Positions 1-64,000 of a stretch of 64,000 bases of DNA are shown piece after piece (the stretch's first letter is position 1; each line of letters opens with the position of its first letter). This stretch comes from Streptomyces tendae (GTDB taxonomy: Bacteria; Actinomycetota; Actinomycetes; Streptomycetales; Streptomycetaceae). A program made the position numbers and the translations under genes. The notes beneath the pieces were generated by a model, which saw nothing but the letters and a program-made list of their open reading frames with translations, was not told where the DNA came from and did not search any database. The DNA is taken from contig NZ_BMUY01000007.1 of assembly GCF_014650435.1 (NCBI RefSeq), positions 248,001-312,000 on the forward strand. Direction: 5' to 3'.

Positions 1-292
1 CGCCGAGCGCGCCACCGAAGGAGAGACCGACGAGGGCGAAGCGTTCGAGGCCCAGCTCGTCGCAGGCGTCGGTCACCGTTGCGGCGATCCGGGTGAGGCT
101 CGATCCGTCGGCAGGCGCATGGAAGGAGCCGGCGTGGCCCGGCAGGTCCATGAGAATGAGACGGTAGCCGTCGAGCAGGGGTGCCGTCTCGGACCAGCAC
201 TGGAGCGAGCACCCGAGTCCGGGCAACAGGACGATCGAGTTCGGCCCGCTTCCCCGCACCTCGTAGTGGACACCGTTGTTCGTCTTCGGCAT
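1..292 (-). CDS. alpha/beta hydrolase, partial (3' end outside window)
   Basis: This is the first 97 codons of an alpha/beta-hydrolase; the rest lies beyond the left edge. The translation from the ATG at 292 starts MPKTNNGVHYEVRGSG. It then has the oxyanion region (LLPGLGCS), the strand-turn segment MDLPGHAGS and the nucleophile elbow GLSFGG near residue 91, so the serine nucleophile is present. The catalytic acid and histidine would be off-window. It is the last visible gene of the minus-strand aromatic catabolic operon, 85 bp after the FAD monooxygenase. It could be a meta-cleavage C-C hydrolase or an enol-lactone hydrolase; which one cannot be decided from this part. Confidence 0.85.
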   Translation of the reverse strand, partial: MPKTNNGVHYEVRGSGPNSIVLLPGLGCSLQCWSETAPLLDGYRLILMDLPGHAGSFHAPADGSSLTRIAATVTDACDELGLERFALVGLSFGGALG

Positions 293-377
293 GAGATCCC
301 TCCCGTGTGTCACGTAACCGGTGTTGTCGTCGCTGTCCGTGCCGTCGTCGCCCGCCGCGCGAGCGGGTGTCACGCCG

Positions 378-1931
378 CTACACCAGCGACAGGCTCGCGC
401 GAAGTGAGGCGAGCAGATCCACCACCTCAAAGAGGTCGGTGGCCGTGCCGAAGACATAGAAGTCCGGGCGGACCAGCACGGCCACGACGCCGGCCGCCTT
501 GAGCCAGTCACTCAGCGCTTCCCCGTCTTCCTGGACCCCCGCGGCACCCACGACGACTGACCGCAGCCCGATCGCTCGCTCGAGGTCCGCCACGGCCGCG
601 GTCGTCGCCTCGTCCGGTTCGACCACGCTGAACAGGGTGAACCCGCGGCCGAGTACGTCGTCCGACCGCTCGGTCTTCCCGCTGCCCGTCCGCAGAAGGG
701 GCTGTACGGCCAAGTGACCGGCCAGCGGTTGCCCGGCTCGGAAGCCCGCGCCGACCGGCGGCGCGAACGGCGCCGGAAGCTCGGTCGCCGACCGCATCTC
801 CTCCCGACGCCGCGCCGCACGGACCGGATCGGTCTCGCAGACGACGGTCCCGACCCGCACCGACTCCTCGATGTAGTCAATGACCTGCGGCCTTCTGGAG
901 AGCGTGTACAGGTCCAGCAGCTCCGGGTCAGCGGCCCCGGTCAGCACGAGGTCGAGCATCCAGCCGAGGGTCGCGGCGTCCCGGACGCCGGAGCTCATGC
1001 CCTGTCCGAGAAACGGCGGCATGACATGAGCGGCGTCACCGGCCAGCAGAACCGACCGGTGGCGGAACGTGGCGGCCACCACGGAACGGAACTGGTAGAC
1101 GGTCTGCCGGATCAGCTCACCCTCCTGCGGGCCGATCCAGGGCCTGAGCAACTCCCAGACGCGTTCCGGCTTCACCATCTCGGTCGGATCGTCGCCCTCG
1201 ACGAGCATGAACTCCCAGCGGAAGTACCGCTGAGCAACCCGGCCCATGTGATTCGGCCTCGCCGGGTCGAGGACCTGGCCGGTGTCCGGGATGTCCGGGA
1301 CCGGGGCGCCAGGACGGGGCCGCACGTCCACGACCAGCCAGTCGCCCCGGAAACCGAGATCCTTCGTCGGAATGCCGCAGAGCGTGCGCACCCTGCTGTT
1401 GGCGCCGTCCGCCCCGACCACATGGCGGGCGGTGACGACGCCGCCGTCCGCCAACGTCACCACCACGTGGTCGGTCCCTTGACGCAGATCGACCAACTCC
1501 GCACCGAAACGAACGTCCACCGTTGACGCGCCGCGGACCGCCGCGTCCAGGGCGTCCTCCAGTTCCGGCTGGTAGAAGTGGTACGACGCGTCCCAGCCGG
1601 AGGGTGCGGCCCCCTCCCTCGGCAGGCGAGAGATCACGCTCCCGTCGCGATCGAGGAACTCGTACACACGCGCCGGTTCCGCAATGCGCCGTACGTCGTC
1701 GGCAATGCCCAAGGACTGGAAGACGCGCATGATTTCGTGATCGAAGTGCCCGGCTCGTGGCGTCTCGTAGCGGCCCACTCGCCGTTCGCAGACCAGTACC
1801 CGGTGACCCGCTGTCCCCAGCAGAGCAGCCAGGGTCTGACCGACCGGGCCGTACCCGATGACGAGGACGTCCGCGTCCACGGCATCCGGTGCGGTCGTCG
1901 TCGTGGTGCGGAATTCATCGGCAAGCTTCAT
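378..1931 (-). CDS. FAD-dependent aromatic monooxygenase (MhpA/PheA-like)
   Basis: 517-residue class A flavoprotein hydroxylase. The FAD-binding GYGPVG motif is at residues 26-31, a DG motif sits mid-protein (VVGADGANSRVR), and the second FAD motif is GDAAHVMPPFLGQG. The C-terminal thioredoxin-like tail (SDWLKAAGVVAVLVRPDFYVFG) is typical of 3-(3-hydroxyphenyl)propionate and phenol hydroxylases. Expected reaction: NADPH- and O2-dependent ring hydroxylation of a phenolic acid, giving a substrate for ring cleavage. The frame stays open upstream to 2159, but that would overlap the previous gene. The ATG at 1931 gives a normal N-terminus just before the Rossmann fold. It is co-directional with the ring-cleavage genes, which supports a catabolic rather than biosynthetic role. 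The exact substrate is not known. Confidence 0.9.
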   Translation of the reverse strand: MKLADEFRTTTTTAPDAVDADVLVIGYGPVGQTLAALLGTAGHRVLVCERRVGRYETPRAGHFDHEIMRVFQSLGIADDVRRIAEPARVYEFLDRDGSVISRLPREGAAPSGWDASYHFYQPELEDALDAAVRGASTVDVRFGAELVDLRQGTDHVVVTLADGGVVTARHVVGADGANSRVRTLCGIPTKDLGFRGDWLVVDVRPRPGAPVPDIPDTGQVLDPARPNHMGRVAQRYFRWEFMLVEGDDPTEMVKPERVWELLRPWIGPQEGELIRQTVYQFRSVVAATFRHRSVLLAGDAAHVMPPFLGQGMSSGVRDAATLGWMLDLVLTGAADPELLDLYTLSRRPQVIDYIEESVRVGTVVCETDPVRAARRREEMRSATELPAPFAPPVGAGFRAGQPLAGHLAVQPLLRTGSGKTERSDDVLGRGFTLFSVVEPDEATTAAVADLERAIGLRSVVVGAAGVQEDGEALSDWLKAAGVVAVLVRPDFYVFGTATDLFEVVDLLASLRASLSLV

Positions 1932-1981
1932 GTGTCCCAACCCTTCGCTTACACCGGAGCGTGTGCACGCCGGAGACCACC

Positions 1982-2914
1982 TCAGGCGGCGTCGATGTCC
2001 AGTACGATCCGGCCGCGGGTGCGACTGCCCGCGTGGAGCATGCGCCAGGCGTCGGCGGCCTGCTCCAGCGGGAAGGAGCGGCTCACGGGGACGGACAACT
2101 GCCCGGACCCGGCGAGCGCGGCCACCTCCGTCAGCTCGTCGGCGTCCGCGCGCGCCCACACCAACTGGCCGCCCTGTTCGGGTGCGGTGACGTCGGCCAC
2201 GGAGGCGACCCGCGCGGGATCCTTCAGGACCTGCCGCGAGACGGCCACCGAGTCCCCGCCGAAGAAGTCGAGCGCCGCGTCGACGCCCTCCGGAGCCACT
2301 TCGCGCACTCGCTCGGCCAGGCCGGCTCCGTAGGTGATGGGTGTGGCGCCCAGTTCACGCAGGTAGTCGTGGTTGCGCTCGCTCGCGGTGCCGATCACGC
2401 GGGCGCCCCGGGCGACCACCATCTGTACGCCGAGCGTGCCGACCCCACCCGCGGCTCCGTGGATCAGGACGGTGTCGCCCTCACCGATGTCGATGCGCCT
2501 GACGGCCTGGTGGGCCGTCAGCCCGTTCAGCGGCAGACACGCCGAATGCAGCCAGTCCCAGGACGCCGGCTTGCGTGCCAGGGTGCGGGCCGGGGCCGAT
2601 ACCAGTTCGGCGTAGGTGCCGTTCTGCGCCCAGTCCTTGAGGACGAAGCCGATCACCTCGTCGCCGATCTCGAACTCGGTGGCGCCGAATCCGCGGGCCT
2701 CGACGATGCCGGCCATCTCGAAGCCGGGGACGAGGGGGAAGTGGGTCACCATGATGCCGTCGAGGTTGCCGACGGCGATCTTCTCGTCGGCCGGGTTCAC
2801 CCCGGCCGCCTTGACGCGAATCAGGAATTCTCCGGGCGCTACCGCCGGCGTCGGCAGCTCGGTGAGTTCCAGGGCGTCCGCGTCGCCGTAGTGCGGGAGT
2901 GCGATGGCTTTCAT
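1982..2914 (-). CDS. NADPH:quinone reductase-like MDR oxidoreductase
   Basis: 310-residue medium-chain reductase of the zinc-independent quinone oxidoreductase type. It has an N-terminal GroES-like fold (AGVNPADEK, GFEMAGIVE) and a nucleotide-binding GAAGGVGTLG motif near residue 130. No structural zinc cysteine cluster is visible. The ATG at 2914 follows a strong GAGGAG ribosome-binding site. It lies between the C-C hydrolase and the monooxygenase of the aromatic operon. It may reduce a quinone or an alpha,beta-unsaturated ketone intermediate, but that is inference from position. Two other MDRs of this type occur in the window (32607 and 51461). Confidence 0.9.
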   Translation of the reverse strand: MKAIALPHYGDADALELTELPTPAVAPGEFLIRVKAAGVNPADEKIAVGNLDGIMVTHFPLVPGFEMAGIVEARGFGATEFEIGDEVIGFVLKDWAQNGTYAELVSAPARTLARKPASWDWLHSACLPLNGLTAHQAVRRIDIGEGDTVLIHGAAGGVGTLGVQMVVARGARVIGTASERNHDYLRELGATPITYGAGLAERVREVAPEGVDAALDFFGGDSVAVSRQVLKDPARVASVADVTAPEQGGQLVWARADADELTEVAALAGSGQLSVPVSRSFPLEQAADAWRMLHAGSRTRGRIVLDIDAA

Positions 2915-2975
2915 GGTCTCCTCGGTGAATCCGTGAGTGGTTCGGAAGGTTGCCGGGTGTGCTGGGTGCGCTGGG

Positions 2976-4058
2976 TCACCCACGGCGGAGCCGGTCACGG
3001 AACCAGTCGCAGACGAACTCCGTGCGCTCGGCCGAGTGGTTGTACACGGTGTGGTCGCCGTCGTCCCACACCCGCAGGGTGTGGTGTTCCGACAGGTCGA
3101 GGAACACCTTCTGCTGGTCCAGGCCGACCAAGGGGTCGTTGCCGCCGTGCAGCACGAGCATCGCGGCGCTCATCCGGTCGACCGCCGGATCGAGCCACAG
3201 AGTGCGGAAGACGGCCGCGGCTACGTCGTCGGTCTCGACGCCCAGGAGCGCCCGCGACTGTTCGCGCGCGGTCCGGAACGGCAGTGGCTCAGGCCTCGCG
3301 TGGGCCCCGTTGACGCAGCACGCGCCGAAACGGCTGTCGTGCACGGCGGCACGGGCGGCGAGCAGTCCGCCGAAGCTGTTTCCCCACACCCCGAACCGGC
3401 CGTCGTAGCCGGTACGGGCACGTACGGCGTCGAGGGCCGCGCTGAAGGCCCGGTCGACGCTTTTGTCGAGGTGCAGTCCGCCGGCCATGCGCGTATCACC
3501 TTGGCCCGGTGCCTCGAACAGGACGGCCGACAGTCCCCGCCGTGCCAGGGCTTCGGCCTGCCGGTGGAAGGCCGGGCCCCAACCGCTCTGCCCGCCGACG
3601 ACGACCACTGCGGGGCCGGGGCGAGCGCCGGACCGACTCACGAACCAGGCGGTGCAGTGGCCCTGCCGGAACGGGATCGACAGCCGCTCCACGTGCAACT
3701 CGGTGTCGAGCTCGGCCGCGGCCTGGTAGGCCCGGAGGAGCCGGACGTAGAGCGCGCGTTTGGCCGGAAGGTCGGTGTTGAAGGCCATCTGCGCGAAGAC
3801 CAGGCAGGCCGTCGCCCGGCGATAGCAGGCGACCGCGGTTTCGACGTCACCGCGGTCAGCGGCCGCCGCCGCCCGGGTCGACTGGGCCTCAGCCAGGCGA
3901 GTGGCGACCTCGTGCCACGGTTCCGAGACGGCCGCGCCGGCCAGGTGGACGGCGTCTGCGTGGTCCATGCCGTAATCGAGCATGCGGGACATCGGCATGG
4001 CACGCAGCAACGCGGCCCGAAGCTTGGCCGGATCCTCCGCCGGCCCGGGAGTGTCCAT
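2976..4058 (-). CDS. alpha/beta hydrolase of the DHPON hydrolase (C-C bond) type
   Basis: 360 residues with a long helical N-terminal half (about 1-150) followed by a hydrolase core. The nucleophile elbow is GNSFGG, the acid is in LHGGNDPLV and the histidine in DGDHTVYNH. This layout matches 2,6-dihydroxypseudooxynicotine hydrolase and related enzymes that cleave C-C bonds in 1,3-diketone or ring-hydroxylated aryl ketone substrates. The ATG at 4058 overlaps the stop of the preceding FAH gene (ATGA), so the two are translationally coupled. In this operon it is the best candidate for hydrolytic cleavage of a side chain or ring-opened product. The family assignment is good; the substrate is unknown. 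Confidence 0.85.
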   Translation of the reverse strand: MDTPGPAEDPAKLRAALLRAMPMSRMLDYGMDHADAVHLAGAAVSEPWHEVATRLAEAQSTRAAAAADRGDVETAVACYRRATACLVFAQMAFNTDLPAKRALYVRLLRAYQAAAELDTELHVERLSIPFRQGHCTAWFVSRSGARPGPAVVVVGGQSGWGPAFHRQAEALARRGLSAVLFEAPGQGDTRMAGGLHLDKSVDRAFSAALDAVRARTGYDGRFGVWGNSFGGLLAARAAVHDSRFGACCVNGAHARPEPLPFRTAREQSRALLGVETDDVAAAVFRTLWLDPAVDRMSAAMLVLHGGNDPLVGLDQQKVFLDLSEHHTLRVWDDGDHTVYNHSAERTEFVCDWFRDRLRRG

Positions 4059-5041
4059 CAGCGCGCGGCTCCATCGGTGAGGCGCGGTCGTCCTTCGTCC
4101 TCCCGCCCTGCCGCGCCCGGGGTTCGCAACGGCATGACCGGCGCGGCCTCGACGACGGTGTTGCGCAACTCTCCGAGACCTTCTATCGCCGCGACGACCT
4201 CGTCGCCCGGCTGCAACCAGGGGTAGGTCGTCGAGTCGTGGGTGCGGGAGAGCTCCAGGACGCAGCCGGTTCCGCAGGTGCCGGAGCCGATCACGTCGCC
4301 GGGCCGCACCTCGGTGCCGCGGGAGGCGTAGGCGATCATCTCGCCGAACGACCAGTGGATGTCCGACCACAGGGCACGGGAGTAGGGGACCCCGTTGACC
4401 GTGCAGGTCATTTCGAGACGGTACCCATTGCCCTCGCGGAAGTCGGCGATCTCGTCCGGGGTCACGAAGTACGGGCCGAGGCTCGTCGCGGTGTCCTTGC
4501 CTTTCACCGGTCCCATCGACAGCTTCATCTCGCGCTGCTGCACGTCCCGGCCGCTCCAGTCGTTGAGCACGCAATAGCCGGCGATGGCGCGTTCGGCGTC
4601 CCGGACGGTCAGGTCGCGGCCGCCGTGGCCCACCACCGCGGCCACCTCCAGTTCGAAGTCGAAACGCTCGGCACCCGGAGTCATGGGCACCGGCCCGCAG
4701 CCCGTGACGGCGTAGGGGTTGGAGAAGTAGAAGACCGGCAGCTCGTACCAGTCCGGGTCCATCTCGAGGCCCCGCCAGGCGCGCCCCGCCCGGACATGCT
4801 GTTCGAACGCGTAGAAGTCGCGGACGGTCGGAGGCGTCGCGATCGGCGACAGGGGAACGAGGTCCGGCAGGGGCACGGTCGCACCGCGCCGCAGCGCCGT
4901 CCGTCCGGCAGCGAGCAACTCGTCCTTGCCACCCTCGATGAGGGGCAGCAGGTCCGTCGGACCGTCGACGACCCGGACCAGGTCGCCGTCCACCACACCG
5001 ACGCTTGAGGACGGCCCGTCCGCGTAGCGAACGAATTTCAC
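4058..5041 (-). CDS. fumarylacetoacetate hydrolase (FAH) family protein
   Basis: 327 residues. It has an N-terminal FAH_N-like part, then the catalytic FAH domain with the metal-binding acidic motif FDFELEVAAVVG, the conserved LNDWSGRDVQ segment, and GPVKGKDTATSLGPYF. Family members hydrolyse acylpyruvates, or isomerise/decarboxylate ring-cleavage products, using Mg2+. The start chosen is the GTG at 5041, which overlaps the stop of the VOC gene (GTGA). The stop in turn overlaps the next ATG, so three genes are coupled. The context of dioxygenase upstream and C-C hydrolase downstream supports action on an acylpyruvate-like ring-fission product. Confidence 0.9.
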   Translation of the reverse strand: MKFVRYADGPSSSVGVVDGDLVRVVDGPTDLLPLIEGGKDELLAAGRTALRRGATVPLPDLVPLSPIATPPTVRDFYAFEQHVRAGRAWRGLEMDPDWYELPVFYFSNPYAVTGCGPVPMTPGAERFDFELEVAAVVGHGGRDLTVRDAERAIAGYCVLNDWSGRDVQQREMKLSMGPVKGKDTATSLGPYFVTPDEIADFREGNGYRLEMTCTVNGVPYSRALWSDIHWSFGEMIAYASRGTEVRPGDVIGSGTCGTGCVLELSRTHDSTTYPWLQPGDEVVAAIEGLGELRNTVVEAAPVMPLRTPGAAGREDEGRPRLTDGAAR

Positions 5042-5616
5042 CGGCCTACCTCCTTGCCTGCGTGGGAGTCGGCCGCCACCGCTTGTTCGCGCGTCCAGGC
5101 GCGGTAGCTCTCCTCGGTGAAGCCCGACGTGCCGTGGCGTTCGACCGAAGCCCGGATGGCGTCCAGCAGCTCCTCCGAATCGGTCTCGATGTCGATGTGC
5201 TCGACGAAGGGCTGTCGTGCCACGAGCCCGGTCCGCCAGTAGACCTCGCACCGGTTGCCCTCCGGGTCGAAGAAGTAGACGCCGACGGCGTTGCCGTGCG
5301 AGACGATCATGTCGAGCCGTACGTCGTGCTCCCTGAAACGCCGATGGAAGCCGAGGACGTCCTCGAATCGCGCGCACCGGAACGACACCTGCTGGATGAG
5401 TCTGACTCCGAGTGGCGCGTCCCGGCCCTCGGCCAGGAGCAGTTCGTGGTGTTCGGTGTCCGGCCTGGCGGACAGGAACCAGATGCCGAGCCGTTCGTCA
5501 TGGTCGGTGACCGTCAGCCCGAGTATGTCGCTGTAGAACGCCAGCTGTCGGCTCACATCGTGACAGCGCAGGCCCACGTGGCCGAGTTCCGCGACGGACG
5601 GCGATGAAGGTGTCAC
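5038..5616 (-). CDS. VOC-family extradiol-type dioxygenase
   Basis: 192-residue single glyoxalase/bleomycin-resistance fold protein of catechol 2,3-dioxygenase type. Possible metal ligands are the histidine of LGHVGLRC near the N-terminus, a second histidine in VSHGNAVGVYFFDPEGN, and the glutamate of CEVYW, which is the usual 2-His-1-Glu pattern. The GTG at 5616 follows a strong AGGAGG site. It is the first gene of the minus-strand operon and lies divergent from the IclR regulator. It probably opens a dihydroxylated ring produced by the FAD monooxygenase at 378-1931. A non-dioxygenase VOC role (isomerase, thiol transferase) cannot be excluded. Confidence 0.85.
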   Translation of the reverse strand: MTPSSPSVAELGHVGLRCHDVSRQLAFYSDILGLTVTDHDERLGIWFLSARPDTEHHELLLAEGRDAPLGVRLIQQVSFRCARFEDVLGFHRRFREHDVRLDMIVSHGNAVGVYFFDPEGNRCEVYWRTGLVARQPFVEHIDIETDSEELLDAIRASVERHGTSGFTEESYRAWTREQAVAADSHAGKEVGR

Positions 5617-5700
5617 GCCGGTCCTCCTGAACGGTGTTCCGTAGAGCAGATCATGTTCTGCAAGGTAACTCGGCTCGGATGCAGCGTCAACGGTCTGGTG

Positions 5701-5734
5701 TTCTGCTGAATGGATGGCGATCTGTTCAGCGGAA
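5701..5734. promoter_or_regulatory. candidate IclR operator (inverted repeat)
   Basis: Arms TTCTGCTGAA (5701-5710) and TTCAGCGGAA (5725-5734) are complementary at 9 of 10 positions across a 14-bp spacer. They lie in the 253-bp gap between the divergent VOC dioxygenase and IclR genes. Assignment to IclR is by position only. Confidence 0.5.
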
Positions 5735-5869
5735 CGAAGATTGGAGCGTGAGCGCTACGGAACGACAGCCGCGGAGGCGTGCGATCAGGCAGGTCACGCT
5801 ATTCTGGCTGGCGAAATGCAGTTCAATCACCAGAACAGCCGCCGGTGACGACGGCGAGAGGGAGGGCTC

Positions 5870-6628
5870 GTGGCAGCGTCGGCCGCCTACCCGGTGGAAT
5901 CGATCGACAACGCGGCACGAATCCTGCTGATGCTGGTGGACAATCCGTCGCTGCGAGTCACCGACGTGTCCGCCGAGCTGGGGGTGGCCAGGTCGACCGC
6001 CCATCGGATGCTGACCACCCTGCAGGCCCGCGACCTGCTCCGTCAGGACGCCCGGACCAAGGGCTACGGACCCGGGCCCGCCCTGGCCAGGCTCGGTATC
6101 GCCGTGATGGGGGCGGTCTCCCTCCGTGACGAAGCCCGGCTCCTGCTGGAAAGACTCGTAGAAGACACCTCCGAGACCGCGCATCTGCTCGTCCTGGAAG
6201 GGACGGAGACGGTCTTCGTCGAAGGTGTGGAGAGCCGGCAGGTGATCCGCGCCGGGCTGAGGACCGGGCAGCGAGGCCCGGCGCACGCGTCCGCCGCGGG
6301 CAAGGCGCTGCTCGCCGAGCTCTCCCGCGAAGAGCTGCGGCGCCGCTATTCTGGCGCGCGACTGCGAGGCGGGACCGAGCGCGCGGTCAGCACACGCCGG
6401 GCGCTTGAGGCCGAGCTCGAGAAGGTGAGGGAGACCGGCTACGCCACCAACATGGAGGAGAGTGAGTGGGACCTCTGTGCGGTGGCCGCCCCCGTACGGA
6501 ACCGGCAGGGCGTGGCCTGCGGAGCGCTGTCCGTATCCGGCCCGGCGAGGCGGACCGGGACCAAGCTCGCCCTGCTCAGCGTCGCCGTCGTCGCAGCCGC
6601 CACCGAACTCGGCGCGCGCCTCGGTTAG
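5870..6628 (+). CDS. IclR family transcriptional regulator
   Basis: 252 residues. The N-terminal winged helix (about 7-65: IDNAARILLML ... STAHRMLTTLQARDLLRQD) is followed by an IclR effector-binding domain (about 80-250, with GQRGPAHASAAGKALLAEL and ESEWDLCAVAAPVRN). The GTG at 5870 follows GGAGGG. It is divergent from the aromatic operon starting at 5616 and is the obvious local controller. IclR proteins in such loci are usually activated or released by the aromatic acid or a pathway intermediate. An inverted repeat at 5701-5734 is a candidate binding site. Confidence 0.93.
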   Translation: MAASAAYPVESIDNAARILLMLVDNPSLRVTDVSAELGVARSTAHRMLTTLQARDLLRQDARTKGYGPGPALARLGIAVMGAVSLRDEARLLLERLVEDTSETAHLLVLEGTETVFVEGVESRQVIRAGLRTGQRGPAHASAAGKALLAELSREELRRRYSGARLRGGTERAVSTRRALEAELEKVRETGYATNMEESEWDLCAVAAPVRNRQGVACGALSVSGPARRTGTKLALLSVAVVAAATELGARLG

Positions 6629-6793
6629 GCCCTGTCCGTTAGGTCATATGAGCTGATCGGGTGACGCTTCGGGCTCCTGCGCAGATCCGGTCACCCCCCT
6701 GCCGGGTGGCCTTCCACGATGACGGCCGTCGCCGCGTCGCCCCGGCCCGGGGATCGTTTGCGTGCCGCCCGTCAGGCGTGTTTGGCTCGCCCG

Positions 6794-7462
6794 ATGAACT
6801 TCCTGTTGACGGCGAGCGGCCTGCGCAACGAGACACTGCGGGATGCGCTGCGTGACATGCTGGGCAAACCGTTCGGATCGGCGAACGTCGTGTTCGTTCC
6901 CACCGCATCCGTCGCGGATCCCGGGGACCACGGGTGGGTCGTCGCGGACATGAACCGCCTGCACGGCCTCGGCTGGCGGGAGTTCGACATTCTGGAGCTG
7001 AACGGCCTGCCCCAGCAGCTGGTGCTCGACCGGCTGCTCCACGCCGATGTCGTCTACGTCGAAGGCGGCAACCACTATCACCTCGCCCGCAGCATCACCG
7101 GCAACGGTCTGGCCGAGGGCTTCCTGGAGGCGCTGCGGAGCCGTGTCTACGTGGGAGTCAGCGCCGGATCAATGATCTTCAGCCGCAACCTCACCGGACA
7201 CTCCGCCGACGTCATCGGGGATGCCACGGACCTCCACGTGCTCGGCGCGACGAGTGTGGAGCCGCCGTTCGGCCTCTTCGACTGGTACCTCAAGCCCCAC
7301 CTGTACTCGCCGGACTTCCCCGAGCGGGACGACGCCTGGGCCGACCGGATCACCGCGCGGGCGGACTTCCCGATCTACTTCATCGATGACGAGACGGCCG
7401 TTCGTGTCAGGGACGGCGAAGTGGATGTCGTATCCGAAGGCAGGTGGCGCTTCCACCCGTGA
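6794..7462 (+). CDS. peptidase S51 / dipeptidase E-like protein
   Basis: 222 residues from the ATG at 6794. The fold is that of aspartyl dipeptidase PepE (type 1 glutamine amidotransferase-like). It has the conserved VVYVEGGNHYHL segment and the nucleophile elbow GVSAGSM with Ser123. Family members cleave Asp-X dipeptides, or act on cyanophycin-like or other small peptides. The frame stays open 25 codons upstream (to 6719), but those residues are arginine-rich and do not match the family start MNFLLTASG. It is monocistronic, 165 bp after iclR and convergent with the TetR gene at 7520. Confidence 0.88.
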   Translation: MNFLLTASGLRNETLRDALRDMLGKPFGSANVVFVPTASVADPGDHGWVVADMNRLHGLGWREFDILELNGLPQQLVLDRLLHADVVYVEGGNHYHLARSITGNGLAEGFLEALRSRVYVGVSAGSMIFSRNLTGHSADVIGDATDLHVLGATSVEPPFGLFDWYLKPHLYSPDFPERDDAWADRITARADFPIYFIDDETAVRVRDGEVDVVSEGRWRFHP

Positions 7463-7519
7463 CCCCGTTGCCAGGCACCTCACTGGGAGGTTCCAGCACC
7501 GGCGACACGAGCGTGGGGT

Positions 7520-8077
7520 CTAGCGCAGTGCGGCGGCGACCAGCCCTTCGAGGGCCTCTCGCCGTACTTCGCCGCCGTTCACCAGTCGGTCGAAGACCAG
7601 TCCGTCGACACAGGTCAGCAGTGTGTGAGTGCGATTCTCGACGTCGGTCACGCCGTGCTCGGCGAGGAACAACCGGACGGCCTCGCGGCCGGCGTTCTCG
7701 CGGGGCACCAGGATCTCGCGCAGCTCTTTGTCGCGCACGCTCTCGACGGCGCAAGCGTGGCGGGCGAGCGAGCGGCGGCGGCCCGCGCCGGTGAGTCGCC
7801 GGCGGGTGAGTGCCACCATGCCGTCCACCAGTTCCTCGACGGTCCGCAGGGGTGGAAGCTGGTCGGCCGCCGTCCGGAGTTCCGCCTGGTCGAGCTGGAC
7901 CAGGCGGGCGACGAGCCCGGTCAGCAGCGCGGCACGGGTGCGGAAGTAGGCCGAGGTGGTGCCGGGCGGCATGGCCGCTCGGCGATCGACCGCGCGGTGG
8001 GTCAGCCCGCGCATCCCTTCGTCGGCGAGGACGTCGAGAGCCGCGTCTGCGAGGAGGGTGCGCCGATTCGAAGCCAT
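7520..8077 (-). CDS. TetR family repressor
   Basis: 185 residues. The N-terminal TetR helix-turn-helix spans about 8-50 (LADAALDVLADEGMRGLTHRAVDRRAA ... AYF) and the rest is a helical ligand domain. It is divergent from the FAD monooxygenase at 8151 with a 73-bp gap. That gap holds two near-identical 16-bp palindromes, one only 8 bp from this start codon. This arrangement implies self-repression and repression of the monooxygenase, relieved by a small molecule, probably the monooxygenase substrate. Confidence 0.92.
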   Translation of the reverse strand: MASNRRTLLADAALDVLADEGMRGLTHRAVDRRAAMPPGTTSAYFRTRAALLTGLVARLVQLDQAELRTAADQLPPLRTVEELVDGMVALTRRRLTGAGRRRSLARHACAVESVRDKELREILVPRENAGREAVRLFLAEHGVTDVENRTHTLLTCVDGLVFDRLVNGGEVRREALEGLVAAALR

Positions 8078-8084
8078 GGCCCCT

Positions 8085-8135
8085 TTCTACACCCGTAGAA
8101 GTTCGGGGGTAGAGTCGACTTCTACAGATGTAGAA
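8085..8135. promoter_or_regulatory. twin TetR operators
   Basis: Two palindromes of the form TTCTACA-NN-TGTAGAA. Site 1 is TTCTACACCCGTAGAA (8085-8100) and site 2 is TTCTACAGATGTAGAA (8120-8135, perfect 7+2+7). Their centres are 35 bp apart. They fill the gap between the divergent TetR and FAD monooxygenase genes. Confidence 0.8.
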
Positions 8136-8150
8136 GAGGGGGAATGCGGC

Positions 8151-9308
8151 ATGGGGAACACGGCAGTGGTGGTCGGAGGAGGCATAGGCGGGCTGGCCGC
8201 CGCGATCGGCCTGCACCGCATGGGATGGGACGTGACGATCCTCGAACGTTCGCCCGTGCTCGAGGACGCGGGGGCAGGCATTTCCCTGGCGGCCAACGGC
8301 CTGCGCGCCTTGGACGAACTCGGCGTCGGCGGTGCGGTTCGGGACGCGTCGCGAGGCCAGTACACCGGCGGAACCCGAACGCCCCGGGGCGGCTGGCTGA
8401 CCAGGATGGACGGCTCGGCCCTCGAGAAGGCGGTGGGCACACCGATCATGGGCATTCCCCGTTCCACCTTGCACCGACTGCTGCGTGAGCACCTGCCCGC
8501 CGGATCACTGGAGGTCGACACCGAGGTGACAGCCGTTGAGCAGGTCGGCCCGGGGACAGTCCGTGTCGACTGCGGCACCACGGCCCTGGAAGCCGATCTG
8601 GTGGTGGCGGCCGACGGTATCGGCAGTGCCGTCCGCAGCAGAGTCCTTCCGGGCCACCCGGGCCCCGTCTACAGCGGCTCGACGGTGCTGCGCGCGATCA
8701 CCGAGCACGCGGTCGACGTACGCGCCGACTTCGAGCTGACCTGGGGCCGGGGCGCGGAGTTCGGGCACATCGCCTTCCTGGACGGGCGCGCCGAGTGGCA
8801 CGCCGTCCTCAGTCTCGCCGCCGGAACGCGGTTCGCCGACCCGCTGACCGAACTGCGTCGGCGCTTTCGCACCTGGCACGATCCGGTCCTCGCCCTGCTC
8901 GACGCGACTCGGCCCGAGGCCGTGCTGCATCACGACGTGAACGAACTCCGCACGCCACTCCCCGCATACACGGTCGGGCGGATCGCACTGCTCGGCGACG
9001 CGGCCCATGCGATGACCCCCAACCTCGGGCAGGGCGCCTGCCAGGCACTGGAGGACGCGGTCACCCTGGCCGCCGCCCTCGGTGCCGAGCCCACCGTCGA
9101 GGCCGCGCTCGCCCGCTACGACGCCGAGCGCCGGCCGCGGAGCCAGGCTGTCGCGGGGGCCGCCCGTCAGGCCGGGAGAATGGGTCAGCAACTGTCCCAC
9201 CCGCTGGCCGTCACCCTGCGGAACACGGCCATGCGACTGACACCGTCGCGGGCCGCCACACGCATGATCCTGCGCCACCACGCCTGGGTTCCGCCGTCGC
9301 TGAACTGA
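8151..9308 (+). CDS. FAD-dependent monooxygenase (salicylate hydroxylase/TetX-like)
   Basis: 385-residue class A flavin monooxygenase. It has GGGIGG at residues 9-14 for FAD binding, the central DLVVAADGIGSAVR motif and GDAAHAMTPNLGQGACQALEDA near residue 285. Likely reaction: NADPH/O2-dependent hydroxylation or inactivation of an aromatic or polyketide-like compound. It lacks the C-terminal thioredoxin-like domain of the monooxygenase at 378. The ATG at 8151 lies 15 bp after the second TetR operator. The pairing with its own repressor suggests an inducible self-resistance or detoxification function. Confidence 0.92.
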   Translation: MGNTAVVVGGGIGGLAAAIGLHRMGWDVTILERSPVLEDAGAGISLAANGLRALDELGVGGAVRDASRGQYTGGTRTPRGGWLTRMDGSALEKAVGTPIMGIPRSTLHRLLREHLPAGSLEVDTEVTAVEQVGPGTVRVDCGTTALEADLVVAADGIGSAVRSRVLPGHPGPVYSGSTVLRAITEHAVDVRADFELTWGRGAEFGHIAFLDGRAEWHAVLSLAAGTRFADPLTELRRRFRTWHDPVLALLDATRPEAVLHHDVNELRTPLPAYTVGRIALLGDAAHAMTPNLGQGACQALEDAVTLAAALGAEPTVEAALARYDAERRPRSQAVAGAARQAGRMGQQLSHPLAVTLRNTAMRLTPSRAATRMILRHHAWVPPSLN

Positions 9309-9461
9309 CCCGAGCTGCTCGGCGTCACCCCGTGGCCTCGCGGGCCACCCCACGGCACTGGCCGGGCCTGCGCTCAGCGGCCTCGACTCCCGGCCACGCG
9401 ACCGCTTCGCGCAGCTGTCGATGAGAAATCGTCGTTGGCTTTCACGTCCCCGGGCGGGATC

Positions 9462-10337
9462 ATGAAGGCCATGACCACTTCCTCGTCTGCCGTCGACGTG
9501 CTGCGCTACGCGGCCTTCACCCCCCGCCCCGACGGGGGCAACCCGGCCGGTGTCGTCCTCGACGCCGCGCTGCTCGGGCCGGACCGCATGGGGGCGATCG
9601 CCGCCGAGGTCGGATACTCGGAGACGGCGTTCGTAACCACCCGCGACGAGGAGCGGCGCCGGCTCACACTCCGGTACTTCAGCCCTCTCGCCGAGGTCGC
9701 CTTCTGCGGCCACGCCACCGTGGCGACCGCGGTGGCTCTCGCCGAACGGCTGGGCCCCGGTGACCTGGTCTTCGACACGCCTGCCGGAGAGATCCCGGTG
9801 ACCACGGAGACGGACACCGACGGCGCGGTGCGGGCGACCCTCACCAGCGTGCCGACCCGGTCGCGGGAGGCGCGGACCGACGAGGTGGACGCGACGCTGT
9901 CCGCCCTGCGCTGGGACAGCGCCGACCTCGCCCCCGAGCTGCCGCCGCACGTCGCCTTCGCCGGCAACGACCACTTGATCCTCGCGGTCCGCTCCCGGGC
10001 CCGACTGGCCGACCTCGACTACGACTTCGACGCGCTTGCCGCACTCATGCGGAAGCACGGCTGGACGACCGTGCACCTGGTCTGGCGCGAGGACGAGCAG
10101 CGGTACCACGCGCGGGACCCCTTCCCGGTGGGCGGCGTGGTCGAGGACCCGGCGACCGGAGCCGCCGCGGCCGCGTTCGGTGGCTACCTGCGCACGGTCG
10201 GCGCACTGCCCGCGTCAGGCGTCGTCACCGTCCGGCAGGGGGAGGACATGGGCCGGCCCAGCGACCTCACCGTACGAACGGACCCGCACGGCGCACGCGT
10301 CCACGTCTCCGGCAACGCCGTACCGATCGTCGGCTGA
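9462..10337 (+). CDS. PhzF family isomerase-like protein
   Basis: About 291 residues with the two-lobed diaminopimelate-epimerase-like PhzF fold. The N-terminal DGGNPAGVVLDA and EVGYSETAFVT (with the catalytic Glu of the family), the segment YFSPLAEVAFCGHATVATAVAL, and the C-terminal FPVGGVVEDPATGAAAAAFGGYL are all family hallmarks. PhzF itself isomerises a dihydro-hydroxyanthranilate in phenazine synthesis. Most homologues have unknown substrates, and no other phenazine genes are nearby. The ATG at 9462 is preferred; an ATG nine bases downstream is equally possible. Confidence 0.88.
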   Translation: MKAMTTSSSAVDVLRYAAFTPRPDGGNPAGVVLDAALLGPDRMGAIAAEVGYSETAFVTTRDEERRRLTLRYFSPLAEVAFCGHATVATAVALAERLGPGDLVFDTPAGEIPVTTETDTDGAVRATLTSVPTRSREARTDEVDATLSALRWDSADLAPELPPHVAFAGNDHLILAVRSRARLADLDYDFDALAALMRKHGWTTVHLVWREDEQRYHARDPFPVGGVVEDPATGAAAAAFGGYLRTVGALPASGVVTVRQGEDMGRPSDLTVRTDPHGARVHVSGNAVPIVG

Positions 10338-10611
10338 CGAGGTCCGTCGGCGACGTGCCGGCTGCGTGAGATCCGCGCCGAGATCGTCCAAACCCGGGCC
10401 GACTGCGACGGGCCGCCGAACGGGAGGCGCCGATGAGTGGCCAGGCGGACCGGCACGGCCTGGAACGGGCCCGCCCCCTGTAAACCGGCGCTCGAGGTGT
10501 TCGTACGGGGTGCGGTGTCACGTGTCGGGTGCTCCGTGCTCCTCGGCGCCGTTGGCCGACGGGTGGAACTGGACAGCCTGTTGGCACAACGGTGAGGCGA
10601 GGGGGCTTGTG
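10338..10611. other. gap without a supported gene
   Basis: The 274 bp between the PhzF-like and EF-hand genes hold no convincing gene or strong hairpin. A 16-codon frame with a ribosome-binding-like GGGAGG (10433-10483) is too short and composition-neutral to call. The EF-hand promoter is presumably in the right half. Confidence 0.5.
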
Positions 10612-11157
10612 GTGGCCAGTGAGTTCCGCAGGACGAAGGTCCAGGCGATGTTCGACGTGTTCGACACGGACGGCAACGGCTTCCTGGAGGAGAGGGACTT
10701 CGAGGCGCTCGCCGCGCGGTGGAGCCGACTGCCGCGGGTGGCCGCGAGCCCGGAGCTGTCCCTACGGGTACGCGGCGTGATGATGGGATGGTGGCAGCAG
10801 CTGTCGGCCGCCGCCGACGCGAGCCGGCCCGGCCGGGTGAGCATGGACGAGCTGATGACCGTGGTCGAGCGGCTGCCGGCCATGGCGGAGGCCGTCACGG
10901 CCACGGCCGACACGATCTTCGACGCGGTGGACGAGAACGGTGACGGCCGTATCTCCCGTGACGAACACCAGCGGCTCGTCGACACGTGGCACGGCCGCGG
11001 CATGGCGACGCAGGACGTGTTCGACCGCCTCGACCAGGACGGCGACGGCTACCTCGGCCGGGCGGAGTTCGCGCTGCTGTGGACGCAGTTCTGGATCAGC
11101 GACGACCCGGCCGAGCACGGCAACGCGATGTGCGGCCCCGTCGCCCCCGCCGCCTGA
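10612..11157 (+). CDS. EF-hand calcium-binding protein (calerythrin-like)
   Basis: 181 residues with four EF-hand positions. Loops 1, 3 and 4 are canonical (DTDGNGFLEERD, DENGDGRISRDE, DQDGDGYLGRAE). Loop 2 (DASRPGRVSMDE) has lost ligands at positions 3 and 5. This is the sarcoplasmic-calcium-protein/calerythrin layout, a cytosolic Ca2+ buffer or sensor found in several actinomycetes. The GTG at 10612 follows a purine-rich AGGGGG; the GTG at 10609 is an alternative. No signal peptide or membrane segment is visible. It is monocistronic. Confidence 0.92.
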   Translation: MASEFRRTKVQAMFDVFDTDGNGFLEERDFEALAARWSRLPRVAASPELSLRVRGVMMGWWQQLSAAADASRPGRVSMDELMTVVERLPAMAEAVTATADTIFDAVDENGDGRISRDEHQRLVDTWHGRGMATQDVFDRLDQDGDGYLGRAEFALLWTQFWISDDPAEHGNAMCGPVAPAA

Positions 11158-11371
11158 GGCCACGGCAGCGACGGCTCATCGAGGCCCACGGCCCACGTGG
11201 TGGTGCGGACCCTGTCACACCGCGGGCCGTGGCGGCACAGCCGCGAGCAGCCGGTGCTCGCCAGCAGAGGTCAAGCGGTCCCGGACGGAAACGCGCGGAT
11301 GCGCCACAGGCGCGTGCGACACGTGGCGCGTGCGGTCGCGGCGAGCGCCAGGAGTGAGCGACAGTGGTTCC

Positions 11372-12142
11372 ATGTGCGGCCGGTACGTTTCCACCCGCGG
11401 TCCCGAGGACCTCGCCCGGCAGTTCCAGATCGCCGACCCGGACCTCGGCGATCCCCTCGCGCCGAGCTGGAACGTCGCGCCGACCGACGAGGTGTGGGCC
11501 GTCCTCGAGCGCCCCTCGCGCGACGCCTCCACGGGCGCTCCGGCGGCGCGGCACCTGCGTAGGCTGCGCTGGGGTCTGGTGCCGTCCTGGGCCCGCGACA
11601 CGAAGATCGGCGCCCGGCTGATCAACGCCCGGATGGAGACCGTCCACGAGAAACCGGCCTTCCGCACGGCGTTCGCCCGGCGCCGCTGCCTCCTGCCGGC
11701 CGACGGCTTCTACGAGTGGCAGCGCATCGAGGACCCGGAGACGGGAAGGACCCGGAAGCAGCCCTACTTCATCCACGCCGCCGACGACCAGGTGATGGCC
11801 CTGGCGGGGTTGTACGAGTACTGGCGCGACCCGGACGCCCGGCACGACGACGACCCGTCGGCCTGGCTGACGACCTGCACCATCATCACCACCGAGGCCA
11901 CGGACGACGCCGGACGCGTCCACCCCCGCATGCCGCTGACCGTGGCCGATGAGCACTACGACGTCTGGCTCGACCCTTCCCACCAGGAGACCGGCGCGTT
12001 GCGCGACCTGCTCGAGCAGCCGGCCGGCGGCCGGCTCGACGCCCGTCCCGTCTCCGCGGCGGTCAACAACGTCCGCAACAACGGTCCGCAGCTGGTCGAG
12101 GCGGTCACCGGCCCGGAAACCGGAGCCACTCCGTCCGATTGA
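11372..12142 (+). CDS. SRAP domain protein (YedK/HMCES-like abasic-site DNA-protein crosslinker)
   Basis: 256 residues beginning MCGRY. Cys2, exposed after removal of Met1, is the residue that links covalently to abasic sites in single-stranded DNA. The conserved asparagine (SWNVAPTDEV), RWGLVPSWA, NARMETVHEKPAFRTAF, LLPADGFYEWQ and the RVHPRMPLTV histidine are all present, so the protein should be active. The ATG at 11372 is fixed by the need for Cys2. It stands alone between the EF-hand and arginase-fold genes. The expected role is replication-linked protection of abasic sites. Confidence 0.95.
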   Translation: MCGRYVSTRGPEDLARQFQIADPDLGDPLAPSWNVAPTDEVWAVLERPSRDASTGAPAARHLRRLRWGLVPSWARDTKIGARLINARMETVHEKPAFRTAFARRRCLLPADGFYEWQRIEDPETGRTRKQPYFIHAADDQVMALAGLYEYWRDPDARHDDDPSAWLTTCTIITTEATDDAGRVHPRMPLTVADEHYDVWLDPSHQETGALRDLLEQPAGGRLDARPVSAAVNNVRNNGPQLVEAVTGPETGATPSD

Positions 12143-12218
12143 GCCCCCGGCCCATGAACAACCGCCGCCTCGCGAAAGACCGGTTGAACGCCGAGCGCCC
12201 GACGGCAAGGATGACGCC

Positions 12219-13124
12219 ATGCGAAGCATCATGGTCATGGACGCCCCCTCCAACCTGGGGCTGCGCCCGCCGGCCCCCGGCACCGTCCCCGGCTGCTACA
12301 AGCTGGCCGGGGCGCTGCGGGACAACGGGATCGTACGCAGGCTCGGCGCCCTCGAAGGAGGCGTCGTCGTGCCGCCCCGCTACGACCGCGGCGACTGGCA
12401 GGAGGGCGACGGCGTCTTCAACGCACGCGCCCTCGCCGCCTACACACGCACCCTCGCCGACCGCATCGAGCCGCACGTGTCCGCCGGTCACTTCACCCTG
12501 GTCCTCGGCGGGGACTGCTCCATCCAACTCGGCGCCGCGCTGGCCCTGCGCCGTCTCGGCCGGTACGGCCTGGTGTCGATCGACGCCTCTCCCGACTTCC
12601 GCCATCCGGGCACCTCCGACCGGATCGGCGCCGCCGGGGGAGAGGAACTCGCCCTCGCGACCGGGCGCGGGCAGGAGGACCTGACGGACCTCGAAGGGCT
12701 GCGGCCCTACCTCCGGGACGAGGACGTCCGGCTCTTCGGCACCCGGGACGCCTTCGTGGACGACGAGGACGTCGCCGAGCTGCGCGGGCTGAAGGTCCCC
12801 GTCACCACCGTCTCCGACCTGCGCCGCACCGACCCCGCAGACCTGGGCGCCGCGACCGCCGCCGACCTCGATGCGGCAGCACTCGACGGCTTCTGGATCC
12901 ACCTGGACGCCGACGTCCTCGACCCCTCGGTGATGCCCGCGGTCGACAGCCCGGACCCCGACGGACTGCTGCCCCGCGAAGTCACCGCCCTGCTGCGCCC
13001 GCTCGTCCGTTCCCCGCGCTGTGCGGGGCTCAACGTCACCATCTACGACCCCGACCTGGACCCGGACGGCAGCGCCGGCGTCCTCCTGACGGACCTGGTG
13101 GTGGCCGCCTTCACCACCGACTGA
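12219..13124 (+). CDS. arginase/agmatinase-fold protein with altered metal ligands
   Basis: 301 residues with an arginase fold. The metal motifs are recognisable but changed. GGDHS is GGDC (Cys100), DAHxD is DASPD (Asp122, Ser124, Asp126), and the last pair is intact (LDADVLDP, Asp230 and Asp232). Two of the six usual Mn2+ ligands, both histidines, are therefore replaced. Cys at the first position occurs in some actinobacterial relatives; Ser at the third is less usual as far as I know. It may use one metal or have lost ureohydrolase activity. The ATG at 12219 follows AAGGA. Confidence 0.85.
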   Translation: MRSIMVMDAPSNLGLRPPAPGTVPGCYKLAGALRDNGIVRRLGALEGGVVVPPRYDRGDWQEGDGVFNARALAAYTRTLADRIEPHVSAGHFTLVLGGDCSIQLGAALALRRLGRYGLVSIDASPDFRHPGTSDRIGAAGGEELALATGRGQEDLTDLEGLRPYLRDEDVRLFGTRDAFVDDEDVAELRGLKVPVTTVSDLRRTDPADLGAATAADLDAAALDGFWIHLDADVLDPSVMPAVDSPDPDGLLPREVTALLRPLVRSPRCAGLNVTIYDPDLDPDGSAGVLLTDLVVAAFTTD

Positions 13125-13229
13125 GACGCATCAGCACGGGCCAGGCCCACGGCGCACGCCGCGATCAACTTGTCGCGGAGCCTCGTCCGGGTGGCCGTCC
13201 CCGCCCAGCCGCCCTCCGCCACCGCGGGG

Positions 13230-13739
13230 TCAGCACGAGATCTCGGACCTGATCACCGTCGCCGGTACCCCCGCGACGACGCTTCGGGCGGGAACATCAC
13301 GAGTCACGACGGCACCGGCGGCGACCACGGCGTCGGCACCGATGGTCACGCCCTGCAGGACCACGGCGGACGCTCCGATCCAGACGTTGCGTCCGATCCG
13401 GATCGGGGCCGACGTGATCCCGGTACGCCGCCGCGCCGGGTCCAGCGGGTGGCCGGAGGTGATCAGACTGACGTCCGGACCGAGCATCACGTCGTCGTCG
13501 ATCTCGATGCCACCAACGTCGTTGAAGCGGCAGCCCTGATTCACGAAGACGTTGCGGCCCACCCGGATGTTCACACCGTGGTCGGTGTAGACAGGCGGGA
13601 TCAGGTGGAAGGTCTCGTCCACCTCCCGCCCGGTGAGCGCGCTCCAGCGCTCCTGAATCTCCGCCTGCTGGGCGTACGCGAGCTTGTTGATCTGCTCGGC
13701 CATGCCGATCGCCCGCCGTACCTTCTGCGCAAAGTCCAT
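13230..13739 (-). CDS. maltose/galactoside O-acetyltransferase-like protein (left-handed beta-helix)
   Basis: 169 residues. A short N-terminal helical segment is followed by hexapeptide repeats (IRVGRNVFVNQGCRFND, IEIDDDVMLGPDVSLITSGHP, IRIGRNVWIGASAVVLQGVTIGADAVVAAGAVV). The TSGHP histidine is the usual catalytic base. Typical sugar acetyltransferases of this group are about 183-200 residues, so the N-terminal maltose-acetyltransferase part is shortened. The ATG at 13739 follows GGGGAGGA. It is divergent from the LysR gene at 13861. Likely reaction: CoA-dependent acetylation of a sugar hydroxyl. Confidence 0.88.
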   Translation of the reverse strand: MDFAQKVRRAIGMAEQINKLAYAQQAEIQERWSALTGREVDETFHLIPPVYTDHGVNIRVGRNVFVNQGCRFNDVGGIEIDDDVMLGPDVSLITSGHPLDPARRRTGITSAPIRIGRNVWIGASAVVLQGVTIGADAVVAAGAVVTRDVPARSVVAGVPATVIRSEISC

Positions 13740-13827
13740 GTCGTCCTCCCCGGAACAACCGTCGTGTGACCGGTGCGAGTGAACCAACGCTGTGATCTCT
13801 GGGGCAAACAACCTCAGGGTCACCGGC

Positions 13828-13844
13828 CACAACCTCTGGTTGTG
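13828..13844. promoter_or_regulatory. candidate LysR operator
   Basis: CACAACC (13828-13834) and GGTTGTG (13838-13844) form a perfect 7+3+7 palindrome 16 bp upstream of the LysR start. An extra ACAACC half-site lies at 13808-13813. Both are in the acetyltransferase/LysR divergent gap. Confidence 0.55.
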
Positions 13845-13860
13845 TCGTTACGATCCAGGT

Positions 13861-14790
13861 ATGGATGTCGATGCGGTCCGGACGTTCGTGGTGGTGGCCG
13901 ACAACGGGCATTTCCAAGTGGCAGCCGACGAGCTGGGAATCAGCCAGCAGGCGGTGTCCAAGCGCATCGCGGCCCTGGAGAGACAGCTCGGAGTCGCACT
14001 ACTGGTGCGGACCACTCGCGGGTCCCGGCCGAGCGTGGACGGGCAGGTCTTCCTGCCCCACGCCAGGAAGGTCCTGACCGCCGTCGAACAGGCCGAACAC
14101 GCCGTGCGGCCGGGGAGCCGGCTCCTGCGGGTCGACGTCCTCAACCGGCGCATCGCCCCGGCCCAGGCCGTCTACCGTTTCTACCGCTCCCGCCCCGACG
14201 CCGACCTCGACGCGGTCACCCTGGGTCGGGAGAACGCCGCCCAGGCGGCCCAAGCCGTGCTGGAAGGAACGGTCGACGCCTCCTTCCGTGCGGTGCCGGC
14301 AGACCAGGTCCCTGCCGGAATCAGTGCCGAACGAATTGCGGACGCCCCACTGCAGCTCCTGGTCGGGCCCGCCCACCCGCTGGCGAACGCCCCCTCGATC
14401 AGGCCGGCCGACCTTGCGGCGCACCGCATCTGGGTTCCAGGGATCCGACCCGGCACGGAATGGTCGGCGTTCTACGATGCGCTGGCCGAGGAGTTCGGAC
14501 TGAGCATCGACGCCCTCGGCCCCAACTTCGGCGACGAGGCCCTCATGGACGCACTGGCCGACTCGGCCTCCCTTGCGACCCTCGTCGGCGCCGGGGACCG
14601 GTACCTGTGGCCCCAGGCCCACGACCTGCGACGCATCTCCCTGATCGACCCGACACCGGTCTACCCGCACACCCTGCTGTTCCGCACCGGGGACAGGCAC
14701 CCGGTGCTGACCGACCTGCGCGGGTACCTGCGCGCGGCGGTACCTGAGACATCCGGTGACGTGTGGGTGCCACGCTGGGCGTGCATGTGA
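13861..14790 (+). CDS. LysR family transcriptional regulator
   Basis: 309 residues. The winged helix-turn-helix spans about 1-60 (AVRTFVVVADNGHFQVAADELGISQQAVSKRIAALERQLG), followed by a periplasmic-binding-like effector domain (about 85-295). It is divergent from the acetyltransferase gene at 13739, which it probably controls through the palindrome at 13828-13844. The effector is unknown. Confidence 0.93.
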   Translation: MDVDAVRTFVVVADNGHFQVAADELGISQQAVSKRIAALERQLGVALLVRTTRGSRPSVDGQVFLPHARKVLTAVEQAEHAVRPGSRLLRVDVLNRRIAPAQAVYRFYRSRPDADLDAVTLGRENAAQAAQAVLEGTVDASFRAVPADQVPAGISAERIADAPLQLLVGPAHPLANAPSIRPADLAAHRIWVPGIRPGTEWSAFYDALAEEFGLSIDALGPNFGDEALMDALADSASLATLVGAGDRYLWPQAHDLRRISLIDPTPVYPHTLLFRTGDRHPVLTDLRGYLRAAVPETSGDVWVPRWACM

Positions 14791-14827
14791 CGTCGCCCGG
14801 GGAGGGGCCGGAGCACGTCGCCGGCCG

Positions 14828-15676
14828 CTACCCCTCGGCCTCGGTGAAGCGATGGGATCCGAGTACGGCCAGGAGTCGCAACTTCTCGTAGCCCTCGCTC
14901 CGGGGCGGAGCCGTGAGGACCAGCAGGGTCTGGGACTGGTCCTCGGTGAACAGCGCCTGACAGTCGAGTTCGATCGCGCCCACCTCGGGGTGGATGAGCG
15001 TCTTGTGGTCCTCGAACCTTCGTGTGACCTCGTGCCGGGCCCAGAGCTCGGCGAACTCGGTGCTGGCCTTCTGCAGGATCCGTACGAGCTCGCCGGCGCG
15101 CGACTGCGGCCCTCGCAGCCCGTAGGCGGCGCGCAGGTTCGCCACCTGGGCGCGGCTCTGCCGGTCCCGGTCGGCCTCGGGATAGATCGACCGCTCGGCG
15201 GGATCGGTGAACCAGCGGTGGACGGCGCTGCGGGCCAGTCCCGTGTGATTCGCCGCGTCCCCGAACAGGGCGGCCGCCATCCTGTTCTGCACCAGTGTCT
15301 CGCCCAGGTCGGTCAGGACGAGCGCCGGAGTGTCGTCGAGCCGCTCCAGTACCCGCAGCAGTGCGGGAGCGACGTGTGCCGGAGCCGACAGGGCAGCCGG
15401 TGCGTTGTGCCCGGCGAGTTGGTACAGGTAGTCGCGCTCGGCGCTCGTGAGCCGCAGCGCACGGGCGAGCGAGGCCAGTATGTGGCCGCTGGGCCGGGGG
15501 CCGCGCTGCTGCTCCAGCCGCGTGTAGTAGTCGGTCGACATCACGGCGAGAGCCGCGACCTCCTCACGCCGCAGACCTGGGGCTCGCCGACGCGGGCCTG
15601 GGGGAAGACCGACGTCCTGGGGGCGGAGCGCCTCGCGGCGGCGGCGCAGGAAGTCGGCCATTGCTGCACGGTCCAT
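14828..15676 (-). CDS. XRE-type regulator with MmyB-like ligand domain
   Basis: 282 residues. The N-terminal helix-turn-helix (about 8-85, with GLRREEVAALAVMSTDYYTRLEQQRGPRPS) is followed by an MmyB-like PAS-fold domain (about 110-275, including the family motifs NRMAAALFGDA, ELWARHEV and HPEVGAIELDCQAL). It is divergent from the SDR gene at 15778. These regulators commonly control an adjacent short-chain dehydrogenase. Two relatives are encoded at 43637 and 49399. Confidence 0.93.
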   Translation of the reverse strand: MDRAAMADFLRRRREALRPQDVGLPPGPRRRAPGLRREEVAALAVMSTDYYTRLEQQRGPRPSGHILASLARALRLTSAERDYLYQLAGHNAPAALSAPAHVAPALLRVLERLDDTPALVLTDLGETLVQNRMAAALFGDAANHTGLARSAVHRWFTDPAERSIYPEADRDRQSRAQVANLRAAYGLRGPQSRAGELVRILQKASTEFAELWARHEVTRRFEDHKTLIHPEVGAIELDCQALFTEDQSQTLLVLTAPPRSEGYEKLRLLAVLGSHRFTEAEG

Positions 15677-15712
15677 GTCGTCGATTGTCGTCCTGCACCG
15701 GGCGGCGAACCA

Positions 15713-15765
15713 GGGATCGTCGATCCCCCGACAACCGGTCTCTGCACCCGCGCACGCAGACCGGT
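15713..15765. promoter_or_regulatory. candidate operators of the XRE/SDR pair
   Basis: Two inverted repeats lie in the 101-bp divergent gap. One is GGGATC-GTC-GATCCC at 15713-15727. The other has arms ACCGGTCT (15734-15741) and AGACCGGT (15758-15765) with a 16-bp spacer. The second ends 12 bp before the SDR start. Confidence 0.55.
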
Positions 15766-15777
15766 GACGATCGGGAC

Positions 15778-16542
15778 ATGAACATCTCCGGCAACACCAT
15801 CTTCATCCCCGGTTCCACCAGCGGCATCGGTCTCGCCCTCGCCCTCGCGCTGCGTGCCAAGGGCAACACCGTCATCGTCGGCGGCCGACGTACCGAACTG
15901 CTGGAACGCATCGCGGCCGCGCATCCCGGCATCGACACCGTGCAGATCGATGTCGCGGATCCCGCGAGTGTCGCCTCCGCCACGAAGCAGGTGCTGGCCG
16001 GTCATCCGGACCTGAACGTCCTGGTCGCGATGGCCGGCGTGATGCACGTCGAGGACTGGCGCGATCCCGCGTCGTTCCTCACCACCGCCGAGTCCACGGT
16101 CACGACGAACGTGCTCGGTCCGATCCGCCTCATCGCGGCGCTCGTCGAACATCTGCAGACCCGGCCCGACGCCACCATCATGACCGTGTCCTCCGGCCTG
16201 GCGTTCACGCCGCTCAAGGTCACGCCGAGCTACAACGCGTCGAAGGCGGCGATCCACATGCTCAGCGAGTCCCTCCGGCTGCAGCTCGCCGGCACGTCCG
16301 TGAAGGTCATGGAACTCGAGCCGCCGTCCGTCCGTACCGCGCTCCTGCCCGGCCAGGAGGACAACGAGCTCGCCATGCCGTTGGACGAGTTCATCGCCGA
16401 GGTGGTCGACCTGATCGAGGCCCGGCCCGACGCCGAGGAGATCCAGGTCGAGCGGGTGAAGTACCTCCGCTACGGTGAGGCCCGCGGCGACTACCACGAG
16501 GTCGTCCAGACGCTCAACCACTCGGACCCGCACGGCGAGTAG
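15778..16542 (+). CDS. short-chain dehydrogenase (DltE-like)
   Basis: 254-residue classical SDR. The dinucleotide motif GSTSGIG is at residues 12-18, and the active-site serine (VSSG) and YNASK (Tyr/Lys) are intact. The closest general type is DltE/YdfG-like NADP(H) oxidoreductases. The ATG at 15778 is fixed by the Rossmann start. It is divergent from the MmyB-type regulator, its likely repressor. The substrate is unknown. Confidence 0.92.
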   Translation: MNISGNTIFIPGSTSGIGLALALALRAKGNTVIVGGRRTELLERIAAAHPGIDTVQIDVADPASVASATKQVLAGHPDLNVLVAMAGVMHVEDWRDPASFLTTAESTVTTNVLGPIRLIAALVEHLQTRPDATIMTVSSGLAFTPLKVTPSYNASKAAIHMLSESLRLQLAGTSVKVMELEPPSVRTALLPGQEDNELAMPLDEFIAEVVDLIEARPDAEEIQVERVKYLRYGEARGDYHEVVQTLNHSDPHGE

Positions 16543-16570
16543 CCGGGACCGCCGAGAGGCGCGACGCAGC

Positions 16571-17236
16571 TCAGGGGCGGGGCAGCACGCCCAGGAGGGT
16601 CGCGGTGAGGGCCAGCTCCAAGGAGTCCTTCAGCTCCAGGTGGAAGCGTGCCAGGTCGGGCTCGGCCTGGTAGGCCGCCTGGAGGCTGGGCGGGGGTGTG
16701 CTGTACGCCGACAGCGCGCCGGCCATGACCATGGTCTGCAGGCTGAACAGGGTCGCGTTCTCGCCCAGCTCCGGCAGGTACTTCCGGATCAGCGCGGTCA
16801 TGGTCGTGAGGCGGTCCAAGGAGGCGCGCTTGTAGCGTGCCACGACCTCGACGGAGACATTGTGTTCCAGGACGCCGCCCTGGGCGCCGAAGAGGTCGCA
16901 CAGCACCGCACGGCTGGAGAGTGAGCGGCTGAGGATCCCGGCCACCGCCGTCGCTCGCTCGGCCATGGGCCGGCTCTCGTCGACGTCGGCCGCCAACTCG
17001 TCTGCCAGTTCCGCCAGCCACTCCCGCAGGAATCGGTCCAGCAGTTCCAGCAGCACCGCCTCGCGGGACTCGAAGTAGCGGAGCACGTTCGGCTTCGCCA
17101 GTCCCACCCGGCGGCTGAGCTCGTTCAAGGTGACCGCGGCCACAGGCATCTCGTCGAGCATCGCCGACGCCATGTCGAGGATCGCCCGCCGACGGATCTC
17201 CCGCTGCTCTTCGGTTCTGGCCCGCTGGAAACTCAC
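16571..17236 (-). CDS. TetR family repressor
   Basis: About 221 residues. The TetR helix-turn-helix (EIRRRAILDMASAMLDEM ... LNELSRRVGLAKPNVLRYFESREAVL) is in the first 65 residues. Three in-frame GTG codons (17245, 17242, 17236) are possible starts; 17236 has the best spacing from AAGGTGG. It is divergent from the SDR at 17344. The gap contains one of the strongest operators in the window (17254-17323), overlapping the SDR promoter, so simple repression with autoregulation is likely. Confidence 0.92.
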   Translation of the reverse strand: MSFQRARTEEQREIRRRAILDMASAMLDEMPVAAVTLNELSRRVGLAKPNVLRYFESREAVLLELLDRFLREWLAELADELAADVDESRPMAERATAVAGILSRSLSSRAVLCDLFGAQGGVLEHNVSVEVVARYKRASLDRLTTMTALIRKYLPELGENATLFSLQTMVMAGALSAYSTPPPSLQAAYQAEPDLARFHLELKDSLELALTATLLGVLPRP

Positions 17237-17253
17237 GACCACCACCTTAGCTT

Positions 17254-17323
17254 AAGTACCTCAGGTACGTTGACAACGTACCTGAGGTACTTTAGCGTTC
17301 CGAGTGCAAGATACCTCCGGTAC
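17254..17323. promoter_or_regulatory. TetR operator cluster: 18-bp inverted repeat plus third site
   Basis: AAGTACCTCAGGTACGTT (17254-17271) and its exact reverse complement (17275-17292) flank a GAC spacer. Each arm contains the 13-bp palindrome GTACCTNAGGTAC. A third, weaker copy, ATACCTCCGGTAC, lies at 17311-17323. Two repressor dimers, perhaps three, could bind. Confidence 0.85.
17270..17298 (+). promoter_or_regulatory. sigma-70-type promoter of the SDR gene
   Basis: TTGACA (17270-17275), a 17-bp spacer, then TAGCGT (17293-17298), ahead of the SDR at 17344. The -35 box spans the centre of the TetR palindrome, so bound repressor would block polymerase. Confidence 0.7.
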
Positions 17324-17343
17324 GTAATGAGTGGGAGCTCGAC

Positions 17344-18291
17344 ATGGGTGAGCAGTGGACGACGGCGAGCATGCCGGACCAACGCGGGCGGGTGGCCCTG
17401 GTGACCGGGGCAAACGCCGGACTGGGGTACGAGACCGCCAAGGCCCTCGCCGAGCGCGGGGCCTGCGTGGTGCTGGCCGTGCGCGACGTCGAGAAGGGCG
17501 AGCAGGCCGCGGCCCGCATGGCCGGCGACGTGACCGTACAGGCGCTGGACCTGACCTCGCTCGACTCCGTCCGGACCGCGGCGGCCGCGCTGCGGTCCCG
17601 GCTCGGCCGACTCGACCTGCTGATCAACAACGCCGGTGTGATGTACACGCCGAAGCAGATCACCCGGGACGGCTTCGAGATGCAGTTCGGCACCAACCAC
17701 CTGGGCCACTTCGCGCTCACCGGGCTGCTGCTCGACCTGATGCTGCCGGTGCCCGGCTCGCGCGTGGTGACGGTCAGCAGCACCGGCCACCGCATCCGAG
17801 CGGCGATCCACTTCGACGACCTGCAGTGGGAGCGGTCGTACGGTCGGGCCGCCGCCTACGGCCAGTCCAAACTGGCCAACCTCATGTTCACCTACGAGCT
17901 GCAGCGCCGGCTCGCCGCGCACGGCACCACCGTCGCGTTGGCGGCGCACCCCGGCATGTCCAACACCGAGCTGGCCCGCAACACACCCGCGGCCCTCCGG
18001 CTTCCGCTCACCTGGCTGGCGCCGCTGATCACCCAGACGCCGGCGATGGGTGCCCTGCCGACCCTGCGAGCCGCCACCGACCCCGCCGCGCTCGGCGGCC
18101 AGTACTACGGCCCCGGCGGACGCAACGAGGTCAAGGGCCACCCCCGGCTGGTCACCTCCAGCCCGGCGTCGTACGAGATGGCGGTCCAGCAGCGCCTGTG
18201 GGCCGCCTCCGAAGAGCTCACCGGCGTGAAGTTCCCCGTCGCCGAGTCCAAGGGGAGCCCGCTCACCTCCGGCTCGGCCGCCACCACGTAG
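17344..18291 (+). CDS. short-chain dehydrogenase (retinol dehydrogenase-like)
   Basis: 315-residue SDR of the RDH/WW-domain oxidoreductase-like type. It has GANAGLG for cofactor binding, NNAGVMYTP, the active-site serine in VSSTGH, YGQSKLANL (Tyr/Lys) and a long C-terminal extension with PGMSNTELARN. Such proteins are NADP-dependent reductases of lipophilic carbonyls. It is controlled by a clear promoter and operator set upstream. The substrate is unknown. Confidence 0.93.
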   Translation: MGEQWTTASMPDQRGRVALVTGANAGLGYETAKALAERGACVVLAVRDVEKGEQAAARMAGDVTVQALDLTSLDSVRTAAAALRSRLGRLDLLINNAGVMYTPKQITRDGFEMQFGTNHLGHFALTGLLLDLMLPVPGSRVVTVSSTGHRIRAAIHFDDLQWERSYGRAAAYGQSKLANLMFTYELQRRLAAHGTTVALAAHPGMSNTELARNTPAALRLPLTWLAPLITQTPAMGALPTLRAATDPAALGGQYYGPGGRNEVKGHPRLVTSSPASYEMAVQQRLWAASEELTGVKFPVAESKGSPLTSGSAATT

Positions 18292-18316
18292 CCCGCGCCG
18301 GAACGCCTCTGCGGTG

Positions 18317-18967
18317 CTACAGCGGTCCGGCCGCATGCGTCAGGGGAGGGGCGATCGCCTGCGCATCCGCTCCCTCGCCGACCCACAGGGAGATGAACAG
18401 CGCGGCGGTCGCTTCCAGGAGCCCCGCACGTTCGAGACCGCCGCCGGCGACGGGCTCGCCGCCCACGTCCCGCACCAACTCGCGTACACGGGCAAGGGCC
18501 GTCTCGTCGTCCCCGCAGACCGGCACGGCGAGTGGACGTCCACCGAAGACGGGCGGACGCATGCGCCACACGTTCTCGTGGCAGAGGTTGAAAGCCTTGA
18601 CCACGTGGGCTCCTGGTGCCGCCGCAGCCAGTCGCTGTGCGGCTGAGGGGCCTCCATGCGTCAACAGCCGGAAGCCCGGACCGACCGGGTTGGAGCAGTC
18701 GAGCAGCACCTTGCCCTGCAAACTCGCGCGCAGGTCCCGTGCCACGTCCGCTCCCGCCTCGAAGGGCAGCGCGGCCAGCACCACCTCCTGACCGAACTCG
18801 GCCGCGGCGCGCAGGCCGGCCGGCTGCACGCCGCCTCCGATGCGCCTCGCGAGTCGCTCCGCCCTGTGCGGGTCCCGCCCGCCGATGGTCACCTGGTGGC
18901 CGGCCCGCACCCAGTGGGTGGCCAGTGCGTCGGCCATGTTGCCCGTTCCCAGTACACCGATTCTCAT
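18317..18967 (-). CDS. NADPH-dependent F420 reductase-like protein
   Basis: 216 residues with an N-terminal Rossmann motif (IGVLGTGNMADALATHWVRAGHQVTIGGRDP). The fold is the NADP-oxidoreductase/F420-dependent family; LLDCSNPVG and HVVKAFNLCHENVW match the usual DATNP and KAFN segments. True Fno enzymes transfer hydride between F420 and NADP+; many actinobacterial relatives have other roles. It is divergent from the HxlR regulator at 19041. The ATG at 18967 is chosen; a GTG immediately upstream is also possible. Confidence 0.88.
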   Translation of the reverse strand: MRIGVLGTGNMADALATHWVRAGHQVTIGGRDPHRAERLARRIGGGVQPAGLRAAAEFGQEVVLAALPFEAGADVARDLRASLQGKVLLDCSNPVGPGFRLLTHGGPSAAQRLAAAAPGAHVVKAFNLCHENVWRMRPPVFGGRPLAVPVCGDDETALARVRELVRDVGGEPVAGGGLERAGLLEATAALFISLWVGEGADAQAIAPPLTHAAGPL

Positions 18968-19040
18968 CACACGTTCCCTCTCCGTGCAGGCTTCGCCGTT
19001 CACACCGACGTTAGAAGGCGGTTCGGGCACCATTTGGTAC

Positions 19041-19454
19041 GTGACGACCGACGCCTTCCTCGCCGACTGCCGCGCCCGCCTCGCCTTCGACCTGCTCTCC
19101 AACACCTGGAACGCCGTGGTGCTCTGGGCACTGCGCGACGGCCCCAGGCGTCCGGTCGAACTACGGGAGCGGATCGGAGGCATCAGCTCCAAGGTGCTCA
19201 CCGAGACCCTGCGACGGCTGCAGTCCAACGGACTGGTCGACCGCATGGCCGACCCCGAGGCGCCATCCCGGGTCGAGTACCGACTCACCGCTCTGGGCCG
19301 GACCCTGCTGGCGCCCATCGACGCCGTCGGTGCCTGGGCCTTCGAGTACGGCGACGAGGTCGTGGCCGCACAGGAAGCGGCCTGCACTGCTGACCCGGGC
19401 TCTCCTCGCCCGCCCCGGCCGACCTCGAACTACGACACATCTCCGATGAATTGA
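19041..19454 (+). CDS. HxlR family transcriptional regulator
   Basis: 137 residues with the HxlR winged helix (DLLSNTWNAVVLWALRDGPRRPVELRERIGGISSKVLTETLRRLQSNGLVDR). The usual N-terminal CPVxxA cysteine is replaced by ADCRARL, so a cysteine is present at residue 9 but in a changed context. It is divergent from the F420 reductase-like gene and is its likely regulator. The GTG at 19041 has no obvious ribosome-binding site. Confidence 0.9.
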   Translation: MTTDAFLADCRARLAFDLLSNTWNAVVLWALRDGPRRPVELRERIGGISSKVLTETLRRLQSNGLVDRMADPEAPSRVEYRLTALGRTLLAPIDAVGAWAFEYGDEVVAAQEAACTADPGSPRPPRPTSNYDTSPMN

Positions 19455-19546
19455 CGGAAAAGAAGCATCCGGAGCACAACCAATCCCCGCTGCCCGTAGT
19501 CACACCAGACAGGAGCAAACAACTCCTACGACCGCAAGGGGGAAAT

Positions 19547-19996
19547 ATGCGCATTACGCGCCCCGTCCTGTCCGCCACCGCCGTGGCGGCCCTGGCCCTG
19601 GGTACCGCGACGGCACTCGCCGCACCCGCGTCCGCCGCTCCCAACACCACGCCCGCGAAGGTCTGCGGCAGCGGCTACAAGACCGTCAACTCGGCCGCCG
19701 TCGGCTCGCGCGGCACCGTCTACCTCACCTACAACGCCACCACCGGCAAGAACTGCGTCGCGACCATCCGCAGCACGCCGGGGACCGCGACGGACATGTC
19801 CGCCTGGATCTACGTACCCGACACCGAGGCGTACGACGAGGACTACGGGAAGTACACCTCGTACGCCGGCCCCACCTACGTCTACGGCAAGGCCCACTGC
19901 GTGGACTGGGGCGGCAGCATCGCCAACGTCAGCGTCCAGATCACCGGCTCCAACTGCGCAGCCCGCGCCGAACACCGGGTCACCACCGTCCGGTGA
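19547..19996 (+). CDS. sapA: SapA-like spore-associated secreted protein
   Basis: 149 residues. The Sec signal peptide is roughly 1-31 (MRITRPVLSATAVAALALG ... APASA|APN). The mature domain of about 118 residues has conserved cysteines (KVCGSGYK, GKNCVATI, KAHCVDWGG, GSNCAAR) that could form two disulfides. The core KVCGSGYKTVNSAAVG and the CVDWGGS segment resemble SapA of Streptomyces, a small protein of spores and aerial hyphae. The ATG at 19547 follows AAGGGGG. It has its own strong terminator at 20001. Naming rests on recall of the family rather than an alignment. Confidence 0.8.
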   Translation: MRITRPVLSATAVAALALGTATALAAPASAAPNTTPAKVCGSGYKTVNSAAVGSRGTVYLTYNATTGKNCVATIRSTPGTATDMSAWIYVPDTEAYDEDYGKYTSYAGPTYVYGKAHCVDWGGSIANVSVQITGSNCAARAEHRVTTVR

Positions 19997-20000
19997 CCAT

Positions 20001-20044
20001 CACGGGCGGACTGCCGCGTCACCGGACGCGGCAGTCCGCCCGTG
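20001..20044 (+). terminator. strong intrinsic terminator of the sapA-like gene
   Basis: Perfect 20-bp stem (arms at 20001-20020 and 20025-20044) with an ACCG loop, starting five bases after the stop codon. There is no T-run, as is usual in high-GC actinomycetes. Confidence 0.85.
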
Positions 20045-20054
20045 CCGCGTTCAC

Positions 20055-20150
20055 TCACGGCTCGACCCCGTGCACGAGCTCCTGGGCACCGGTGAGGTCG
20101 ACGGCGAACATGACACGACGCGTGCCCAGGACGTTGTGCGGCCGAGCGGG
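20055..20150 (-). pseudogene. possible remnant of a VOC-family gene (C-terminal fragment)
   Basis: An open reading segment with strong coding composition but no start reads PHNVLGTRRVMFAVDLTGAQ and ends HGVEP at the TGA 20057-20055. The piece LGTRRVMFAVD resembles the strand-loop segment of glyoxalase/bleomycin-resistance proteins. The downstream part is too short for the complete domain. The upstream side runs into a hairpin (20162-20203). It may be a decayed gene; chance coding bias is the alternative. Confidence 0.35.
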
Positions 20151-20161
20151 CGGTCCAACGA

Positions 20162-20203
20162 GGCCGTACGCCACCCGTCCGCTACAGCGGATGGCGTACG
20201 GCC
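20162..20203. terminator. hairpin between sapA region and membrane protein gene
   Basis: Outer arms GGCCGTACGCCA and TGGCGTACGGCC are perfect complements. The stem continues inward with TCCGCT/AGCGGA after a 4-nt bulge. It lies 34 bp after the 3' end of the minus-strand gene at 20238 and probably terminates it. Confidence 0.65.
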
Positions 20204-20237
20204 GCTCAAGGGTGCCGGATCGGGGATACGCCCGGCT

Positions 20238-21254
20238 TCAGGGCACCGGCGCCGGACTCGGGGCCGCGTGCCGCTCCTCGGTCACCGGGGTCTTGCGGCC
20301 GCGCAGGCCGGCCAGTGTCACGGCGAGCAGACCGAGCACGGCCCACGTGCTGAGCGTCACGATCGCCGTGCCCGCGCCGCTGCCGTCGAAGAAGGCCACG
20401 GAGCGCAGCAGGGTGCCGCCCGCGCCCGGCGGCAGCAACTGACCGATGGCACCGACCGGTTCGGGCAGCAGCTCCGGTGCCGATGTCACGCCGGACCACG
20501 GGTTGCCGAGCAGGACGACGAGCAGGGCGCCGACGCCGACGCCGGCCCGCCCCAGAAGGGCGGCGAACCCCGCCACCGCGGCACCCGCGGCCAGCGCCAT
20601 CAGCCCCAGCGCCCCGGCCTCCGCCCACCAGTTGCCCGTGAGCACGCCCAGCCAGCTGTCGGCGATGGCCGCCGCGGCCAGCCCGACCAGGGCGGCGGCC
20701 CCGGCCAGCGCGGTGGCGGCGCGTACGCCGCGCAGCCCCAGCAGGGTCACCAGGGATCCCGCGGCGACGCCGGCGAGCGCCAGCGGCAGCGCGCTCGACC
20801 CGAGTACGGCGCCGCGTGGGTCGGCCTCGGGTGCGGCCACGACGTCAACTGCCTGGAGCCGTGTTCCGGGCGGCGCCTGGCGCGAGACGGCATCGGTCAG
20901 CAACTGGGCGACCACGGGGCCCGCGGCGCTCGCGGTCAGCAGCTTCGGGCCCTGCGGGGTGACGACCACGGCGCCGTAGACGTGCCGGTTCTCGATCGCG
21001 TCGCGGGCGGCGGACTCGTCGTCGTAGCGGTGGACGTCGAACGCTCCTTCCCGTTGTTCGAGTTTCTCCTGCAGGGGCGCGGCGGCGGCCGCCGGGCCCG
21101 CCACGCCGACGGGCAGGTCGTGCGGAGCGATCCGGGCATTGGGCCAGGCGAACGCCCACAGGGCCAGGGCGATGACGACCGGCACCATCACGAGCACCAC
21201 GAGCATCTGCCGGGCCGCGGGCAGGGGCGGCCGGGCGGGGGCTGTAGCGGACAC
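20238..21254 (-). CDS. membrane protein, YhgE/Pip-like or ABC-2 permease-like
   Basis: 338 residues. The first membrane segment is near 17-37, followed by an extracytoplasmic domain of about 130 residues (DLPVGVAGP ... VHRYDDESAARDAIENRHVYGAVVV), then five or six hydrophobic segments and a charged C-tail. This is the layout of YhgE/Pip and DUF3533-type proteins related to ABC-2 permeases. The GTG at 21254 follows GAGGG. It is divergent from the TetR gene at 21365, so it may be a drug- or envelope-linked exporter component under TetR control. No ATPase gene is adjacent. Confidence 0.8.
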   Translation of the reverse strand: MSATAPARPPLPAARQMLVVLVMVPVVIALALWAFAWPNARIAPHDLPVGVAGPAAAAAPLQEKLEQREGAFDVHRYDDESAARDAIENRHVYGAVVVTPQGPKLLTASAAGPVVAQLLTDAVSRQAPPGTRLQAVDVVAAPEADPRGAVLGSSALPLALAGVAAGSLVTLLGLRGVRAATALAGAAALVGLAAAAIADSWLGVLTGNWWAEAGALGLMALAAGAAVAGFAALLGRAGVGVGALLVVLLGNPWSGVTSAPELLPEPVGAIGQLLPPGAGGTLLRSVAFFDGSGAGTAIVTLSTWAVLGLLAVTLAGLRGRKTPVTEERHAAPSPAPVP

Positions 21255-21277
21255 GGTTGGGACCCTCGTTTCAAAGA

Positions 21278-21352
21278 GAAGGATCGTTCGTTTTGTATGA
21301 GTCCCACTGTCGCTCCGTCGTTCGACGCTTGTCAAGAAGGAGCGTTCGCTTT
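21278..21352. promoter_or_regulatory. candidate TetR operators (direct repeats)
   Basis: GAAGGATCGTTCGTTTT (21278-21294) and GAAGGAGCGTTCGCTTT (21336-21352) are near-identical direct repeats 58 bp apart in the divergent gap. The second contains AGCG-TT-CGCT. They probably serve the TetR gene at 21365. Confidence 0.55.
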
Positions 21353-21364
21353 ACGTTGGGGCAC

Positions 21365-22000
21365 ATGGCCCGTGTATCCCAGGCGCACCTCGACGCCCGC
21401 CGCCGCCAAATCCTCGACGGCGCGGCCCGTTGCTTCGCCCGCAACGGCTTCCACGCCACGTCCATGCAGGACGTGCTGCGCGAGGCGGGCCTGTCGGCGG
21501 GCGCGGTCTACCGGTACTTCCGCAGTAAGGAGGAGATCATCGGTGCCATCGCGCGGGAGTGCTTCGCCACCGTCCGCGCCGCCTTCGAGGACGCCTCTCG
21601 CGAGACCCCGCCACCGCCCCCGGACGTGATCGTCGGCCGCGTCCTCCGCCAGGTGTACGAGGGCCCGGCCGGCTTCACCCAGGGAGACGGGGAGTCCTTC
21701 GCCCGGTTGATCCTCCAGGTGTGGTCCGAAACCCTGCGCAACGACGAGCTCGCCGCGATCCTCCGGGACGGCTTCGGTCATCTGCGCGAAGGCTGGACGG
21801 AACTCGTCGAGGGCTATCAGCAGGCCGGGCTCGTGCGGGACGACATCCCCGCCGACCACATGGCACGCACCCTGATCGGGGCCGTCCAGGGCTTCATCGC
21901 CCAGCAGGCGCTGTTCGGCGAGGTCGACGTCGAGGTGCTCCGCAACGGACTGCGCGGAATCATGTCCATGGGCGCGACCGCGAGTGCCGCGAGTGCGTAG
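21365..22000 (+). CDS. TetR family repressor
   Basis: 211 residues. The TetR helix-turn-helix is at about 10-55 (RRRQILDGAARCFARNGFHATSMQDVLREAGLSAGAVYRYFRSKEEII), followed by a ligand-binding helical domain. It is divergent from the membrane protein at 21254. Repeats at 21278 and 21336 are likely binding sites. The pairing suggests inducible export. Confidence 0.93.
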   Translation: MARVSQAHLDARRRQILDGAARCFARNGFHATSMQDVLREAGLSAGAVYRYFRSKEEIIGAIARECFATVRAAFEDASRETPPPPPDVIVGRVLRQVYEGPAGFTQGDGESFARLILQVWSETLRNDELAAILRDGFGHLREGWTELVEGYQQAGLVRDDIPADHMARTLIGAVQGFIAQQALFGEVDVEVLRNGLRGIMSMGATASAASA

Positions 22001-22040
22001 TGTGCGAGCCGACGCCTTCGAGGGTCGCGGAAGGCGGATC

Positions 22041-22646
22041 CTAGTAGCTGTCGTAACTCGGCTTGCCGTTCGGCCGGTACACGCCGACGACGGTGCCGCC
22101 CTTCGTCGTCGAGACGCTGACCGGCTCCAGCGCGGTGGGGATGGCACCGTCGGCGAACAGCCGCTTGCCGGTGCCGATGATCACCGGGTGGATGGTCAGC
22201 CGGTACTCGTCGACGAGGTCGTGCCGCATCAGGGTCTGAGCCAGGTCGCCGCTGCCGACGACGTTGATGTTGCCGCCGTCGGCCGCCTTCAGCCGTCGTA
22301 CGGCATCGGCGACGTCGCCCGTCAGCAGGGTGGAGTTCCGCCACTCGACGGATGTCAGGGTCCGGGACGCCACGTACTTGTCCATGCTGTTCATCCGGTC
22401 GGTGAACGGGTTGCCGGGATCGGCGGTCGGCCAGTACGCCGCGAAGATCTCATACGTCTTGCGGCCGAGCAGCATCGCGTCGGAGTGCTCGTACCAGCCC
22501 GCGACGGCCGTGCCGACCTCGTCGTCGTCCACCGGCTTCTGCCAGCCGCCGTGCCGGAAGCCGCTCTCGGCGTCCTCGTCCGGGCCGCCCGGTGCCTGCA
22601 TGACGCCGTCCAGCGTCAGGAACGTGCAAACGATGACCTTGCGCAT
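22041..22646 (-). CDS. dihydrofolate reductase-family protein (RibD C-terminal-like)
   Basis: 201 residues with the DHFR/RibD reductase fold. It has MRKVIVCTFLTLDGVMQAPGG at the N-terminus, AMLLGRKTYEIFAAYWP, and NVVGSGDLAQTLMRHDLVDEYRLTIHPVIIGTGKRLF. These YyaP/YwjB-like proteins are NADPH-dependent reductases of unknown substrate, not true folate enzymes. The ATG at 22646 follows AAGGGAG. It is divergent from the carboxymuconolactone decarboxylase-family gene, 140 bp away. Confidence 0.9.
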   Translation of the reverse strand: MRKVIVCTFLTLDGVMQAPGGPDEDAESGFRHGGWQKPVDDDEVGTAVAGWYEHSDAMLLGRKTYEIFAAYWPTADPGNPFTDRMNSMDKYVASRTLTSVEWRNSTLLTGDVADAVRRLKAADGGNINVVGSGDLAQTLMRHDLVDEYRLTIHPVIIGTGKRLFADGAIPTALEPVSVSTTKGGTVVGVYRPNGKPSYDSY

Positions 22647-22720
22647 GGTGCGCTCCCTTCGTCGAGGGGTAGACGGCGCGACCACCGCAAACTCATCGGC
22701 AGGACCCCGGCCCCGCCTCC

Positions 22721-22747
22721 TGTCACACATCTCCCGGCCACCCGGTC
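22721..22747 (+). promoter_or_regulatory. candidate ECF41-dependent promoter
   Basis: TGTCACA at 22721-22727, a 16-bp spacer and GGTC at 22744-22747 closely match the published ECF41 consensus (TGTCACA, N16, CGTC). It lies 39 bp upstream of the carboxymuconolactone decarboxylase-family gene, and an ECF41 sigma factor is encoded just downstream. Confidence 0.75.
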
Positions 22748-22786
22748 AGTAGTGCGTACGTCATCACTCGACCAGGAGAAAACGCC

Positions 22787-23260
22787 ATGGAACCGCGTCT
22801 CAACTACTTCGGGAACCCCCTCGCGGGCAAGATCCTCAGGCACATCAACTCCGCGGGCAAGGTCGCCTCGGAAGCAGGCGTGCCGGTCGCCACGCAGGAG
22901 CTGGTGAAGATCCGCGCCAGCCAGATCAACGGATGTGGCTTCTGCACGGACATGCACACGAAAGACGCTGCCGTCGCCGGCGAGACCCCGCTGCGGCTCA
23001 ACCTCGTTGCCGCCTGGCGTGAGGCCACGGTGTTCACCGACGCGGAGCGTGCCGCGCTGGAGCTGGCCGAGCAGGGCACCCGGATCGCCGACGCCGCCGG
23101 CGGAGTGAGCGACGAGGCATGGGAGAACGCCGCCAAGCACTACGGCGAGGACCAACTCGTGGCGCTCATCTCCCTCATCGCCGTCATCAACGCCTACAAC
23201 CGCATCAACCTCATCAACCGGCAGCCCGCCGGAAGCTACCAGCCCGGCCAGTTCGGCTGA
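22787..23260 (+). CDS. carboxymuconolactone decarboxylase-family (AhpD-like) protein
   Basis: 157 residues. The AhpD/CMD redox motif NGCGFCTDMH has Cys50, Cys53 and His57, so it is a peroxidase-like alkylhydroperoxidase-fold protein rather than a true decarboxylase. The ATG at 22787 follows AGGAG. It is 113 bp upstream of the ECF41 sigma factor and preceded by a matching promoter. Genes of this COE class (CMD, oxidoreductase, epimerase) are the known partners and targets of ECF41. Confidence 0.92.
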   Translation: MEPRLNYFGNPLAGKILRHINSAGKVASEAGVPVATQELVKIRASQINGCGFCTDMHTKDAAVAGETPLRLNLVAAWREATVFTDAERAALELAEQGTRIADAAGGVSDEAWENAAKHYGEDQLVALISLIAVINAYNRINLINRQPAGSYQPGQFG

Positions 23261-23373
23261 CGGGACACGCCGGCCCCGGACCCGATCGCGGTGGCGAGCG
23301 CTTGGCACACTGTGCGGGGCGCTCCGACCCGGCCGGGCGTAGCGTGACTCGTAGCCGGGCCGGAGGGAGCACC

Positions 23374-24279
23374 ATGCAGGCAGGGCAGGACGTCGGTGGT
23401 CTCGAAGAGGCGACACGGCAGTTCCTCGAGGCACGCCCGCGGCTCTTCGGCATCGCCTACCGGGTGCTCGGCAGCGCCGCCGAAGCCGAGGACGTCGTGC
23501 AGGACGCATGGGTGCGGTGGCAGAAGGCAGACCGTACGGACGTCGTCGAGCCGGCCGCATTCCTGGCCACCATGACCACGCGTCTGGCGATCAACACGGC
23601 CCAGTCCGCGAGGGTGCGTCGTGAGGCGTACGTCGGGCCGTGGCTTCCCGAGCCCATCGACACCGGCACGGATCCGCACGTGGGGGCCGAACGGGCCGAA
23701 GCGGTCGAGATGGCGGTGCTCCTGCTCATGGAGAAGCTCAACCCGGTGGAACGCGCCGCCTATGTCCTCAGAGAGGCGTTCGACTACCCCTACAAGCAGC
23801 TCGCCGTCATCCTGGAGACGAGCGAGGGCAACGCCCGCCAGCTGGTGAGCCGAGCGCGCAAGCACCTCTCCGCCGAGCGCCGGAAGCAGGTCGGCAGGAC
23901 CGAGCACAAACGCCTGTTGGAGGTCTTCCTCACCGCGGCGCGCAGTGGTCACCTCGAAACCCTCGAGCAGGTGCTCGCGGCGGACGTCGTCAGCTACGCG
24001 GACGGTGGGGGGATCCGCGGTGCGTCCCGGATTCCGGTGGTCGGGCGCACGCACGTCTCCAAGTACCTCGCCGCCTTCGCTCCCCGGTTCTGGCCGGGGT
24101 CCGACGTGCACTGGGTCGAGGCGAACGACCGCCCCGCCGTGCTCGTCGAGTCCGCCGGGAAGGCCGTGGCGCTGCTGTGCGCGGACGTGTCGACCGCGGG
24201 CATCGACCGGCTCATGTGGGTCATGAACCCGGACAAGCTGGCGCCATACGCTTCCTCAGTGCAAGCCGCCGGGAACTGA
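23374..24279 (+). CDS. ECF41 sigma factor (SigJ-type) with C-terminal SnoaL-like domain
   Basis: 301 residues. Sigma region 2 is at about 15-80 and region 4 at about 110-165. The linker has the ECF41 motif WLPEP (90-94). The C-terminal SnoaL-like domain (175-290) carries the regulatory motifs DGGG (210-213) and NPDKL (285-289). In characterised ECF41 proteins this extension both stimulates and inhibits activity in place of an anti-sigma factor. The ATG at 23374 follows GGAGGGAG. The adjacent CMD-family gene is the predicted target. Confidence 0.95.
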   Translation: MQAGQDVGGLEEATRQFLEARPRLFGIAYRVLGSAAEAEDVVQDAWVRWQKADRTDVVEPAAFLATMTTRLAINTAQSARVRREAYVGPWLPEPIDTGTDPHVGAERAEAVEMAVLLLMEKLNPVERAAYVLREAFDYPYKQLAVILETSEGNARQLVSRARKHLSAERRKQVGRTEHKRLLEVFLTAARSGHLETLEQVLAADVVSYADGGGIRGASRIPVVGRTHVSKYLAAFAPRFWPGSDVHWVEANDRPAVLVESAGKAVALLCADVSTAGIDRLMWVMNPDKLAPYASSVQAAGN

Positions 24280-24445
24280 ACAAGGCCAGAAGCGGGGGAG
24301 CGGGCCGGTGAACTCTTCTGGCGGCGGAGGTGGGGAAATCCTTCATGTCCCGGTCGCCCGTCGCGAGGGGCCGGAACTGGGATTACTCCCGCCAGGGGTG
24401 CTCATGATGTCCGATCGCGATCCTCTGACCAGCGGTTATGCAGGA

Positions 24446-24466
24446 TTCCGCCATTGACTGGCGGAA
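24446..24466. promoter_or_regulatory. candidate Lrp autoregulatory operator
   Basis: TTCCGCCA (24446-24453) and TGGCGGAA (24459-24466) form a perfect 8+5+8 inverted repeat centred on the -35 box of the lrp-type gene. Confidence 0.65.
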
Positions 24467-24482
24467 AAACGCTGGTTAGCTT
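24454..24482 (+). promoter_or_regulatory. promoter giving a probably leaderless lrp-type mRNA
   Basis: TTGACT (24454-24459), a 17-bp spacer, then TAGCTT (24477-24482). The expected transcription start is about 24488-24490, which coincides with the ATG at 24489. No ribosome-binding site precedes that ATG. Confidence 0.7.
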
Positions 24483-24488
24483 CATCGC

Positions 24489-25490
24489 ATGCCCCAGGAA
24501 ACGCCCGAGGACGCCATCGACGACCTGGACCGCCGTGTCATCGCGGCGCTCCAGCTCAACGGTCGTGCCCCCTGGAGCGCGGTGGGGCGCTGGGTGGGCG
24601 CCAGCGAGACCACCGCGCAGCGCCGCTACACGGCGCTGCGCGAGCGAGGGCTGCTGCGGGTGTCCGGAACCCTGGAGCTGGACCGGACACGGGAGGGATC
24701 CTCCATGATGGTCCGCGTCCAGACCCGCCCCGGCCGCGGGCTGGAGGCCGCGGCCCGGTTCAGCGAGAGCCCCGACGTCCGCTTCGTCGCCGTCGTCACC
24801 GGATCGGCCGACCTCGTCGTCGACTTCGTCGCCCGTGACAACGAGGAGATGATGCGGATGCTGTTCACCGACCTTCCCGCGACCGACCTCATCACGAGCA
24901 CCGAGGTGGTTCCCGTCATCCGGTCCTTCACCTCGGCGGCGATGTGGGACACCGGGCTGCTCCCGCCCCAAGCGGCCGCCGACCTGCGGCCCGCCCCGAC
25001 CCCGGGCGACCGCACCGACCGGGAGCGCGCGCCACAAGCGCTCACCCCGCTCGAGCAGGAGATCGCCGCGGCGTTGCGGGAGGACGGCCGGACCCAGGTC
25101 AGCGTCCTCGCCCGGCGCCTGAACCGCGCCGAATCAAGCGTCGCACGCGCCATGGACCGGCTCATCTCCCGCGGCATCCTCCAGTTCCGCACCCTCGTCG
25201 AGCCCTCACTCCTCGGCTTCGACGCGGAGTTCATGGTGTGGCTGTCCATCCAGCCCGGACAACTGGACGCCGCCGGCAGACAGCTCGCCGGGCATCCGGG
25301 GACGAAGTTCCTGAGCGCGGCGACCGGGCGCTTCAACCTCATCGGGCACATGGTGCTGCCCCGGCGTGCCGACCTCCACCCCTACACCAGCAACGTCATC
25401 GGATCGCTTCCCGGACTCATCGCATCCGACGTGACGCTGCACCTCGCCACCGTGAAGTACTCCTGGTACCGGATGAACCGGCCCGTCTGA
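24489..25490 (+). CDS. Lrp/AsnC family regulator with two tandem Lrp modules
   Basis: 333 residues, about twice the usual Lrp length. HTH 1 (about 10-60: DDLDRRVIAALQLNGRAPWSAVGRWVGASETTAQRRYTAL) and an AsnC ligand domain (about 75-145) are followed by HTH 2 (about 185-240: LTPLEQEIAAALREDGRTQVSVLARRLNRAESSVARAMDRL) and a second ligand domain to the end. Such proteins sense amino acids or similar small molecules. The mRNA is probably leaderless. The stop codon lies inside a 15-bp tandem repeat. It is co-directional with the catabolic operon at 25741-31071, which it probably controls. Confidence 0.92.
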   Translation: MPQETPEDAIDDLDRRVIAALQLNGRAPWSAVGRWVGASETTAQRRYTALRERGLLRVSGTLELDRTREGSSMMVRVQTRPGRGLEAAARFSESPDVRFVAVVTGSADLVVDFVARDNEEMMRMLFTDLPATDLITSTEVVPVIRSFTSAAMWDTGLLPPQAAADLRPAPTPGDRTDRERAPQALTPLEQEIAAALREDGRTQVSVLARRLNRAESSVARAMDRLISRGILQFRTLVEPSLLGFDAEFMVWLSIQPGQLDAAGRQLAGHPGTKFLSAATGRFNLIGHMVLPRRADLHPYTSNVIGSLPGLIASDVTLHLATVKYSWYRMNRPV

Positions 25491-25637
25491 ACCGGGCCCG
25501 TCCGAACCGGGTCCGTCCGAACCGGGTCCGTCTGAACCGGCCCGTCCGAACCGGGTCCGTCCGAACCGGGTCCGTCCGAACCGGGTCCGTCTGAACCGAG
25601 TCCGTCTGAACCGAGTCCGTCTGAACCAGGTCCGTCC
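25475..25637 (+). repeat. 15-bp minisatellite starting inside the lrp-type stop region
   Basis: Eleven head-to-tail copies of GAACCGGGTCCGTCC (variants at positions 6, 7, 9 and 15; two copies are 14 bp). The first copy encodes the last residues of the Lrp-type protein (NRPV) and the second begins with the GA of its TGA stop. The array fills most of the 250-bp gap to the deacetylase gene and has no gene of its own. It looks like expansion of the gene's own 3' end. Confidence 0.9.
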
Positions 25638-25740
25638 GAACACCGCCGGTTCACCGCCCCCGCACACCCCCGGCCGCGCTCCGGCCCGGCACCTCCGTTC
25701 GTTCGTCCCCGCCCCCCGCCTCACCTTCCGTGGAGTCACC

Positions 25741-26691
25741 ATGTCCTCAGATGACGGCAACCCGCCCGCAGAGAGCTGGCGCTGGTCCGAGACCACGTGG
25801 CGCGGTCACGTCGACGCCGTGCGCGCCGGACGGCGCCTGGTCCCCGACCGCTGGCCCGGCGACGCCCGCGTCGCCGTCGCCGTGTCGTTCGACTCCGACC
25901 ACGAGACGATCCCCCTGCGCGACGGGGAGACCAGCCCGGGCCGACTGGCCCAGGGAGAGTACGGAGCCCGCACCGGCGCTCCGAGGATCCTCGACCTGCT
26001 GGCGCACTACGGCGTGCCCGCCACCTTCTTCATGCCGGCCGTCTCCGCCCTCCTCCACCCCGAGGAAGCCCGCGCCTACACGAGGGACGGGCACGAACTG
26101 GCCGTCCACGGCTGGATCCACGAGCGGAACATGCTGCTGGGTCGTGCAGACGAGCGGGACCTGACCGCACGCGCCCTCGACACGCTCACGACGCTGACCG
26201 GGCAGCGACCGGTCGGCATCCGGACCCCCTCCTGGGACTTCTCCGACTCGACCCTCGACATCATGCTCGAGCTCGGGTTCGCCTACGACTCCTCGCTCAT
26301 GGCCGACGACGAGCCCTACGAGATCGTCGCCGCGGGACGCCCCACGGGCCTCGTCGAGATCCCCGTCGACTGGATCCGTGACGACGCGCCGTACTTCACG
26401 ATGGACCGCTACGGCTCCGTCCGCCCCTACAGCCGGCCCCGCGACGTGGGCGAGATCTGGCGGGACGAGTTCGACGCCGCCCACCGCGACGGCGGGGTCT
26501 TCCAGCTCACGCTGCATCCCCACGTCATCGGCCACCGCTCACGCCTCGTGGTGCTGCGCGAGCTCCTCGACCACATCACGGCCCACCCGGGCGTGTGGTT
26601 CGCCACCCACGCCCAACTGGCAGACGCCGCCCGCGGCCTGCTGCACGGATCCACCTCCGTCCGTCCCGTCCCCTCGGAGCGCACCCCATGA
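25741..26691 (+). CDS. polysaccharide deacetylase (NodB/PuuE-type) family hydrolase
   Basis: 316 residues. The NodB core has Asp51/Asp53 in SFDSDHE, the zinc histidines His123 and His127 (HGWIHE), GIRTPSWDFS and the C-terminal LTLHPHVIGH. There is no signal peptide, so it is cytosolic. The layout fits the PuuE/cyclic-imidase branch that acts on small amides or imides rather than cell-wall glycans. A GTGGAG ribosome-binding site precedes the ATG. It is the first gene of a four-gene operon and its stop overlaps the MFS start (ATGA). The substrate is inferred only as a small amide-type compound. Confidence 0.88.
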   Translation: MSSDDGNPPAESWRWSETTWRGHVDAVRAGRRLVPDRWPGDARVAVAVSFDSDHETIPLRDGETSPGRLAQGEYGARTGAPRILDLLAHYGVPATFFMPAVSALLHPEEARAYTRDGHELAVHGWIHERNMLLGRADERDLTARALDTLTTLTGQRPVGIRTPSWDFSDSTLDIMLELGFAYDSSLMADDEPYEIVAAGRPTGLVEIPVDWIRDDAPYFTMDRYGSVRPYSRPRDVGEIWRDEFDAAHRDGGVFQLTLHPHVIGHRSRLVVLRELLDHITAHPGVWFATHAQLADAARGLLHGSTSVRPVPSERTP

Positions 26692-28016
26692 ACACCAGAT
26701 CCGCCACGCCCGCAGGACCCCGAAAAGAGGAGGGCGTCGTGTCCGCCCCGGGGAAACTGAGTGCCGGCCAGCGCAAGGCCATCGTCGCAGGCACCATCGG
26801 CAACACCGTCGAATGGGTGGACTGGGCGCTGTACTCGATCTTCGCGAAGATCATCGCGGACGAGTTCTTCCCCAAGGGGGACGGCGCGGTCGCCCTGCTT
26901 TCGACCCTCGCCGTGTTCGCGGTCGGCTTCGTCATGCGCCCGATCGGCGCCGCCGTGCTCGGTGCCTACGCCGACCGCCGCGGCCGCAAGAAGGGCATGA
27001 CGCTCACCGTGGCCCTGATGGCGGGGGCAGGCTTCCTGATCGCCATCACCCCCTCCTACCAGCAGATCGGTGTCCTGTCGCCGCTGCTGCTGGTCGTCGC
27101 CCGCCTCGTGCAGGGCTTCTCCGCAGGCGGCGAGTTCGGTTCGTCCTCCGCCTTCCTCGTCGAGTCCGCCGCGCGGGGCCGCCGCGCCTTCGCCGGTTCC
27201 TGGCAGCAGGTGTCGGTCGCCGGTGGTGTTCTGATCGCCTCGCTCCTGGGCACCCTCACCACCTCGTGGCTCAGCGACGACGCCCTGCACGCCTGGGGCT
27301 GGCGCGTCGCGTTCGTCGTCGGCGCACTGCTGGGCCTGGTCGGCCTGTGGCTGCGCGTCTCGGTCCAGGACACGGAGTCCTTCACCCGGACCCAGGACAG
27401 CGGCCGTACCCGCACGAACCCCGTCAAGGCGATGTTCGTCGAGCACCCGGCGGCGACGCTGCGGGTCGCCGGCATCACGATCGCGGGCACCCTCACTTAC
27501 TACATCTGGGTCAACTACCTGCCCACGTACGCGAACCTGACCACCGGCATCCCGCTGAACACGGCACTGCTCTCGCAGACCCTGTGCCTGGTCGTCTTCG
27601 TGATCGCGCTGCCCTTCGCCGGAGTGCTCTCCGACCGGCTCGGGCGCAAGCCGACGATGGCCGGTTTCGCCGGCGGGTTCGTCGTCCTGGCCTGGCCGCT
27701 GCTGCACCTGCTCGGCAACAGCTTCCTCAGCCTGTTCCTGGTCCAGCTCGTGGGCATGCTGCTCATCCTCGGCTACTCCGCCAACTGCGCCGTCATCATG
27801 GCCGAGCAGTTCCCCGCGGAGGTCCGTGCGACCGGCATCGCCCTGCCCTACGCCCTGGCCGTCGCCGTATTCGGCGGCACGGCGCCGTACGTCACGACGT
27901 GGATGCACGAGAGCGGCCACAGCGACCTGCTCTGGATCTACGTGGCCGTCGCCTCGTTGATCTCCCTCGTCGTCTACCTCACGATGCCCGAGACCAAGGA
28001 CAAGGAATTCAAGTGA
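26688..28016 (+). CDS. MFS transporter, metabolite:H+ symporter family
   Basis: 442 residues with 12 predicted membrane segments. The N-terminal GTIGNTVEWVDWALYSIFAKIIADEFFP and the loop motif GAYADRRGRKKGM are typical of the ProP/KgtP/ShiA branch, which imports organic acids, betaines and amino-acid-like compounds with protons. RLVQGFSAGGEFGSSS (segment 4-5) and SDRLGRKP in the second half are also conserved. It is translationally coupled on both sides (ATGA upstream, GTGA downstream), which points to uptake of the pathway substrate. Confidence 0.93.
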   Translation: MNTRSATPAGPRKEEGVVSAPGKLSAGQRKAIVAGTIGNTVEWVDWALYSIFAKIIADEFFPKGDGAVALLSTLAVFAVGFVMRPIGAAVLGAYADRRGRKKGMTLTVALMAGAGFLIAITPSYQQIGVLSPLLLVVARLVQGFSAGGEFGSSSAFLVESAARGRRAFAGSWQQVSVAGGVLIASLLGTLTTSWLSDDALHAWGWRVAFVVGALLGLVGLWLRVSVQDTESFTRTQDSGRTRTNPVKAMFVEHPAATLRVAGITIAGTLTYYIWVNYLPTYANLTTGIPLNTALLSQTLCLVVFVIALPFAGVLSDRLGRKPTMAGFAGGFVVLAWPLLHLLGNSFLSLFLVQLVGMLLILGYSANCAVIMAEQFPAEVRATGIALPYALAVAVFGGTAPYVTTWMHESGHSDLLWIYVAVASLISLVVYLTMPETKDKEFK

Positions 28017-28840
28017 CGCGCCACGTTCTCCTCACCGGCGCCGCGGGCGGCATCGGCAGCGCCATCGCCGAGGCGTTCGCCGCCCAGGGGACGTTCCTCA
28101 CGCTCAGTGACCGCGACCAGGACGCACTCCGGGCCACGGCCACCCGCTTCGGCGACGGTGCCGCGGCCCTGACCGCCGACCTGACCGACCCCCGGGCGGC
28201 TGCCGGCCTCGTCGAAGAGGCATGGAAGGCGCACGGTCCGGTGGACGTCCTGATCAACGCGGCCGGCAGCTACCCCTCTCTGGACATGGCCCAGGTCGAC
28301 GCCGGGGCCTGGGACCGGCTGTTCGCCCTCAACCTGCGCGCCCCCGTTCTGACCACCGCGGCCCTCGCCCGCCTCGCCATGGCGGCGGGCCGGCCCGGCA
28401 GCGTCGTCAACATCTCCTCCGGATCCGCCCTGCGTTCACGCCCGGGCGGCGGACCGTACGCCAGCTCCAAGGCAGCCCTCGAGATGGCCACCCGGGCCGC
28501 CGCCCTCGAACTGGGCGTTCACGCCATCCGCGTCAACGCGGTCAGTCCCGGCTTCGTCCTGGTCGACAGCGACTGCAACCCCGTCTCCGCCGAGTACGCC
28601 GAGGCCATCGGCGTCAACCCGCTCGGGCGCCCGGGGACACCCGAGGACGTCGCCCGCGCCGTGTGCTGGATCGCGGGCCCCGAGGCATCCTGGATCACCG
28701 GTGAGGTGCTCCGGGTCGACGGCGGGTCGAGCACCGGGGCCCTCCAGCTCCCCAGGATCTGGCAGACCGACGGCACCCGCGCCACCGCCGCCCGCGCACC
28801 CCTCGCGGCCGTCACCACGACAGAGGAAAACGCCCGATGA
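28013..28840 (+). CDS. short-chain dehydrogenase
   Basis: 275-residue classical SDR. It has GAAGGIG, NAAGSYPS, ISSGSALRSRPGG, YASSKAALEM (Tyr/Lys), PGFVLVDSD and a GEVLRVDGG tail, plus about 30 extra C-terminal residues. The GTG at 28013 overlaps the MFS stop, and its own stop overlaps the fusion gene's ATG. It would oxidise or reduce a hydroxy/keto intermediate of the imported compound; the specificity is unknown. Confidence 0.92.
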   Translation: MTRHVLLTGAAGGIGSAIAEAFAAQGTFLTLSDRDQDALRATATRFGDGAAALTADLTDPRAAAGLVEEAWKAHGPVDVLINAAGSYPSLDMAQVDAGAWDRLFALNLRAPVLTTAALARLAMAAGRPGSVVNISSGSALRSRPGGGPYASSKAALEMATRAAALELGVHAIRVNAVSPGFVLVDSDCNPVSAEYAEAIGVNPLGRPGTPEDVARAVCWIAGPEASWITGEVLRVDGGSSTGALQLPRIWQTDGTRATAARAPLAAVTTTEENAR

Positions 28841-31071
28841 GCGACACCACCCAGGAACGGACCGCCTACACGATCGTCGGCGCCGGAGCGATCGGCGGGA
28901 CCCTCGCCTTCGCCCTGGCCCGCGCGGGCCACCCCGTCACCCTCGTCGACACCGACCGCGCGCACGTCGACGCCCTGCGCACCCACGGACTCGTCCTCGT
29001 CGCGGCCGACGGCGGCCGCACGAGCATCCCGGTCACCGCGACCACCCCCGACGACTTCACCGGACCGCTCGAACGCGTCCTGCTCGCGGTGAAGGCACAG
29101 GCCACCCGGAGCGCCGTCGACTGGATCGCCCCCCGCCTGGCCCCGGACGGATACGTCGTCTCCGTACAGAACGGCTTCAACGAGGAACTGATAGCACGAC
29201 TGGTCGGCGGCGACCGCACCGTCGCCGCCTTCGTCAACATCTTCGCCGACGTCGCCGAGCCCGGAGTGATCCAGGACGGCGGCCCGGGTGCCCTCGTCGT
29301 CGGCGAACCCGGCGGTGCACCCGTCAGCGACCGCGTCCGCGCCCTCGTCGCCGACCTGCAGAGCTGGGGTCCCGCGCGGGCCAGTGACAACGTCGAGGGC
29401 TACCTGTGGGCCAAGGCGGGATTCGGCGCCATGCTCGCCGCCACCGCCCTCGCCGACGCTCCCATGGCCGACCTGATCGACCGTCACCGACCCGCCATGG
29501 CCCGGCTCACGGCGGAGATCTTCGCCGTTGCCGACCGGCGCGGCGTCACACTCGAGGCGTTCGACGCCTTCGACCCCCGCCCCTTCCGGCAGGGAGCGGA
29601 CAGCGCCGTGCGCGATGCCGCCTTCGACCGCCTCACCGCCTGGCTGCGCACCCAGCCGAAGGACCGCAGCGGCATCTGGCGCGACCTGGCAGTCCGCCAC
29701 CGCCCCGTCGAGGTCACCACTCACTACGGCGACGTCATCGACCACGCCACCGACATGGGACTGCCCACAACCCTCCTGCGGTCCGTCCTGGACGGGCTGC
29801 GCGAACTCGAGGGAGCACCGCACACGATGTCCGAAGCGCGACTCGACGCCCTCGATGCCCTCGACCGTCTCGCCCCGCGCTCCGCGGGACTGGTCCCTCC
29901 CGGGGACGAACAGGCCGGGGCCGTCCTGCGCCGGCTGGAGCTCCACAGGGAGGACATGGTCGCCGACCTGGCCGCATACACCGCCCGGGGCAGCGCCAGC
30001 GACGATCTGGAGGCCCTGGACGCCTGCCTCGCCTGGCTGCGCCAGTGGCTCGACCGGCGGCTGGGACCGCCGGAGACGGAAGAGATCATTCCGTGTGCCG
30101 AGGCCGGCGACATCATGATCCGCCGGTACCCGGCGCGCGGCGCCACGGCGGCCGATGAACGCCCGGTGATGCTGGTGGGCCACTACGACACCGTCTGGCC
30201 GACCGGCACCCTGGACGACTGGCCCTTCCGCCGGGAGGGCGACACCATCAGCGGGCCCGGCGTCTTCGACATGAAGGCGGGCCTCGTCCAAGCGGTCTGG
30301 GCGCTGCGCGCGCTCGACGTGCTCGGCCTGCCCCGGCCGGCCGTAACCCTCGTGCTCAACGGCGACGAGGAGACCGGAAGCCTCGCGTCCCACGAGGCCC
30401 TGGTCGAGGCGGGCCGCGACTGCCGGCTCGCCCTGGTCTTCGAAGGCGCGGCCGACGGGGCCATCAAGACCGCCCGCAAGGGGGTCGGCCTGTTCACCCT
30501 CACCGTCACGGGCAGCGAGGCCCACGCGGGACTCGACCCCACCGCGGGAGCCAGCGCGGTGGACGAACTCGCCCGCCAGATCCTGCGGCTGACGGAGCTG
30601 CGCGACCACGCGGCCGGAACCTCCCTCAACGTCGGAGTGATCGAAGGTGGGACACGCAGCAACGTCACGGCCGGCCGCGCCCATGCCCATCTGGACGTCC
30701 GCGTGGCCACCGACGCCGAACGGCGGCGCATCGCGCAGGCCCTCGCCGACCTGCGCCCCGTCGACGCCCATACGCGCCTGGAGGTCACCGGGGACTGGAA
30801 CCGCCCCGTCTTCGAACGCAACGAAGACGTCGCGGAACTCGCGGACCTGGCCAAGGCCTGCGCCCGTCGGCTCGGCCACGACCTCGCGGAGGCGTCGGTC
30901 GGCGGAGCGAGCGACGGCAACTTCCTCGTGGCAGCCGGCATACCGGTGCTGGACGGCATCGGGGCGGTCGGGCACGGCGCCCACGCCCGTTCGGAGCGCA
31001 CATCCGTGTCCGAAATGATCACCCGTGCCGCGCTGGCTGCCACCATCCTCACTACGCTCGCCGAGAAGTGA
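28837..31071 (+). CDS. fusion: ketopantoate reductase-like dehydrogenase + M20 carboxypeptidase
   Basis: 744 residues in one uninterrupted frame. Residues 1-330 are a ketopantoate-reductase (ApbA/PanE) module with GAGAIGG (15-21), VQNGF (110-114) and the catalytic lysine in WAKAGFG (Lys193). The conserved PanE asparagine four residues later is Gly. A linker (about 335-370) joins an M20 metallopeptidase of the CPG2/ArgE type. Its motifs are GHYDTVWP (His449, Asp451), FDMKAG (Asp478), DEETGS (Glu511/512), FEGA (Glu536) and GHGAHARSE (His713/716). All metal ligands appear present, so both halves could be active. It is the last gene of the coupled operon. I know no described protein with this fusion. 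Confidence 0.92.
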   Translation: MSDTTQERTAYTIVGAGAIGGTLAFALARAGHPVTLVDTDRAHVDALRTHGLVLVAADGGRTSIPVTATTPDDFTGPLERVLLAVKAQATRSAVDWIAPRLAPDGYVVSVQNGFNEELIARLVGGDRTVAAFVNIFADVAEPGVIQDGGPGALVVGEPGGAPVSDRVRALVADLQSWGPARASDNVEGYLWAKAGFGAMLAATALADAPMADLIDRHRPAMARLTAEIFAVADRRGVTLEAFDAFDPRPFRQGADSAVRDAAFDRLTAWLRTQPKDRSGIWRDLAVRHRPVEVTTHYGDVIDHATDMGLPTTLLRSVLDGLRELEGAPHTMSEARLDALDALDRLAPRSAGLVPPGDEQAGAVLRRLELHREDMVADLAAYTARGSASDDLEALDACLAWLRQWLDRRLGPPETEEIIPCAEAGDIMIRRYPARGATAADERPVMLVGHYDTVWPTGTLDDWPFRREGDTISGPGVFDMKAGLVQAVWALRALDVLGLPRPAVTLVLNGDEETGSLASHEALVEAGRDCRLALVFEGAADGAIKTARKGVGLFTLTVTGSEAHAGLDPTAGASAVDELARQILRLTELRDHAAGTSLNVGVIEGGTRSNVTAGRAHAHLDVRVATDAERRRIAQALADLRPVDAHTRLEVTGDWNRPVFERNEDVAELADLAKACARRLGHDLAEASVGGASDGNFLVAAGIPVLDGIGAVGHGAHARSERTSVSEMITRAALAATILTTLAEK

Positions 31072-31107
31072 CACCCGCCTTGTGGCAGTTCGGCGCGACA
31101 CCGGCCG

Positions 31108-31968
31108 TCAGTGCCCGACGCCGCGCATCAGTCCCTCGAGGTCGCGTTCGCCGGCCGGTGTCTGCGCCCCGGCCCGCAGCCCCCCGCTGATCAGGTGCTG
31201 AGCGGACGGCAGACTGAACGTGGAGGCCCAGGCGTCGTTCTCACGGAGAAGTCCTGCCGTGAAGTCGTCGGCGGGCAGCGAGTGCTTGACTGCTTCGATG
31301 ACACCGTCGGGCAGCGCGGCGATGTTGCGGGCGACGCGGTCGACGTACTCGTCGAGCTCGTCGGCCGGCAGGGCCCGGTTGATCCATCCGTAGGACGCCG
31401 CCGTCCGGGCATCGAACAAGTCGGCTGTGAGGATCACTTCCAGTGCGCGGTTGCGACCCACGCGGTCTCGGAGGTACTGCGTTCCGCCTCCGCCGGGGAC
31501 GATGCCCATGAGCGCTTCGATCTGACCGAGCCCGGCGGTCTCGACGGCGCCGAATGCCATGTCCGCTGCGGCCACGAATTCTGCCCCGCCTCCGCGGGCC
31601 TTCCCGGCGAGCTTCACGATGGTCACCTGCGGCTGATGGCGTATCAGCTCACCGATCGCCTGGAACACGTTGACGTCGGCCGGCGCGGATGCGGCGAGTT
31701 CCTGGAGGGTGTCCATCTCCTCCCCGATGTGCATGTCCACGTGAGCAATGAAGAATTCAGGGTCGGCGCTCGAGAAGACGACCACGCGGACGGAGGGATC
31801 GTCCTTGAGGTCCGTCAGTACCGTCCGCAGCTCGCGCATCATCGCCGTGCCGAGCGCGTTCACCGGGGGATTGTCGAGCACGATCCGGGCGACTCCGTGT
31901 TCGCTGCTCACGCGCAGGGTCGAGTAGGCATCGTTCGTCACCAGGTTCTCCGGGTTCCCGTAGGCCAT
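31108..31968 (-). CDS. enoyl-CoA hydratase/isomerase (crotonase) family protein
   Basis: 286 residues with a crotonase fold. The second oxyanion-hole and acid region is standard (KARGGGAEFVAAAD, IEALMGIVPGGGGTQYL). The first oxyanion-hole segment is atypical: EFFIAHVDMH (71-80) instead of the usual AGADL type. CoA binding or catalysis may therefore differ. The ATG at 31968 is chosen; a TTG four codons upstream is possible. It is divergent from the HxlR gene at 32046, and the gap contains a 21-bp palindrome. Confidence 0.88.
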   Translation of the reverse strand: MAYGNPENLVTNDAYSTLRVSSEHGVARIVLDNPPVNALGTAMMRELRTVLTDLKDDPSVRVVVFSSADPEFFIAHVDMHIGEEMDTLQELAASAPADVNVFQAIGELIRHQPQVTIVKLAGKARGGGAEFVAAADMAFGAVETAGLGQIEALMGIVPGGGGTQYLRDRVGRNRALEVILTADLFDARTAASYGWINRALPADELDEYVDRVARNIAALPDGVIEAVKHSLPADDFTAGLLRENDAWASTFSLPSAQHLISGGLRAGAQTPAGERDLEGLMRGVGH

Positions 31969-31969
31969 A

Positions 31970-31990
31970 TAGGTTTGCAATGCATACCTA
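31970..31990. promoter_or_regulatory. candidate HxlR operator
   Basis: TAGGTTTGC (31970-31978) and GCATACCTA (31982-31990) flank AAT and match at 8 of 9 positions. It sits 2 bp from the crotonase start and within the divergent gap to the HxlR gene. Confidence 0.6.
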
Positions 31991-32045
31991 CCGTCGGCGG
32001 TGACGCCCAGATGGTCAAGAACGCACTTTGGGAGTACCTGGGATC

Positions 32046-32453
32046 GTGAAGGACACTGGTTTGCAAGGCGTGGACGCCGAACAGCGGACGGTTTTCCGGG
32101 CGGACTGCCCCAGTCGGCCGATCCTCGACCAGATCGCGGACAAGTGGTCGATGATGGTGATGGCGCTGCTGGAGCGGCCCACCCGGTTCAATGAACTGAA
32201 GCGAGGGCTGGAGGGCATCACGCAGCGTGTCCTCACCCAGACACTGCGCCGACTCGAGCGCAACGGCATGATTCGGCGCACGGTGCTGGCGACCTCGCCG
32301 GTCGGCGTCGAGTACTCGCTCACACCACTGGGCGAGTCCCTGCGCGAGCCGTTCGGCCATCTCTACGACTGGACCGTGGAGCACAGCGGAGAGATCCAGA
32401 ACTGCCAGCGGGCGTACGACACCAGGGCTGACGCACGCCCGCCTGTTCGGTGA
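32046..32453 (+). CDS. HxlR family transcriptional regulator
   Basis: 135 residues with the HxlR winged helix (ILDQIADKWSMMVMALLERPTRFNELKRGLEGITQRVLTQTLRRLERNGMIRR). The N-terminal cysteine in FRADCPSRP is conserved, so it may be redox- or electrophile-responsive. The GTG at 32046 follows GGGA. It is divergent from the crotonase and 153 bp upstream of the quinone reductase at 32607; either or both may be its targets. Confidence 0.92.
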   Translation: MKDTGLQGVDAEQRTVFRADCPSRPILDQIADKWSMMVMALLERPTRFNELKRGLEGITQRVLTQTLRRLERNGMIRRTVLATSPVGVEYSLTPLGESLREPFGHLYDWTVEHSGEIQNCQRAYDTRADARPPVR

Positions 32454-32606
32454 CGTCGCGATCCTGCTACACCGTCTCTGTGAGAGCCCCCGCCCGCGCC
32501 GCAATGCCGGCCCCGAGACTTGCACCTCACACTGATGTCAGGTTCTACAGTGGCGAGCGTCGGATGAACACGTCATCCCGGCCACGTCGAAGTAAGGCAG
32601 AGCATC

Positions 32607-33512
32607 ATGCGCGCAGCCCGGTTCCACGCATACGGCGGAGTGGAGACGCTGGTGGTCGAGCAGGCCCCCGACCCGCATCCAGGACCCGGTGAGATCCGTG
32701 TCCGCGTCGCGGCGGCCGGCGTGAACCCCATCGACTGGAAACTGCGTTCCGGCGCCCTGCAGCAGTTCCTTCCGGTGGAGCTGCCGGCCATCCCCGGGCG
32801 GGACGCCGCCGGTGTGGTCGACGAGATCGGCGGGGGAGTGCAAGGCGTGCGCGTCGGCGACCGGGTCTTCGGGCTCGGCGGGGTCACCGGCGCGAGCGCG
32901 GAGCTGGTCATCCTCTCGGCCTGGGCGCACGCCCCCGCCACGTGGAGCGACGGACAGGCAGCGGGCGCCGGTCTCGCGTCCGTGACCGCCATGCGTGGCC
33001 TGAACGCGCTCGGCCCCCTCGCCGGGCGCACTCTCCTCGTCGAGGGTGCCGCCGGAGGCGTGGGCAGCGCGGCAGTCGAGATCGCCGTGGCCCGGGGCGC
33101 CGCCGTGATCGGGACCGCCGGCGAACGCAACCACGAGTTCCTCTCCTCCCTCGGCGCCGTTCCCACCACCTACGGCCCCGGCCTCGCCCAGCGCCTCACA
33201 ACCCTCGCTCCGCGGGGCATCGACATCGTGCTCGACACCGCGGCCTCCGGTTCCCTGGCCGACCTCGTCGCGATCGCGGGCGACGCGAAGCGCGTGGCAA
33301 CGGTCGCCGACCACGTGGGCGGCCGGCGCCTGGGCACGTATGTGGTCAACGCGGAGAACGACTCCGCCCTCCTGTCCGCCGCGGCGGAACTGGGTGGGCA
33401 GGGCCGCTACACCCCCCGCGTCGAAGAGACCTACCCCTTGGAGCGGATCGCCGACGCCCACGCGCACGCCGAGCGTGGACGCACCCGGGGAAAGCTCGTG
33501 ATCTCCGTCTGA
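32607..33512 (+). CDS. NADPH:quinone reductase-like MDR oxidoreductase
   Basis: 301 residues, zinc-independent MDR: AGVNPIDWKLRSG, PGRDAAGVV, GAAGGVGSAAVEIA. The closest general type is quinone oxidoreductase/zeta-crystallin, which reduces quinones or enones with NADPH. It is co-directional with the HxlR gene upstream. HxlR-family regulators often control such quinone reductases, so electrophile stress is a plausible signal; this is inference. Confidence 0.92.
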   Translation: MRAARFHAYGGVETLVVEQAPDPHPGPGEIRVRVAAAGVNPIDWKLRSGALQQFLPVELPAIPGRDAAGVVDEIGGGVQGVRVGDRVFGLGGVTGASAELVILSAWAHAPATWSDGQAAGAGLASVTAMRGLNALGPLAGRTLLVEGAAGGVGSAAVEIAVARGAAVIGTAGERNHEFLSSLGAVPTTYGPGLAQRLTTLAPRGIDIVLDTAASGSLADLVAIAGDAKRVATVADHVGGRRLGTYVVNAENDSALLSAAAELGGQGRYTPRVEETYPLERIADAHAHAERGRTRGKLVISV

Positions 33513-33579
33513 ACAGGCCCGGTCACAGGAGGGTGGTGCGGGAGCGGCGGGAGCGCCGGCGGCGGCCGGCAGCCGGGGC

Positions 33580-33600
33580 CACATGGGAGTTTCATGTGAA
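33580..33600. promoter_or_regulatory. inverted repeats upstream of the ABC operon
   Basis: CACATG (33580-33585) and CATGTG (33593-33598) are complementary, and TTCA-TG-TGAA occupies 33591-33600. They lie 160 bp upstream of the ABC ATPase start in a 250-bp gap with no gene. No confident promoter was seen. Confidence 0.35.
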
Positions 33601-33762
33601 GTCTGGGTCCCTCGGCCGCCGCCGTCGGTGTTTGACCACGTCAGAGCGTCGGGGCTCCGACGAGGCTTTCATGTTCGTCCAGATCCGGCTCAGGTTGTGC
33701 GGCCACATTGGTGGCGTGCAGGTGACCGTCGCGTGCACAGCACCACCGGGTCTGGAGTTCCG

Positions 33763-34701
33763 ATGATCGAAGTACGAGGTCTGACCAAACGCTACGGCGA
33801 GGTCGTCGCCGTGGACGAGCTGACCTTCGCCGTGCGTCCCGGAGAAGTGACCGGCTTCCTGGGACCCAACGGCGCCGGCAAGTCGACGACGTTGCGCATG
33901 ATCCTGGGGCTGGACGCCGCCACGTCCGGTACGGCGACCGTGTCCGGGCGGCCGTACTCGGCGCAGCCCGCACCCCTGAAGGCGGTCGGAGCCCTGCTGG
34001 ACCCGGGCGCCGTGCTGCCCAGCCGCACCGCGTTCCACCATCTGATGGCGCTCGCCGCAGGCAACGGCATCCCGCGCGCCCGGGTGGGCGAGGTCCTCGC
34101 GGAAGTCGGTCTGGAGAAGGTGGGCCGACGCCGTGCGGGGGCCTACTCCCTCGGTATGCGCCAGCGGCTGGGCATCGCCGCCGCTCTGCTGGGAGACCCT
34201 CCCGTGCTGGTCTTCGACGAGCCGCTCAACGGGCTGGACCCGGAGGGCATCGTCTGGATCCGCTCGCTGATGCGGAGGATGGCGGCCGAGGGACGCGCCG
34301 TGCTGATGTCCAGTCATCTGATGAGCGAGACGGAGCTCACCGCCGACCACCTCATCGTGATCGGCCGGGGAAAGCTGATCGCCGACATGACCATGAAGGA
34401 CTTCATCGCCGCGCACTCCGAGCGCGAGGTCCTGGTCCGCACGCCACAGGCCGAAGTGCTGCGAGAGCTGCTGGCCAGTGCCGTCGGGGTACGGGTCGAG
34501 GACCGCGACACGCTGGTCGTGACCGGGCTGGAAGCCGCGGAGATCGGCGCGCTGGCCTCGATGAGCGGCGTGGAGTTGCATGAACTCACCCCGCGCCAGG
34601 TGTCCCTGGAGAAGGTGTTCATGGACTTGACCAGCGAGGCCGTGGAGTACCGCACGGAGCAGATGGAGCGGACGGAGCCGGAGAAGGTGACGGGCCGATG
34701 A
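33763..34701 (+). CDS. ABC transporter ATP-binding protein (drug/bacitracin exporter type)
   Basis: 312 residues. Walker A GPNGAGKST is at 34-42, the signature-like YSLGMRQRL is mid-protein, Walker B is VLVFDEP and the switch histidine is in SSHLMSE. A C-terminal extension of about 90 residues is typical of DrrA/CcmA-type exporters. The ATG at 33763 follows TGGAG. The stop overlaps the permease ATG (ATGA). It forms an ABC-2 exporter with the next gene; the two-component genes follow directly. Confidence 0.94.
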   Translation: MIEVRGLTKRYGEVVAVDELTFAVRPGEVTGFLGPNGAGKSTTLRMILGLDAATSGTATVSGRPYSAQPAPLKAVGALLDPGAVLPSRTAFHHLMALAAGNGIPRARVGEVLAEVGLEKVGRRRAGAYSLGMRQRLGIAAALLGDPPVLVFDEPLNGLDPEGIVWIRSLMRRMAAEGRAVLMSSHLMSETELTADHLIVIGRGKLIADMTMKDFIAAHSEREVLVRTPQAEVLRELLASAVGVRVEDRDTLVVTGLEAAEIGALASMSGVELHELTPRQVSLEKVFMDLTSEAVEYRTEQMERTEPEKVTGR

Positions 34702-35588
34702 GACAGACCACCGTGCGTCCGGCCTCCGAGCCCACGAGGTTCCGGCCCGGGCGGTCGCCCGCACGGCGGCTCCGGGCGGTTCGGCGTCGCGAGCGCGAGG
34801 CGGGCGGGGCGGCGAGCTTCGCGCACTGTCTGCACGCCGAGTGGATCAAGATCCGTACGATGCGGTCGACGCTCTACGTGCTGCTCGGCACCCTGGCCTT
34901 CTGCGCCGGCCTCGCCGCGCTGAACGGCTCGTCGGCGGGCGACGAGTTCGCGGGCCTGAGCCCGGCGGACCAGGCCGTCTTCGATCCGCTGGCCACCAGC
35001 CTGCGGGGCTACCTGATCGCGCAGATCACCCTGGGCCTGCTGGGCGGTCTGGTCATCACCTCGGAGTACGGCGCGCGCACGATCGTCTCCACCCTCACCT
35101 CCGTCCCGCACCGCGGGCGGGTGCTGACGTCCAAGGCCGTGGTGCTGGTGGCCGTGGCGTTCCCGACCGGGCTGGTGGTCTCGTTGACCGGGTTCCTGGT
35201 CGGCCAGGCGGCCCTGTCCGGGGCCGGAGCTCCGCATCTGGCGCTGTCCGACGGAGAAGCACTGCGAGGCATCTTCGGTGGGGGCCTCTACCTCGCACTG
35301 GCCGGGCTGTTCGGACTCGCCCTGGGCACCGTGATCCGCTCCACCACGGCGACGGTGACGACACTGTTCGGGGTGATGCTGATCGTCCAGCCGTTCGCCC
35401 CGGCGCTGCCCGGCGGCCTCGGCGACTGGGTGACGACGTACTGGCCGCCGATCGCCGGCGGGCAGATCATCACCTCCTACCAGGACCCGGACCTGCTCAC
35501 CCCCTGGGCGGGGTTGGGCGTCATGGCCGGGTGCGTGGCCGTCATGATGGGGGCGGCCCATGCCGTCTTCCGCAAGCGTGACGCCTAG
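34698..35588 (+). CDS. ABC-2 type permease
   Basis: 296 residues. A basic cytoplasmic N-terminus (about 1-50, rich in Arg) precedes six hydrophobic segments, including LYVLLGTLAFCAGLAAL, LIAQITLGLLGGLVITSEYGARTI and LYLALAGLFGLALGTVI. The segment HAEWIKIRTMRST is characteristic of actinobacterial ABC-2 permeases. It is coupled to the ATPase gene. The substrate is unknown; the adjoining sensor kinase and MMPL transporter suggest an envelope or antibiotic-stress function. Confidence 0.92.
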   Translation: MRQTTVRPASEPTRFRPGRSPARRLRAVRRREREAGGAASFAHCLHAEWIKIRTMRSTLYVLLGTLAFCAGLAALNGSSAGDEFAGLSPADQAVFDPLATSLRGYLIAQITLGLLGGLVITSEYGARTIVSTLTSVPHRGRVLTSKAVVLVAVAFPTGLVVSLTGFLVGQAALSGAGAPHLALSDGEALRGIFGGGLYLALAGLFGLALGTVIRSTTATVTTLFGVMLIVQPFAPALPGGLGDWVTTYWPPIAGGQIITSYQDPDLLTPWAGLGVMAGCVAVMMGAAHAVFRKRDA

Positions 35589-35636
35589 CGGGGCGCGACA
35601 GTGAAGGCAGAAGGCCACCGACCGGGGACGGGTGCC

Positions 35637-36341
35637 ATGACGGTGAGACAACGACTGCTGCTGGTCGAGGACGAGCCCACGCTGCGTGAGCTGCTGTCCG
35701 CCAGCCTGCACCTGGCGGGCTTCCAGGTGATCCCGGCCGAAACGGGCGCGCAGGCCGTCGACGCGGTCCGCGAGGAGCGGCCCGACCTGATCGTCCTGGA
35801 CGTGATGCTGCCCGACTTCGACGGCTTCGAGGTGGCCCGCCGCCTGCGAGAACATCCCGCGGGCCACCACGGCACACACCCGCCGATCCTCTTCCTGACC
35901 GCCCGGGACGCCGCCGAGGACCGCATCAGCGGCCTGCGGGCGGGCGGGGACGACTACGTCACCAAGCCCTTCAACCTCGAGGAACTGGTCCTGCGCATCC
36001 AGGCCGTACTGCGCCGCACCAGCGGCCGCCGCACGGACGGTCTCCTGGTCGTCGACGACCTGGAACTCGATCCCGGCAGCCATCAGGTGACCCGGGGCGG
36101 CCAACAGGTGCAACTGTCCCCGACCGAGTTCAGTCTGCTGCGGGTGCTGATGGAGAACGCCGGGCAGGTCCTGTCCAGGGAACAGCTCCTGGACCAGGTG
36201 TGGCACTTCGACTTCAACGGCGACGACTCCATCGTCGCCTCCTACATCAGCTATCTGCGCCGCAAGGTCGACACCCGGGAGCCGAAGCTGATCCACACCG
36301 TGCGCGGCACGGGCTACGTCCTGCGCAGGCCGCGCGCATGA
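35637..36341 (+). CDS. OmpR/PhoB family response regulator
   Basis: 234 residues. Receiver domain 1-125 has the acidic pair ED(11-12)E, phospho-acceptor Asp55 (LIVLDVMLPD) and the KPF lysine. The winged-helix output domain (about 140-232) ends LIHTVRGTGYVLRRPRA. The ATG at 35637 is preferred over a GTG 12 codons upstream. The stop overlaps the kinase ATG. It probably regulates the flanking ABC exporter and/or the MMPL gene. Confidence 0.93.
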   Translation: MTVRQRLLLVEDEPTLRELLSASLHLAGFQVIPAETGAQAVDAVREERPDLIVLDVMLPDFDGFEVARRLREHPAGHHGTHPPILFLTARDAAEDRISGLRAGGDDYVTKPFNLEELVLRIQAVLRRTSGRRTDGLLVVDDLELDPGSHQVTRGGQQVQLSPTEFSLLRVLMENAGQVLSREQLLDQVWHFDFNGDDSIVASYISYLRRKVDTREPKLIHTVRGTGYVLRRPRA

Positions 36342-37852
36342 GCGCCACGGCCTCGCGCTGGTCCCTCGGCCGGGTGTCGCTGCGCGGCCGCGTCGTCACC
36401 ATCAGCCTGCTGCTGGTCGTCGCCGCCCTGCTGACGAGCAACGCCCTGCTCGTCACCCTGCTGGAACGGCAACTGACGCAGCAGTTGGACGACCGTCTGC
36501 GCACCATCACCACCGCGGCCGCGCGGCTGCCGATCCCCGCCGAGGTGCCGGACGGGACGCCCTCGGCGGCGGCCGACACGGCGGAGCGCGAGCTGGTCGG
36601 CGATGTCTACGTGGCGTACCTCGACGCCGAGGGCCGGGCCGGGCGCACGCTGCGCCTGGCCACGGGGAGCGCCCCGGAGCTTTCCGCGCTCGACTCCGAG
36701 GCCGTCGCGGCCCGCGACGGCCGCCCCTTCACGGTCCCGGCCGAGGACGGCGGCGAGTGGCGTGTGGTGGCCATGCCGCTGCATCCCGCAGGGACGTCGG
36801 TGACCGGCCCGACCGCCGCCAACGGCAGCGTGGTCGTGGCCGGTTCGCTGGCCGAGGTCAGTTCGACGATGCGGCATCTGGGCGGGTGGATGCTGGTGAT
36901 CGACTCCCTCGTCCTCGTCCTGCTGGGTGTCGTCGCCTGGTTCGCGCTGCGGGCCGGTCTCGGACCGCTGCGGCGCATCGAGACGACCGCGGCGGCCATC
37001 GCGGGCGGCGACCTCACCCGCCGCGTCCCCCGACCGGTCACCACCCGCACCGAACTCGGCAGGCTGTCCGCGGCGCTCAACGGCATGCTGGACCGGATCG
37101 AGGCCGGCGATGCCGACCGCGCCGCCACCAACGAACGCATGCGCACCTTCATCGCGGACGCCAGCCACGAACTGCGCACCCCCCTGTTCGGCATCAAGGG
37201 CTTCACCGAGCTCTACCGGATGGGCGGCATGCCGCGACGCGAGGACGTCGACTCCGCGATGAGCCGGATCGAGCACGAGGCGGCCCGGCTCGTGCGCATC
37301 GTGGAGGACCTGCTGCTGCTCGCCCGGCTCGCCGAGGAACCGACCGCCGACACGCACCTGCCGCTTCGGATGACCCCGATGGACCTGCGCTCACTGGCCG
37401 CCGACGCGCTGCACGACCTGCGGGCGCTGGCTCCCGAACGTCCCGTCACCCTCACCGGCCCGGACGGCGGCCCGCCCGGTGTCGCCCCGGTACTCGGCGA
37501 CGAGTCGCGTCTGCGCCAGGTGACCTCCAACCTCGTCGGCAACGCCATCGCCCACACGCCGCCCGGCACACCGGTACGCATCGGGGTGGGGACTCTGGGA
37601 GACCGGGCCGTCCTCGAGCTGAGCGACGAGGGACCGGGAATGACGGCCGAGCAGGCCACCCACGTCTTCGACCGCTTCTACCGCGCGGACACGGCCCGTA
37701 CCCGCACACACACCGGAGGAGCCGGGCTCGGCCTGTCCATCGTCCACTCCCTGGTGACCGCTCACCACGGCCGCGTGGACGTCCGCACCGCCCCCGGCCA
37801 CGGAGCCACCTTCCGCATCCTGCTGCCGCTGCACACCGACACCGGTAGCTGA
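36338..37852 (+). CDS. sensor histidine kinase
   Basis: 504 residues. TM1 is at about 19-41, then an extracytoplasmic sensor region of about 145 residues and TM2 at about 187-210. HAMP (about 211-265), HisKA with His277 in DASHELRTPL, and HATPase (GNAIAHTPPG, DEGPGM, GGAGLGLSIV) follow. Coupled to the response regulator, it forms a complete two-component system. The signal is unknown. It is close in layout to TrcS/MprB-like kinases of actinobacteria. Confidence 0.93.
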   Translation: MSATASRWSLGRVSLRGRVVTISLLLVVAALLTSNALLVTLLERQLTQQLDDRLRTITTAAARLPIPAEVPDGTPSAAADTAERELVGDVYVAYLDAEGRAGRTLRLATGSAPELSALDSEAVAARDGRPFTVPAEDGGEWRVVAMPLHPAGTSVTGPTAANGSVVVAGSLAEVSSTMRHLGGWMLVIDSLVLVLLGVVAWFALRAGLGPLRRIETTAAAIAGGDLTRRVPRPVTTRTELGRLSAALNGMLDRIEAGDADRAATNERMRTFIADASHELRTPLFGIKGFTELYRMGGMPRREDVDSAMSRIEHEAARLVRIVEDLLLLARLAEEPTADTHLPLRMTPMDLRSLAADALHDLRALAPERPVTLTGPDGGPPGVAPVLGDESRLRQVTSNLVGNAIAHTPPGTPVRIGVGTLGDRAVLELSDEGPGMTAEQATHVFDRFYRADTARTRTHTGGAGLGLSIVHSLVTAHHGRVDVRTAPGHGATFRILLPLHTDTGS

Positions 37853-38027
37853 AGACCCCCACCCCGCCCCAACACCCGCACCCCAACACAAACCGAAGAC
37901 CCTCTCGTCGGTCTCGCGGACACCTCGGCATGCCTGCCCTGGGCTGTCGATGCCCCGAGGCCCCGGGTGAGACGCCCCGTGAGGGAGACCGAGTGTCCCC
38001 GGCACTCAGAATTGGAGACATCTCTTC

Positions 38028-40340
38028 ATGTCAACTTTCCTGCATCGGGTGGCCCACTGGGCCTTCCGAAGGCGCCGCACCGTGGTGCTGGTGTGGGTGG
38101 CGGTCCTGGCAGCCGTGTTCCTCGGCGCCGTCAGCTCCTCGGAGGCACCCGAGGACTCGGCGTCCCTGCCGGGGATCGAGTCCCAGCAGGCGTTCGACCT
38201 GCTCGACGAACGCTTCCCCGGTACCGAGGCGGACGGGGCGCAAGCCCGTGTCGTCTTCGTAGCCGCGGACGGGCAGCGGGTCACGTCCACGGCCAACCGG
38301 TCGGCCGTCGACACCCTCGTCGACGAGGTCGCCGCCGGGCCGCAGGTCGCCGGGGCCACCAGCCCCTTCGACGCCCACGCGGTCAGCGAGGACGCCTCCA
38401 CGGCGTACGCCACCATCACGTACAGGACCACGGCCGACGACCTCACCGAAGCCAGCAAGGAGGCACTGACCGAGGCGGTCGAGCACGCCCGGGACGCCGG
38501 CCTGACCGTGGAGGTCGGCGGCTCCGCCCTGGAGACCGAGCCGGCCCAGGGCATCGGGGAAGTCCTCGGCATCCTCGTGGCCGCGGCGGTGCTGCTCATC
38601 ACCTTCGGCTCGCTCGCCGCCGCCGGTCTGCCGCTGCTCACCGCGGTTCTCGGCGTGGGCATCAGCCTGGCCACGATCACAGCGCTGGGAAGCGCCCTCG
38701 GATTCTCCTCCACGGTCGGTGAACTGGCGATGATGCTCGGCCTAGCCGTCGGCATCGACTACTCCCTGTTCGTCGTCTCCCGCTACCGCGAGGAACGGGC
38801 CAAGGGCCATCAGGCGCAGGAGGCGGCCGCCCTGGCCGTGGGCACGGCAGGCAGCGCGGTCGTCTTCGCCGGGCTCACCGTCGTCATCGCCCTGCTGGGC
38901 CTCTCCGTAGTCGGCGTGCCCACCCTCACCAAGATGGGAATCGGCTCCGCCGGGACCGTCCTGGTCGGCGTCCTGATCGCCCTGACCGCGGTGCCGGCGC
39001 TCCTGGGCTTCTGGCCCGACGCCGTTCTCCCGCGTCGGGACCGCGAGGGCGCCCGGCGCACCCGCAGCAGGCGTCCGGGCCGCTTCGGCAGGAACAGGAC
39101 CTGGACCTGGAACTGGACCTGGAACTGGACCTGGAACAGGAACAGGCAGGGGACAACCCCGGCCGGCACGGCCAGGACACCATGGGGTGTGCGCTGGGCA
39201 CGGTTCGTGACGCGACGGCCGGTGGCGGTGCTGTTCCTGACCGTTGTCGGCCTCGGGGCGCTCGCCGTACCGTCGCTGAACCTGCGGATGGGCATGCCGG
39301 GCGCCGAGTCCAAGCCGACCACGACCACGGAGCGCCGCGCATACGACGCTCTCGCCGACGGATTCGGACCGGGCTTCAACGGTCCGCTGACCGTGGTCGT
39401 CGACGTCAAGGGCGCCGAGGACCCGGCAGCGGCCGTGACCGCCGTGTCCGACCGTCTCGCCGACACCGAGGGAATCGTCTCCGTCTCACCGCCGCACTTC
39501 AACGAGGCGAAGGACACCGCGGTCGTCTCCGCGGTCCCGTCGACCGGCCCCGCCGGCGAGCGGACGCAGGACCTGGTGCGCACCATCCGTGACGAGCGTC
39601 CCGCGATCGAGTCGGCCACCGGTGCCGAGTTCCAGGTCACCGGCACCACCGCGCTGAACATCGACGTGGGCCGGAAGATGCAGGACGCCCTGGTCCCCTA
39701 CCTCGCGGTCGTCGTCGGCCTCGCCTTCCTCCTCCTGATGGTGGTCTTCCGCTCGATCCTCGTGCCCGTCAAGGCCGCACTCGGCTTCCTGCTGTCCGTG
39801 GGCGCGGCCCTCGGCGCCATCGTCACGGTCTTCCAGGAGGGCCACGGCGCGGGCGTCTTCGGTGTCGAGGAGACCGGCCCGATCATGAGCACGATGCCCA
39901 TCTTCCTGGTCGGCATCGTCTTCGGCCTCGCCATGGACTACCAGGTGTTCCTTGTTTCCCGGATCCGGGAAGCGCACATCCACGGCGAGCAGCCGGGCCA
40001 GGCCGTCGTCACCGGCTTCCGGCACAGCGCCCAGGTCGTCGGCGCGGCGGCACTGATCATGATGGCGGTGTTCGGCGGCTTCATGACGGGTGGCGAGTCC
40101 ATGGTCAAGATGGTCGGCTTCGGCCTGGCCAGTGCCGTGTTCTTCGACGCCTTCGTCGTCCGGATGGCGTTCGTGCCCGCCGTCCTGGCCCTGCTCGGAA
40201 AACGCGCCTGGTGGCTGCCGGGCCGGCTGGACCGGCTGCTCCCACGCGTCGACGTCGAGGGCGAGACACTCACGAGGCGCGTGCCGGCCCCCGACGACGC
40301 GTCCGGGGACGACGACCGCCGGGAACCCGTGACGGTCTGA
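38028..40340 (+). CDS. MMPL family RND transporter
   Basis: 770 residues with the duplicated MMPL plan. TM1 (about 18-37), a first extracytoplasmic domain and five clustered TMs (about 180-345) are followed by a cytoplasmic linker and a second repeat with six TMs (about 398-745). The TM4-region motifs LAVGIDYSLFVVSRYREE and GLAMDYQVFLVSRIREAH are intact. The linker contains an expanded Trp/Thr/Asn repeat encoded by a hexanucleotide array (39091-39144). Family members export lipids or drugs using proton motive force. It is 175 bp after the histidine kinase and possibly controlled by that system. Confidence 0.93.
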   Translation: MSTFLHRVAHWAFRRRRTVVLVWVAVLAAVFLGAVSSSEAPEDSASLPGIESQQAFDLLDERFPGTEADGAQARVVFVAADGQRVTSTANRSAVDTLVDEVAAGPQVAGATSPFDAHAVSEDASTAYATITYRTTADDLTEASKEALTEAVEHARDAGLTVEVGGSALETEPAQGIGEVLGILVAAAVLLITFGSLAAAGLPLLTAVLGVGISLATITALGSALGFSSTVGELAMMLGLAVGIDYSLFVVSRYREERAKGHQAQEAAALAVGTAGSAVVFAGLTVVIALLGLSVVGVPTLTKMGIGSAGTVLVGVLIALTAVPALLGFWPDAVLPRRDREGARRTRSRRPGRFGRNRTWTWNWTWNWTWNRNRQGTTPAGTARTPWGVRWARFVTRRPVAVLFLTVVGLGALAVPSLNLRMGMPGAESKPTTTTERRAYDALADGFGPGFNGPLTVVVDVKGAEDPAAAVTAVSDRLADTEGIVSVSPPHFNEAKDTAVVSAVPSTGPAGERTQDLVRTIRDERPAIESATGAEFQVTGTTALNIDVGRKMQDALVPYLAVVVGLAFLLLMVVFRSILVPVKAALGFLLSVGAALGAIVTVFQEGHGAGVFGVEETGPIMSTMPIFLVGIVFGLAMDYQVFLVSRIREAHIHGEQPGQAVVTGFRHSAQVVGAAALIMMAVFGGFMTGGESMVKMVGFGLASAVFFDAFVVRMAFVPAVLALLGKRAWWLPGRLDRLLPRVDVEGETLTRRVPAPDDASGDDDRREPVTV
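39091..39144 (+). repeat. coding hexanucleotide repeat in the MMPL gene
   Basis: Nine tandem 6-bp units of GGAACN/GGACCT encode a run of alternating Trp with Thr or Asn (residues about 355-372) flanked by Arg. It sits in the cytoplasmic linker between the two halves of the transporter. The repeat length is a multiple of three, so unit changes would keep the frame. Confidence 0.85.
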
Positions 40341-40352
40341 CATACCCACCGA

Positions 40353-40387
40353 CCGGGCCGCTCGCGGTTACTCTGCGAGCGGCCCGG
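40353..40387. terminator. terminator between MMPL and SDR genes
   Basis: Perfect 13-bp stem (40353-40365 with 40375-40387) and a 9-nt loop, 12 bp after the MMPL stop. It lies between two convergent genes, so it may act in both directions. Confidence 0.8.
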
Positions 40388-40438
40388 GCCCCGCAAGCCA
40401 CGGCGAGCCCTGGTGTTCCACTCTCTAGGCGCCGAGCG

Positions 40439-41182
40439 TCAGAGCTGGGACCCGCCGCCGTCCACGGCGAGTTCGGCGCCGGTGGTGTAGGTGGCGTCGA
40501 AGGCGAGAAACAGCACCGTCGTGGCGACTTCGAGGGGCGTGCCCATGCGGAGCATGGGGTTGTCGGCCGCCATCTGCGCCTTGGCCTGATCGGCGGCTTC
40601 CCGAGGCATCGACTTCTCCAGGATTCCGGAGTCGATCGGGCCGGGGCTGACCGCGTTGACACGGATCTTGCGCGGGAGCAGCTCCCGGGCCAGGCTGCGG
40701 GTCATGGAGCGCACCGCCGCCTTGCCGGCCGCGTACGCGCTGAGCATGGGAAGTCCCAGCACGTTCGCCACGGAGGTGGTGAGTACGACGCCGCTGCCCT
40801 CCGCCAGGAGCGGAGCGAGCTTCTGGATCGTGAAGTAGGGGCCCTTGGCGTTGATGGTCAGCAGTTGGTCGAAGAGTTCCTCGCTGGTCGCCTCGAACGG
40901 CGCGAAGCCGTTGACGCCGGCGTTGGCGAACAAGGCGTCGACCGTGCCGAACTCGGCCTTCACCCGGTCGGCCAGCGCGTCGATGTCGGGCAGCGACGCA
41001 GCGTCGCTGCGGACCGCGACCGCACTCCGGCCGAGCCGGTCACGGGCGGCGTCCAGAGCGGCCTGATCACGTCCGGTGATCAGCACACGTGCCCCTTCGT
41101 CCACGAGCAGTTGCGCGGTGGCCAGTCCGAAACCGCTGCTGCCGCCGGTGATCACCACACGCTTGCCTTCGTACTTGCCCAT
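40439..41182 (-). CDS. short-chain dehydrogenase
   Basis: 247-residue classical SDR: GGSSGFG, FANAGVNGF, the serine in TTSVAN, YAAGKAAVRS, SPGPIDSGI and AELAVDGGGSQL at the end. The ATG at 41182 has GAGGGAG ten bases upstream; an ATG three codons earlier is too close to that site. It is divergent from the LysR gene at 41338, with a 27-bp palindrome between. The substrate is unknown. Confidence 0.92.
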   Translation of the reverse strand: MGKYEGKRVVITGGSSGFGLATAQLLVDEGARVLITGRDQAALDAARDRLGRSAVAVRSDAASLPDIDALADRVKAEFGTVDALFANAGVNGFAPFEATSEELFDQLLTINAKGPYFTIQKLAPLLAEGSGVVLTTSVANVLGLPMLSAYAAGKAAVRSMTRSLARELLPRKIRVNAVSPGPIDSGILEKSMPREAADQAKAQMAADNPMLRMGTPLEVATTVLFLAFDATYTTGAELAVDGGGSQL

Positions 41183-41298
41183 GTCGGACATACTCCCTCT
41201 GTGAAAACGGCTGTTGGCTCCGTCCGAGCGGTCCCTCCCGGCCGGACACCAACGAGTCAACAACCGCCCGAACCGGGCGTCCAAGACCCGTTCTGCAC

Positions 41299-41325
41299 CC
41301 CGTGATGCAGGATCTGCATCACGGG
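41299..41325. promoter_or_regulatory. perfect 27-bp LysR-box-like palindrome
   Basis: CCCGTGATGCA (41299-41309) and TGCATCACGGG (41315-41325) flank a 5-bp centre. The palindrome lies 12 bp before the LysR start and within the divergent gap to the SDR. Confidence 0.75.
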
Positions 41326-41337
41326 TACGCTGCCGGT

Positions 41338-42264
41338 ATGTCCGACGCAGAGCCGCCCACCACGTCGTCCCCTCCCGGCCCCGACCTGGATCTGAGACTG
41401 GTGCGGTACTTCACCGTCGTCGCCGAGCATCTGAACTACGCCCGGGCCGCCGCGGCACTGCACATCGCCCAGCCCTCCCTGAGCCGCCAGATCCAGCGGC
41501 TGGAGGACGCTCTGGGCGTGCGCCTGCTGGAGCGCTCCAGCCAGGGCAGCCGCCTCACCGCTGCCGGCGCGGCCTTCCTCCCGCAGGCACAGACCCTCCT
41601 GCACACGGCTCACCAGGCGGTGCTCGGCGCACGCGCCGCCGCCCCGCCGCGTACGGTCACCGTCGGATACGTCGAGGACCTCGTCATCACCCCCGCGGTG
41701 CGGGACCTGCGCCGCCGTCACCCCGACGCCCACGTCCGCACCCGTCACCTGGACTGGGACGAAGCCCGTGCCCTGCCCGAGGGCCGGATCGACGCGCTCG
41801 TCGTCCGCACGCCGCTGCCGATCCCGGACGACGGTCTGGACGTGACCGTCCTGTACGACGAACCCCGGGCTCTGCTGGTGCCCTCGGCCCACCGCCTCGC
41901 CGGGAAGGAGTCGGTCACCCCGGGCGACTTCGCCGACGAGCCCCTCGTGGCCTGCGCCGGTATGGCGGCGCTGTGGACCGGGTTCTGGCGGCTCGACCCG
42001 CGTCCGGACGGCAGCCCGGCTCCACTCGGTCCCATGCTCGTGGACACGTTCGAGGACAAGCTCGAAGTCGTCGCCGACGGCCGGGCCATCGCCCTGGTGC
42101 CGGCCGACGACCGGCGTGCCACACTCCGCGACGACCTCGCCACCGTCCCCGTCGAGGGAGTCGAACCCTGCCAGGTGGTCGTCGCCACGCGCCTCGCGGA
42201 CGCCAACCCGCTCGTCGCCCGCTTCCGTGAGTCCGCGAAGCGCTTCCTCGTGCGCGAAGACTGA
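41338..42264 (+). CDS. LysR family transcriptional regulator
   Basis: 308 residues. The winged helix-turn-helix spans about 15-75 (LVRYFTVVAEHLNYARAAAALHIAQPSLSRQIQRLEDALG) and the effector domain about 100-300. The start at 41338 (MSDAEPP) leaves the palindrome 41299-41325 outside the gene; an earlier in-frame ATG would place it inside. It is divergent from the SDR at 41182 and probably regulates it and itself. Confidence 0.93.
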   Translation: MSDAEPPTTSSPPGPDLDLRLVRYFTVVAEHLNYARAAAALHIAQPSLSRQIQRLEDALGVRLLERSSQGSRLTAAGAAFLPQAQTLLHTAHQAVLGARAAAPPRTVTVGYVEDLVITPAVRDLRRRHPDAHVRTRHLDWDEARALPEGRIDALVVRTPLPIPDDGLDVTVLYDEPRALLVPSAHRLAGKESVTPGDFADEPLVACAGMAALWTGFWRLDPRPDGSPAPLGPMLVDTFEDKLEVVADGRAIALVPADDRRATLRDDLATVPVEGVEPCQVVVATRLADANPLVARFRESAKRFLVRED

Positions 42265-42299
42265 CCCGGCCGGTACGGACGTGCTGCTTCAACCCTGGT

Positions 42300-43394
42300 T
42301 CAGCCGGTCCTGACGGGCGTCAGGGTGAACCCGTCGTTGGGCTTGCCCGCGAGGAGGTCTGCCAGCCCGCCGCTGAGTGCGTACGTCGTCCTGACCGGTC
42401 CCTCGGTCACGTCGCTGGTGACGGGGTCCGTGACGGTGTCGGTGACGGTCACGGTCGCCGTCTTCCAGCCGTCTTCGGGGTTCACGTGCTGGATCCGGGC
42501 GGGCTTGCCGGTCAGCAGGCCGCTGCTGACAGCCGTGATCGAGCCGTCGGCCAGGAGCCGCATGCCGGCGGTGGGGGAGGCCAGTGGTGCGGACAGCCTC
42601 ACCTTCTGCGCGTCCTCTGGACGCTGGACCGGCACCCGCACCAGGGAGCCGTCGGCCATGGCAATGATCAACTGGTCGCCCGCCACGTACTCCACCGCTG
42701 CCATCCCCACATCGTCCAGGAAGTCGGGGATGTCGAGGGTGCCCTGGAGCAGGTCGTCACGGAGGAAGACCGAGGCGTTGCCCTCGGGGTCTATGCGGAA
42801 CACGGTCGGAGTCAGCTCGTCGACGGCGTACGCGGTGCCGTCGGGCGCCACCGTCACGTCGGAGATCAGGTGCTGCTTGCCGTCCAGGGTGAGCGCGGTC
42901 AGGTCGACGCACCAGTTCTGCTCCCCGGTCTCCAGGTCGTAGCTGCCGACACCGGCGACTTTGAACGGGGCGTCCTTGCGGGAGCGGTCGGCGGTGCCGT
43001 AGTCGACGTTGCTGACCAGGACACGGCCCCGTTCGCGGTCGATGTTGACGGCCTGCGCCGACACGATCTGCGGATCGTCGATGAAGGTGCGCACCTTTCC
43101 GTCCGTGCCGACGGTGGAGACCGTGCCGTGCTTCAGAGAGCCGACGTAGAACGACTTCGACGGTGCGTCGAAGTCCAGCGAGTGCGGGAAGAGGTTCGCA
43201 CCGTCGGCCTTGACGACCACGGGCGTCTGCTGCTTGTCCTGCCCGACCTGCTTGTTCTGCGCGGTGCTGGGCCGCTCGGAGCCGGAGTCCGAGCCGGAGG
43301 AGGAGCCGCCCGAGGCCAGCGCGGTCCCGGTGGCGGCGGCGACGACCAGCGTCGCGCTCGCAAGGGCGATCCTCAGCTTCGTCTTCTTGTTCAT
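42300..43394 (-). CDS. secreted ScyD/ScyE-type beta-propeller protein
   Basis: 364 residues. The signal peptide is about 1-28 (NKKTKLRIALASATLVVAAATGTALA), then a Ser/Gly-rich linker and a six-bladed-propeller-like domain. The repeats include NLFPHSLDFDAPSKSFYVGSL, SDVTVAPDGTAYAVDELTPTVFRID and SPTAGMRLLADGSITAVSSG. This resembles ScyD/ScyE and SMP-30/gluconolactonase-like secreted proteins in actinomycetes; no enzymatic residues were assigned. The ATG at 43394 follows AAGGA. It lies downstream of the XRE regulator on the same strand with a 242-bp gap, so it has its own promoter or is under that regulator. Confidence 0.85.
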   Translation of the reverse strand: MNKKTKLRIALASATLVVAAATGTALASGGSSSGSDSGSERPSTAQNKQVGQDKQQTPVVVKADGANLFPHSLDFDAPSKSFYVGSLKHGTVSTVGTDGKVRTFIDDPQIVSAQAVNIDRERGRVLVSNVDYGTADRSRKDAPFKVAGVGSYDLETGEQNWCVDLTALTLDGKQHLISDVTVAPDGTAYAVDELTPTVFRIDPEGNASVFLRDDLLQGTLDIPDFLDDVGMAAVEYVAGDQLIIAMADGSLVRVPVQRPEDAQKVRLSAPLASPTAGMRLLADGSITAVSSGLLTGKPARIQHVNPEDGWKTATVTVTDTVTDPVTSDVTEGPVRTTYALSGGLADLLAGKPNDGFTLTPVRTG

Positions 43395-43636
43395 AGTCCT
43401 TGTTCCTGGGAGGGGTTGGGGCGGACGGATTGGATGTACGGATTGGGCGGAGGCGCCGCGAGGACTTCGGCGAAAGCGGTGACGGGGGTGGTGGACATGG
43501 GTGGTGCCCCCGGTGGAAGTGACAGGGGATGAACAGTGGCAAAAAGCGGTGCAGGCGCGCTCGGCGGCGCCGAAGCGGGCGCGACGAGGCGCCGCGGCAC
43601 CGGACGACGGGGTACCGCGGTGGCCGGACGGCCGGG

Positions 43637-44572
43637 TCAGGAGTGCGGGGGAGTGGTGACCGGGGTGACTCGTGCGGGAACGGTGCGGGACGTCTTCGGA
43701 CCCTCGGTCGTGGGCCGCAGGCTCTGGTTGAGCAACCGGAGCGCCGCCTGTGAGGCGGAGCCGGCCGCTGCCGTCGTCACCACCAGCCGGATCCCCTGCT
43801 CCCGGGGCACCGGAAGGGAGTGCTGCAGCACCTCCAGCTCCCCGAGTACCGGATGGCGCATCCGGTACTCGGCCGTACCCCAGGCCCGCACCCGGTGCTG
43901 GGACCACAGTGCGGCGAACTGCGGACTGTGCATCGTCAACTCGCCGATCAGGGAGGCAAGCTGCGGGTCGTCCGGAAACTCGCCGACCGCCTGCCGCAAC
44001 TTGCCCACCACGTCCCTTGCCTTCCTGGGCCAGTCCACGTACAGGTCCCGCGTGTGGGCGTCCAGGAAGATCAGGCGGGCGGTGTTGGGCCGAGTGGATG
44101 CCTGATCGGGGCTGTCCGGTGCGAGATGCCCGGCGATCAAGGCGTGCCCGGCGGGGTTCCACGCCAGGACGTCCGAGCGCCGGCCGACGACGACCACGGG
44201 TGAGTCACCGAAGGCGTCGACCAGTTGGCGCACCGCCGGGCCGACCCGCTCGGCGGGCAGGCGACGGCGCCGCCGCCGGCGGGGCTCGCCGGACAAGGTG
44301 TGAAGATGGCGCCGCTCCGCGTCGTCCAGCCGCAGAGCGGTGGCCAGCGCGGCCAGGACCTGGGGCGAGGCGTTGAACGACAGCCCCTGCTCCAGCCGGA
44401 TGTAGTAGGCCACGCTGACGCCGGCCAGCTGGGCCAACTCCTCGCGCCGCAGCCCCGGCACCCGGCGTCGGTCGCCGTAGTCCGGCAGATCCACGTCCGC
44501 CGGCTTCAACTGGGCCCGGCGTGTGGACAGGAACTCACCCAGCAGGGACTTGTGGTGTGTTGTCTCGTCCAT
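43637..44572 (-). CDS. XRE-type regulator with MmyB-like ligand domain
   Basis: 311 residues. The N-terminal helix-turn-helix has GLRREELAQLAGVSVAYYIRLEQGLSFNAS and the ligand domain has AWNPAGHALI, ALWSQHRVRAWG and HPVLGELEVLQHSLPV. A poly-arginine stretch (PRRRRRRRLP) separates the domains. The ATG at 44572 is preferred; a TTG six codons upstream is the alternative. The C-terminal 40 residues, rich in Thr/Pro/Arg, are longer than usual. Its likely target is the propeller gene downstream or a gene at 44914; no divergent enzyme is adjacent. Confidence 0.9.
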   Translation of the reverse strand: MDETTHHKSLLGEFLSTRRAQLKPADVDLPDYGDRRRVPGLRREELAQLAGVSVAYYIRLEQGLSFNASPQVLAALATALRLDDAERRHLHTLSGEPRRRRRRRLPAERVGPAVRQLVDAFGDSPVVVVGRRSDVLAWNPAGHALIAGHLAPDSPDQASTRPNTARLIFLDAHTRDLYVDWPRKARDVVGKLRQAVGEFPDDPQLASLIGELTMHSPQFAALWSQHRVRAWGTAEYRMRHPVLGELEVLQHSLPVPREQGIRLVVTTAAAGSASQAALRLLNQSLRPTTEGPKTSRTVPARVTPVTTPPHS

Positions 44573-44913
44573 GCGCTCGAGTATGGGCAATCGCGTCCCG
44601 CCCAGCCTGCTCCTGCCAGTAGCAGACTCCAGGCCGCGAGCCGAGCGCGCAGGTGGCCGAGGCCCCGCCCACCGGCGGCAGGATTCGGGTCAACGTCGAC
44701 TGACGCGGAACCGCACAAGGCAGAGCACTCCGTTCACCCGATTGCCACACATCCCGTGCACTGCAGAAGCGTTACTCCAGGCATGAGTGAGACGACGGGG
44801 GAAGCGATTCTCCGGCTGTGGGGAAAGCGGGATGCCGAGAACGGGGAGGAACGCGGACACGGGTCACCACCCGGCCGCCCCGATGGGGGAGCGGCGCGGT
44901 AACCAAGCACCTC
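44573..44913. other. 341-bp divergent region with a possible small gene
   Basis: The region lies between the XRE regulator and the DUF2637 gene. The left 210 bp hold no gene or strong hairpin. The right part contains the 39-codon frame listed at 44783. Promoters for both flanking genes must lie here, but none matches a consensus well. Confidence 0.5.
44783..44902 (+). CDS. possible small protein, 39 residues
   Basis: Translation begins MSETTGEAILRLWGKRDAEN and ends GRPDGGAAR with a TAA stop, 11 bp before the DUF2637 gene. It is hydrophilic and without recognised family. The upstream CCAGG is a weak ribosome-binding site. It could be a short leader peptide coupled to the next gene, or chance. 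Confidence 0.3.
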   Translation: MSETTGEAILRLWGKRDAENGEERGHGSPPGRPDGGAAR

Positions 44914-45870
44914 ATGTATCGCGAACAAGGCGCACACCACACGTACGACAGTTGGCACGCCTTTGGCGGGGAGGAGTGGCAACCGCCTGCCGGCGGCGGC
45001 AGGCACCGGGCGCACGCCGACGAGTTCGGCCATCCCCCGGACATGTCCACCGGGCCGCGCACGCCCGGTGACTTCGCCGAGCCCCTGGTGCCGCCGGGCA
45101 CCGACTGGGACCCTGCCGAGGAGCTGGCCTTCATGCTCCAGGACGCACCGGAGCAGTACGCCGACACCTCCCGTGAAGACGGCGCTTCGGGAAGGGCCGG
45201 GGTGCCCGGGACCGGACGGGCCGACCCGCAGGAGAGCACGACGGAGCTGCCAGGGCTCAGACGGCGACGCCGTCCGGGACGCAGGGCGCGCCGTCGGCAG
45301 GCGCTCGGCGCCGTACGCACCGCGAGTGTGGTGCTCGCGGCGCTGGCGGCGGTCATCGCCTTGGCCGTGGGCCTGCTCGGGGGGTTCGCCGCCTACGAGC
45401 CGCTGCGGCTGTCGGCGACCTCACCGGCCTCCCACGGCGTGGTGACGTGGTGGCCACTGTTGGTCTACGGCCCCTGGCTGGTGGCTTCGCTGTCCGTGTT
45501 GCGGGCGGCGCTGCACCGGCGTCGCGCCGTGCACTCGTGGACCGTCGTCCTGCTGTTCTCGGCGATCGCGATGTTCCTGTGTGCCTGGCAGGCACCGAGG
45601 ACGCTCAGCGATTCGGCGGCGGCCGTCCTGCCCGGCCTGGCCTCGCTGATCTCCTTTCAGCAGGTCGTCCGTCAGATCACCCTGAGCCGGCCACCCCGGC
45701 GGACGGTGTCCCGGCACCGTCAGGCGCGAGCCGGGTCCCCGGGCTCGGCGGAGGGAGACGGCGCGGGCACCGCGAGAGGAGAAAGCGGACGGAAGCCGTC
45801 GGCGTCCCGTCCGCGCACCAGGCAGGGACAGCCCCGGGGCGCTGCGCCGCGCGGAGGCGCCCTCCGCTGA
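44914..45870 (+). CDS. DUF2637-type membrane protein (SpdB-like)
   Basis: 318 residues. The hydrophilic N-terminal part (about 1-145) is rich in Gly, Glu, Asp and Pro. Four membrane segments follow (about 147-175, 185-205, 220-240, 245-265), e.g. SVVLAALAAVIALAVGLLGG and WPLLVYGPWLVASLSVL, then a basic C-tail. This is the DUF2637 plan known from actinobacterial chromosomes and conjugative elements (SpdB proteins). No transfer genes are nearby. The ATG at 44914 is the first plausible start. The function is unknown. Confidence 0.75.
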   Translation: MYREQGAHHTYDSWHAFGGEEWQPPAGGGRHRAHADEFGHPPDMSTGPRTPGDFAEPLVPPGTDWDPAEELAFMLQDAPEQYADTSREDGASGRAGVPGTGRADPQESTTELPGLRRRRRPGRRARRRQALGAVRTASVVLAALAAVIALAVGLLGGFAAYEPLRLSATSPASHGVVTWWPLLVYGPWLVASLSVLRAALHRRRAVHSWTVVLLFSAIAMFLCAWQAPRTLSDSAAAVLPGLASLISFQQVVRQITLSRPPRRTVSRHRQARAGSPGSAEGDGAGTARGESGRKPSASRPRTRQGQPRGAAPRGGALR

Positions 45871-45887
45871 GCACCGGGCCACTCACA

Positions 45888-45918
45888 CCACGGCCGCGTT
45901 CCTGTACCGCGGCCGTGG
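45888..45918 (+). terminator. terminator after DUF2637 gene
   Basis: CCACGGCCGCG (45888-45898) pairs perfectly with CGCGGCCGTGG (45908-45918) across a 9-nt loop, 17 bp after the stop codon. Confidence 0.8.
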
Positions 45919-45990
45919 AGATGGCCTGCCCTAGTGAGGGTAAAAAGGGGCAATTATGGAAATTCGTCGCTTGTGAGGCAACATCTCCCC

Positions 45991-46806
45991 ATGCCCTCTT
46001 CGTTTCGCCCGGTCGACCTGTCGAGAAATCGACAGGCCGACCCTCTCGTTGCCGCGTACGCCCTTCCGCGACCGAAGGAATCGTTTCACCACGGCTCGAC
46101 GGCCGAGTCCGCCTTCGACGCGCTGTACGTGCACGCGGCTCCAGGTCTGCTCCATCAGACGCATCTGCTGACCGGCCGACGGGGACGTGCCTTCCAGGCG
46201 GTCGAGTACGCGTTCTCCCACGCCTGGGAGTACTGGCCGGAAGTCGCGGTCGACTCGGACCCGGTGGGCTGGGTACGCTTCCACGCCTACGAGTACGCCC
46301 TGTCCCCGTGGCACCGGTTCCGGGAACTCGTGGAACGGGAAGAGCCCGCACCGACCTCCCCGATGCACCGGGCCCTCCTGCAGCTGAGCGCCCGTCATCG
46401 GCGCGCTGTGCTGCTCTGCGACGGTCTGGGACTGACCATTGCCCAGGCGGCGGCCGAGCTGGAAGCCTCGTGCGCCGCCACGGAGAGCAGACTGCTGGGC
46501 GCCCGCGCGGTCCTCGCAGAGTGCTTCCCGGACTCCGACGACCATGACGCTCTGCCCCTGCGGATCCGCACCCTCGTGGCCGAGGGCTCCGCCGCGACGG
46601 TGCCCACGGCGGGCTCGGTGCGGGCCGAGAGCGATCGTCGCCTGCGGCTGCTCACCCGGTCCGTGGCGGGAGCGGTGGCCGTACTGGGCGGCCTCGTCTG
46701 CACGTTCGTCCTCGTCAGCTCCCCCTGGCCCGAGCCGCCGGATCGGCACGAGCGGACGACGGACACCACGCAGGGACCGTCCCGCGATGTCCGTTCCCAT
46801 CCCTGA
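45991..46806 (+). CDS. sigma-70-like (ECF-type) protein with C-terminal membrane helix
   Basis: 271 residues. Weak sigma region 2 is at about 38-112 (AFDALYVHAAPGLLHQTHLLTGRRGRAFQAVEYAFSHAWEYW) and region 4 at about 123-175 (SARHRRAVLLCDGLGLTIAQAAAELEASCAATESRLLGAR). A single membrane segment lies at about 224-243 (SVAGAVAVLGGLVCTFVLV), then a short polar tail. A membrane anchor on a sigma-like protein suggests tethered control or a non-sigma role. No anti-sigma gene is adjacent. The ATG at 45991 is preferred over an upstream GTG at 45934. Confidence 0.78.
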   Translation: MPSSFRPVDLSRNRQADPLVAAYALPRPKESFHHGSTAESAFDALYVHAAPGLLHQTHLLTGRRGRAFQAVEYAFSHAWEYWPEVAVDSDPVGWVRFHAYEYALSPWHRFRELVEREEPAPTSPMHRALLQLSARHRRAVLLCDGLGLTIAQAAAELEASCAATESRLLGARAVLAECFPDSDDHDALPLRIRTLVAEGSAATVPTAGSVRAESDRRLRLLTRSVAGAVAVLGGLVCTFVLVSSPWPEPPDRHERTTDTTQGPSRDVRSHP

Positions 46807-46931
46807 GGCACGGCACAGGGAGGCGGAGTCGATGCCCACGGCGTGTGCGCGCGAGCACCTGCCCCGGCCCACCTCGGGTACCGGCACTTCCTTGCGAGGC
46901 AGGACCTCGGGGCCGCCCGACCCGCGCCGCG

Positions 46932-49097
46932 TCAGGCCACCGGAAACACGCGGCGCACGACGCGTTCGGACGCCCGCCCGTCGTCGTGCGGACAGAACCG
47001 CTCCCGGAACGCCTGGCGCAGACGGGTCGCCTCGGCCTCCCCGGTCCTGCCGCTGCTGATCGCGTGCGCGAGTTCGGGCACGGTCGTGGTGACCACGCCG
47101 GGTGGAGCGGCGAGCAGGTCGAAGTAGACGCCACGCTCCCTGCGGTACCGCTCCCAGTCCGGGACGTACAACGCGATGGGGCGGTCGTCCAGCACCGCGA
47201 AGTCGAACATCAGCGACGAGTAGTCGGTCACGAGCAGGTCGGCGGCCAGGCACAGCTCCTCGACCGACGGGTGCCCCGACACGTCCAGGATGCGCGCACC
47301 CTGGTCCACCGGCGGGATCCCCGCGCCCGCCTCCAAGTAGTGGTGGCGTACCAACAGTGTGTAGGCGTCGCCCAGTTCGCGGGCGAGCGCGGTCAGCTCC
47401 TCCGTACGCCGGGACGGTGTCACGCCGTCCCGGTGCGTCGGCGCCCACAGGAGTACCCTGCTGCCCTCGTGCACGCCCAGCGCCGCGCGAGCGGTCTCGC
47501 GGTCCTGCGCGCTGGCCGCGGCCAGGCGGTCATTGCGCGGGTAGCCCGTCTCCAGCACCTCGTAACGCCCCGGGTAGGCGCCGGTGAACGCGGTCGTGGT
47601 GTGCGGGTTCGGGGTGACGAGATAGTCCCAGCGGCCCACGTGCTCCAGGAGCCGCTCGAAGTCCATGTCGCCGGCGCTGGGCCTGCCCTTCAGGTCGAGG
47701 CCCATGTGCTTGAGGGGCGTACCGTGCTGTGTCTGCACGTGGACCGAGCCCGGCCGCTTGGTCATGGTGTGCGGGAAATTGACGTTGTTCACCAGGTACT
47801 TGGCGGTTGCCATCACCCTGAGGTAGGGCAGGGTGTTCGCGACGACCCAGTCCACGCCCTCGGGCAGCGCAGCTCCGGCAGCCTTGTCGGCCACGACCCA
47901 CACGCCCCGCACGGACGGGGCCAGTTCCCTCGCCTTCTCGTAGACGGCCGCGGGACTGCAGGCGTATCCGCGATACCAGTAGGCGGCGTAGACGGCGAGG
48001 TTCTCGTTCATCGGCAGGCGGAGGAACGCCTGGTAGACACCGCGTCGTGCGATCCCCAGCAGGCCGCGAACGGCCCTCCTGCCCCGCGCCGGCACGCCGC
48101 GGGACAGGGTACGCAGCCGGTTGGCGTCGTCCATGCGGTGGAAGGCCCCGCGGGCGCCGCGTGCCACGCAGCGGTACTGCAGGCCGCGCACACCGCCGGG
48201 GAAGGAGTAGCCGTCCGGTCGGTGATCGCGGAAGTGGCCGGTCAGACGGTCGAAGAACTCTCTGCGCAGACCGCCGGGGACCAGACCGGGGGTCCGGTAG
48301 ACCGTGACGCCGTGCAGGACGGTGCGGTCGAAGACCCGGCGGCGCAGCCCGGGGGAAGTGCCGCCTTCGCGCGCGTCGATGAAGTCGAATATCCGGTCGT
48401 ACTGACCGAAGGCGTCGAGGTGCTTGGGCGAGCTGCTGTGGGTGATGGCGCCTTCGCGTTCGCGGCGGTAGTAGTAGCAGGGTCGGTCGAGGTAGCTGAT
48501 CCGTTCGGCCGCCAGCAGCAACGGGTAGGTGACGGAAATGTCCTCGTAATAGCCGTCGCCGAATTCGACGCCGAGGGTGAGTAGGTACTCCCGCCGGACC
48601 ACCTTGTTCCACACCGACATGATCATGTTGAGCAGTTGGGGTTTCTCGGCCAGAGTGAACAGCTCCGGCGGCGGCGGATCCGCGATCTGACGCCGCCAGG
48701 TGTTCGGCTCCACCCGGCCGTCGGGATATCCGCGCACGAAGTCCGTCACCAGGACATCGGGCCGTACCTGCGCGAGCCGCTGCGCGACCGCCTCGACCGC
48801 ACCGTCCATCAGCCGGTCGTCACCGTCCACGAACCACACGTAGTCGCCGGTCGCCCGCTCCAGGCCGGCCTTCCGTGCGCCTCCAAGGCCCCTGTTCCCC
48901 GCCAGGTGCACCACCCGCAGGCGCTCGTCCCGCTCCGCGTAGGCGTCCAGGATCGCGGCGCACCCGTCGGGTGAGGCGTCGTCGACGGTTATTATCTCGA
49001 GTTCCGCGCCGCTCTGCGTGAGCAGGGAGTCCAGGCACTCGGGCAACAGGGCCTCGATGTCGTGGACCGGGACGACGATGCTGATTCGAAGATCCAT
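46932..49097 (-). CDS. bifunctional GT2 glycosyltransferase / CDP-glycerol glycerophosphotransferase
   Basis: 721 residues. Residues about 5-230 form a GT-A glycosyltransferase family 2 domain (ISIVVPVHDIEALLPECLDSLL, WFVDGDDRLMDGA, YEDISVTYPLL). Residues about 360-715 form a TagF-like glycerophosphotransferase domain with HGTPLKHMGLD and VTDYSSLMFDF, the active-site histidine and metal-binding segments of that family. The predicted role is polymerisation or decoration of a teichoic-acid-type cell wall glycopolymer at the inner membrane. The two-domain order is common in Streptomyces wall polymer loci, but this gene stands alone here. Confidence 0.93.
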   Translation of the reverse strand: MDLRISIVVPVHDIEALLPECLDSLLTQSGAELEIITVDDASPDGCAAILDAYAERDERLRVVHLAGNRGLGGARKAGLERATGDYVWFVDGDDRLMDGAVEAVAQRLAQVRPDVLVTDFVRGYPDGRVEPNTWRRQIADPPPPELFTLAEKPQLLNMIMSVWNKVVRREYLLTLGVEFGDGYYEDISVTYPLLLAAERISYLDRPCYYYRREREGAITHSSSPKHLDAFGQYDRIFDFIDAREGGTSPGLRRRVFDRTVLHGVTVYRTPGLVPGGLRREFFDRLTGHFRDHRPDGYSFPGGVRGLQYRCVARGARGAFHRMDDANRLRTLSRGVPARGRRAVRGLLGIARRGVYQAFLRLPMNENLAVYAAYWYRGYACSPAAVYEKARELAPSVRGVWVVADKAAGAALPEGVDWVVANTLPYLRVMATAKYLVNNVNFPHTMTKRPGSVHVQTQHGTPLKHMGLDLKGRPSAGDMDFERLLEHVGRWDYLVTPNPHTTTAFTGAYPGRYEVLETGYPRNDRLAAASAQDRETARAALGVHEGSRVLLWAPTHRDGVTPSRRTEELTALARELGDAYTLLVRHHYLEAGAGIPPVDQGARILDVSGHPSVEELCLAADLLVTDYSSLMFDFAVLDDRPIALYVPDWERYRRERGVYFDLLAAPPGVVTTTVPELAHAISSGRTGEAEATRLRQAFRERFCPHDDGRASERVVRRVFPVA

Positions 49098-49398
49098 GCA
49101 GGCAATCCAGAGCGGTGAGACGACGGTGAACCGGCCTCGCGCTCGGACCGTGACGGCGAATCACGCTTTCGCCGCACTCCGGCCGACGAGAGCGCAGGGA
49201 CGACGGTGGCTCCGGCAAACGGAACGCACTGTCGAGGACCGAACGGGCGGGCGCGCCGTTGCGGATCAGGTCCGTGACAAGCGTCACACGGCGTGTGGCC
49301 TGCGTTCACGCGAATGCCCCCGGCGAGAAGTGTCGCCATCGTGACCCGGACTCGGTAGTTGAGGGCGCGTCAGAGACCGAGCGGACCGGTCACAGCCG
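49098..49398. other. 301-bp gap without a gene
   Basis: Upstream region of the glycosyltransferase gene. Only a short inverted repeat, GTGAC (49274-49278) with GTCAC (49283-49287), is visible. No coding frame with supported start was found. Confidence 0.5.
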
Positions 49399-50268
49399 CT
49401 ACGGGATCGCACCCGTGCGGTGGGCGGTTGTCGCGGTCCGTGACGCGAGGGCGCGCAGGCGGTCGTGACTGGCCGTGCCGGGCTCGGCGGTCAAGGTGAT
49501 GAGCTGCTGCTCGGGATCGTCGGTGGAGGTGAGGAAGGACCAGTCGAGGGTGAGCGGGCCGACGGCCGGATGGTTGAGCACTTTCGTGCCCGATCTCTGG
49601 GCGGCGACCCGGTGGGTGCCCCACCACCGCCGGAAGTCGGGGTCCTGGAGCGACAGTTCGCCCACCAGTTCGGCGAGCCGCGGGTCCTTCGGATCGCGGA
49701 CGGCCTCCATGCGCAGCTGCGCCAGGGTCATCCGTGCCGCCCACTCCCAGTCCGCGTACAGCGCTCTGATCCCCGGCTCACGGAAGACCAGCCGTACGAA
49801 GTTGCGGTCCTTCTCCGGAATCCGCGCGAAGTCGGTGAACAGGGCGGCCGCCATGGCGTTCCAGTCGAGGATGTCCGTGCGCCGGCCAAGGACGACGGCC
49901 GGCGTGGTGGAGAGGTCGTCCAGGAGGCGCCGCAGTTGCGGCTGGACCTTCTGCGAGGTGCGTCGACGCGGCCGGGCGGCGTCCCGGCCGGACAACTCGA
50001 AGAGGTAGGCACGCTCACCGTCGTCGAGACGCAGGACGCGCGCGAGGGCGTTCAGTACCGGCTCGGAGGCTTGGCGGCGGCCCTGTTCCAGGCGCGTGTA
50101 GTAGTCGGGGCTGATCGACGCCAGCGACGCCACCTCTTCGCGGCGCAGACCTTTGACCCTGCGCCTCCCGCTCGCTTCAGGCAGCCCCACTTCGGCCGGG
50201 CTCAGCTCCGTGCGCCGTGCCTTGAGAAAGGCGCCCAGTTCGCTGACGTGGCCGTTGCTACTGCTCAT
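49399..50268 (-). CDS. XRE-type regulator with MmyB-like ligand domain
   Basis: 289 residues. The helix-turn-helix has GLRREEVASLASISPDYYTRLEQGRRQAS and the ligand domain has DWNAMAAALFTDFARIP, RRWWGTHRVAAQ and HPAVGPLTLDWSFL. The domain layout is the same as the regulators at 14828 and 43637. It is divergent from the hydrolase at 50466. The inverted repeat at 50294-50325, only 26 bp from this start, is the likely operator. Confidence 0.93.
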   Translation of the reverse strand: MSSSNGHVSELGAFLKARRTELSPAEVGLPEASGRRRVKGLRREEVASLASISPDYYTRLEQGRRQASEPVLNALARVLRLDDGERAYLFELSGRDAARPRRRTSQKVQPQLRRLLDDLSTTPAVVLGRRTDILDWNAMAAALFTDFARIPEKDRNFVRLVFREPGIRALYADWEWAARMTLAQLRMEAVRDPKDPRLAELVGELSLQDPDFRRWWGTHRVAAQRSGTKVLNHPAVGPLTLDWSFLTSTDDPEQQLITLTAEPGTASHDRLRALASRTATTAHRTGAIP

Positions 50269-50293
50269 GGGCGCAAGTGTGACAGCCCGCCGC

Positions 50294-50325
50294 TCCTGGG
50301 ACAGTGGGCCTGCCGTGTCCCAGGA
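50294..50325. promoter_or_regulatory. candidate XRE regulator operator
   Basis: TCCTGGGACA (50294-50303) and TGTCCCAGGA (50316-50325) are perfect 10-bp arms with a 12-bp spacer. A related CTGTCC half-site follows at 50331. It lies in the divergent gap. Confidence 0.65.
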
Positions 50326-50465
50326 CAGCTCTGTCCGGGGCCGGAAGGAGCCCCTTACCCGCCCCCGTGCCGCGTGCGAGTGTCGGTGGCGCCGAGAGCG
50401 GCCGGGAGGAATCCGCCCCGTTCGCGGACACCGCCCTTTCCCGCCCGTACCAGGAGACGCACACC

Positions 50466-51383
50466 GTGAAGACCAACGTGGCCTTCCCCAGCAACGGCCT
50501 TGCCCTCGCCGGGATTCTCTTCACCCCCGACGACCGCATCGACGACAGGCTGCCCGCCGTTGTCATCTCCCATCCGGGAGGGGGCGTGAAGGAGCAGAGT
50601 CCGAGTGTCTACGCGGAGCGTCTGGCCCGGGAGGGGTTCGCCGCGCTCGTCTTCGACGCCGCCTACCAGGGCGAGAGCGAGGGCGTGCCGCGAGGGCTGG
50701 AGAACCCCTTCCAGCGGGCCGAGGACATCAAGTCCGCCGTGACCCACCTGACCACCCGTGACGACATCGACCCGGACCGGATCGGCGCCCTGGGCATCTG
50801 CGCGTCCGGCGGGTACGTGCCCTACGCCGCGCAGACCGACCATCGCATCAAGGCCGTCGCCACGGTCAGCGCCGCGGACATGGGCTCCGTGATCCGTGAG
50901 GGTCTGGGCCGTACACAGGACCCGGCGGTCCTGACGGCCCTGCTCGACCGGTCCGCGGCGGCGCGTACCGCCGAGGCTCGCGGCGCGGCTCCCGAGATGG
51001 TGGCGTGGATCCCCGACGACGCCCAGGACCTGTTGCAGACTTCCGGCCGGCAGTTCCGGGAGACGTTCGAGTTCTACTGCACCCCGCGTGGCTACCATCC
51101 CCGAGCGGTCCAGGGATGGGTGCTGCGCAGTGTCGACCAACTCGCCCAGTACGACTCGTACGCGATGATCCGGCTCATCGCGCCGCGGCCCCTGCTGATG
51201 ATCGCGGGTTCGGAGGCGGAGACCGCCTACTTCAGCCGGGAAGCGATCGAGCGGGCGGCCGAGCCCAAGGAACTGTGCGTCATCGACGGTGCCACTCACA
51301 TCGACCTGTACGACAGGGACGAACACGTCACGCCCGCCGTCACCAGGCTCACCGAGTTCTTCGGGAAGCACCTGGCCGGATGA
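50466..51383 (+). CDS. alpha/beta hydrolase, YcjY/dienelactone-hydrolase-like
   Basis: 305 residues. The hydrolase core has VVISHPGGGVKEQSPSVYAERLAREGF and the elbow LGICASGGY, in which Cys takes the nucleophile position as in dienelactone hydrolase. The acid lies near PRPLLMIAGSEAE and the histidine in DGATHIDLYD. The GTG at 50466 follows AGGAGA. It is divergent from the MmyB-type regulator and probably repressed by it. The substrate is unknown; the family includes esterases and lactonases. Confidence 0.88.
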   Translation: MKTNVAFPSNGLALAGILFTPDDRIDDRLPAVVISHPGGGVKEQSPSVYAERLAREGFAALVFDAAYQGESEGVPRGLENPFQRAEDIKSAVTHLTTRDDIDPDRIGALGICASGGYVPYAAQTDHRIKAVATVSAADMGSVIREGLGRTQDPAVLTALLDRSAAARTAEARGAAPEMVAWIPDDAQDLLQTSGRQFRETFEFYCTPRGYHPRAVQGWVLRSVDQLAQYDSYAMIRLIAPRPLLMIAGSEAETAYFSREAIERAAEPKELCVIDGATHIDLYDRDEHVTPAVTRLTEFFGKHLAG

Positions 51384-51460
51384 CCGGCCGTCACGGCTCA
51401 CCCGCATCAGCGGCAGTGACCGACGCCGTCTGCCTCCGGCACGCGCCGCAGGTGCCGGGG

Positions 51461-52423
51461 TCAAGGGGCGAGGTCGATGACGACCTTGCCGCGGACGTGT
51501 CGGGCCGCCTGGGTCTCGACTGCCACGCGGATGTCCTCGACGGGGTAGGTCGCTTCCAGGGGTACCCGCAGGCGTCCCGCCGCGACGAGGCGCGCGATGT
51601 TCTCAAGGGCGTCGGGAGCGGCATTGGCGCCGTTGGCGGCAGGAACGCCGTCGACCTGGCCCGCGATGGTGCAGATGCGGTCGTCCGGGACCCCCAGCTC
51701 GCGCGCGACGTGCACCGTTTCCGTGCCGTGCAGGTCCAGGGCTGCGGTGACCGTGCCCAGGCCGAGGTCACGGACTCGGTCGGCCAGGCCCTCGCCGTAC
51801 GCGACCGGTTCGGCCCCGAGGCTTCGCAGGTACTCCGCCGACGACGGCGAGCCGGTCCCGATGACGCGCGCGCCCGCGATCCGCGCGAGCTGGACCGCGA
51901 ACACGCCGACCCCACCGCCCGCGCCGCCGACCAGCACCGTGTCGCCGGGACCGAGGCCGAGGACGTCGAGAGCGGCGGACGCGGTGCTGCCCGCGATCGC
52001 AAGCGTGGCGGCGGTGCGGTCGTCGACACCGTCCGGGGTGTGATGGGCGACGCCGCTGGCGATGTTCCCGTCCGCGTCGATGACGACGTGGTCGGCGACC
52101 GCCCTGGACAGGGCCGCTCCGAACACGCGGTCACCGACCGCGTAGCCGCTCACGCCGGAGCCGACCTCGTCCACGGCTCCGGCGTAGTCGGTCCCGAACC
52201 CGCAGGGCAGGCTCAGACCGAACCGTGCCGCGGTCTCGGCGTCGGCGGTCATGAACCAGTCCATCGGGTTGAGCCCGGCTGCTGACACACGGACACGGAT
52301 CTGCCCGTCGCCCGCCCGGGGGAGGGGCACGTCCCTGAGCGCGAGGACCTCCGGGCCACCGAACGTGTCGAGCAGAACGGCCCTGCTCGCTTCGTCTCGC
52401 AGTGAGTCTCCGTGTTGGTGCAT
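51461..52423 (-). CDS. NADPH:quinone reductase-like MDR oxidoreductase
   Basis: 320 residues, zinc-independent MDR: AGLNPMDWFMTADAE, GFGTDYAGAVDEVG and the nucleotide-binding GGAGGGVGVFAVQLA near residue 165. The ATG at 52423 follows GAGGAG and AGGA elements. It is divergent from the TetR gene at 52502, whose 12-bp-arm palindrome sits between them. The expected role is NADPH-dependent reduction of quinones or enones, induced when the repressor binds its ligand. Confidence 0.92.
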   Translation of the reverse strand: MHQHGDSLRDEASRAVLLDTFGGPEVLALRDVPLPRAGDGQIRVRVSAAGLNPMDWFMTADAETAARFGLSLPCGFGTDYAGAVDEVGSGVSGYAVGDRVFGAALSRAVADHVVIDADGNIASGVAHHTPDGVDDRTAATLAIAGSTASAALDVLGLGPGDTVLVGGAGGGVGVFAVQLARIAGARVIGTGSPSSAEYLRSLGAEPVAYGEGLADRVRDLGLGTVTAALDLHGTETVHVARELGVPDDRICTIAGQVDGVPAANGANAAPDALENIARLVAAGRLRVPLEATYPVEDIRVAVETQAARHVRGKVVIDLAP

Positions 52424-52469
52424 GTCCTGCCCACTCCTCGTGTTCGTGGAGCCGCCCGAAACGGACTAT

Positions 52470-52501
52470 GCTCCGGTTATGGAATCCAGCATAACCGGAG
52501 C
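52470..52501. promoter_or_regulatory. TetR operator of the quinone reductase pair
   Basis: GCTCCGGTTATG (52470-52481) and CATAACCGGAGC (52490-52501) are perfect 12-bp arms with an 8-bp spacer. The palindrome abuts the TetR GTG at 52502 and lies 46 bp from the reductase start. Confidence 0.85.
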
Positions 52502-53089
52502 GTGATCCGTTTGACGAGTCCGAAGCCGCGGGCGACACGGGCCGATGCCGCCCGCAACCGCGATCAGCTGCTCGAGGTCGCGACACGCGTGCTCGCCTCA
52601 CCCGGGGCCGAGACGTCCCTGCGCGCCATCGCCCGCGAGGCCGGTGTGGGTATCGGGACGCTCTACCGCCATTTCCCGACGCGTGAGTCCCTCGTGGAGG
52701 CCGTCTACCGCGACCAAGTCGTCCGCCTCACCAAAGGTGCCCAGGACCTGCTCGCCGACGAGGCACCGGCCGTTGCGATGCGACGCTGGATGGACCTCTT
52801 CGGCAACTGGATCGCGACGAAGAACGGCATGCTCGACACCCTCCCGGCCCTGATCGAGTCCGGCGCGGTCGGCCACGCCCGGACCAGGGACGAGCTCCTG
52901 AACGCCATATCGACGATCCTCGACGCGGGCCGAGCAGCCGGAGACCTCCGACCCGACGTCACCGCCGAAGAGACCGCAGCCGGCCTGATCGGGATCTTCA
53001 CCGTCGCGCACCAGTCCGGCCCGACCGTCACGGCCGACCGCCTCCTGGACATCTTCCTGGACGGCCTCCGACCTCAACGGCACCCGTGA
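52502..53089 (+). CDS. TetR family repressor
   Basis: 195 residues. The helix-turn-helix has NRDQLLEVATRVLASPGAETSLRAIAREAGVGIGTLYRHFPTRESLVEAVY, and the C-terminal domain is of the actinobacterial TetR type (GLIGIFTVAHQSG). The GTG at 52502 directly follows the operator; a TTG three codons later is possible. It is divergent from the quinone reductase at 52423, the likely target. Confidence 0.92.
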   Translation: MIRLTSPKPRATRADAARNRDQLLEVATRVLASPGAETSLRAIAREAGVGIGTLYRHFPTRESLVEAVYRDQVVRLTKGAQDLLADEAPAVAMRRWMDLFGNWIATKNGMLDTLPALIESGAVGHARTRDELLNAISTILDAGRAAGDLRPDVTAEETAAGLIGIFTVAHQSGPTVTADRLLDIFLDGLRPQRHP

Positions 53090-53110
53090 GGAGCAGCCCC
53101 GCGAACGCGC

Positions 53111-53154
53111 CCGGCAGGACTGAGCCGTGCCGGGAGGGGGCTCGGTCCTGCCGG
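53111..53154. terminator. terminator between TetR and aldo-keto reductase genes
   Basis: 16-bp stem (53111-53126 with 53139-53154, one mismatch) and a 12-nt loop, between two convergent genes. It is probably bidirectional. Confidence 0.75.
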
Positions 53155-53178
53155 ACCCCCGTCGGCCCCTTGCCGCCG

Positions 53179-54063
53179 CTAGCGGCCGATCTTGTCCAAC
53201 TCGGCGAGGTCCTCGCCGGAGAGCTGGAGTCCCGCGCCGACGACGTTCTCGCGCAGGTGCGCCACCGACGAGGTGCCGGGAATGAGCAGGATGTTCGGCG
53301 AGCGCCGCAGCAACCAGGCCAGGGCGACCGCGAACGGCGTCGCGTCCAACCGGGTGGCCACGGCGGAGAGCGCCGTGGACTGCAGCGGGGTGAAGCCGCC
53401 GAGCGGGAAGAAGGGCACGTAGGCGATGCCCGTCTCGGCGAGTTCGTCGATCAGCTCGTCGTCCTGACGGTTGGCGAGGTTGTACATGTTCTGCACGCAC
53501 ACGATGGGTGCGATCGCCCGCGCCTCGGCGACCTGCTCCGCGGTCGCGTTACTCACTCCGAGGTGCCGGATCCGGCCCTGCCGCTGGAGTTCGACGAGGG
53601 CCTCGAAGGGCTCGGCGAGCGAGCCGGGCCGGGGCCCCTGAGCGTCGCCGAGCCGGAGGTTGACCACCTCGAGCGAATCGAGGCCGAGGTCTTCGAGGTT
53701 CTCGTGGACGGCACGGCGCAGATCCGCCGGCTGCCGGGCAGGGATCCAGCCGCCCTGTTGGTCGCGGACCGCACCCACCTTGGTCACGATGCGCAGGGAC
53801 GCGGGATAGGGGTGCAGCGCCGCACGGATCAACTGGTTGGTGACACGCGGCCCGTATGCGCCGGCGGTGTCGATGTGGGTGATCCCGAGGGCGGCGGCCT
53901 CGCGCAGCACGGCCAGCGCGCCGCTGCGGTCGGCGGGCGCGCCCATGACCCCGGGGCCGGCGAGCTGCATGGCGCCGTAGCCGAAGCGCGTGACGGTCAC
54001 ATCGCCCAGGAGCCAGGTGCCGCCCGGCAGTGACGCGGAGGGTGTGTTCGTGGTTTCGCTCAT
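53179..54063 (-). CDS. aldo/keto reductase
   Basis: 294 residues with a TIM-barrel AKR fold. The catalytic Asp and Tyr are in HIDTAGAYGP and the Lys in IVTKVGAV. The usual active-site His segment reads VVNLRLGD, so His is absent, as in the YdbC-like branch. NADPH-binding residues lie in the C-terminal LLIPGTSSVAHLREN. The ATG at 54063 is preferred over a frame-open start 20 codons upstream that would cross the operator. It is divergent from the LysR gene at 54157. Confidence 0.92.
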   Translation of the reverse strand: MSETTNTPSASLPGGTWLLGDVTVTRFGYGAMQLAGPGVMGAPADRSGALAVLREAAALGITHIDTAGAYGPRVTNQLIRAALHPYPASLRIVTKVGAVRDQQGGWIPARQPADLRRAVHENLEDLGLDSLEVVNLRLGDAQGPRPGSLAEPFEALVELQRQGRIRHLGVSNATAEQVAEARAIAPIVCVQNMYNLANRQDDELIDELAETGIAYVPFFPLGGFTPLQSTALSAVATRLDATPFAVALAWLLRRSPNILLIPGTSSVAHLRENVVGAGLQLSGEDLAELDKIGR

Positions 54064-54121
54064 GCCGTCGATGCTCGCCCGCGGACGAGCCGCCCATCCA
54101 ATACCGATGCAGTGTCCTGTC

Positions 54122-54136
54122 ATACCCAGTGGGTAT
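54122..54136. promoter_or_regulatory. candidate LysR box
   Basis: ATACCC-AGT-GGGTAT (54122-54136), a perfect palindrome of the T-N11-A form expected for LysR proteins. It is 20 bp upstream of the LysR start, in the divergent gap. Confidence 0.7.
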
Positions 54137-54156
54137 CACCGAGATACGCTGTGGCC

Positions 54157-55020
54157 ATGGACACCTTGGAGACCCGTGAGCTGAGGTACTTCGTGGCTGT
54201 CGCGGAGGAACTGCATTTCGGGCGTGCCGCCGAGCGCCTCGGTATGGCCCAGCCACCGCTGTCCCGGTCGATCCAGCAGCTCGAGCGACGCCTCGGCGTA
54301 CGTCTTCTCACCCGCAACCGTCGCGGTGTCTCCCTGACCGGCGCCGGAGAGATGCTGCTGAACGAGGGGCGCGCGGCCCTCGACGCGACCACTGCCGCCG
54401 CTCGCCGAACCCGTCGCGCCGGTGGCGCCGACAGTCCGGGCGGCCCCCGCAACCGCCTGGTGCTGGCGGTGAAGGCCGGCGCGTCCCACGAACTGCTGCA
54501 CAAGCTCCTCGACGCCTACGCAGCCGAGCCCGACGCCGCCGACGTCGAGGTGCTGCCGAGCGGAACGTGCGAGCAGGAGGGGATGCTGCGCGACGGCCGT
54601 GCTGATGTGGCGCTCATGCACGCGCCGTTCAACTCCCTTGCCGGGTTCGACAGCGAGGAACTGATGACCGAGGGGCAGATCGCTGTCCTGCCCGCGGGGC
54701 ACCCCCTCGCCGCGCGGAGGACCCTGTCCCTGGCCGACGTCAGCGACATCCCCGATCTCCCCCTTGCCCGCTGGTCCCGCCACGGCGCGTACCCGCCCGG
54801 CCCGGGCCCCGAGATCCACGACCAGACGCAGCTTGCCCAGCTGATCGCCCTCGGACGCACCGTGGCCGTCTTCCCCGACTCGGCCCGCGCCTGGCTGTGG
54901 ACCGAGCACACCGCAGTCCCGCTGACCGACGCACCACCCGTCGTCACTCACATCGCCTGGCCCGCCCACAGCCGCTCCCTCGCCCTTGCCGGGCTGGTCC
55001 GTACAGCCACACGGCTCTGA
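54157..55020 (+). CDS. LysR family transcriptional regulator
   Basis: 287 residues. The winged helix-turn-helix spans about 6-66 (ELRYFVAVAEELHFGRAAERLGMAQPPLSRSIQQLERRLG) and the effector domain about 95-280. It is divergent from the aldo/keto reductase, its likely target, with a T-N11-A palindrome between. No ribosome-binding site is seen before the ATG at 54157. Confidence 0.93.
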   Translation: MDTLETRELRYFVAVAEELHFGRAAERLGMAQPPLSRSIQQLERRLGVRLLTRNRRGVSLTGAGEMLLNEGRAALDATTAAARRTRRAGGADSPGGPRNRLVLAVKAGASHELLHKLLDAYAAEPDAADVEVLPSGTCEQEGMLRDGRADVALMHAPFNSLAGFDSEELMTEGQIAVLPAGHPLAARRTLSLADVSDIPDLPLARWSRHGAYPPGPGPEIHDQTQLAQLIALGRTVAVFPDSARAWLWTEHTAVPLTDAPPVVTHIAWPAHSRSLALAGLVRTATRL

Positions 55021-55127
55021 CCCGCCCTCGCCCCGTTCGACCAGGAAGGGAACGACCCGCACGCCGGCCGTCTCGGCGGCCGACCCAGCCGGGCATCGCG
55101 GGGAACCTGAATCTTCGCAACGCCGCT

Positions 55128-55727
55128 TCAGGGGATCAGTGCCCTGCGCCAGTGCTCCGTCACGTGTGCGCGCAGCCGATGGGTATCGATGTGGGCGGGA
55201 TCGACCAGCTGTTGCATACCGATCCCGCGTAGTTGCGCGAAGAGGGCGGTCGCCGTTTCGTCGGGGGCCACGTCGGGGCGGATCGTGCCCTCGGCGATCC
55301 CCGCGGTCAGGTCCTCGCGCAGATCCGCACGGAATGCCTCACTCCGCTCGCGGAAGACGGGTGCCAGGTCGGGCGACGTGGCGGCTTCGGCCCACAGCAG
55401 CAGGAAGACGCGGTTCAGCACGTTCATGCGGCCGAGTTGTCCGACGTAACCGTCGATGAGGCGCAGCAGTCGGTCGAGTCCGGGCGGCAGGCCCTCCAGG
55501 CCGGGGACGAACCCCGCCTGTGCGGTGTGCGCCAGGCGTTCGACGAGGGCCTGCTTGGACCCGAAGTGATGGGTGACGAGCCCCCGGCTGTAACCGGCCC
55601 GTTCGCCCACGCGCGCCAGGGTCAGGGAGCGCACACCCTGCTCGTCCATCAGTTCGGCGGCGGCCCTGAGCAGCGCGGCCTCGGCCTTCGCACGGCGCTG
55701 TGCCTGAGTGCGGCGAGTGGTGGTCAT
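55128..55727 (-). CDS. TetR family repressor
   Basis: 199 residues. The helix-turn-helix has EAALLRAAAELMDEQGVRSLTLARVGERAGYSRGLVTHHFGSKQALVERLA, a variant with a Gly/Leu recognition helix common in actinobacterial TetR proteins. It is divergent from a second, unrelated TetR gene at 55819, with shared inverted repeats at 55741-55771. No enzyme gene is adjacent on its own strand, so the target may be the other regulator. Confidence 0.92.
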   Translation of the reverse strand: MTTTRRTQAQRRAKAEAALLRAAAELMDEQGVRSLTLARVGERAGYSRGLVTHHFGSKQALVERLAHTAQAGFVPGLEGLPPGLDRLLRLIDGYVGQLGRMNVLNRVFLLLWAEAATSPDLAPVFRERSEAFRADLREDLTAGIAEGTIRPDVAPDETATALFAQLRGIGMQQLVDPAHIDTHRLRAHVTEHWRRALIP

Positions 55728-55740
55728 GACGTCGAGCCTA

Positions 55741-55771
55741 ACAAGATACTTGTCATCCGACTAGCAAGTAT
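55741..55771. promoter_or_regulatory. overlapping inverted repeats between two TetR genes
   Basis: ACAAG-ATA-CTTGT (55741-55753) overlaps a second repeat with arms ATACTTG (55746-55752) and CAAGTAT (55765-55771). The two regulators could compete for these sites. Confidence 0.6.
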
Positions 55772-55818
55772 ATGAGGATGGCCGTGGCTGCTCCAGGGCA
55801 CGGAACGGGAGACACCGG

Positions 55819-56391
55819 ATGACGCAATCCACTGGACGGGCGCCGCGGTCGGACGCCCGGGAGAACCGCGCGCGCATCCTGACGGCCGCACGCGCGGTTC
55901 TCGCCGGCGACCCCTCGGCGCCCCTTCAATCCGTCGCGAGGGCGGCCGGTGTCGGTCAGGGGACCATGTACCGCCACTTCCCCGGCCGGGAGGCATTGTT
56001 GGTCGCCGTCCACCAGGAGGAGTTGAACGCGCTCACCGACAAGGCCGTGGTGCTGCTGGCCACGTACGAGCCGCTGGAGGCGCTGCGCCTGTGGTTCGAG
56101 CACCTCATCGGTCACGGCCGCAGCGGGCACGGGGCGGCCGTGGCTGTCGAGGCGGCCGCACGCGCTGGGGGAGGACGGGACGGTCCGCCCGCTGTCGCCG
56201 CGTTGGACCTGCTGCTCGAGGCCGGGAAGGAAGCGCGGCAGGTCCGGTCGGACGCCGAGGCGGAGGACGTCCTGCTGCTCGGAACCTGTCTCTGGCGGGC
56301 CGAGAACGGACCGGCGCGGCGCGAACGCCGCCTGCGGATGCTCACCGTGATCATCGACGGCCTGCGCGCCGACCCGCCCCGGGAGCGGTGA
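55819..56391 (+). CDS. TetR family repressor
   Basis: 190 residues. The helix-turn-helix has ENRARILTAARAVLAGDPSAPLQSVARAAGVGQGTMYRHFPGREALLVAV, with a SbtR/KstR2-like helical C-domain. GGGAG precedes the ATG. It is divergent from the TetR gene at 55727. The following ADP-ribosylglycohydrolase starts 88 bp downstream on the same strand and could be co-transcribed. Confidence 0.92.
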   Translation: MTQSTGRAPRSDARENRARILTAARAVLAGDPSAPLQSVARAAGVGQGTMYRHFPGREALLVAVHQEELNALTDKAVVLLATYEPLEALRLWFEHLIGHGRSGHGAAVAVEAAARAGGGRDGPPAVAALDLLLEAGKEARQVRSDAEAEDVLLLGTCLWRAENGPARRERRLRMLTVIIDGLRADPPRER

Positions 56392-56479
56392 GCGCCGCGC
56401 CCCATCCATTGCGGCGACCGCACCGTGCCGAGTTCCGGCGCGACGGCAGGGAAGCCACCGGTGCGGATAGCCTGCGCGG

Positions 56480-57424
56480 ATGGAGTGCATTCAGCGGGCT
56501 GCCGGCGCGGTCGTCGGCTCGGCGGTGGGTGACGCTTTGGGCGGCCCGTTCGAGTTCGGCCCTCAGGGAGCGTTCTCCGCGCGGTTTCCCACGCCCGGCG
56601 GTGGTGGCGAGATGTGCGGGGGCGGTGGCTGGGACCGTGGCGAGGCGACCGACGACACGCAGATGGCCGTCCTGGTCGCGGAGTCGCTTCTGGAACAGAA
56701 GGGGTTGGACCTGCCGGACATCTTCGCCCGCTTCCAGCGCTGGGCTGCATCGGAACCGAAGGACATCGGTTTGCAGACCGAGGACGTCCTGACCAACGGC
56801 ATGCCGTGGGACCTCGCCGCCGCAATCCACTTCCAGGTCAACCGACGAGCGGCGGGAAACGGCTCGCTGATGCGCGCAACGACCTCCGCGGTCTACTTCG
56901 CGGCCGCCGGCCGACAAGCCACCATGGACGCTGCCCGGCGCATCGCCGCCCTGACGCACGGTGACCGGGCGGCCTGGGAAGGCACCGCGATCTTCCACGA
57001 ACTCGTCCGCCTCCTGCTCGACGGGCACACCGACCCCCTCACCACGCTCGACGACATCCTGGCGTTGGTCCATCCCGACCACCGCGGCCGCTACGCCACC
57101 GTTCTCTCGCCGGACTGGCACCCCGATCAGGCAACCGAGTTCAACGGAGCCGTTTGGCCCTGCCTGGGCTCCGCAGTCTGGGCCCTGCGCACCACGACCA
57201 GCTTCGAGGACGCGCTATGCGCGGCGATCGATCTCGGCGGCGACACCGACACCGTTGCCGCCGTGACCGGAGCCATGGCGGGGGCGTACTACGGTCTGGA
57301 TGCAATCCCGGCCCGCTGGACGGAGCCGCTGCACGTCCCGCTCCCCGGCTTCGGCGGGCGGGTGCTGCGCCTGGCGGACCTGCTCCACCTCGCGAACTGC
57401 CTCGTCAAGGAATGCCGTTACTGA
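56480..57424 (+). CDS. ADP-ribosylglycohydrolase family protein
   Basis: 314 residues with the all-helical DraG/ARH fold. The first metal segment is GSAVGDALGGPFEF, the second ATDDTQMA and the C-terminal one LGGDTDTVAAVTGAMAGA. These supply the two Mg2+ sites used to hydrolyse ADP-ribose from proteins or small molecules. All ligand motifs are intact, so activity is likely. The ATG at 56480 lacks a good ribosome-binding site. No ADP-ribosyltransferase gene is in the window. Confidence 0.93.
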   Translation: MECIQRAAGAVVGSAVGDALGGPFEFGPQGAFSARFPTPGGGGEMCGGGGWDRGEATDDTQMAVLVAESLLEQKGLDLPDIFARFQRWAASEPKDIGLQTEDVLTNGMPWDLAAAIHFQVNRRAAGNGSLMRATTSAVYFAAAGRQATMDAARRIAALTHGDRAAWEGTAIFHELVRLLLDGHTDPLTTLDDILALVHPDHRGRYATVLSPDWHPDQATEFNGAVWPCLGSAVWALRTTTSFEDALCAAIDLGGDTDTVAAVTGAMAGAYYGLDAIPARWTEPLHVPLPGFGGRVLRLADLLHLANCLVKECRY

Positions 57425-57472
57425 AAGCCACGGGGCAGACCGGGCAATGGAGTGTCAGTGCTGTGACCGATT

Positions 57473-57529
57473 CCTTCGCCGAGCCTGGTGACACGCACCT
57501 GCAGTCCGTCGCAGTGGCGTCGGCGAAGG
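57473..57529. terminator. possible weak hairpin in the ARH/MerR gap
   Basis: CCTTCGCCGA (57473-57482) and TCGGCGAAGG (57520-57529) are perfect complements but 37 nt apart. This could be a terminator or a MerR-region element; support is weak. Confidence 0.35.
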
Positions 57530-57594
57530 CAGGTTGCACATGTCGTAACGGCATGTGGTCCAGTGGCCTGTGAGTGAGACGTCGAGAGGTCCTC

Positions 57595-58437
57595 ATGCAT
57601 CTTCCTGTGATTCCCCGCCGGGTCAAGATCGGCGATGCCGCCGCGTTCGCCGGGACGACCCCCCGGGCCATCCGCCACTACCACGCCATCGGACTGCTTC
57701 CCGAGCCGGAGCGGGGCGCCGACGACCGCCGTCGCTACGGCTACGACGATATGATCCGCCTGCTGTGGATCCGCAAAATGGCAGACGTCGGAATCGCCCT
57801 GGAGGACATCCGCACCACCTTCGAGCCCGGCACCGACATCGAGCAGTCCCTCGCCCGTCTGGAGGAATCCCTGGCCGCCCAGGCAGCCGTCATCGAACGC
57901 CAACGGGCCGCGGTGCGCAACTGGCGCGAGGCCGGCGACCCTGTCGGCCTGCTCTCCCCCCTCGTCACCGGCCGCGTACGCCATCTGCCCCCCGGCGCCC
58001 TGCGGCGATCGGATCTGGACACCCTCCTGGTCACTGAGCGCATCTTCGGACCACTCGGCGCGGCCCTTCAGGCTGACCGGTTCATCGTCCTGGCCACCCA
58101 CCCCGAACTGCGGGCCGAGGACGATCGCCTGACCGAGGCCGAGACCGCCCTCGACGACAGCGTCGACCCCGACGATCCCCTTGTGGAAGAAATCGCCGAG
58201 CAGTGGTGCGCCCACGAACTCGCTGTGGAATCCGCCATAGAGGAGGCCGGACTTGACGACACCCTGGATGAACTGGCGGTCCACCAGCCCGATCAGACAA
58301 CGGACCCGGAGGACGGTGAACCGGTGATGAGCGCGCTCCAAGCCATCGGCAAGATGCCGTACGACTTCTCCCCGGCTCGCGTACGGTGCATGGAACGTGC
58401 CGCAGAACTGCTCAATGCCGCCCGCCAGACAGACTGA
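57595..58437 (+). CDS. MerR family transcriptional regulator
   Basis: 280 residues. The MerR winged helix spans about 12-80 (VKIGDAAAFAGTTPRAIRHYHAIGLLPEPERGADDRRRYGYDDMIRLLWIRKMADVGIALEDI). A coiled-coil (about 90-125) and a C-terminal acidic domain of about 150 residues with no recognised ligand motif follow. No metal-binding cysteines are evident, so a small-molecule effector is more likely. The ATG at 57595 follows GAGAGG. The upstream gap carries a long-loop hairpin. Confidence 0.92.
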   Translation: MHLPVIPRRVKIGDAAAFAGTTPRAIRHYHAIGLLPEPERGADDRRRYGYDDMIRLLWIRKMADVGIALEDIRTTFEPGTDIEQSLARLEESLAAQAAVIERQRAAVRNWREAGDPVGLLSPLVTGRVRHLPPGALRRSDLDTLLVTERIFGPLGAALQADRFIVLATHPELRAEDDRLTEAETALDDSVDPDDPLVEEIAEQWCAHELAVESAIEEAGLDDTLDELAVHQPDQTTDPEDGEPVMSALQAIGKMPYDFSPARVRCMERAAELLNAARQTD

Positions 58438-58509
58438 TCGGCCTTCGAAGCACCACGGTCGGCGCACGGTGATCCCTCACCGGCGATCGGCTGATCCGAG
58501 CGAAACCGC

Positions 58510-59751
58510 CTAACGCTTGTCGACGGCGAGTTCGCCGTTGAGGATCACGATGCTGAGATCGCGCAGGTTCCCGATGTCCGTGGTGGGATCGGCGTTCAGT
58601 ACAAGCAGGTCGGCGCGCTTGCCTTCGGCCACCGCGCCGAGGTCGGGGCGGGCGCACTGCCGCGACGCCCCGCTGGTGCCTGCGGCCAGTACCTGGGTGG
58701 GTGTCATCCCGGCCGCCACCATGAGCTCGGCCTCTTCCAGGGTGTTGGCTCCGAACAGGCCCCGGCCGCTGAAGGTGTCACTGCCCAGCGCGATGTGCAC
58801 GCCGGCCTGGGAGACCTTCTTGAGGTTGCCACGCGCGTCCGGGTGGGCATCGTCGATCCAGAGTGTGGGTGTGTAGGTGATGCCGCGTTCGAGCATGAGG
58901 TCGATGAGCGAGCGGTCGGTGAGGGGCTCGACGGTGACACCGTGCTCCAGGCCGTCCGCCCCGGCCTCGATCGCCTCGCGTGCCGCGGCTTGCTGAGTGG
59001 TGTGGACGGTGACCCGAAGGCCCCGCTCGTGCCCGGTCTCGATACCTGCCCGGAGGAGTTCGAGGGGGAGTCGTTCCAGCTCGACACCATCCGGAAAGGC
59101 GGGATTCTGCCAGAGGTATGCCGACTCGCCGCAGTGCGCGCACGCGCCCTCTGACAGGAGTTTGATGGCGTCCACCTTGCGGTCGGCGAGGTGGTGCACC
59201 AGGTCGCGGATCTCCTGCACGCTGTCGACCTCTCCCGTGAAGCGTTCGCGCGCCCAGGGGTTGTCGCTGAAGACAGTGGCGGCGGGGTGCCCGTCGCGCC
59301 CGGTGATGCCGCAACCGGTTGCCAGCAGTCGCGGGCCACGCAGCGTGCCTTCGGCGATTCCGGCCCGCGTGGCCAGGATCCCGCCCGTCGGATCGCCCAC
59401 CGACTTGATGGTGGTGACCCCGTGGTCGAGGAACAGCCCGAGGCGCCCCGGGAGTTCGTTCTCCTCGAAGGCCCGCATCGAGTCAGGATCCGAGACCGCG
59501 CGCACGTCGTAGAAGTGGACATGAGTGTCGATCAGTCCCGGCATTACCCATGCTCCGGCCGCATCGACCTCCTGCCTGCCCCCGAGCGGTTCGGCCGATA
59601 CGGAGGCGATCTCCGTGCCGTTGACGGCGATGTCGTACAGACCGGTGAGCGCCTGGCGGCCGTCGAAGACATGTGCGCGACGGATGACGAGGTCGTAGGT
59701 CGCAGGACCGGCGGCCTCGGCGCTCGCGATCGCTTCGGCTTCGTGGTGCAT
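58510..59751 (-). CDS. amidohydrolase (imidazolonepropionase/prolidase-like)
   Basis: 413 residues. It has the composite amidohydrolase fold with the metal motif THVHFYD (HxH), a catalytic Lys in VDAIKLLSEGA, the third His in VTVHTTQQAA, a fourth in GLEHGV and the final Asp in ALGSDTFSG. This corresponds to the Sgx9260/prolidase-like subgroup of binuclear zinc hydrolases. The start at 59751 (MHHEAEAIAS) follows AGGAG; a start 16 codons upstream would overlap the operator. It is 99 bp downstream of the Rrf2 gene on the same strand. Likely reaction: hydrolysis of a small amide or N-acyl compound. Confidence 0.9.
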   Translation of the reverse strand: MHHEAEAIASAEAAGPATYDLVIRRAHVFDGRQALTGLYDIAVNGTEIASVSAEPLGGRQEVDAAGAWVMPGLIDTHVHFYDVRAVSDPDSMRAFEENELPGRLGLFLDHGVTTIKSVGDPTGGILATRAGIAEGTLRGPRLLATGCGITGRDGHPAATVFSDNPWARERFTGEVDSVQEIRDLVHHLADRKVDAIKLLSEGACAHCGESAYLWQNPAFPDGVELERLPLELLRAGIETGHERGLRVTVHTTQQAAAREAIEAGADGLEHGVTVEPLTDRSLIDLMLERGITYTPTLWIDDAHPDARGNLKKVSQAGVHIALGSDTFSGRGLFGANTLEEAELMVAAGMTPTQVLAAGTSGASRQCARPDLGAVAEGKRADLLVLNADPTTDIGNLRDLSIVILNGELAVDKR

Positions 59752-59785
59752 CGCTCTCACTCCTGGCGTGTACGCGTCTCGAATC

Positions 59786-59810
59786 AACTGCAACTGCATT
59801 GGTTGCAGTT
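59786..59810. promoter_or_regulatory. candidate Rrf2 operator upstream of the amidohydrolase
   Basis: AACTGCAAC (59786-59794) and GTTGCAGTT (59802-59810) are perfect 9-bp arms with a 7-bp spacer. A similar AGTTGCAG half-site lies upstream of the Rrf2 gene near 60331. Confidence 0.7.
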
Positions 59811-59850
59811 AGGGTGTGCGTCATGACGTGGCGTGTGTGTCACGGTTGAT

Positions 59851-60294
59851 TCAGTGGTCCCGCGCTTCGTTGTCGCAGGCCAGTATCTGCTGCAGGAGGG
59901 CGGCGATCGTCGTGCGGCCGAGCTGTTCCTCCAGAGCCCGCTCCGCGCCGCGGAACTCGACGTCGAGCAGATCGCCGATGTTGCGGCCGATCACACATGC
60001 CCCACTCGGTGGATGGGGGTGCCTCGAGAGGATTCGCCCTCCCTCCACGGCGGCGTACGCGTCGTAGAGCGTGATGTCCCGCGGAGTGCGGGCAAGGAAC
60101 CAGCCGCCACCCCGCCCCTCCGTGGACCGCACCAGATGAGCGTCTCGCAACTGGCCGAGGATGCGCCGCACGAGAACTGGATTGCTTTCGAGGCTGTCCG
60201 CGATCTCCGCGGAAGTCAACGAGCCTCCGCGCCGGTGCGCCAGCATCGCGAGCGCGTGAATCGCGACCGCGCTCCTGCTGCTGAGCCCCGCCAT
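59851..60294 (-). CDS. Rrf2 family transcriptional regulator
   Basis: 147 residues. The Rrf2 winged helix has SRSAVAIHALAMLAHRRGGSLTSAEIADSLESNPVLVRRILGQLRDAHLVRSTEGRGGGWFLA. The C-terminal region has isolated cysteines (GACVIGRN and ACDNEA) but not the three closely spaced cysteines of IscR/NsrR, so it probably does not bind an iron-sulfur cluster. The ATG at 60294 follows GAGGAG. The neighbouring amidohydrolase is the likely target. Confidence 0.9.
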   Translation of the reverse strand: MAGLSSRSAVAIHALAMLAHRRGGSLTSAEIADSLESNPVLVRRILGQLRDAHLVRSTEGRGGGWFLARTPRDITLYDAYAAVEGGRILSRHPHPPSGACVIGRNIGDLLDVEFRGAERALEEQLGRTTIAALLQQILACDNEARDH

Positions 60295-60424
60295 CTTCGA
60301 CTCCTCGCCGCCGATCAACTGTCACCAAAGTAGTTGCAGATGATTCGACGGTCAATGGAGCCGTCCGGCCCCCGGACCCGCGCAGGGCGGACGCCGGGTG
60401 ACGACGGCCTGAACGGTCGTCCGG

Positions 60425-61024
60425 TCACGCCCGCAACCCGTCCACCGCCGCGTCGACCGCCGCCAGGGCCGCAGCCCTGTCGAGCCCCGCCCTCGATACG
60501 AGCGAGAGCCCCTGGACGATGTAGAGGAGGAGTTGCGCCTGGGCCTCGGGGGAGCCGGTGTCCGTGACCTCACCGGCTGCCTGTGCGCGGCGGAGCGCTG
60601 CGGCGACGATGTCGGTGAACCTGCGGTACGAGCGGGTGACGATCTCCGTGGCTTCGCCGTCCTGGGGGACGAGCTCTGCGGTCGTGTTGCCGATCAGGCA
60701 GCCCTGTGGCGCGCCCAGGTCGGAGACCAGTTCGTCCAGCCTGACGGGATGGGTCAGGATCTCCCGCAGGGCGGGCAGGAGTGGGCTGGTGTCGAGTGCG
60801 GCGGTCAGATGACGCTCGTACACCTGCCAGTAGAGCCTGACGGCTTCCAGGTAGAAGCGGCGCTTGTCGCCGAACGCGCCGTAGAGACTGCCGCGCTCGA
60901 CGGCCAGCGCGTCGACCAGGTCCTGGATCGATGTCGCCCCGTATCCCCGGGACCAGAACAGTTCGAGTGCGCGCTCCAGCGTCCGTTCCTTGTCGAACTC
61001 GCGGGGGCGTCCGGTTCGTGCCAC
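60425..61024 (-). CDS. TetR family repressor (YxaF-like)
   Basis: 199 residues. The helix-turn-helix has RTLERALELFWSRGYGATSIQDLVDALAVERGSLYGAFGDKRRFYLEAVRLY. The C-domain contains APQGCLIGNTTAEL, a feature of the YxaF/LmrA-like group. The GTG at 61024 directly follows the predicted transcription start, so the mRNA is probably leaderless. It is divergent from two SDR genes, with an outstanding 15-bp-arm operator between. Confidence 0.92.
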   Translation of the reverse strand: MARTGRPREFDKERTLERALELFWSRGYGATSIQDLVDALAVERGSLYGAFGDKRRFYLEAVRLYWQVYERHLTAALDTSPLLPALREILTHPVRLDELVSDLGAPQGCLIGNTTAELVPQDGEATEIVTRSYRRFTDIVAAALRRAQAAGEVTDTGSPEAQAQLLLYIVQGLSLVSRAGLDRAAALAAVDAAVDGLRA

Positions 61025-61031
61025 GTGCTCG

Positions 61032-61060
61032 ATCCTACGACTTCTTGACTGGACGTTCAA
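61032..61060 (-). promoter_or_regulatory. TetR gene promoter (leaderless)
   Basis: Read on the minus strand: TTGAAC (61060-61055), a 17-bp spacer, then TAGGAT (61037-61032). The predicted start is about 61025, adjacent to the GTG at 61024. It overlaps the opposing SDR promoter. Confidence 0.65.
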
Positions 61061-61071
61061 GAAGTCGTAGG
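61034..61071. promoter_or_regulatory. TetR operator, perfect 15-bp arms
   Basis: CCTACGACTTCTTGA (61034-61048) and TCAAGAAGTCGTAGG (61057-61071) flank an 8-bp spacer. A further half-site, ACTTCTTGAAC, lies at 61084-61094. The palindrome covers the -35 boxes of both divergent promoters. Confidence 0.88.
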
Positions 61072-61073
61072 TT
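61045..61073 (+). promoter_or_regulatory. promoter of the SDR-SDR operon
   Basis: TTGACT (61045-61050), a 17-bp spacer, then TAGGTT (61068-61073), about 70 bp upstream of the first SDR ATG at 61143. Confidence 0.7.
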
Positions 61074-61142
61074 CCGTCGCATCACTTCTTGAACGGACGC
61101 ACAGAAGTCGGTCGCTCACTGATCGGCGCGAAGGGCGGAGCA

Positions 61143-61892
61143 ATGGAGTTTGCGGGCAAGACGGCACTCGTCACCGGATCCGGCGCGGTCGGGGGACTCG
61201 GGCACGTCACGGCCAGGGTGCTGGCCGCGGGCGGAGCGGACCTGATCCTGACCGGCACCGATCCGCGACGCGGCGCCAAGGTGGTGGAAGACCTCCGCGC
61301 AGTGCGCGGCAGCTCCGCCGGGGCGGTGCGTTTCGTCGCCGCCGACCTGTCCGACCCGGCGGGCGTGCGGCAGCTGGCCGCGGACGCCGGGGCAGTCGAC
61401 ATCTTGGTCAACAACGCGAGCATGATGACGTTCGCCCCGACCGCCGGGCAGGACCTCACGACCTACGACGCAGCCTTCGCGGTCAATGTGCGTGCCCCGT
61501 TCCAGCTCACCGCCCTGCTCGCGGAGAAGATGGCCGCGGGCGGCGGCGGCAGCATCGTCAACGTCAGCTCCACCGCGGCCGGCCTCGGCATGCCGGGCAT
61601 GGCGGTGTACGGCGCCACCAAGGCGGCGCTCGAATCACTGACCCGCACCTGGGCGGCTGAATTCGCCGAGTCGAACGTGCGGGTCAACGCCGTCGCTCCG
61701 GGCCCGATGCGCACCTCGAAGGTGATCGCGGCGATGGGACCCGACATGGGCGGCATGGGCCTCACCACCGCGCTCAAGCGCACCTCCGACCCCGCCGAGG
61801 TGGCCCAGGTGATCGCCTTTCTCGCCAGCGGCCGGGCCAGCTACATGACCGGGGCGATCGTGGCCGCCGACGGTGGCCGCACCGCAATCTGA
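61143..61892 (+). CDS. short-chain dehydrogenase
   Basis: 249 residues. The cofactor motif is TGSGAVGGLG, with extra residues compared with the usual TGxxxGIG. NNASMMTFAP, VSSTAAGLG, YGATKAALES and APGPMRTSKV follow, ending with TGAIVAADGG. GAAGGGCGGAG precedes the ATG. It is the first gene of a two-SDR operon under the TetR operator at 61034. The second SDR starts 13 bp after its stop. Confidence 0.92.
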   Translation: MEFAGKTALVTGSGAVGGLGHVTARVLAAGGADLILTGTDPRRGAKVVEDLRAVRGSSAGAVRFVAADLSDPAGVRQLAADAGAVDILVNNASMMTFAPTAGQDLTTYDAAFAVNVRAPFQLTALLAEKMAAGGGGSIVNVSSTAAGLGMPGMAVYGATKAALESLTRTWAAEFAESNVRVNAVAPGPMRTSKVIAAMGPDMGGMGLTTALKRTSDPAEVAQVIAFLASGRASYMTGAIVAADGGRTAI

Positions 61893-61905
61893 GAGGAACA
61901 GAACC

Positions 61906-62655
61906 ATGGATCGGCTTACGGGAAAGCACGCACTGATCACAGGGGGGACGAGCGGCATCGGCCTGGAAACGGCCCGCGAGTTCCTCGCCGAGGGAGCCAC
62001 GGTCGCCATCACCGGCCGCTCCCGGGAAAGGCTGGACGCCGCCGCTCGGCAACTGGACGGCCCGCTGCTGACCATCGTCAGCGACGCCGGCGACGTACCC
62101 GGCCAGGCGACGCTCGCGGCACGGCTGCGGGAGGAATGGCCGAAGCTCGACATCCTGATGAGCAACGCCGCCGACACGACCCACCTCCCCATCGAGGCAT
62201 GGACCGAGGAGGCGTTCGACACGCTCGTCGCGACCAATCTCAAGTCGCCGTTCTTCCTCGTCAGACACCTCCTGCCGCTCTTCTCGCAGCAGTCCTCGGT
62301 CATCCTCGTCGGCTCGGTCTCCGCGTACATCGGACACGAGAACGCGACGGTCTACGGCGCGGCCAAGGCAGGCCTGCTCTCCTACACACGTGGGCTTACC
62401 CATGAGTTGAAGGACCGCGGCATCCGCGTCAACGGACTGAGCCCGGGCCCGACGATCACCAACGCGTTCGCACCCCTCGGCGCCGAGCGCCAGGCAGCCC
62501 TCTACGAGGAACTCCGGCAGACCGTGCCTCTGCACCGCCTGGGAACCGCCACCGAGCTGGCGAAGGCGGCGGTCTACCTCGCCTCGGACGAATCCGCCTA
62601 CACCGCGGGGACCGTGCTGCGCGTCGACGGGGGCATCGGACAACTCGCGTACTAG
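61906..62655 (+). CDS. short-chain dehydrogenase
   Basis: 249 residues: GGTSGIG, SNAADTTHLP (instead of NNAG), GSVSAYIGHENATVYGAAKAGLLSYTR (Ser/Tyr/Lys) and LSPGPTITNAFAPLG, ending AGTVLRVDGG. GAGAGGA precedes the ATG. It is co-transcribed with the SDR at 61143. Two SDRs in one repressor-controlled operon suggest sequential or heteromeric action on a toxic carbonyl compound; this is inference. Confidence 0.92.
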   Translation: MDRLTGKHALITGGTSGIGLETAREFLAEGATVAITGRSRERLDAAARQLDGPLLTIVSDAGDVPGQATLAARLREEWPKLDILMSNAADTTHLPIEAWTEEAFDTLVATNLKSPFFLVRHLLPLFSQQSSVILVGSVSAYIGHENATVYGAAKAGLLSYTRGLTHELKDRGIRVNGLSPGPTITNAFAPLGAERQAALYEELRQTVPLHRLGTATELAKAAVYLASDESAYTAGTVLRVDGGIGQLAY

Positions 62656-62662
62656 CACTGGT

Positions 62663-62703
62663 TCGCCGCTCGCCGCTCGCCGCTCGCCGCTCGCCGCTCG
62701 CCG
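62663..62703 (+). repeat. 7-bp tandem repeat TCGCCGC
   Basis: Nearly six head-to-tail copies start 8 bp after the SDR stop in the 130-bp gap between convergent genes. There is no coding role. The rest of the gap shows nothing else. Confidence 0.85.
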
Positions 62704-62785
62704 TGACGACGGATCCGTGCGCCCGCCCGAGACGACGCCCTCGGCGAGGACGGCCCCACGCTGCAGTCTGCGCGGCTGTGCGGGC

Positions 62786-63148
62786 TCAGGCTGCGCGCAG
62801 GCAGAAGGGATGCCCGGCCGGGCTGGCGTAGATGCGGCTACCGGTGTCGTCGCTCTCGGCCTCGGCCGGCCGCAGACGGATGGCGCCCGCCTCGGTGGCC
62901 GTGCGGTCGGCGATCGCGAGGTCGTCGACGCCGAAGTCGAGGTGCATCTGCTGAGAGGCGCCGTCGGGCCAACTCGGAGCGACATGTCCGGGGGCCGACT
63001 GTACGACGACCACCGGCAGGCCGGGAGCCTGGATGAAGCGATGCGTGGGTGTGCGGTGGACGGAGCCGCCGAGCAGGCGGTGCCAGAACGTGCCCTCCGT
63101 CTCGATGTCGGCGGCGTCGATGATCACGGAGGCGAGGGTCATGGGCAT
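62786..63148 (-). CDS. VOC-family (glyoxalase-like) protein
   Basis: 120 residues of glyoxalase-fold type: MTLASVIIDAADIETEGTFWHRLLGG, QMHLDFGVDDLAIADRTATEAGA and SRIYASPAGHPFCL at the end. Typical metal-ligand positions are partly kept (His in MHLDFG), but the last Glu is absent, so enzyme activity is uncertain. The start at 63148 lies 32 bp after the SDR gene at 63181 on the same strand, which suggests co-transcription. Confidence 0.85.
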   Translation of the reverse strand: MPMTLASVIIDAADIETEGTFWHRLLGGSVHRTPTHRFIQAPGLPVVVVQSAPGHVAPSWPDGASQQMHLDFGVDDLAIADRTATEAGAIRLRPAEAESDDTGSRIYASPAGHPFCLRAA

Positions 63149-63180
63149 GTTGTGGTCCTGTTCCTCATGCTGGTCGGGCT

Positions 63181-63954
63181 TCAGACGGTGGGGAGGATGC
63201 CGCCGTCGACGCGGAACTGTGCGCCGGTGAGCCACTTCGCACGGTCCGAGGCGAGGAAGGCGATCATCTCGGCGACGTCCTCGGGATCCCCGGGGCGGCC
63301 CAGGGGCACCTTCAGGTGATCCACGATCTGCCGGGTGACCTCCTCGGTGGTCGTGCCCTGCTTCTCGGCCATGTGGCGCAGATGGGCGGTCGCGCCGTCG
63401 GTGACGACGAAGCCGGGAAGGACGCACACCACGCGCACGCCGTGCTCACCCACCTCGGTGGCCAGTTCCCGGCTGTAGGTGTTCAGCGCGGCCTTCGCGG
63501 CGGCGTAGGACGCCTCGGTGCGCTGGGGCAACTGGCTGGCGATCGAGGAGACGTGCACCACGACGCCGGATCCGCGCTCGACCATTCCCGGCACCAGGGC
63601 CCGGTCGAGGCGCACCGCGCTGAGGAGGTTCATCTCCAGGTCCGCCTGCCAGGACGCGTCCGACCGGCTCAGGGTGGGCGCCGGCGCACTCGCCGCACCG
63701 GCGTTGTTCACGAGTACGTCCACACCACCCAGGTGCTCGACGACGCGGCGACCGAGGTCGGCCACGCCCTGCTCCGTGGACAGGTCGGCCGCGAGGAACG
63801 CGGCGCGGCTGTCTGTCGCGGGCGGGGTGCGAGAGGCGGTCAGCACGGTCGCACCGGCGGAGGCGAACCGGCGTACGGTCGCCTCGCCCAGCCCCCGGCT
63901 GCCACCGGTGACCAGTACGCGCAGGCCGTCCAGACTCTTGTCGTTGTTCGGCAT
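63181..63954 (-). CDS. short-chain dehydrogenase
   Basis: 257 residues: GGSRGLG, NNAGAASAPAP, VSSIASQLPQ, YAAAKAALNTYSREL and LPGFVVTDG, ending AQFRVDGGILPTV. GAGGAG precedes the ATG at 63954. It is the first visible gene of a minus-strand pair with the VOC gene. Its control region continues beyond the right edge. Confidence 0.92.
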   Translation of the reverse strand: MPNNDKSLDGLRVLVTGGSRGLGEATVRRFASAGATVLTASRTPPATDSRAAFLAADLSTEQGVADLGRRVVEHLGGVDVLVNNAGAASAPAPTLSRSDASWQADLEMNLLSAVRLDRALVPGMVERGSGVVVHVSSIASQLPQRTEASYAAAKAALNTYSRELATEVGEHGVRVVCVLPGFVVTDGATAHLRHMAEKQGTTTEEVTRQIVDHLKVPLGRPGDPEDVAEMIAFLASDRAKWLTGAQFRVDGGILPTV

Positions 63955-64000
63955 GGGGGATCTCCTCAGTAAAGTGAACCCGACTCCGGAAAGGTACACC

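Follow-up and report, generated by a model that had tools for sequence, protein, structure and literature searches.

A ketopantoate reductase-like dehydrogenase fused to an M20 metallopeptidase in Streptomyces: a candidate bifunctional catabolic enzyme

Within a stretch of 64,000 nucleotides from Streptomyces tendae (referred to here as the window), a single gene at positions 28837-31071 of the forward strand runs for 744 codons from ATG to stop without interruption, and encodes in one protein a complete ApbA/PanE-type, ketopantoate reductase-like (KPR) dehydrogenase and a complete M20 metallopeptidase resembling carboxypeptidase G2 (CPG2). The reading put forward here, tentatively and at somewhat less than an even chance, is that this fusion is a bifunctional catabolic enzyme, in which an amide-linked acid would be hydrolysed and a 2-hydroxy acid oxidised with NAD. 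No description of such a fusion, or of its operon, was recognised in a literature search covering open-licence papers, nor was any assay found.

An earlier, sequence-only reading of the same DNA had claimed a single frame joining the two enzymes, and this is borne out by Pfam domains of both halves, all of which score above their gathering cut-offs: ApbA at residues 12-158 (6e-30) and ApbA_C at 185-325 (5e-10) in the first half, and Peptidase_M20 at 445-738 (4e-24) and M20_dimer at 545-639 (1.5e-18) in the second. Using Pfam and alignment, together with fold comparison for the first half and a match to the CPG2 structure 1cg2 for the second, the KPR-like half was placed at residues 11-330 (28867-29826, forward strand; D38, K86, N112, K193, G197, S278 and E292) and the M20 half at residues 360-744 (29914-31068, forward strand; H449, D478, E511, E512, E536, H563 and H716).

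The locus search, seeded on six short peptides, yielded 55 loci, in 42 of which both halves lie in one stop-to-stop frame, excluding a chance joining of the halves; one locus (L032) has a frameshift near residue 170, and 41 single-frame loci are left once it is set aside. A sequencing or assembly error at residues 335-370, which the sequence-only reading had named as a possible source of the fusion, is ruled out by 41 other single-frame loci that have no frameshift. By their titles, 41 of the 42 loci come from Streptomyces and one from [Kitasatospora] papulosa, and no fusion was seen outside Streptomyces-type records, either in this search or in genome samples at the level of phylum, genus and class (it must be remembered that these samples are draws, which bears on absence outside the sampled set). 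In the phylum sample a full-length match occurs, among the matches listed, in one of 296 genomes, namely the window's own; in the genus sample (E up to 1e-60) both halves are found in 12 of 246 genomes, apparently as an intact single frame in ten and in damaged form in the other two (G437 and G436); and in the class sample (E up to 1e-75) they are fused in two of 394, both of the same genus (G000 and G785; frames derived from coordinates). On a tree that leaves out L046 (KPR without M20) and the frameshifted L032, the fused copies and the window form one clade (support 99/94). Homologues encoded by two separate genes, which the earlier reading had thought possible, occur as well, but they lie outside this clade. 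In eight of the nine unfused close relatives the two halves are encoded by a pair of neighbouring genes, between which a 4-nt overlap can occur, with a start codon inside such an overlap in all eight two-gene loci (the count of fused and split loci omits L052-L055, which have M20 matches without KPR). Given this arrangement and the single fused clade, the fusion probably arose once, from a neighbouring two-gene pair, and because it arose once on the tree and has stayed intact in dozens of genomes, it suggests that the two halves serve one pathway.

The AlphaFold model, which like alignment A1 took in 26 of the 42 fused rows, has two domains that are for the most part modelled with confidence (mean pLDDT 86.2), with pLDDT below 50 in residues 1-5 and in the linker, residues 345-354 (29869-29898, forward strand), which varies between species in both length and sequence; its pTM is 0.53, so that the arrangement of the domains relative to one another carries no confidence. 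All but one of the 42 fused rows have a linker, of 2 to 259 residues and of widely differing composition; it is missing from L030, which also lacks the very start of the M20 half. Because linkers range from 0 to 259 residues, strict geometry between the halves, or a fixed channel, is unlikely. Purifying selection seems to act on both halves: between the window and five relatives, dN/dS is 0.19-0.39 for the KPR half and 0.20-0.28 for the M20 half (for the linker, which comprises just 31 codons, it is 0.38-0.90), and 14 active-site residues are identical in the alignment of all 42 fused rows. It could be that the two halves share an operon and act on unrelated intermediates, in which case the fusion would merely fix their ratio and expression, with no catalytic meaning. 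We regard this as rather unlikely, though a case can be made from the variable linkers, from the pTM, and from the parting of separate KPR and M20 genes by an AbgT transporter gene in L106 and by two other genes in L077; set against it, the neighbouring, overlap-capable genes of those eight unfused relatives and the peptidases that accompany KPR in many of the remaining regions examined both point to closely linked steps.

Turning to the KPR half, the landmarks given by the sequence-only reading all proved right (GAGAIGG at 15-21, QNG at 111-113, Lys193, and Gly197 where PanE has Asn). ApbA and ApbA_C score 104.3 and 40.3 bits against curated cut-offs of 22.2 and 22.7, and the catalytic Lys176, Asn98, Ser244 and Glu256 of PanE are matched by K193, N112, S278 and E292 in 42 of 42 fused rows (the roles of the residues shared with PanE being as given in PMC3478992 and PMC10127515). 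In the wider KPR family the catalytic Ser occurs in 20 of 21 members, with Met in L077. The equivalents of the PanE substrate residues Asn180 and Asn184, however, are missing, being Gly197 and Ala201 in the fusion; across the family Gly197 is found in 21 of 21 members, with A, T, V or F at 201. All 21, which come from three phyla, also have Asp38 at the end of strand beta-2, where PanE has an Arg that we take to mark the NADPH type. An Asp occupies this position in the structures 8wl1 (a D-mandelate dehydrogenase) and 2ew2 as well, whereas 3hwr shows a gap and Ala-Arg there. Fold comparison, the rows of which mostly cover residues 358-744 of the fusion, matches the KPR half to 5ayv (Z 33.1) and to the D-mandelate dehydrogenase 5x20 (Z 32.3).

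Judged by these residues, the KPR half is a relative of PanE and not PanE itself, since its strand beta-2 ends in Asp and both substrate Asn have been lost. That it should be a true ketopantoate reductase of pantothenate synthesis, fused to a peptidase by chance, is scarcely credible: its score of 154.7 against TIGR00745 (2-dehydropantoate 2-reductase, subfamily) does exceed the cut-off of 141.35, but besides the residues just described the genome holds a separate PanE-like gene (L058, with a gap in the Asp38 column, adjoining Ala-Arg, and both Asn kept), the fusion is patchily present (12 of the 246 genus-level genomes), and the content of its operon speaks against this reading as well. The earlier view that the substrate is probably not ketopantoate is accordingly upheld. 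An imine dehydrogenase, or one of the opine (N-carboxyalkyl amino acid) type, is also a very improbable alternative to a 2-hydroxy acid dehydrogenase. The peptide importers and peptidases of some neighbourhoods would suit one, and the KPR profile A2, built from 15 KPR sequences, weakly matches 1bg6, an N-(1-D-carboxylethyl)-L-norvaline dehydrogenase (E 8.5e-6); this match, however, spans just the N-terminal, Rossmann part, while the C-terminal half of KPR is an ApbA_C domain carrying the Lys, Ser and Glu of PanE.

As to the direction of the reaction, Asp38 in every family member and the catabolic-looking operon lead us to lean towards an NAD-linked KPR half that would oxidise rather than reduce. 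The assignment of direction rests on one cofactor residue. Dehydrogenases of the KPR type are reversible, and the order or the direction might instead be reversed, with the KPR half reducing a 2-oxo acyl amide or oxidising the intact conjugate before the M20 half frees the acid; the family is named for reduction, and an NAD-type pocket is compatible with reduction driven by NADH, yet Asp38 and the operon make this fairly improbable. Of the earlier proposal, hydrolysis combined with reduction of a 2-keto acid, the pairing of amide hydrolysis with 2-keto/2-hydroxy redox chemistry in one pathway is retained as the best reading, while the evidence for direction leans to NAD-linked oxidation.

For the M20 half, Peptidase_M20 and M20_dimer score 86.0 and 67.1 bits against cut-offs of 24.6 and 21. 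The earlier reading saw a complete enzyme with all its metal ligands, and those positions are indeed present: H449, D478, E511, E512, E536 and H716 do not vary across the 42 fused rows, and from CPG2 we assume them to be the metal ligands and catalytic Glu. The nearest NCBIfam models all fall below cut-off (PRK07338, 235 against 357; the glutamate carboxypeptidase model PRK06133, 198.2 against 349; PRK07473, 189.5 against 386).

The fusion comes last in a conserved operon, all on the forward strand, which, like its counterparts in other phyla, goes unmentioned in the earlier reading. First is an Lrp/AsnC-type regulator (24489-25490; HTH_AsnC, AsnC_trans_reg and a second HTH by Pfam), of which 36 of 51 loci have an upstream, same-strand counterpart (45-95% identical). 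It is followed by a PuuE-like amidohydrolase of the polysaccharide-deacetylase family (25741-26691; Polysacc_deac_1, 2e-17; 48 of 51 loci), a candidate cyclic imide or amide hydrolase with best PDB matches to 3rxz, 3qbu (HpPgdA) and PuuE 3cl6, which scores 101.5 against a cut-off of 424.6 for TIGR03212 (allantoinase PuuE). Next come an MFS metabolite:H+ symporter (26688-28016; Pfam; TIGR00883-like at 397.1 bits, below the cut-off of 443.45; 49 of 51 loci) and a short-chain dehydrogenase (SDR; 28013-28840; adh_short_C2, 6e-53; 49 of 51 loci). The symporter ATG lies inside a 4-nt overlap with the preceding gene, the SDR GTG start shares one with the symporter stop, and the fusion ATG another with the SDR stop. 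The M20 gene does not always lie beside the rest of the operon, since L046 keeps KPR and the upstream genes with no M20 match within its 21 kb. M20 paralogues adjoin AbgT transporters.

In the catabolic scheme preferred here, the symporter would import an amide-linked, peptide-like small acid, which the SDR and the PuuE-like hydrolase would prepare; the M20 half would cut the amide bond and the KPR half, of NAD type by its Asp38, would oxidise the 2-hydroxy acid to a 2-oxo acid bound for central metabolism, the fusion holding these two partner enzymes at a fixed 1:1 ratio. The preparatory steps are modelled on the fungal nicotinate pathway, where, according to PMC9304392, an SDR (HxnW), a cyclic-imide hydrolase (HxnM) and an amide hydrolase (HxnN) lead to a 2-hydroxy acid; by analogy, the SDR here might make a cyclic imide and the PuuE-like enzyme open it to a 2-hydroxy half-amide. 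Pantothenate breakdown, with the M20 half as a pantothenase and the KPR half acting on pantoate, offers one possible class of substrate; no gene set supporting it was recognised, nor any paper on such pathway genes in the literature search. AbgT beside the M20 paralogues, and inside the L106 operon, hints at an N-acyl amino acid. A folate or p-aminobenzoyl-glutamate substrate was considered and not adopted: we know of no place in those pathways for the SDR, KPR and PuuE-like genes.

In other phyla, several Pseudomonadota and Deinococcota relatives have a KPR gene in the vicinity of an SDR, of peptide importers and of peptidases of varying kind, often with the label dipeptidase, M32, M14 or isoaspartyl peptidase; some regions also hold an RraA-type aldolase. 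The M20, M32 and RraA assignments in L096 are confirmed by Pfam, as is Asparaginase_2 in L085. There are departures: KPR occurs with no peptidase in L089 and L095, and a Gfo/Idh dehydrogenase replaces the adjacent SDR in L103 and L104. The stretches examined on either side of KPR in Deinococcus and Octadecabacter revealed no PuuE-like gene, which means that not every member can follow the hydroxy-half-amide scheme. Four plasmid records label KPR as 2-dehydropantoate 2-reductase, three of them with a pantothenate-biosynthesis GO term; this is likely to be misannotation. It is possible, though less likely than not, that this NAD-type subfamily (recognisable by Asp38, Gly197 and a G-I/V-W-R-D-L motif ahead of the catalytic Glu) defines a so far undescribed pathway for breakdown of amide- or peptide-linked 2-hydroxy acids, common to Actinomycetota, Pseudomonadota and Deinococcota, with a different amide hydrolase in each lineage, and with the pair made into one bifunctional enzyme in one Streptomyces lineage.

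The fusion connects amide hydrolysis and peptide uptake with a subfamily of dehydrogenases that carries a pantothenate-biosynthesis label; in some Streptomyces it merges two enzymes of a little-studied operon, apparently one for nutrient breakdown, into one protein. Kept intact across many Streptomyces species, the fused enzyme makes the substrate question tractable, and as a single gene it offers an entry point to what the related operons of the three phyla act on.

Among known systems, E. coli PanE shares with the KPR half its two Pfam domains, GxGxxG, QNG, the catalytic Lys (K193), Ser278, Glu292 and Lys86; the fusion differs in Asp38, in Gly197/Ala201, in a GIWRDL-type motif before the Glu, in its catabolic-looking operon and in being joined to an M20 enzyme. 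D-mandelate dehydrogenases are alike in fold (5x20) and in the Asp at the end of beta-2 (8wl1), and two of their structures, 3wfj and 5x20, are titled 'with NADH', in keeping with the predicted use of NAD; at the fourth residue past the Lys 8wl1 retains an Asn, in contrast to the Gly of the fusion's family, and these enzymes have no peptidase half (5x20 is 21% identical in the fold comparison). CPG2 (1cg2) is the closest named relative of the M20 half in both fold (Z 41.9, rmsd 3.4 over 380 aligned residues) and sequence (2e-31), but at 26% identity, and the M20 half is fused and sits in another operon. The fungal HxnW/HxnM/HxnN set, as described in PMC9304392, has the same succession of SDR, cyclic-imide hydrolase and amide hydrolase towards a 2-hydroxy acid, but it is fungal and has another type of amidase, so that the likeness is one of analogy alone. 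A further set consists of operons of Rhodobacterales and Deinococcus plasmids (L085, L086, L092, L096, L100-L102 and L105), in the order peptide ABC importer, GntR/MarR regulator, creatininase, KPR, SDR: they have the same KPR subfamily (39-43% identity), an SDR adjacent or nearby and, in L085, L086, L092 and L100, a PuuE-like gene (60-61%), but their genes are separate, an isoaspartyl or other peptidase replaces the CPG2-like M20, an ABC importer replaces the MFS symporter, and a creatininase-family gene is present.

What the observations described here show are the domains, residues, selection, origin and operon of the fusion protein. Its N-terminal ketopantoate reductase-like (KPR) half and its C-terminal M20 metallopeptidase half each belong to known families, and no recognisable description of their fusion or of the operon was found in the open-licence literature searched. 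The gene is a single ATG-to-stop frame of 744 codons (window 28837-31071, +), and four Pfam domains score above cut-off in its product, namely ApbA (residues 12-158), ApbA_C (185-325), Peptidase_M20 (445-738) and M20_dimer (545-639), which bears out the continuous ApbA/PanE plus M20 frame described in the sequence-only reading. An AlphaFold model was built on an alignment drawn from 26 of the 42 fused rows; its mean pLDDT is 86.2 and its pTM 0.53, and pLDDT falls below 50 in residues 1-5 and in residues 345-354, the latter segment for this reason being taken as the junction. In fold, the M20 half matches carboxypeptidase G2 (1cg2; Z 41.9, rmsd 3.4, 380 residues aligned), while for the KPR half Z is 33.1 with ketopantoate reductase 5ayv (293 residues aligned at rmsd 2.3) and 32.3 with D-mandelate dehydrogenase 5x20.

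A scan across the genome collection turned up 55 loci, and 42 of these carry both halves in one stop-to-stop frame. One of the 42, L032 (9964-12267), is a decayed copy: its frame shifts near residue 170 and the upstream genes are gone, the locus having no match to the PuuE-like (polysaccharide-deacetylase-family), symporter (MFS) or short-chain dehydrogenase (SDR) genes. The alternative that homologues are always separate genes, the frame in the window then resting on an error near residues 335-370, is contradicted by the 41 further fused loci without a frameshift. At nine loci, two each from Saccharopolyspora and Amycolatopsis, three from Agrococcus and one each from Paenarthrobacter and Streptomyces sp. 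8L, the KPR gene is unfused. In eight of them the KPR and M20 genes adjoin, and a possible M20 start codon overlaps the KPR stop by 4 nt; three of these eight have an additional M20 start codon shortly downstream. The ninth (L046) has KPR and no M20 match within its 21 kb. In the remaining four loci (L052-L055) only the M20 half is matched.

In a tree of 51 rows (the window, the 41 fused loci without frameshift, the eight two-gene loci, and as outgroup L077, from a distant member of the phylum), all 42 fused rows form one clade (support 99/94), which the two Saccharopolyspora rows adjoin, and a single change suffices to explain the history of the fusion. Fourteen active-site positions are identical in all 42 fused rows. 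When the window is compared pairwise with five loci (L001, L002, L003, L004 and L015), dN/dS lies at 0.19-0.39 in the KPR half, 0.20-0.28 in the M20 half and 0.38-0.90 in the linker region (31 codons, so noisy). In 41 of the 42 fused rows the linker has between 2 and 259 residues, the longest linkers being of low complexity. Invariant active sites, dN/dS and a variable linker together therefore argue that both enzymes are kept while their spacing is free. The linkers of L043 and L036 (259 and 115 residues) are built from low-complexity repeats, the rest of the enzyme being conserved; in another fused copy (L030, 9998-12151) the linker and first M20 residues are absent, and the KPR half passes directly into the M20 half.

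Upstream of the fusion gene the order is an Lrp/AsnC regulator gene (24489-25490), the PuuE-like gene (25741-26691), the gene for an MFS metabolite:proton symporter (26688-28016) and that for an SDR (28013-28840); the MFS, SDR and fusion genes each overlap the preceding gene by 4 nt. Of the 51 loci L001-L051, 49 contain the MFS and SDR genes, 48 contain the PuuE-like gene and 36 have the regulator on the same strand; six others have a weak Lrp match (23-26%) on the opposite strand, and in two (L016, L022) the sequence starts too close for an upstream gene search. When eight window genes flanking the operon were searched for in the same 51 loci, four had no match and four had only scattered matches of 30-39%. 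Directly after the operon stands a divergent pair. Its enoyl-CoA hydratase-family gene (31108-31980, -) is unmatched in the 51 loci, and its HxlR-type regulator gene (32028-32453, +) has a single weak match (38%, in L001, distant from the operon). On the allantoinase model the PuuE-like protein reaches a score of 101.5, far below the cut-off of 424.6. Among solved structures its nearest relatives are 3rxz and HpPgdA (3qbu), and a study of HpPgdA makes a case for a pocket for small molecules, near PuuE (PMC3084791).

Both halves were found in 12 of 246 genomes sampled from the genus, as one full-length match in eight, as one frame with a long linker in two (G397, G520) and damaged in two (G437, G436). 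Two of 394 genomes of the class sample are fused (G000, G785), and three (G823, G797, G873) have the halves in different frames; in the phylum sample (296 genomes) the only full-length match, among matches listed, is in the window's own genome. Given this rarity, the operon is a patchy accessory trait.

As regards the dehydrogenase, published work on E. coli PanE gives Lys176 as general acid and reports Asn98, Asn180, Asn184, Ser244 and Glu256 in substrate binding (PMC3478992, PMC10127515). In common with that enzyme, Lys193, Asn112 and Glu292 are present in all 21 family members compared and Ser278 in 20; unlike it, all 21 have Gly as the Asn180 equivalent, and the place of Asn184 is taken by Ala, Thr, Val or Phe. 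Asp38 is likewise present in 21/21, and the separate PanE-like gene of the same genome (L058) has a gap there followed by Ala-Arg. In a Rossmann fold an Asp ending beta-2 favours NAD. Among KPR-family structures, 8wl1 and 2ew2 have Asp at this place and 3hwr has Ala-Arg, while the D-mandelate dehydrogenase entries 3wfj and 5x20 name NADH in their titles. Since L058 has Ala-Arg and both Asn residues, it is the better PanE candidate, which agrees with the earlier suggestion, made from the Gly following the Lys, that the fusion is probably not a ketopantoate enzyme. Against this, TIGR00745 accepts the fusion protein, so membership of the PanE/ApbA superfamily stands, while identity with PanE itself probably does not.

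Regions beyond the fused and two-gene loci were hand-picked from hit lists and carry no frequencies. L077 (genome G290) has MFS, SDR, M20, M28, CapA and KPR genes in a row, the CapA-like (PGA_cap) and M28 peptidase genes (4869-7746) lying between M20 and KPR. On Sulfitobacter, Alloyangia and Sagittula plasmids the order is GntR, creatininase-family, KPR, SDR, PuuE-like and isoaspartyl peptidase, with a divergent ABC importer alongside (a peptide importer in those cases where the ATPase carries a label). Deinococcus plasmids have ABC importer, GntR, creatininase-family and KPR, followed with some rearrangement by SDR, dipeptidase, an RraA-type gene (otherwise labelled in L087) and carboxypeptidase; in L096, the one Deinococcus region so tested, Pfam identifies the dipeptidase as M20 and confirms the RraA-like and M32 proteins. 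Octadecabacter has a comparable row, with a MarR regulator and dipeptidase. Several regions count against one single story: KPR without an adjoining peptidase (Roseomonas L089, Neorhizobium L095), more distant KPRs (34%) with a neighbouring Gfo/Idh dehydrogenase in place of SDR (Lichenicola L103, D. ficus L104), SDR and PuuE-like without KPR (Paroceanicella L090, Agrobacterium L091, Methylobacterium L097, Roseomonas L099), and PuuE-like and M20 without KPR or SDR (Rhizobium L088). The recurring pairs are KPR with SDR and SDR with PuuE-like, and the exchangeable part is the amide hydrolase. AbgT-family transporter genes were also seen: in L106 one (10455-12014; PF03806, 1e-153) lies between KPR and M20 in the same operon, with a second upstream (2674-4287), and M20 paralogues (42-47% to the M20 half) adjoin such transporters in L052 (8149-9789) and L083 (1478-2962), with no KPR match in the stretch fetched.

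For the operon as a whole we infer a substrate, redox direction, order of steps and coupling of the halves as follows, a tentative scheme whose chances we would put a little below even: the symporter would import an amide-linked acid, the SDR and PuuE-like hydrolase would prepare it, the M20 half would cleave the amide and the KPR half would oxidise the resulting 2-hydroxy acid with NAD. A comparison can be made with the fungal hxn pathway, although a scheme of that type cannot be the whole story, because no PuuE-like gene was found near the Deinococcus KPR genes. The likeness to the Streptomyces operon is one of analogy: in the fungal pathway, an SDR, an imidase and an amidase act in that order, ending in a 2-hydroxy acid (PMC9304392).
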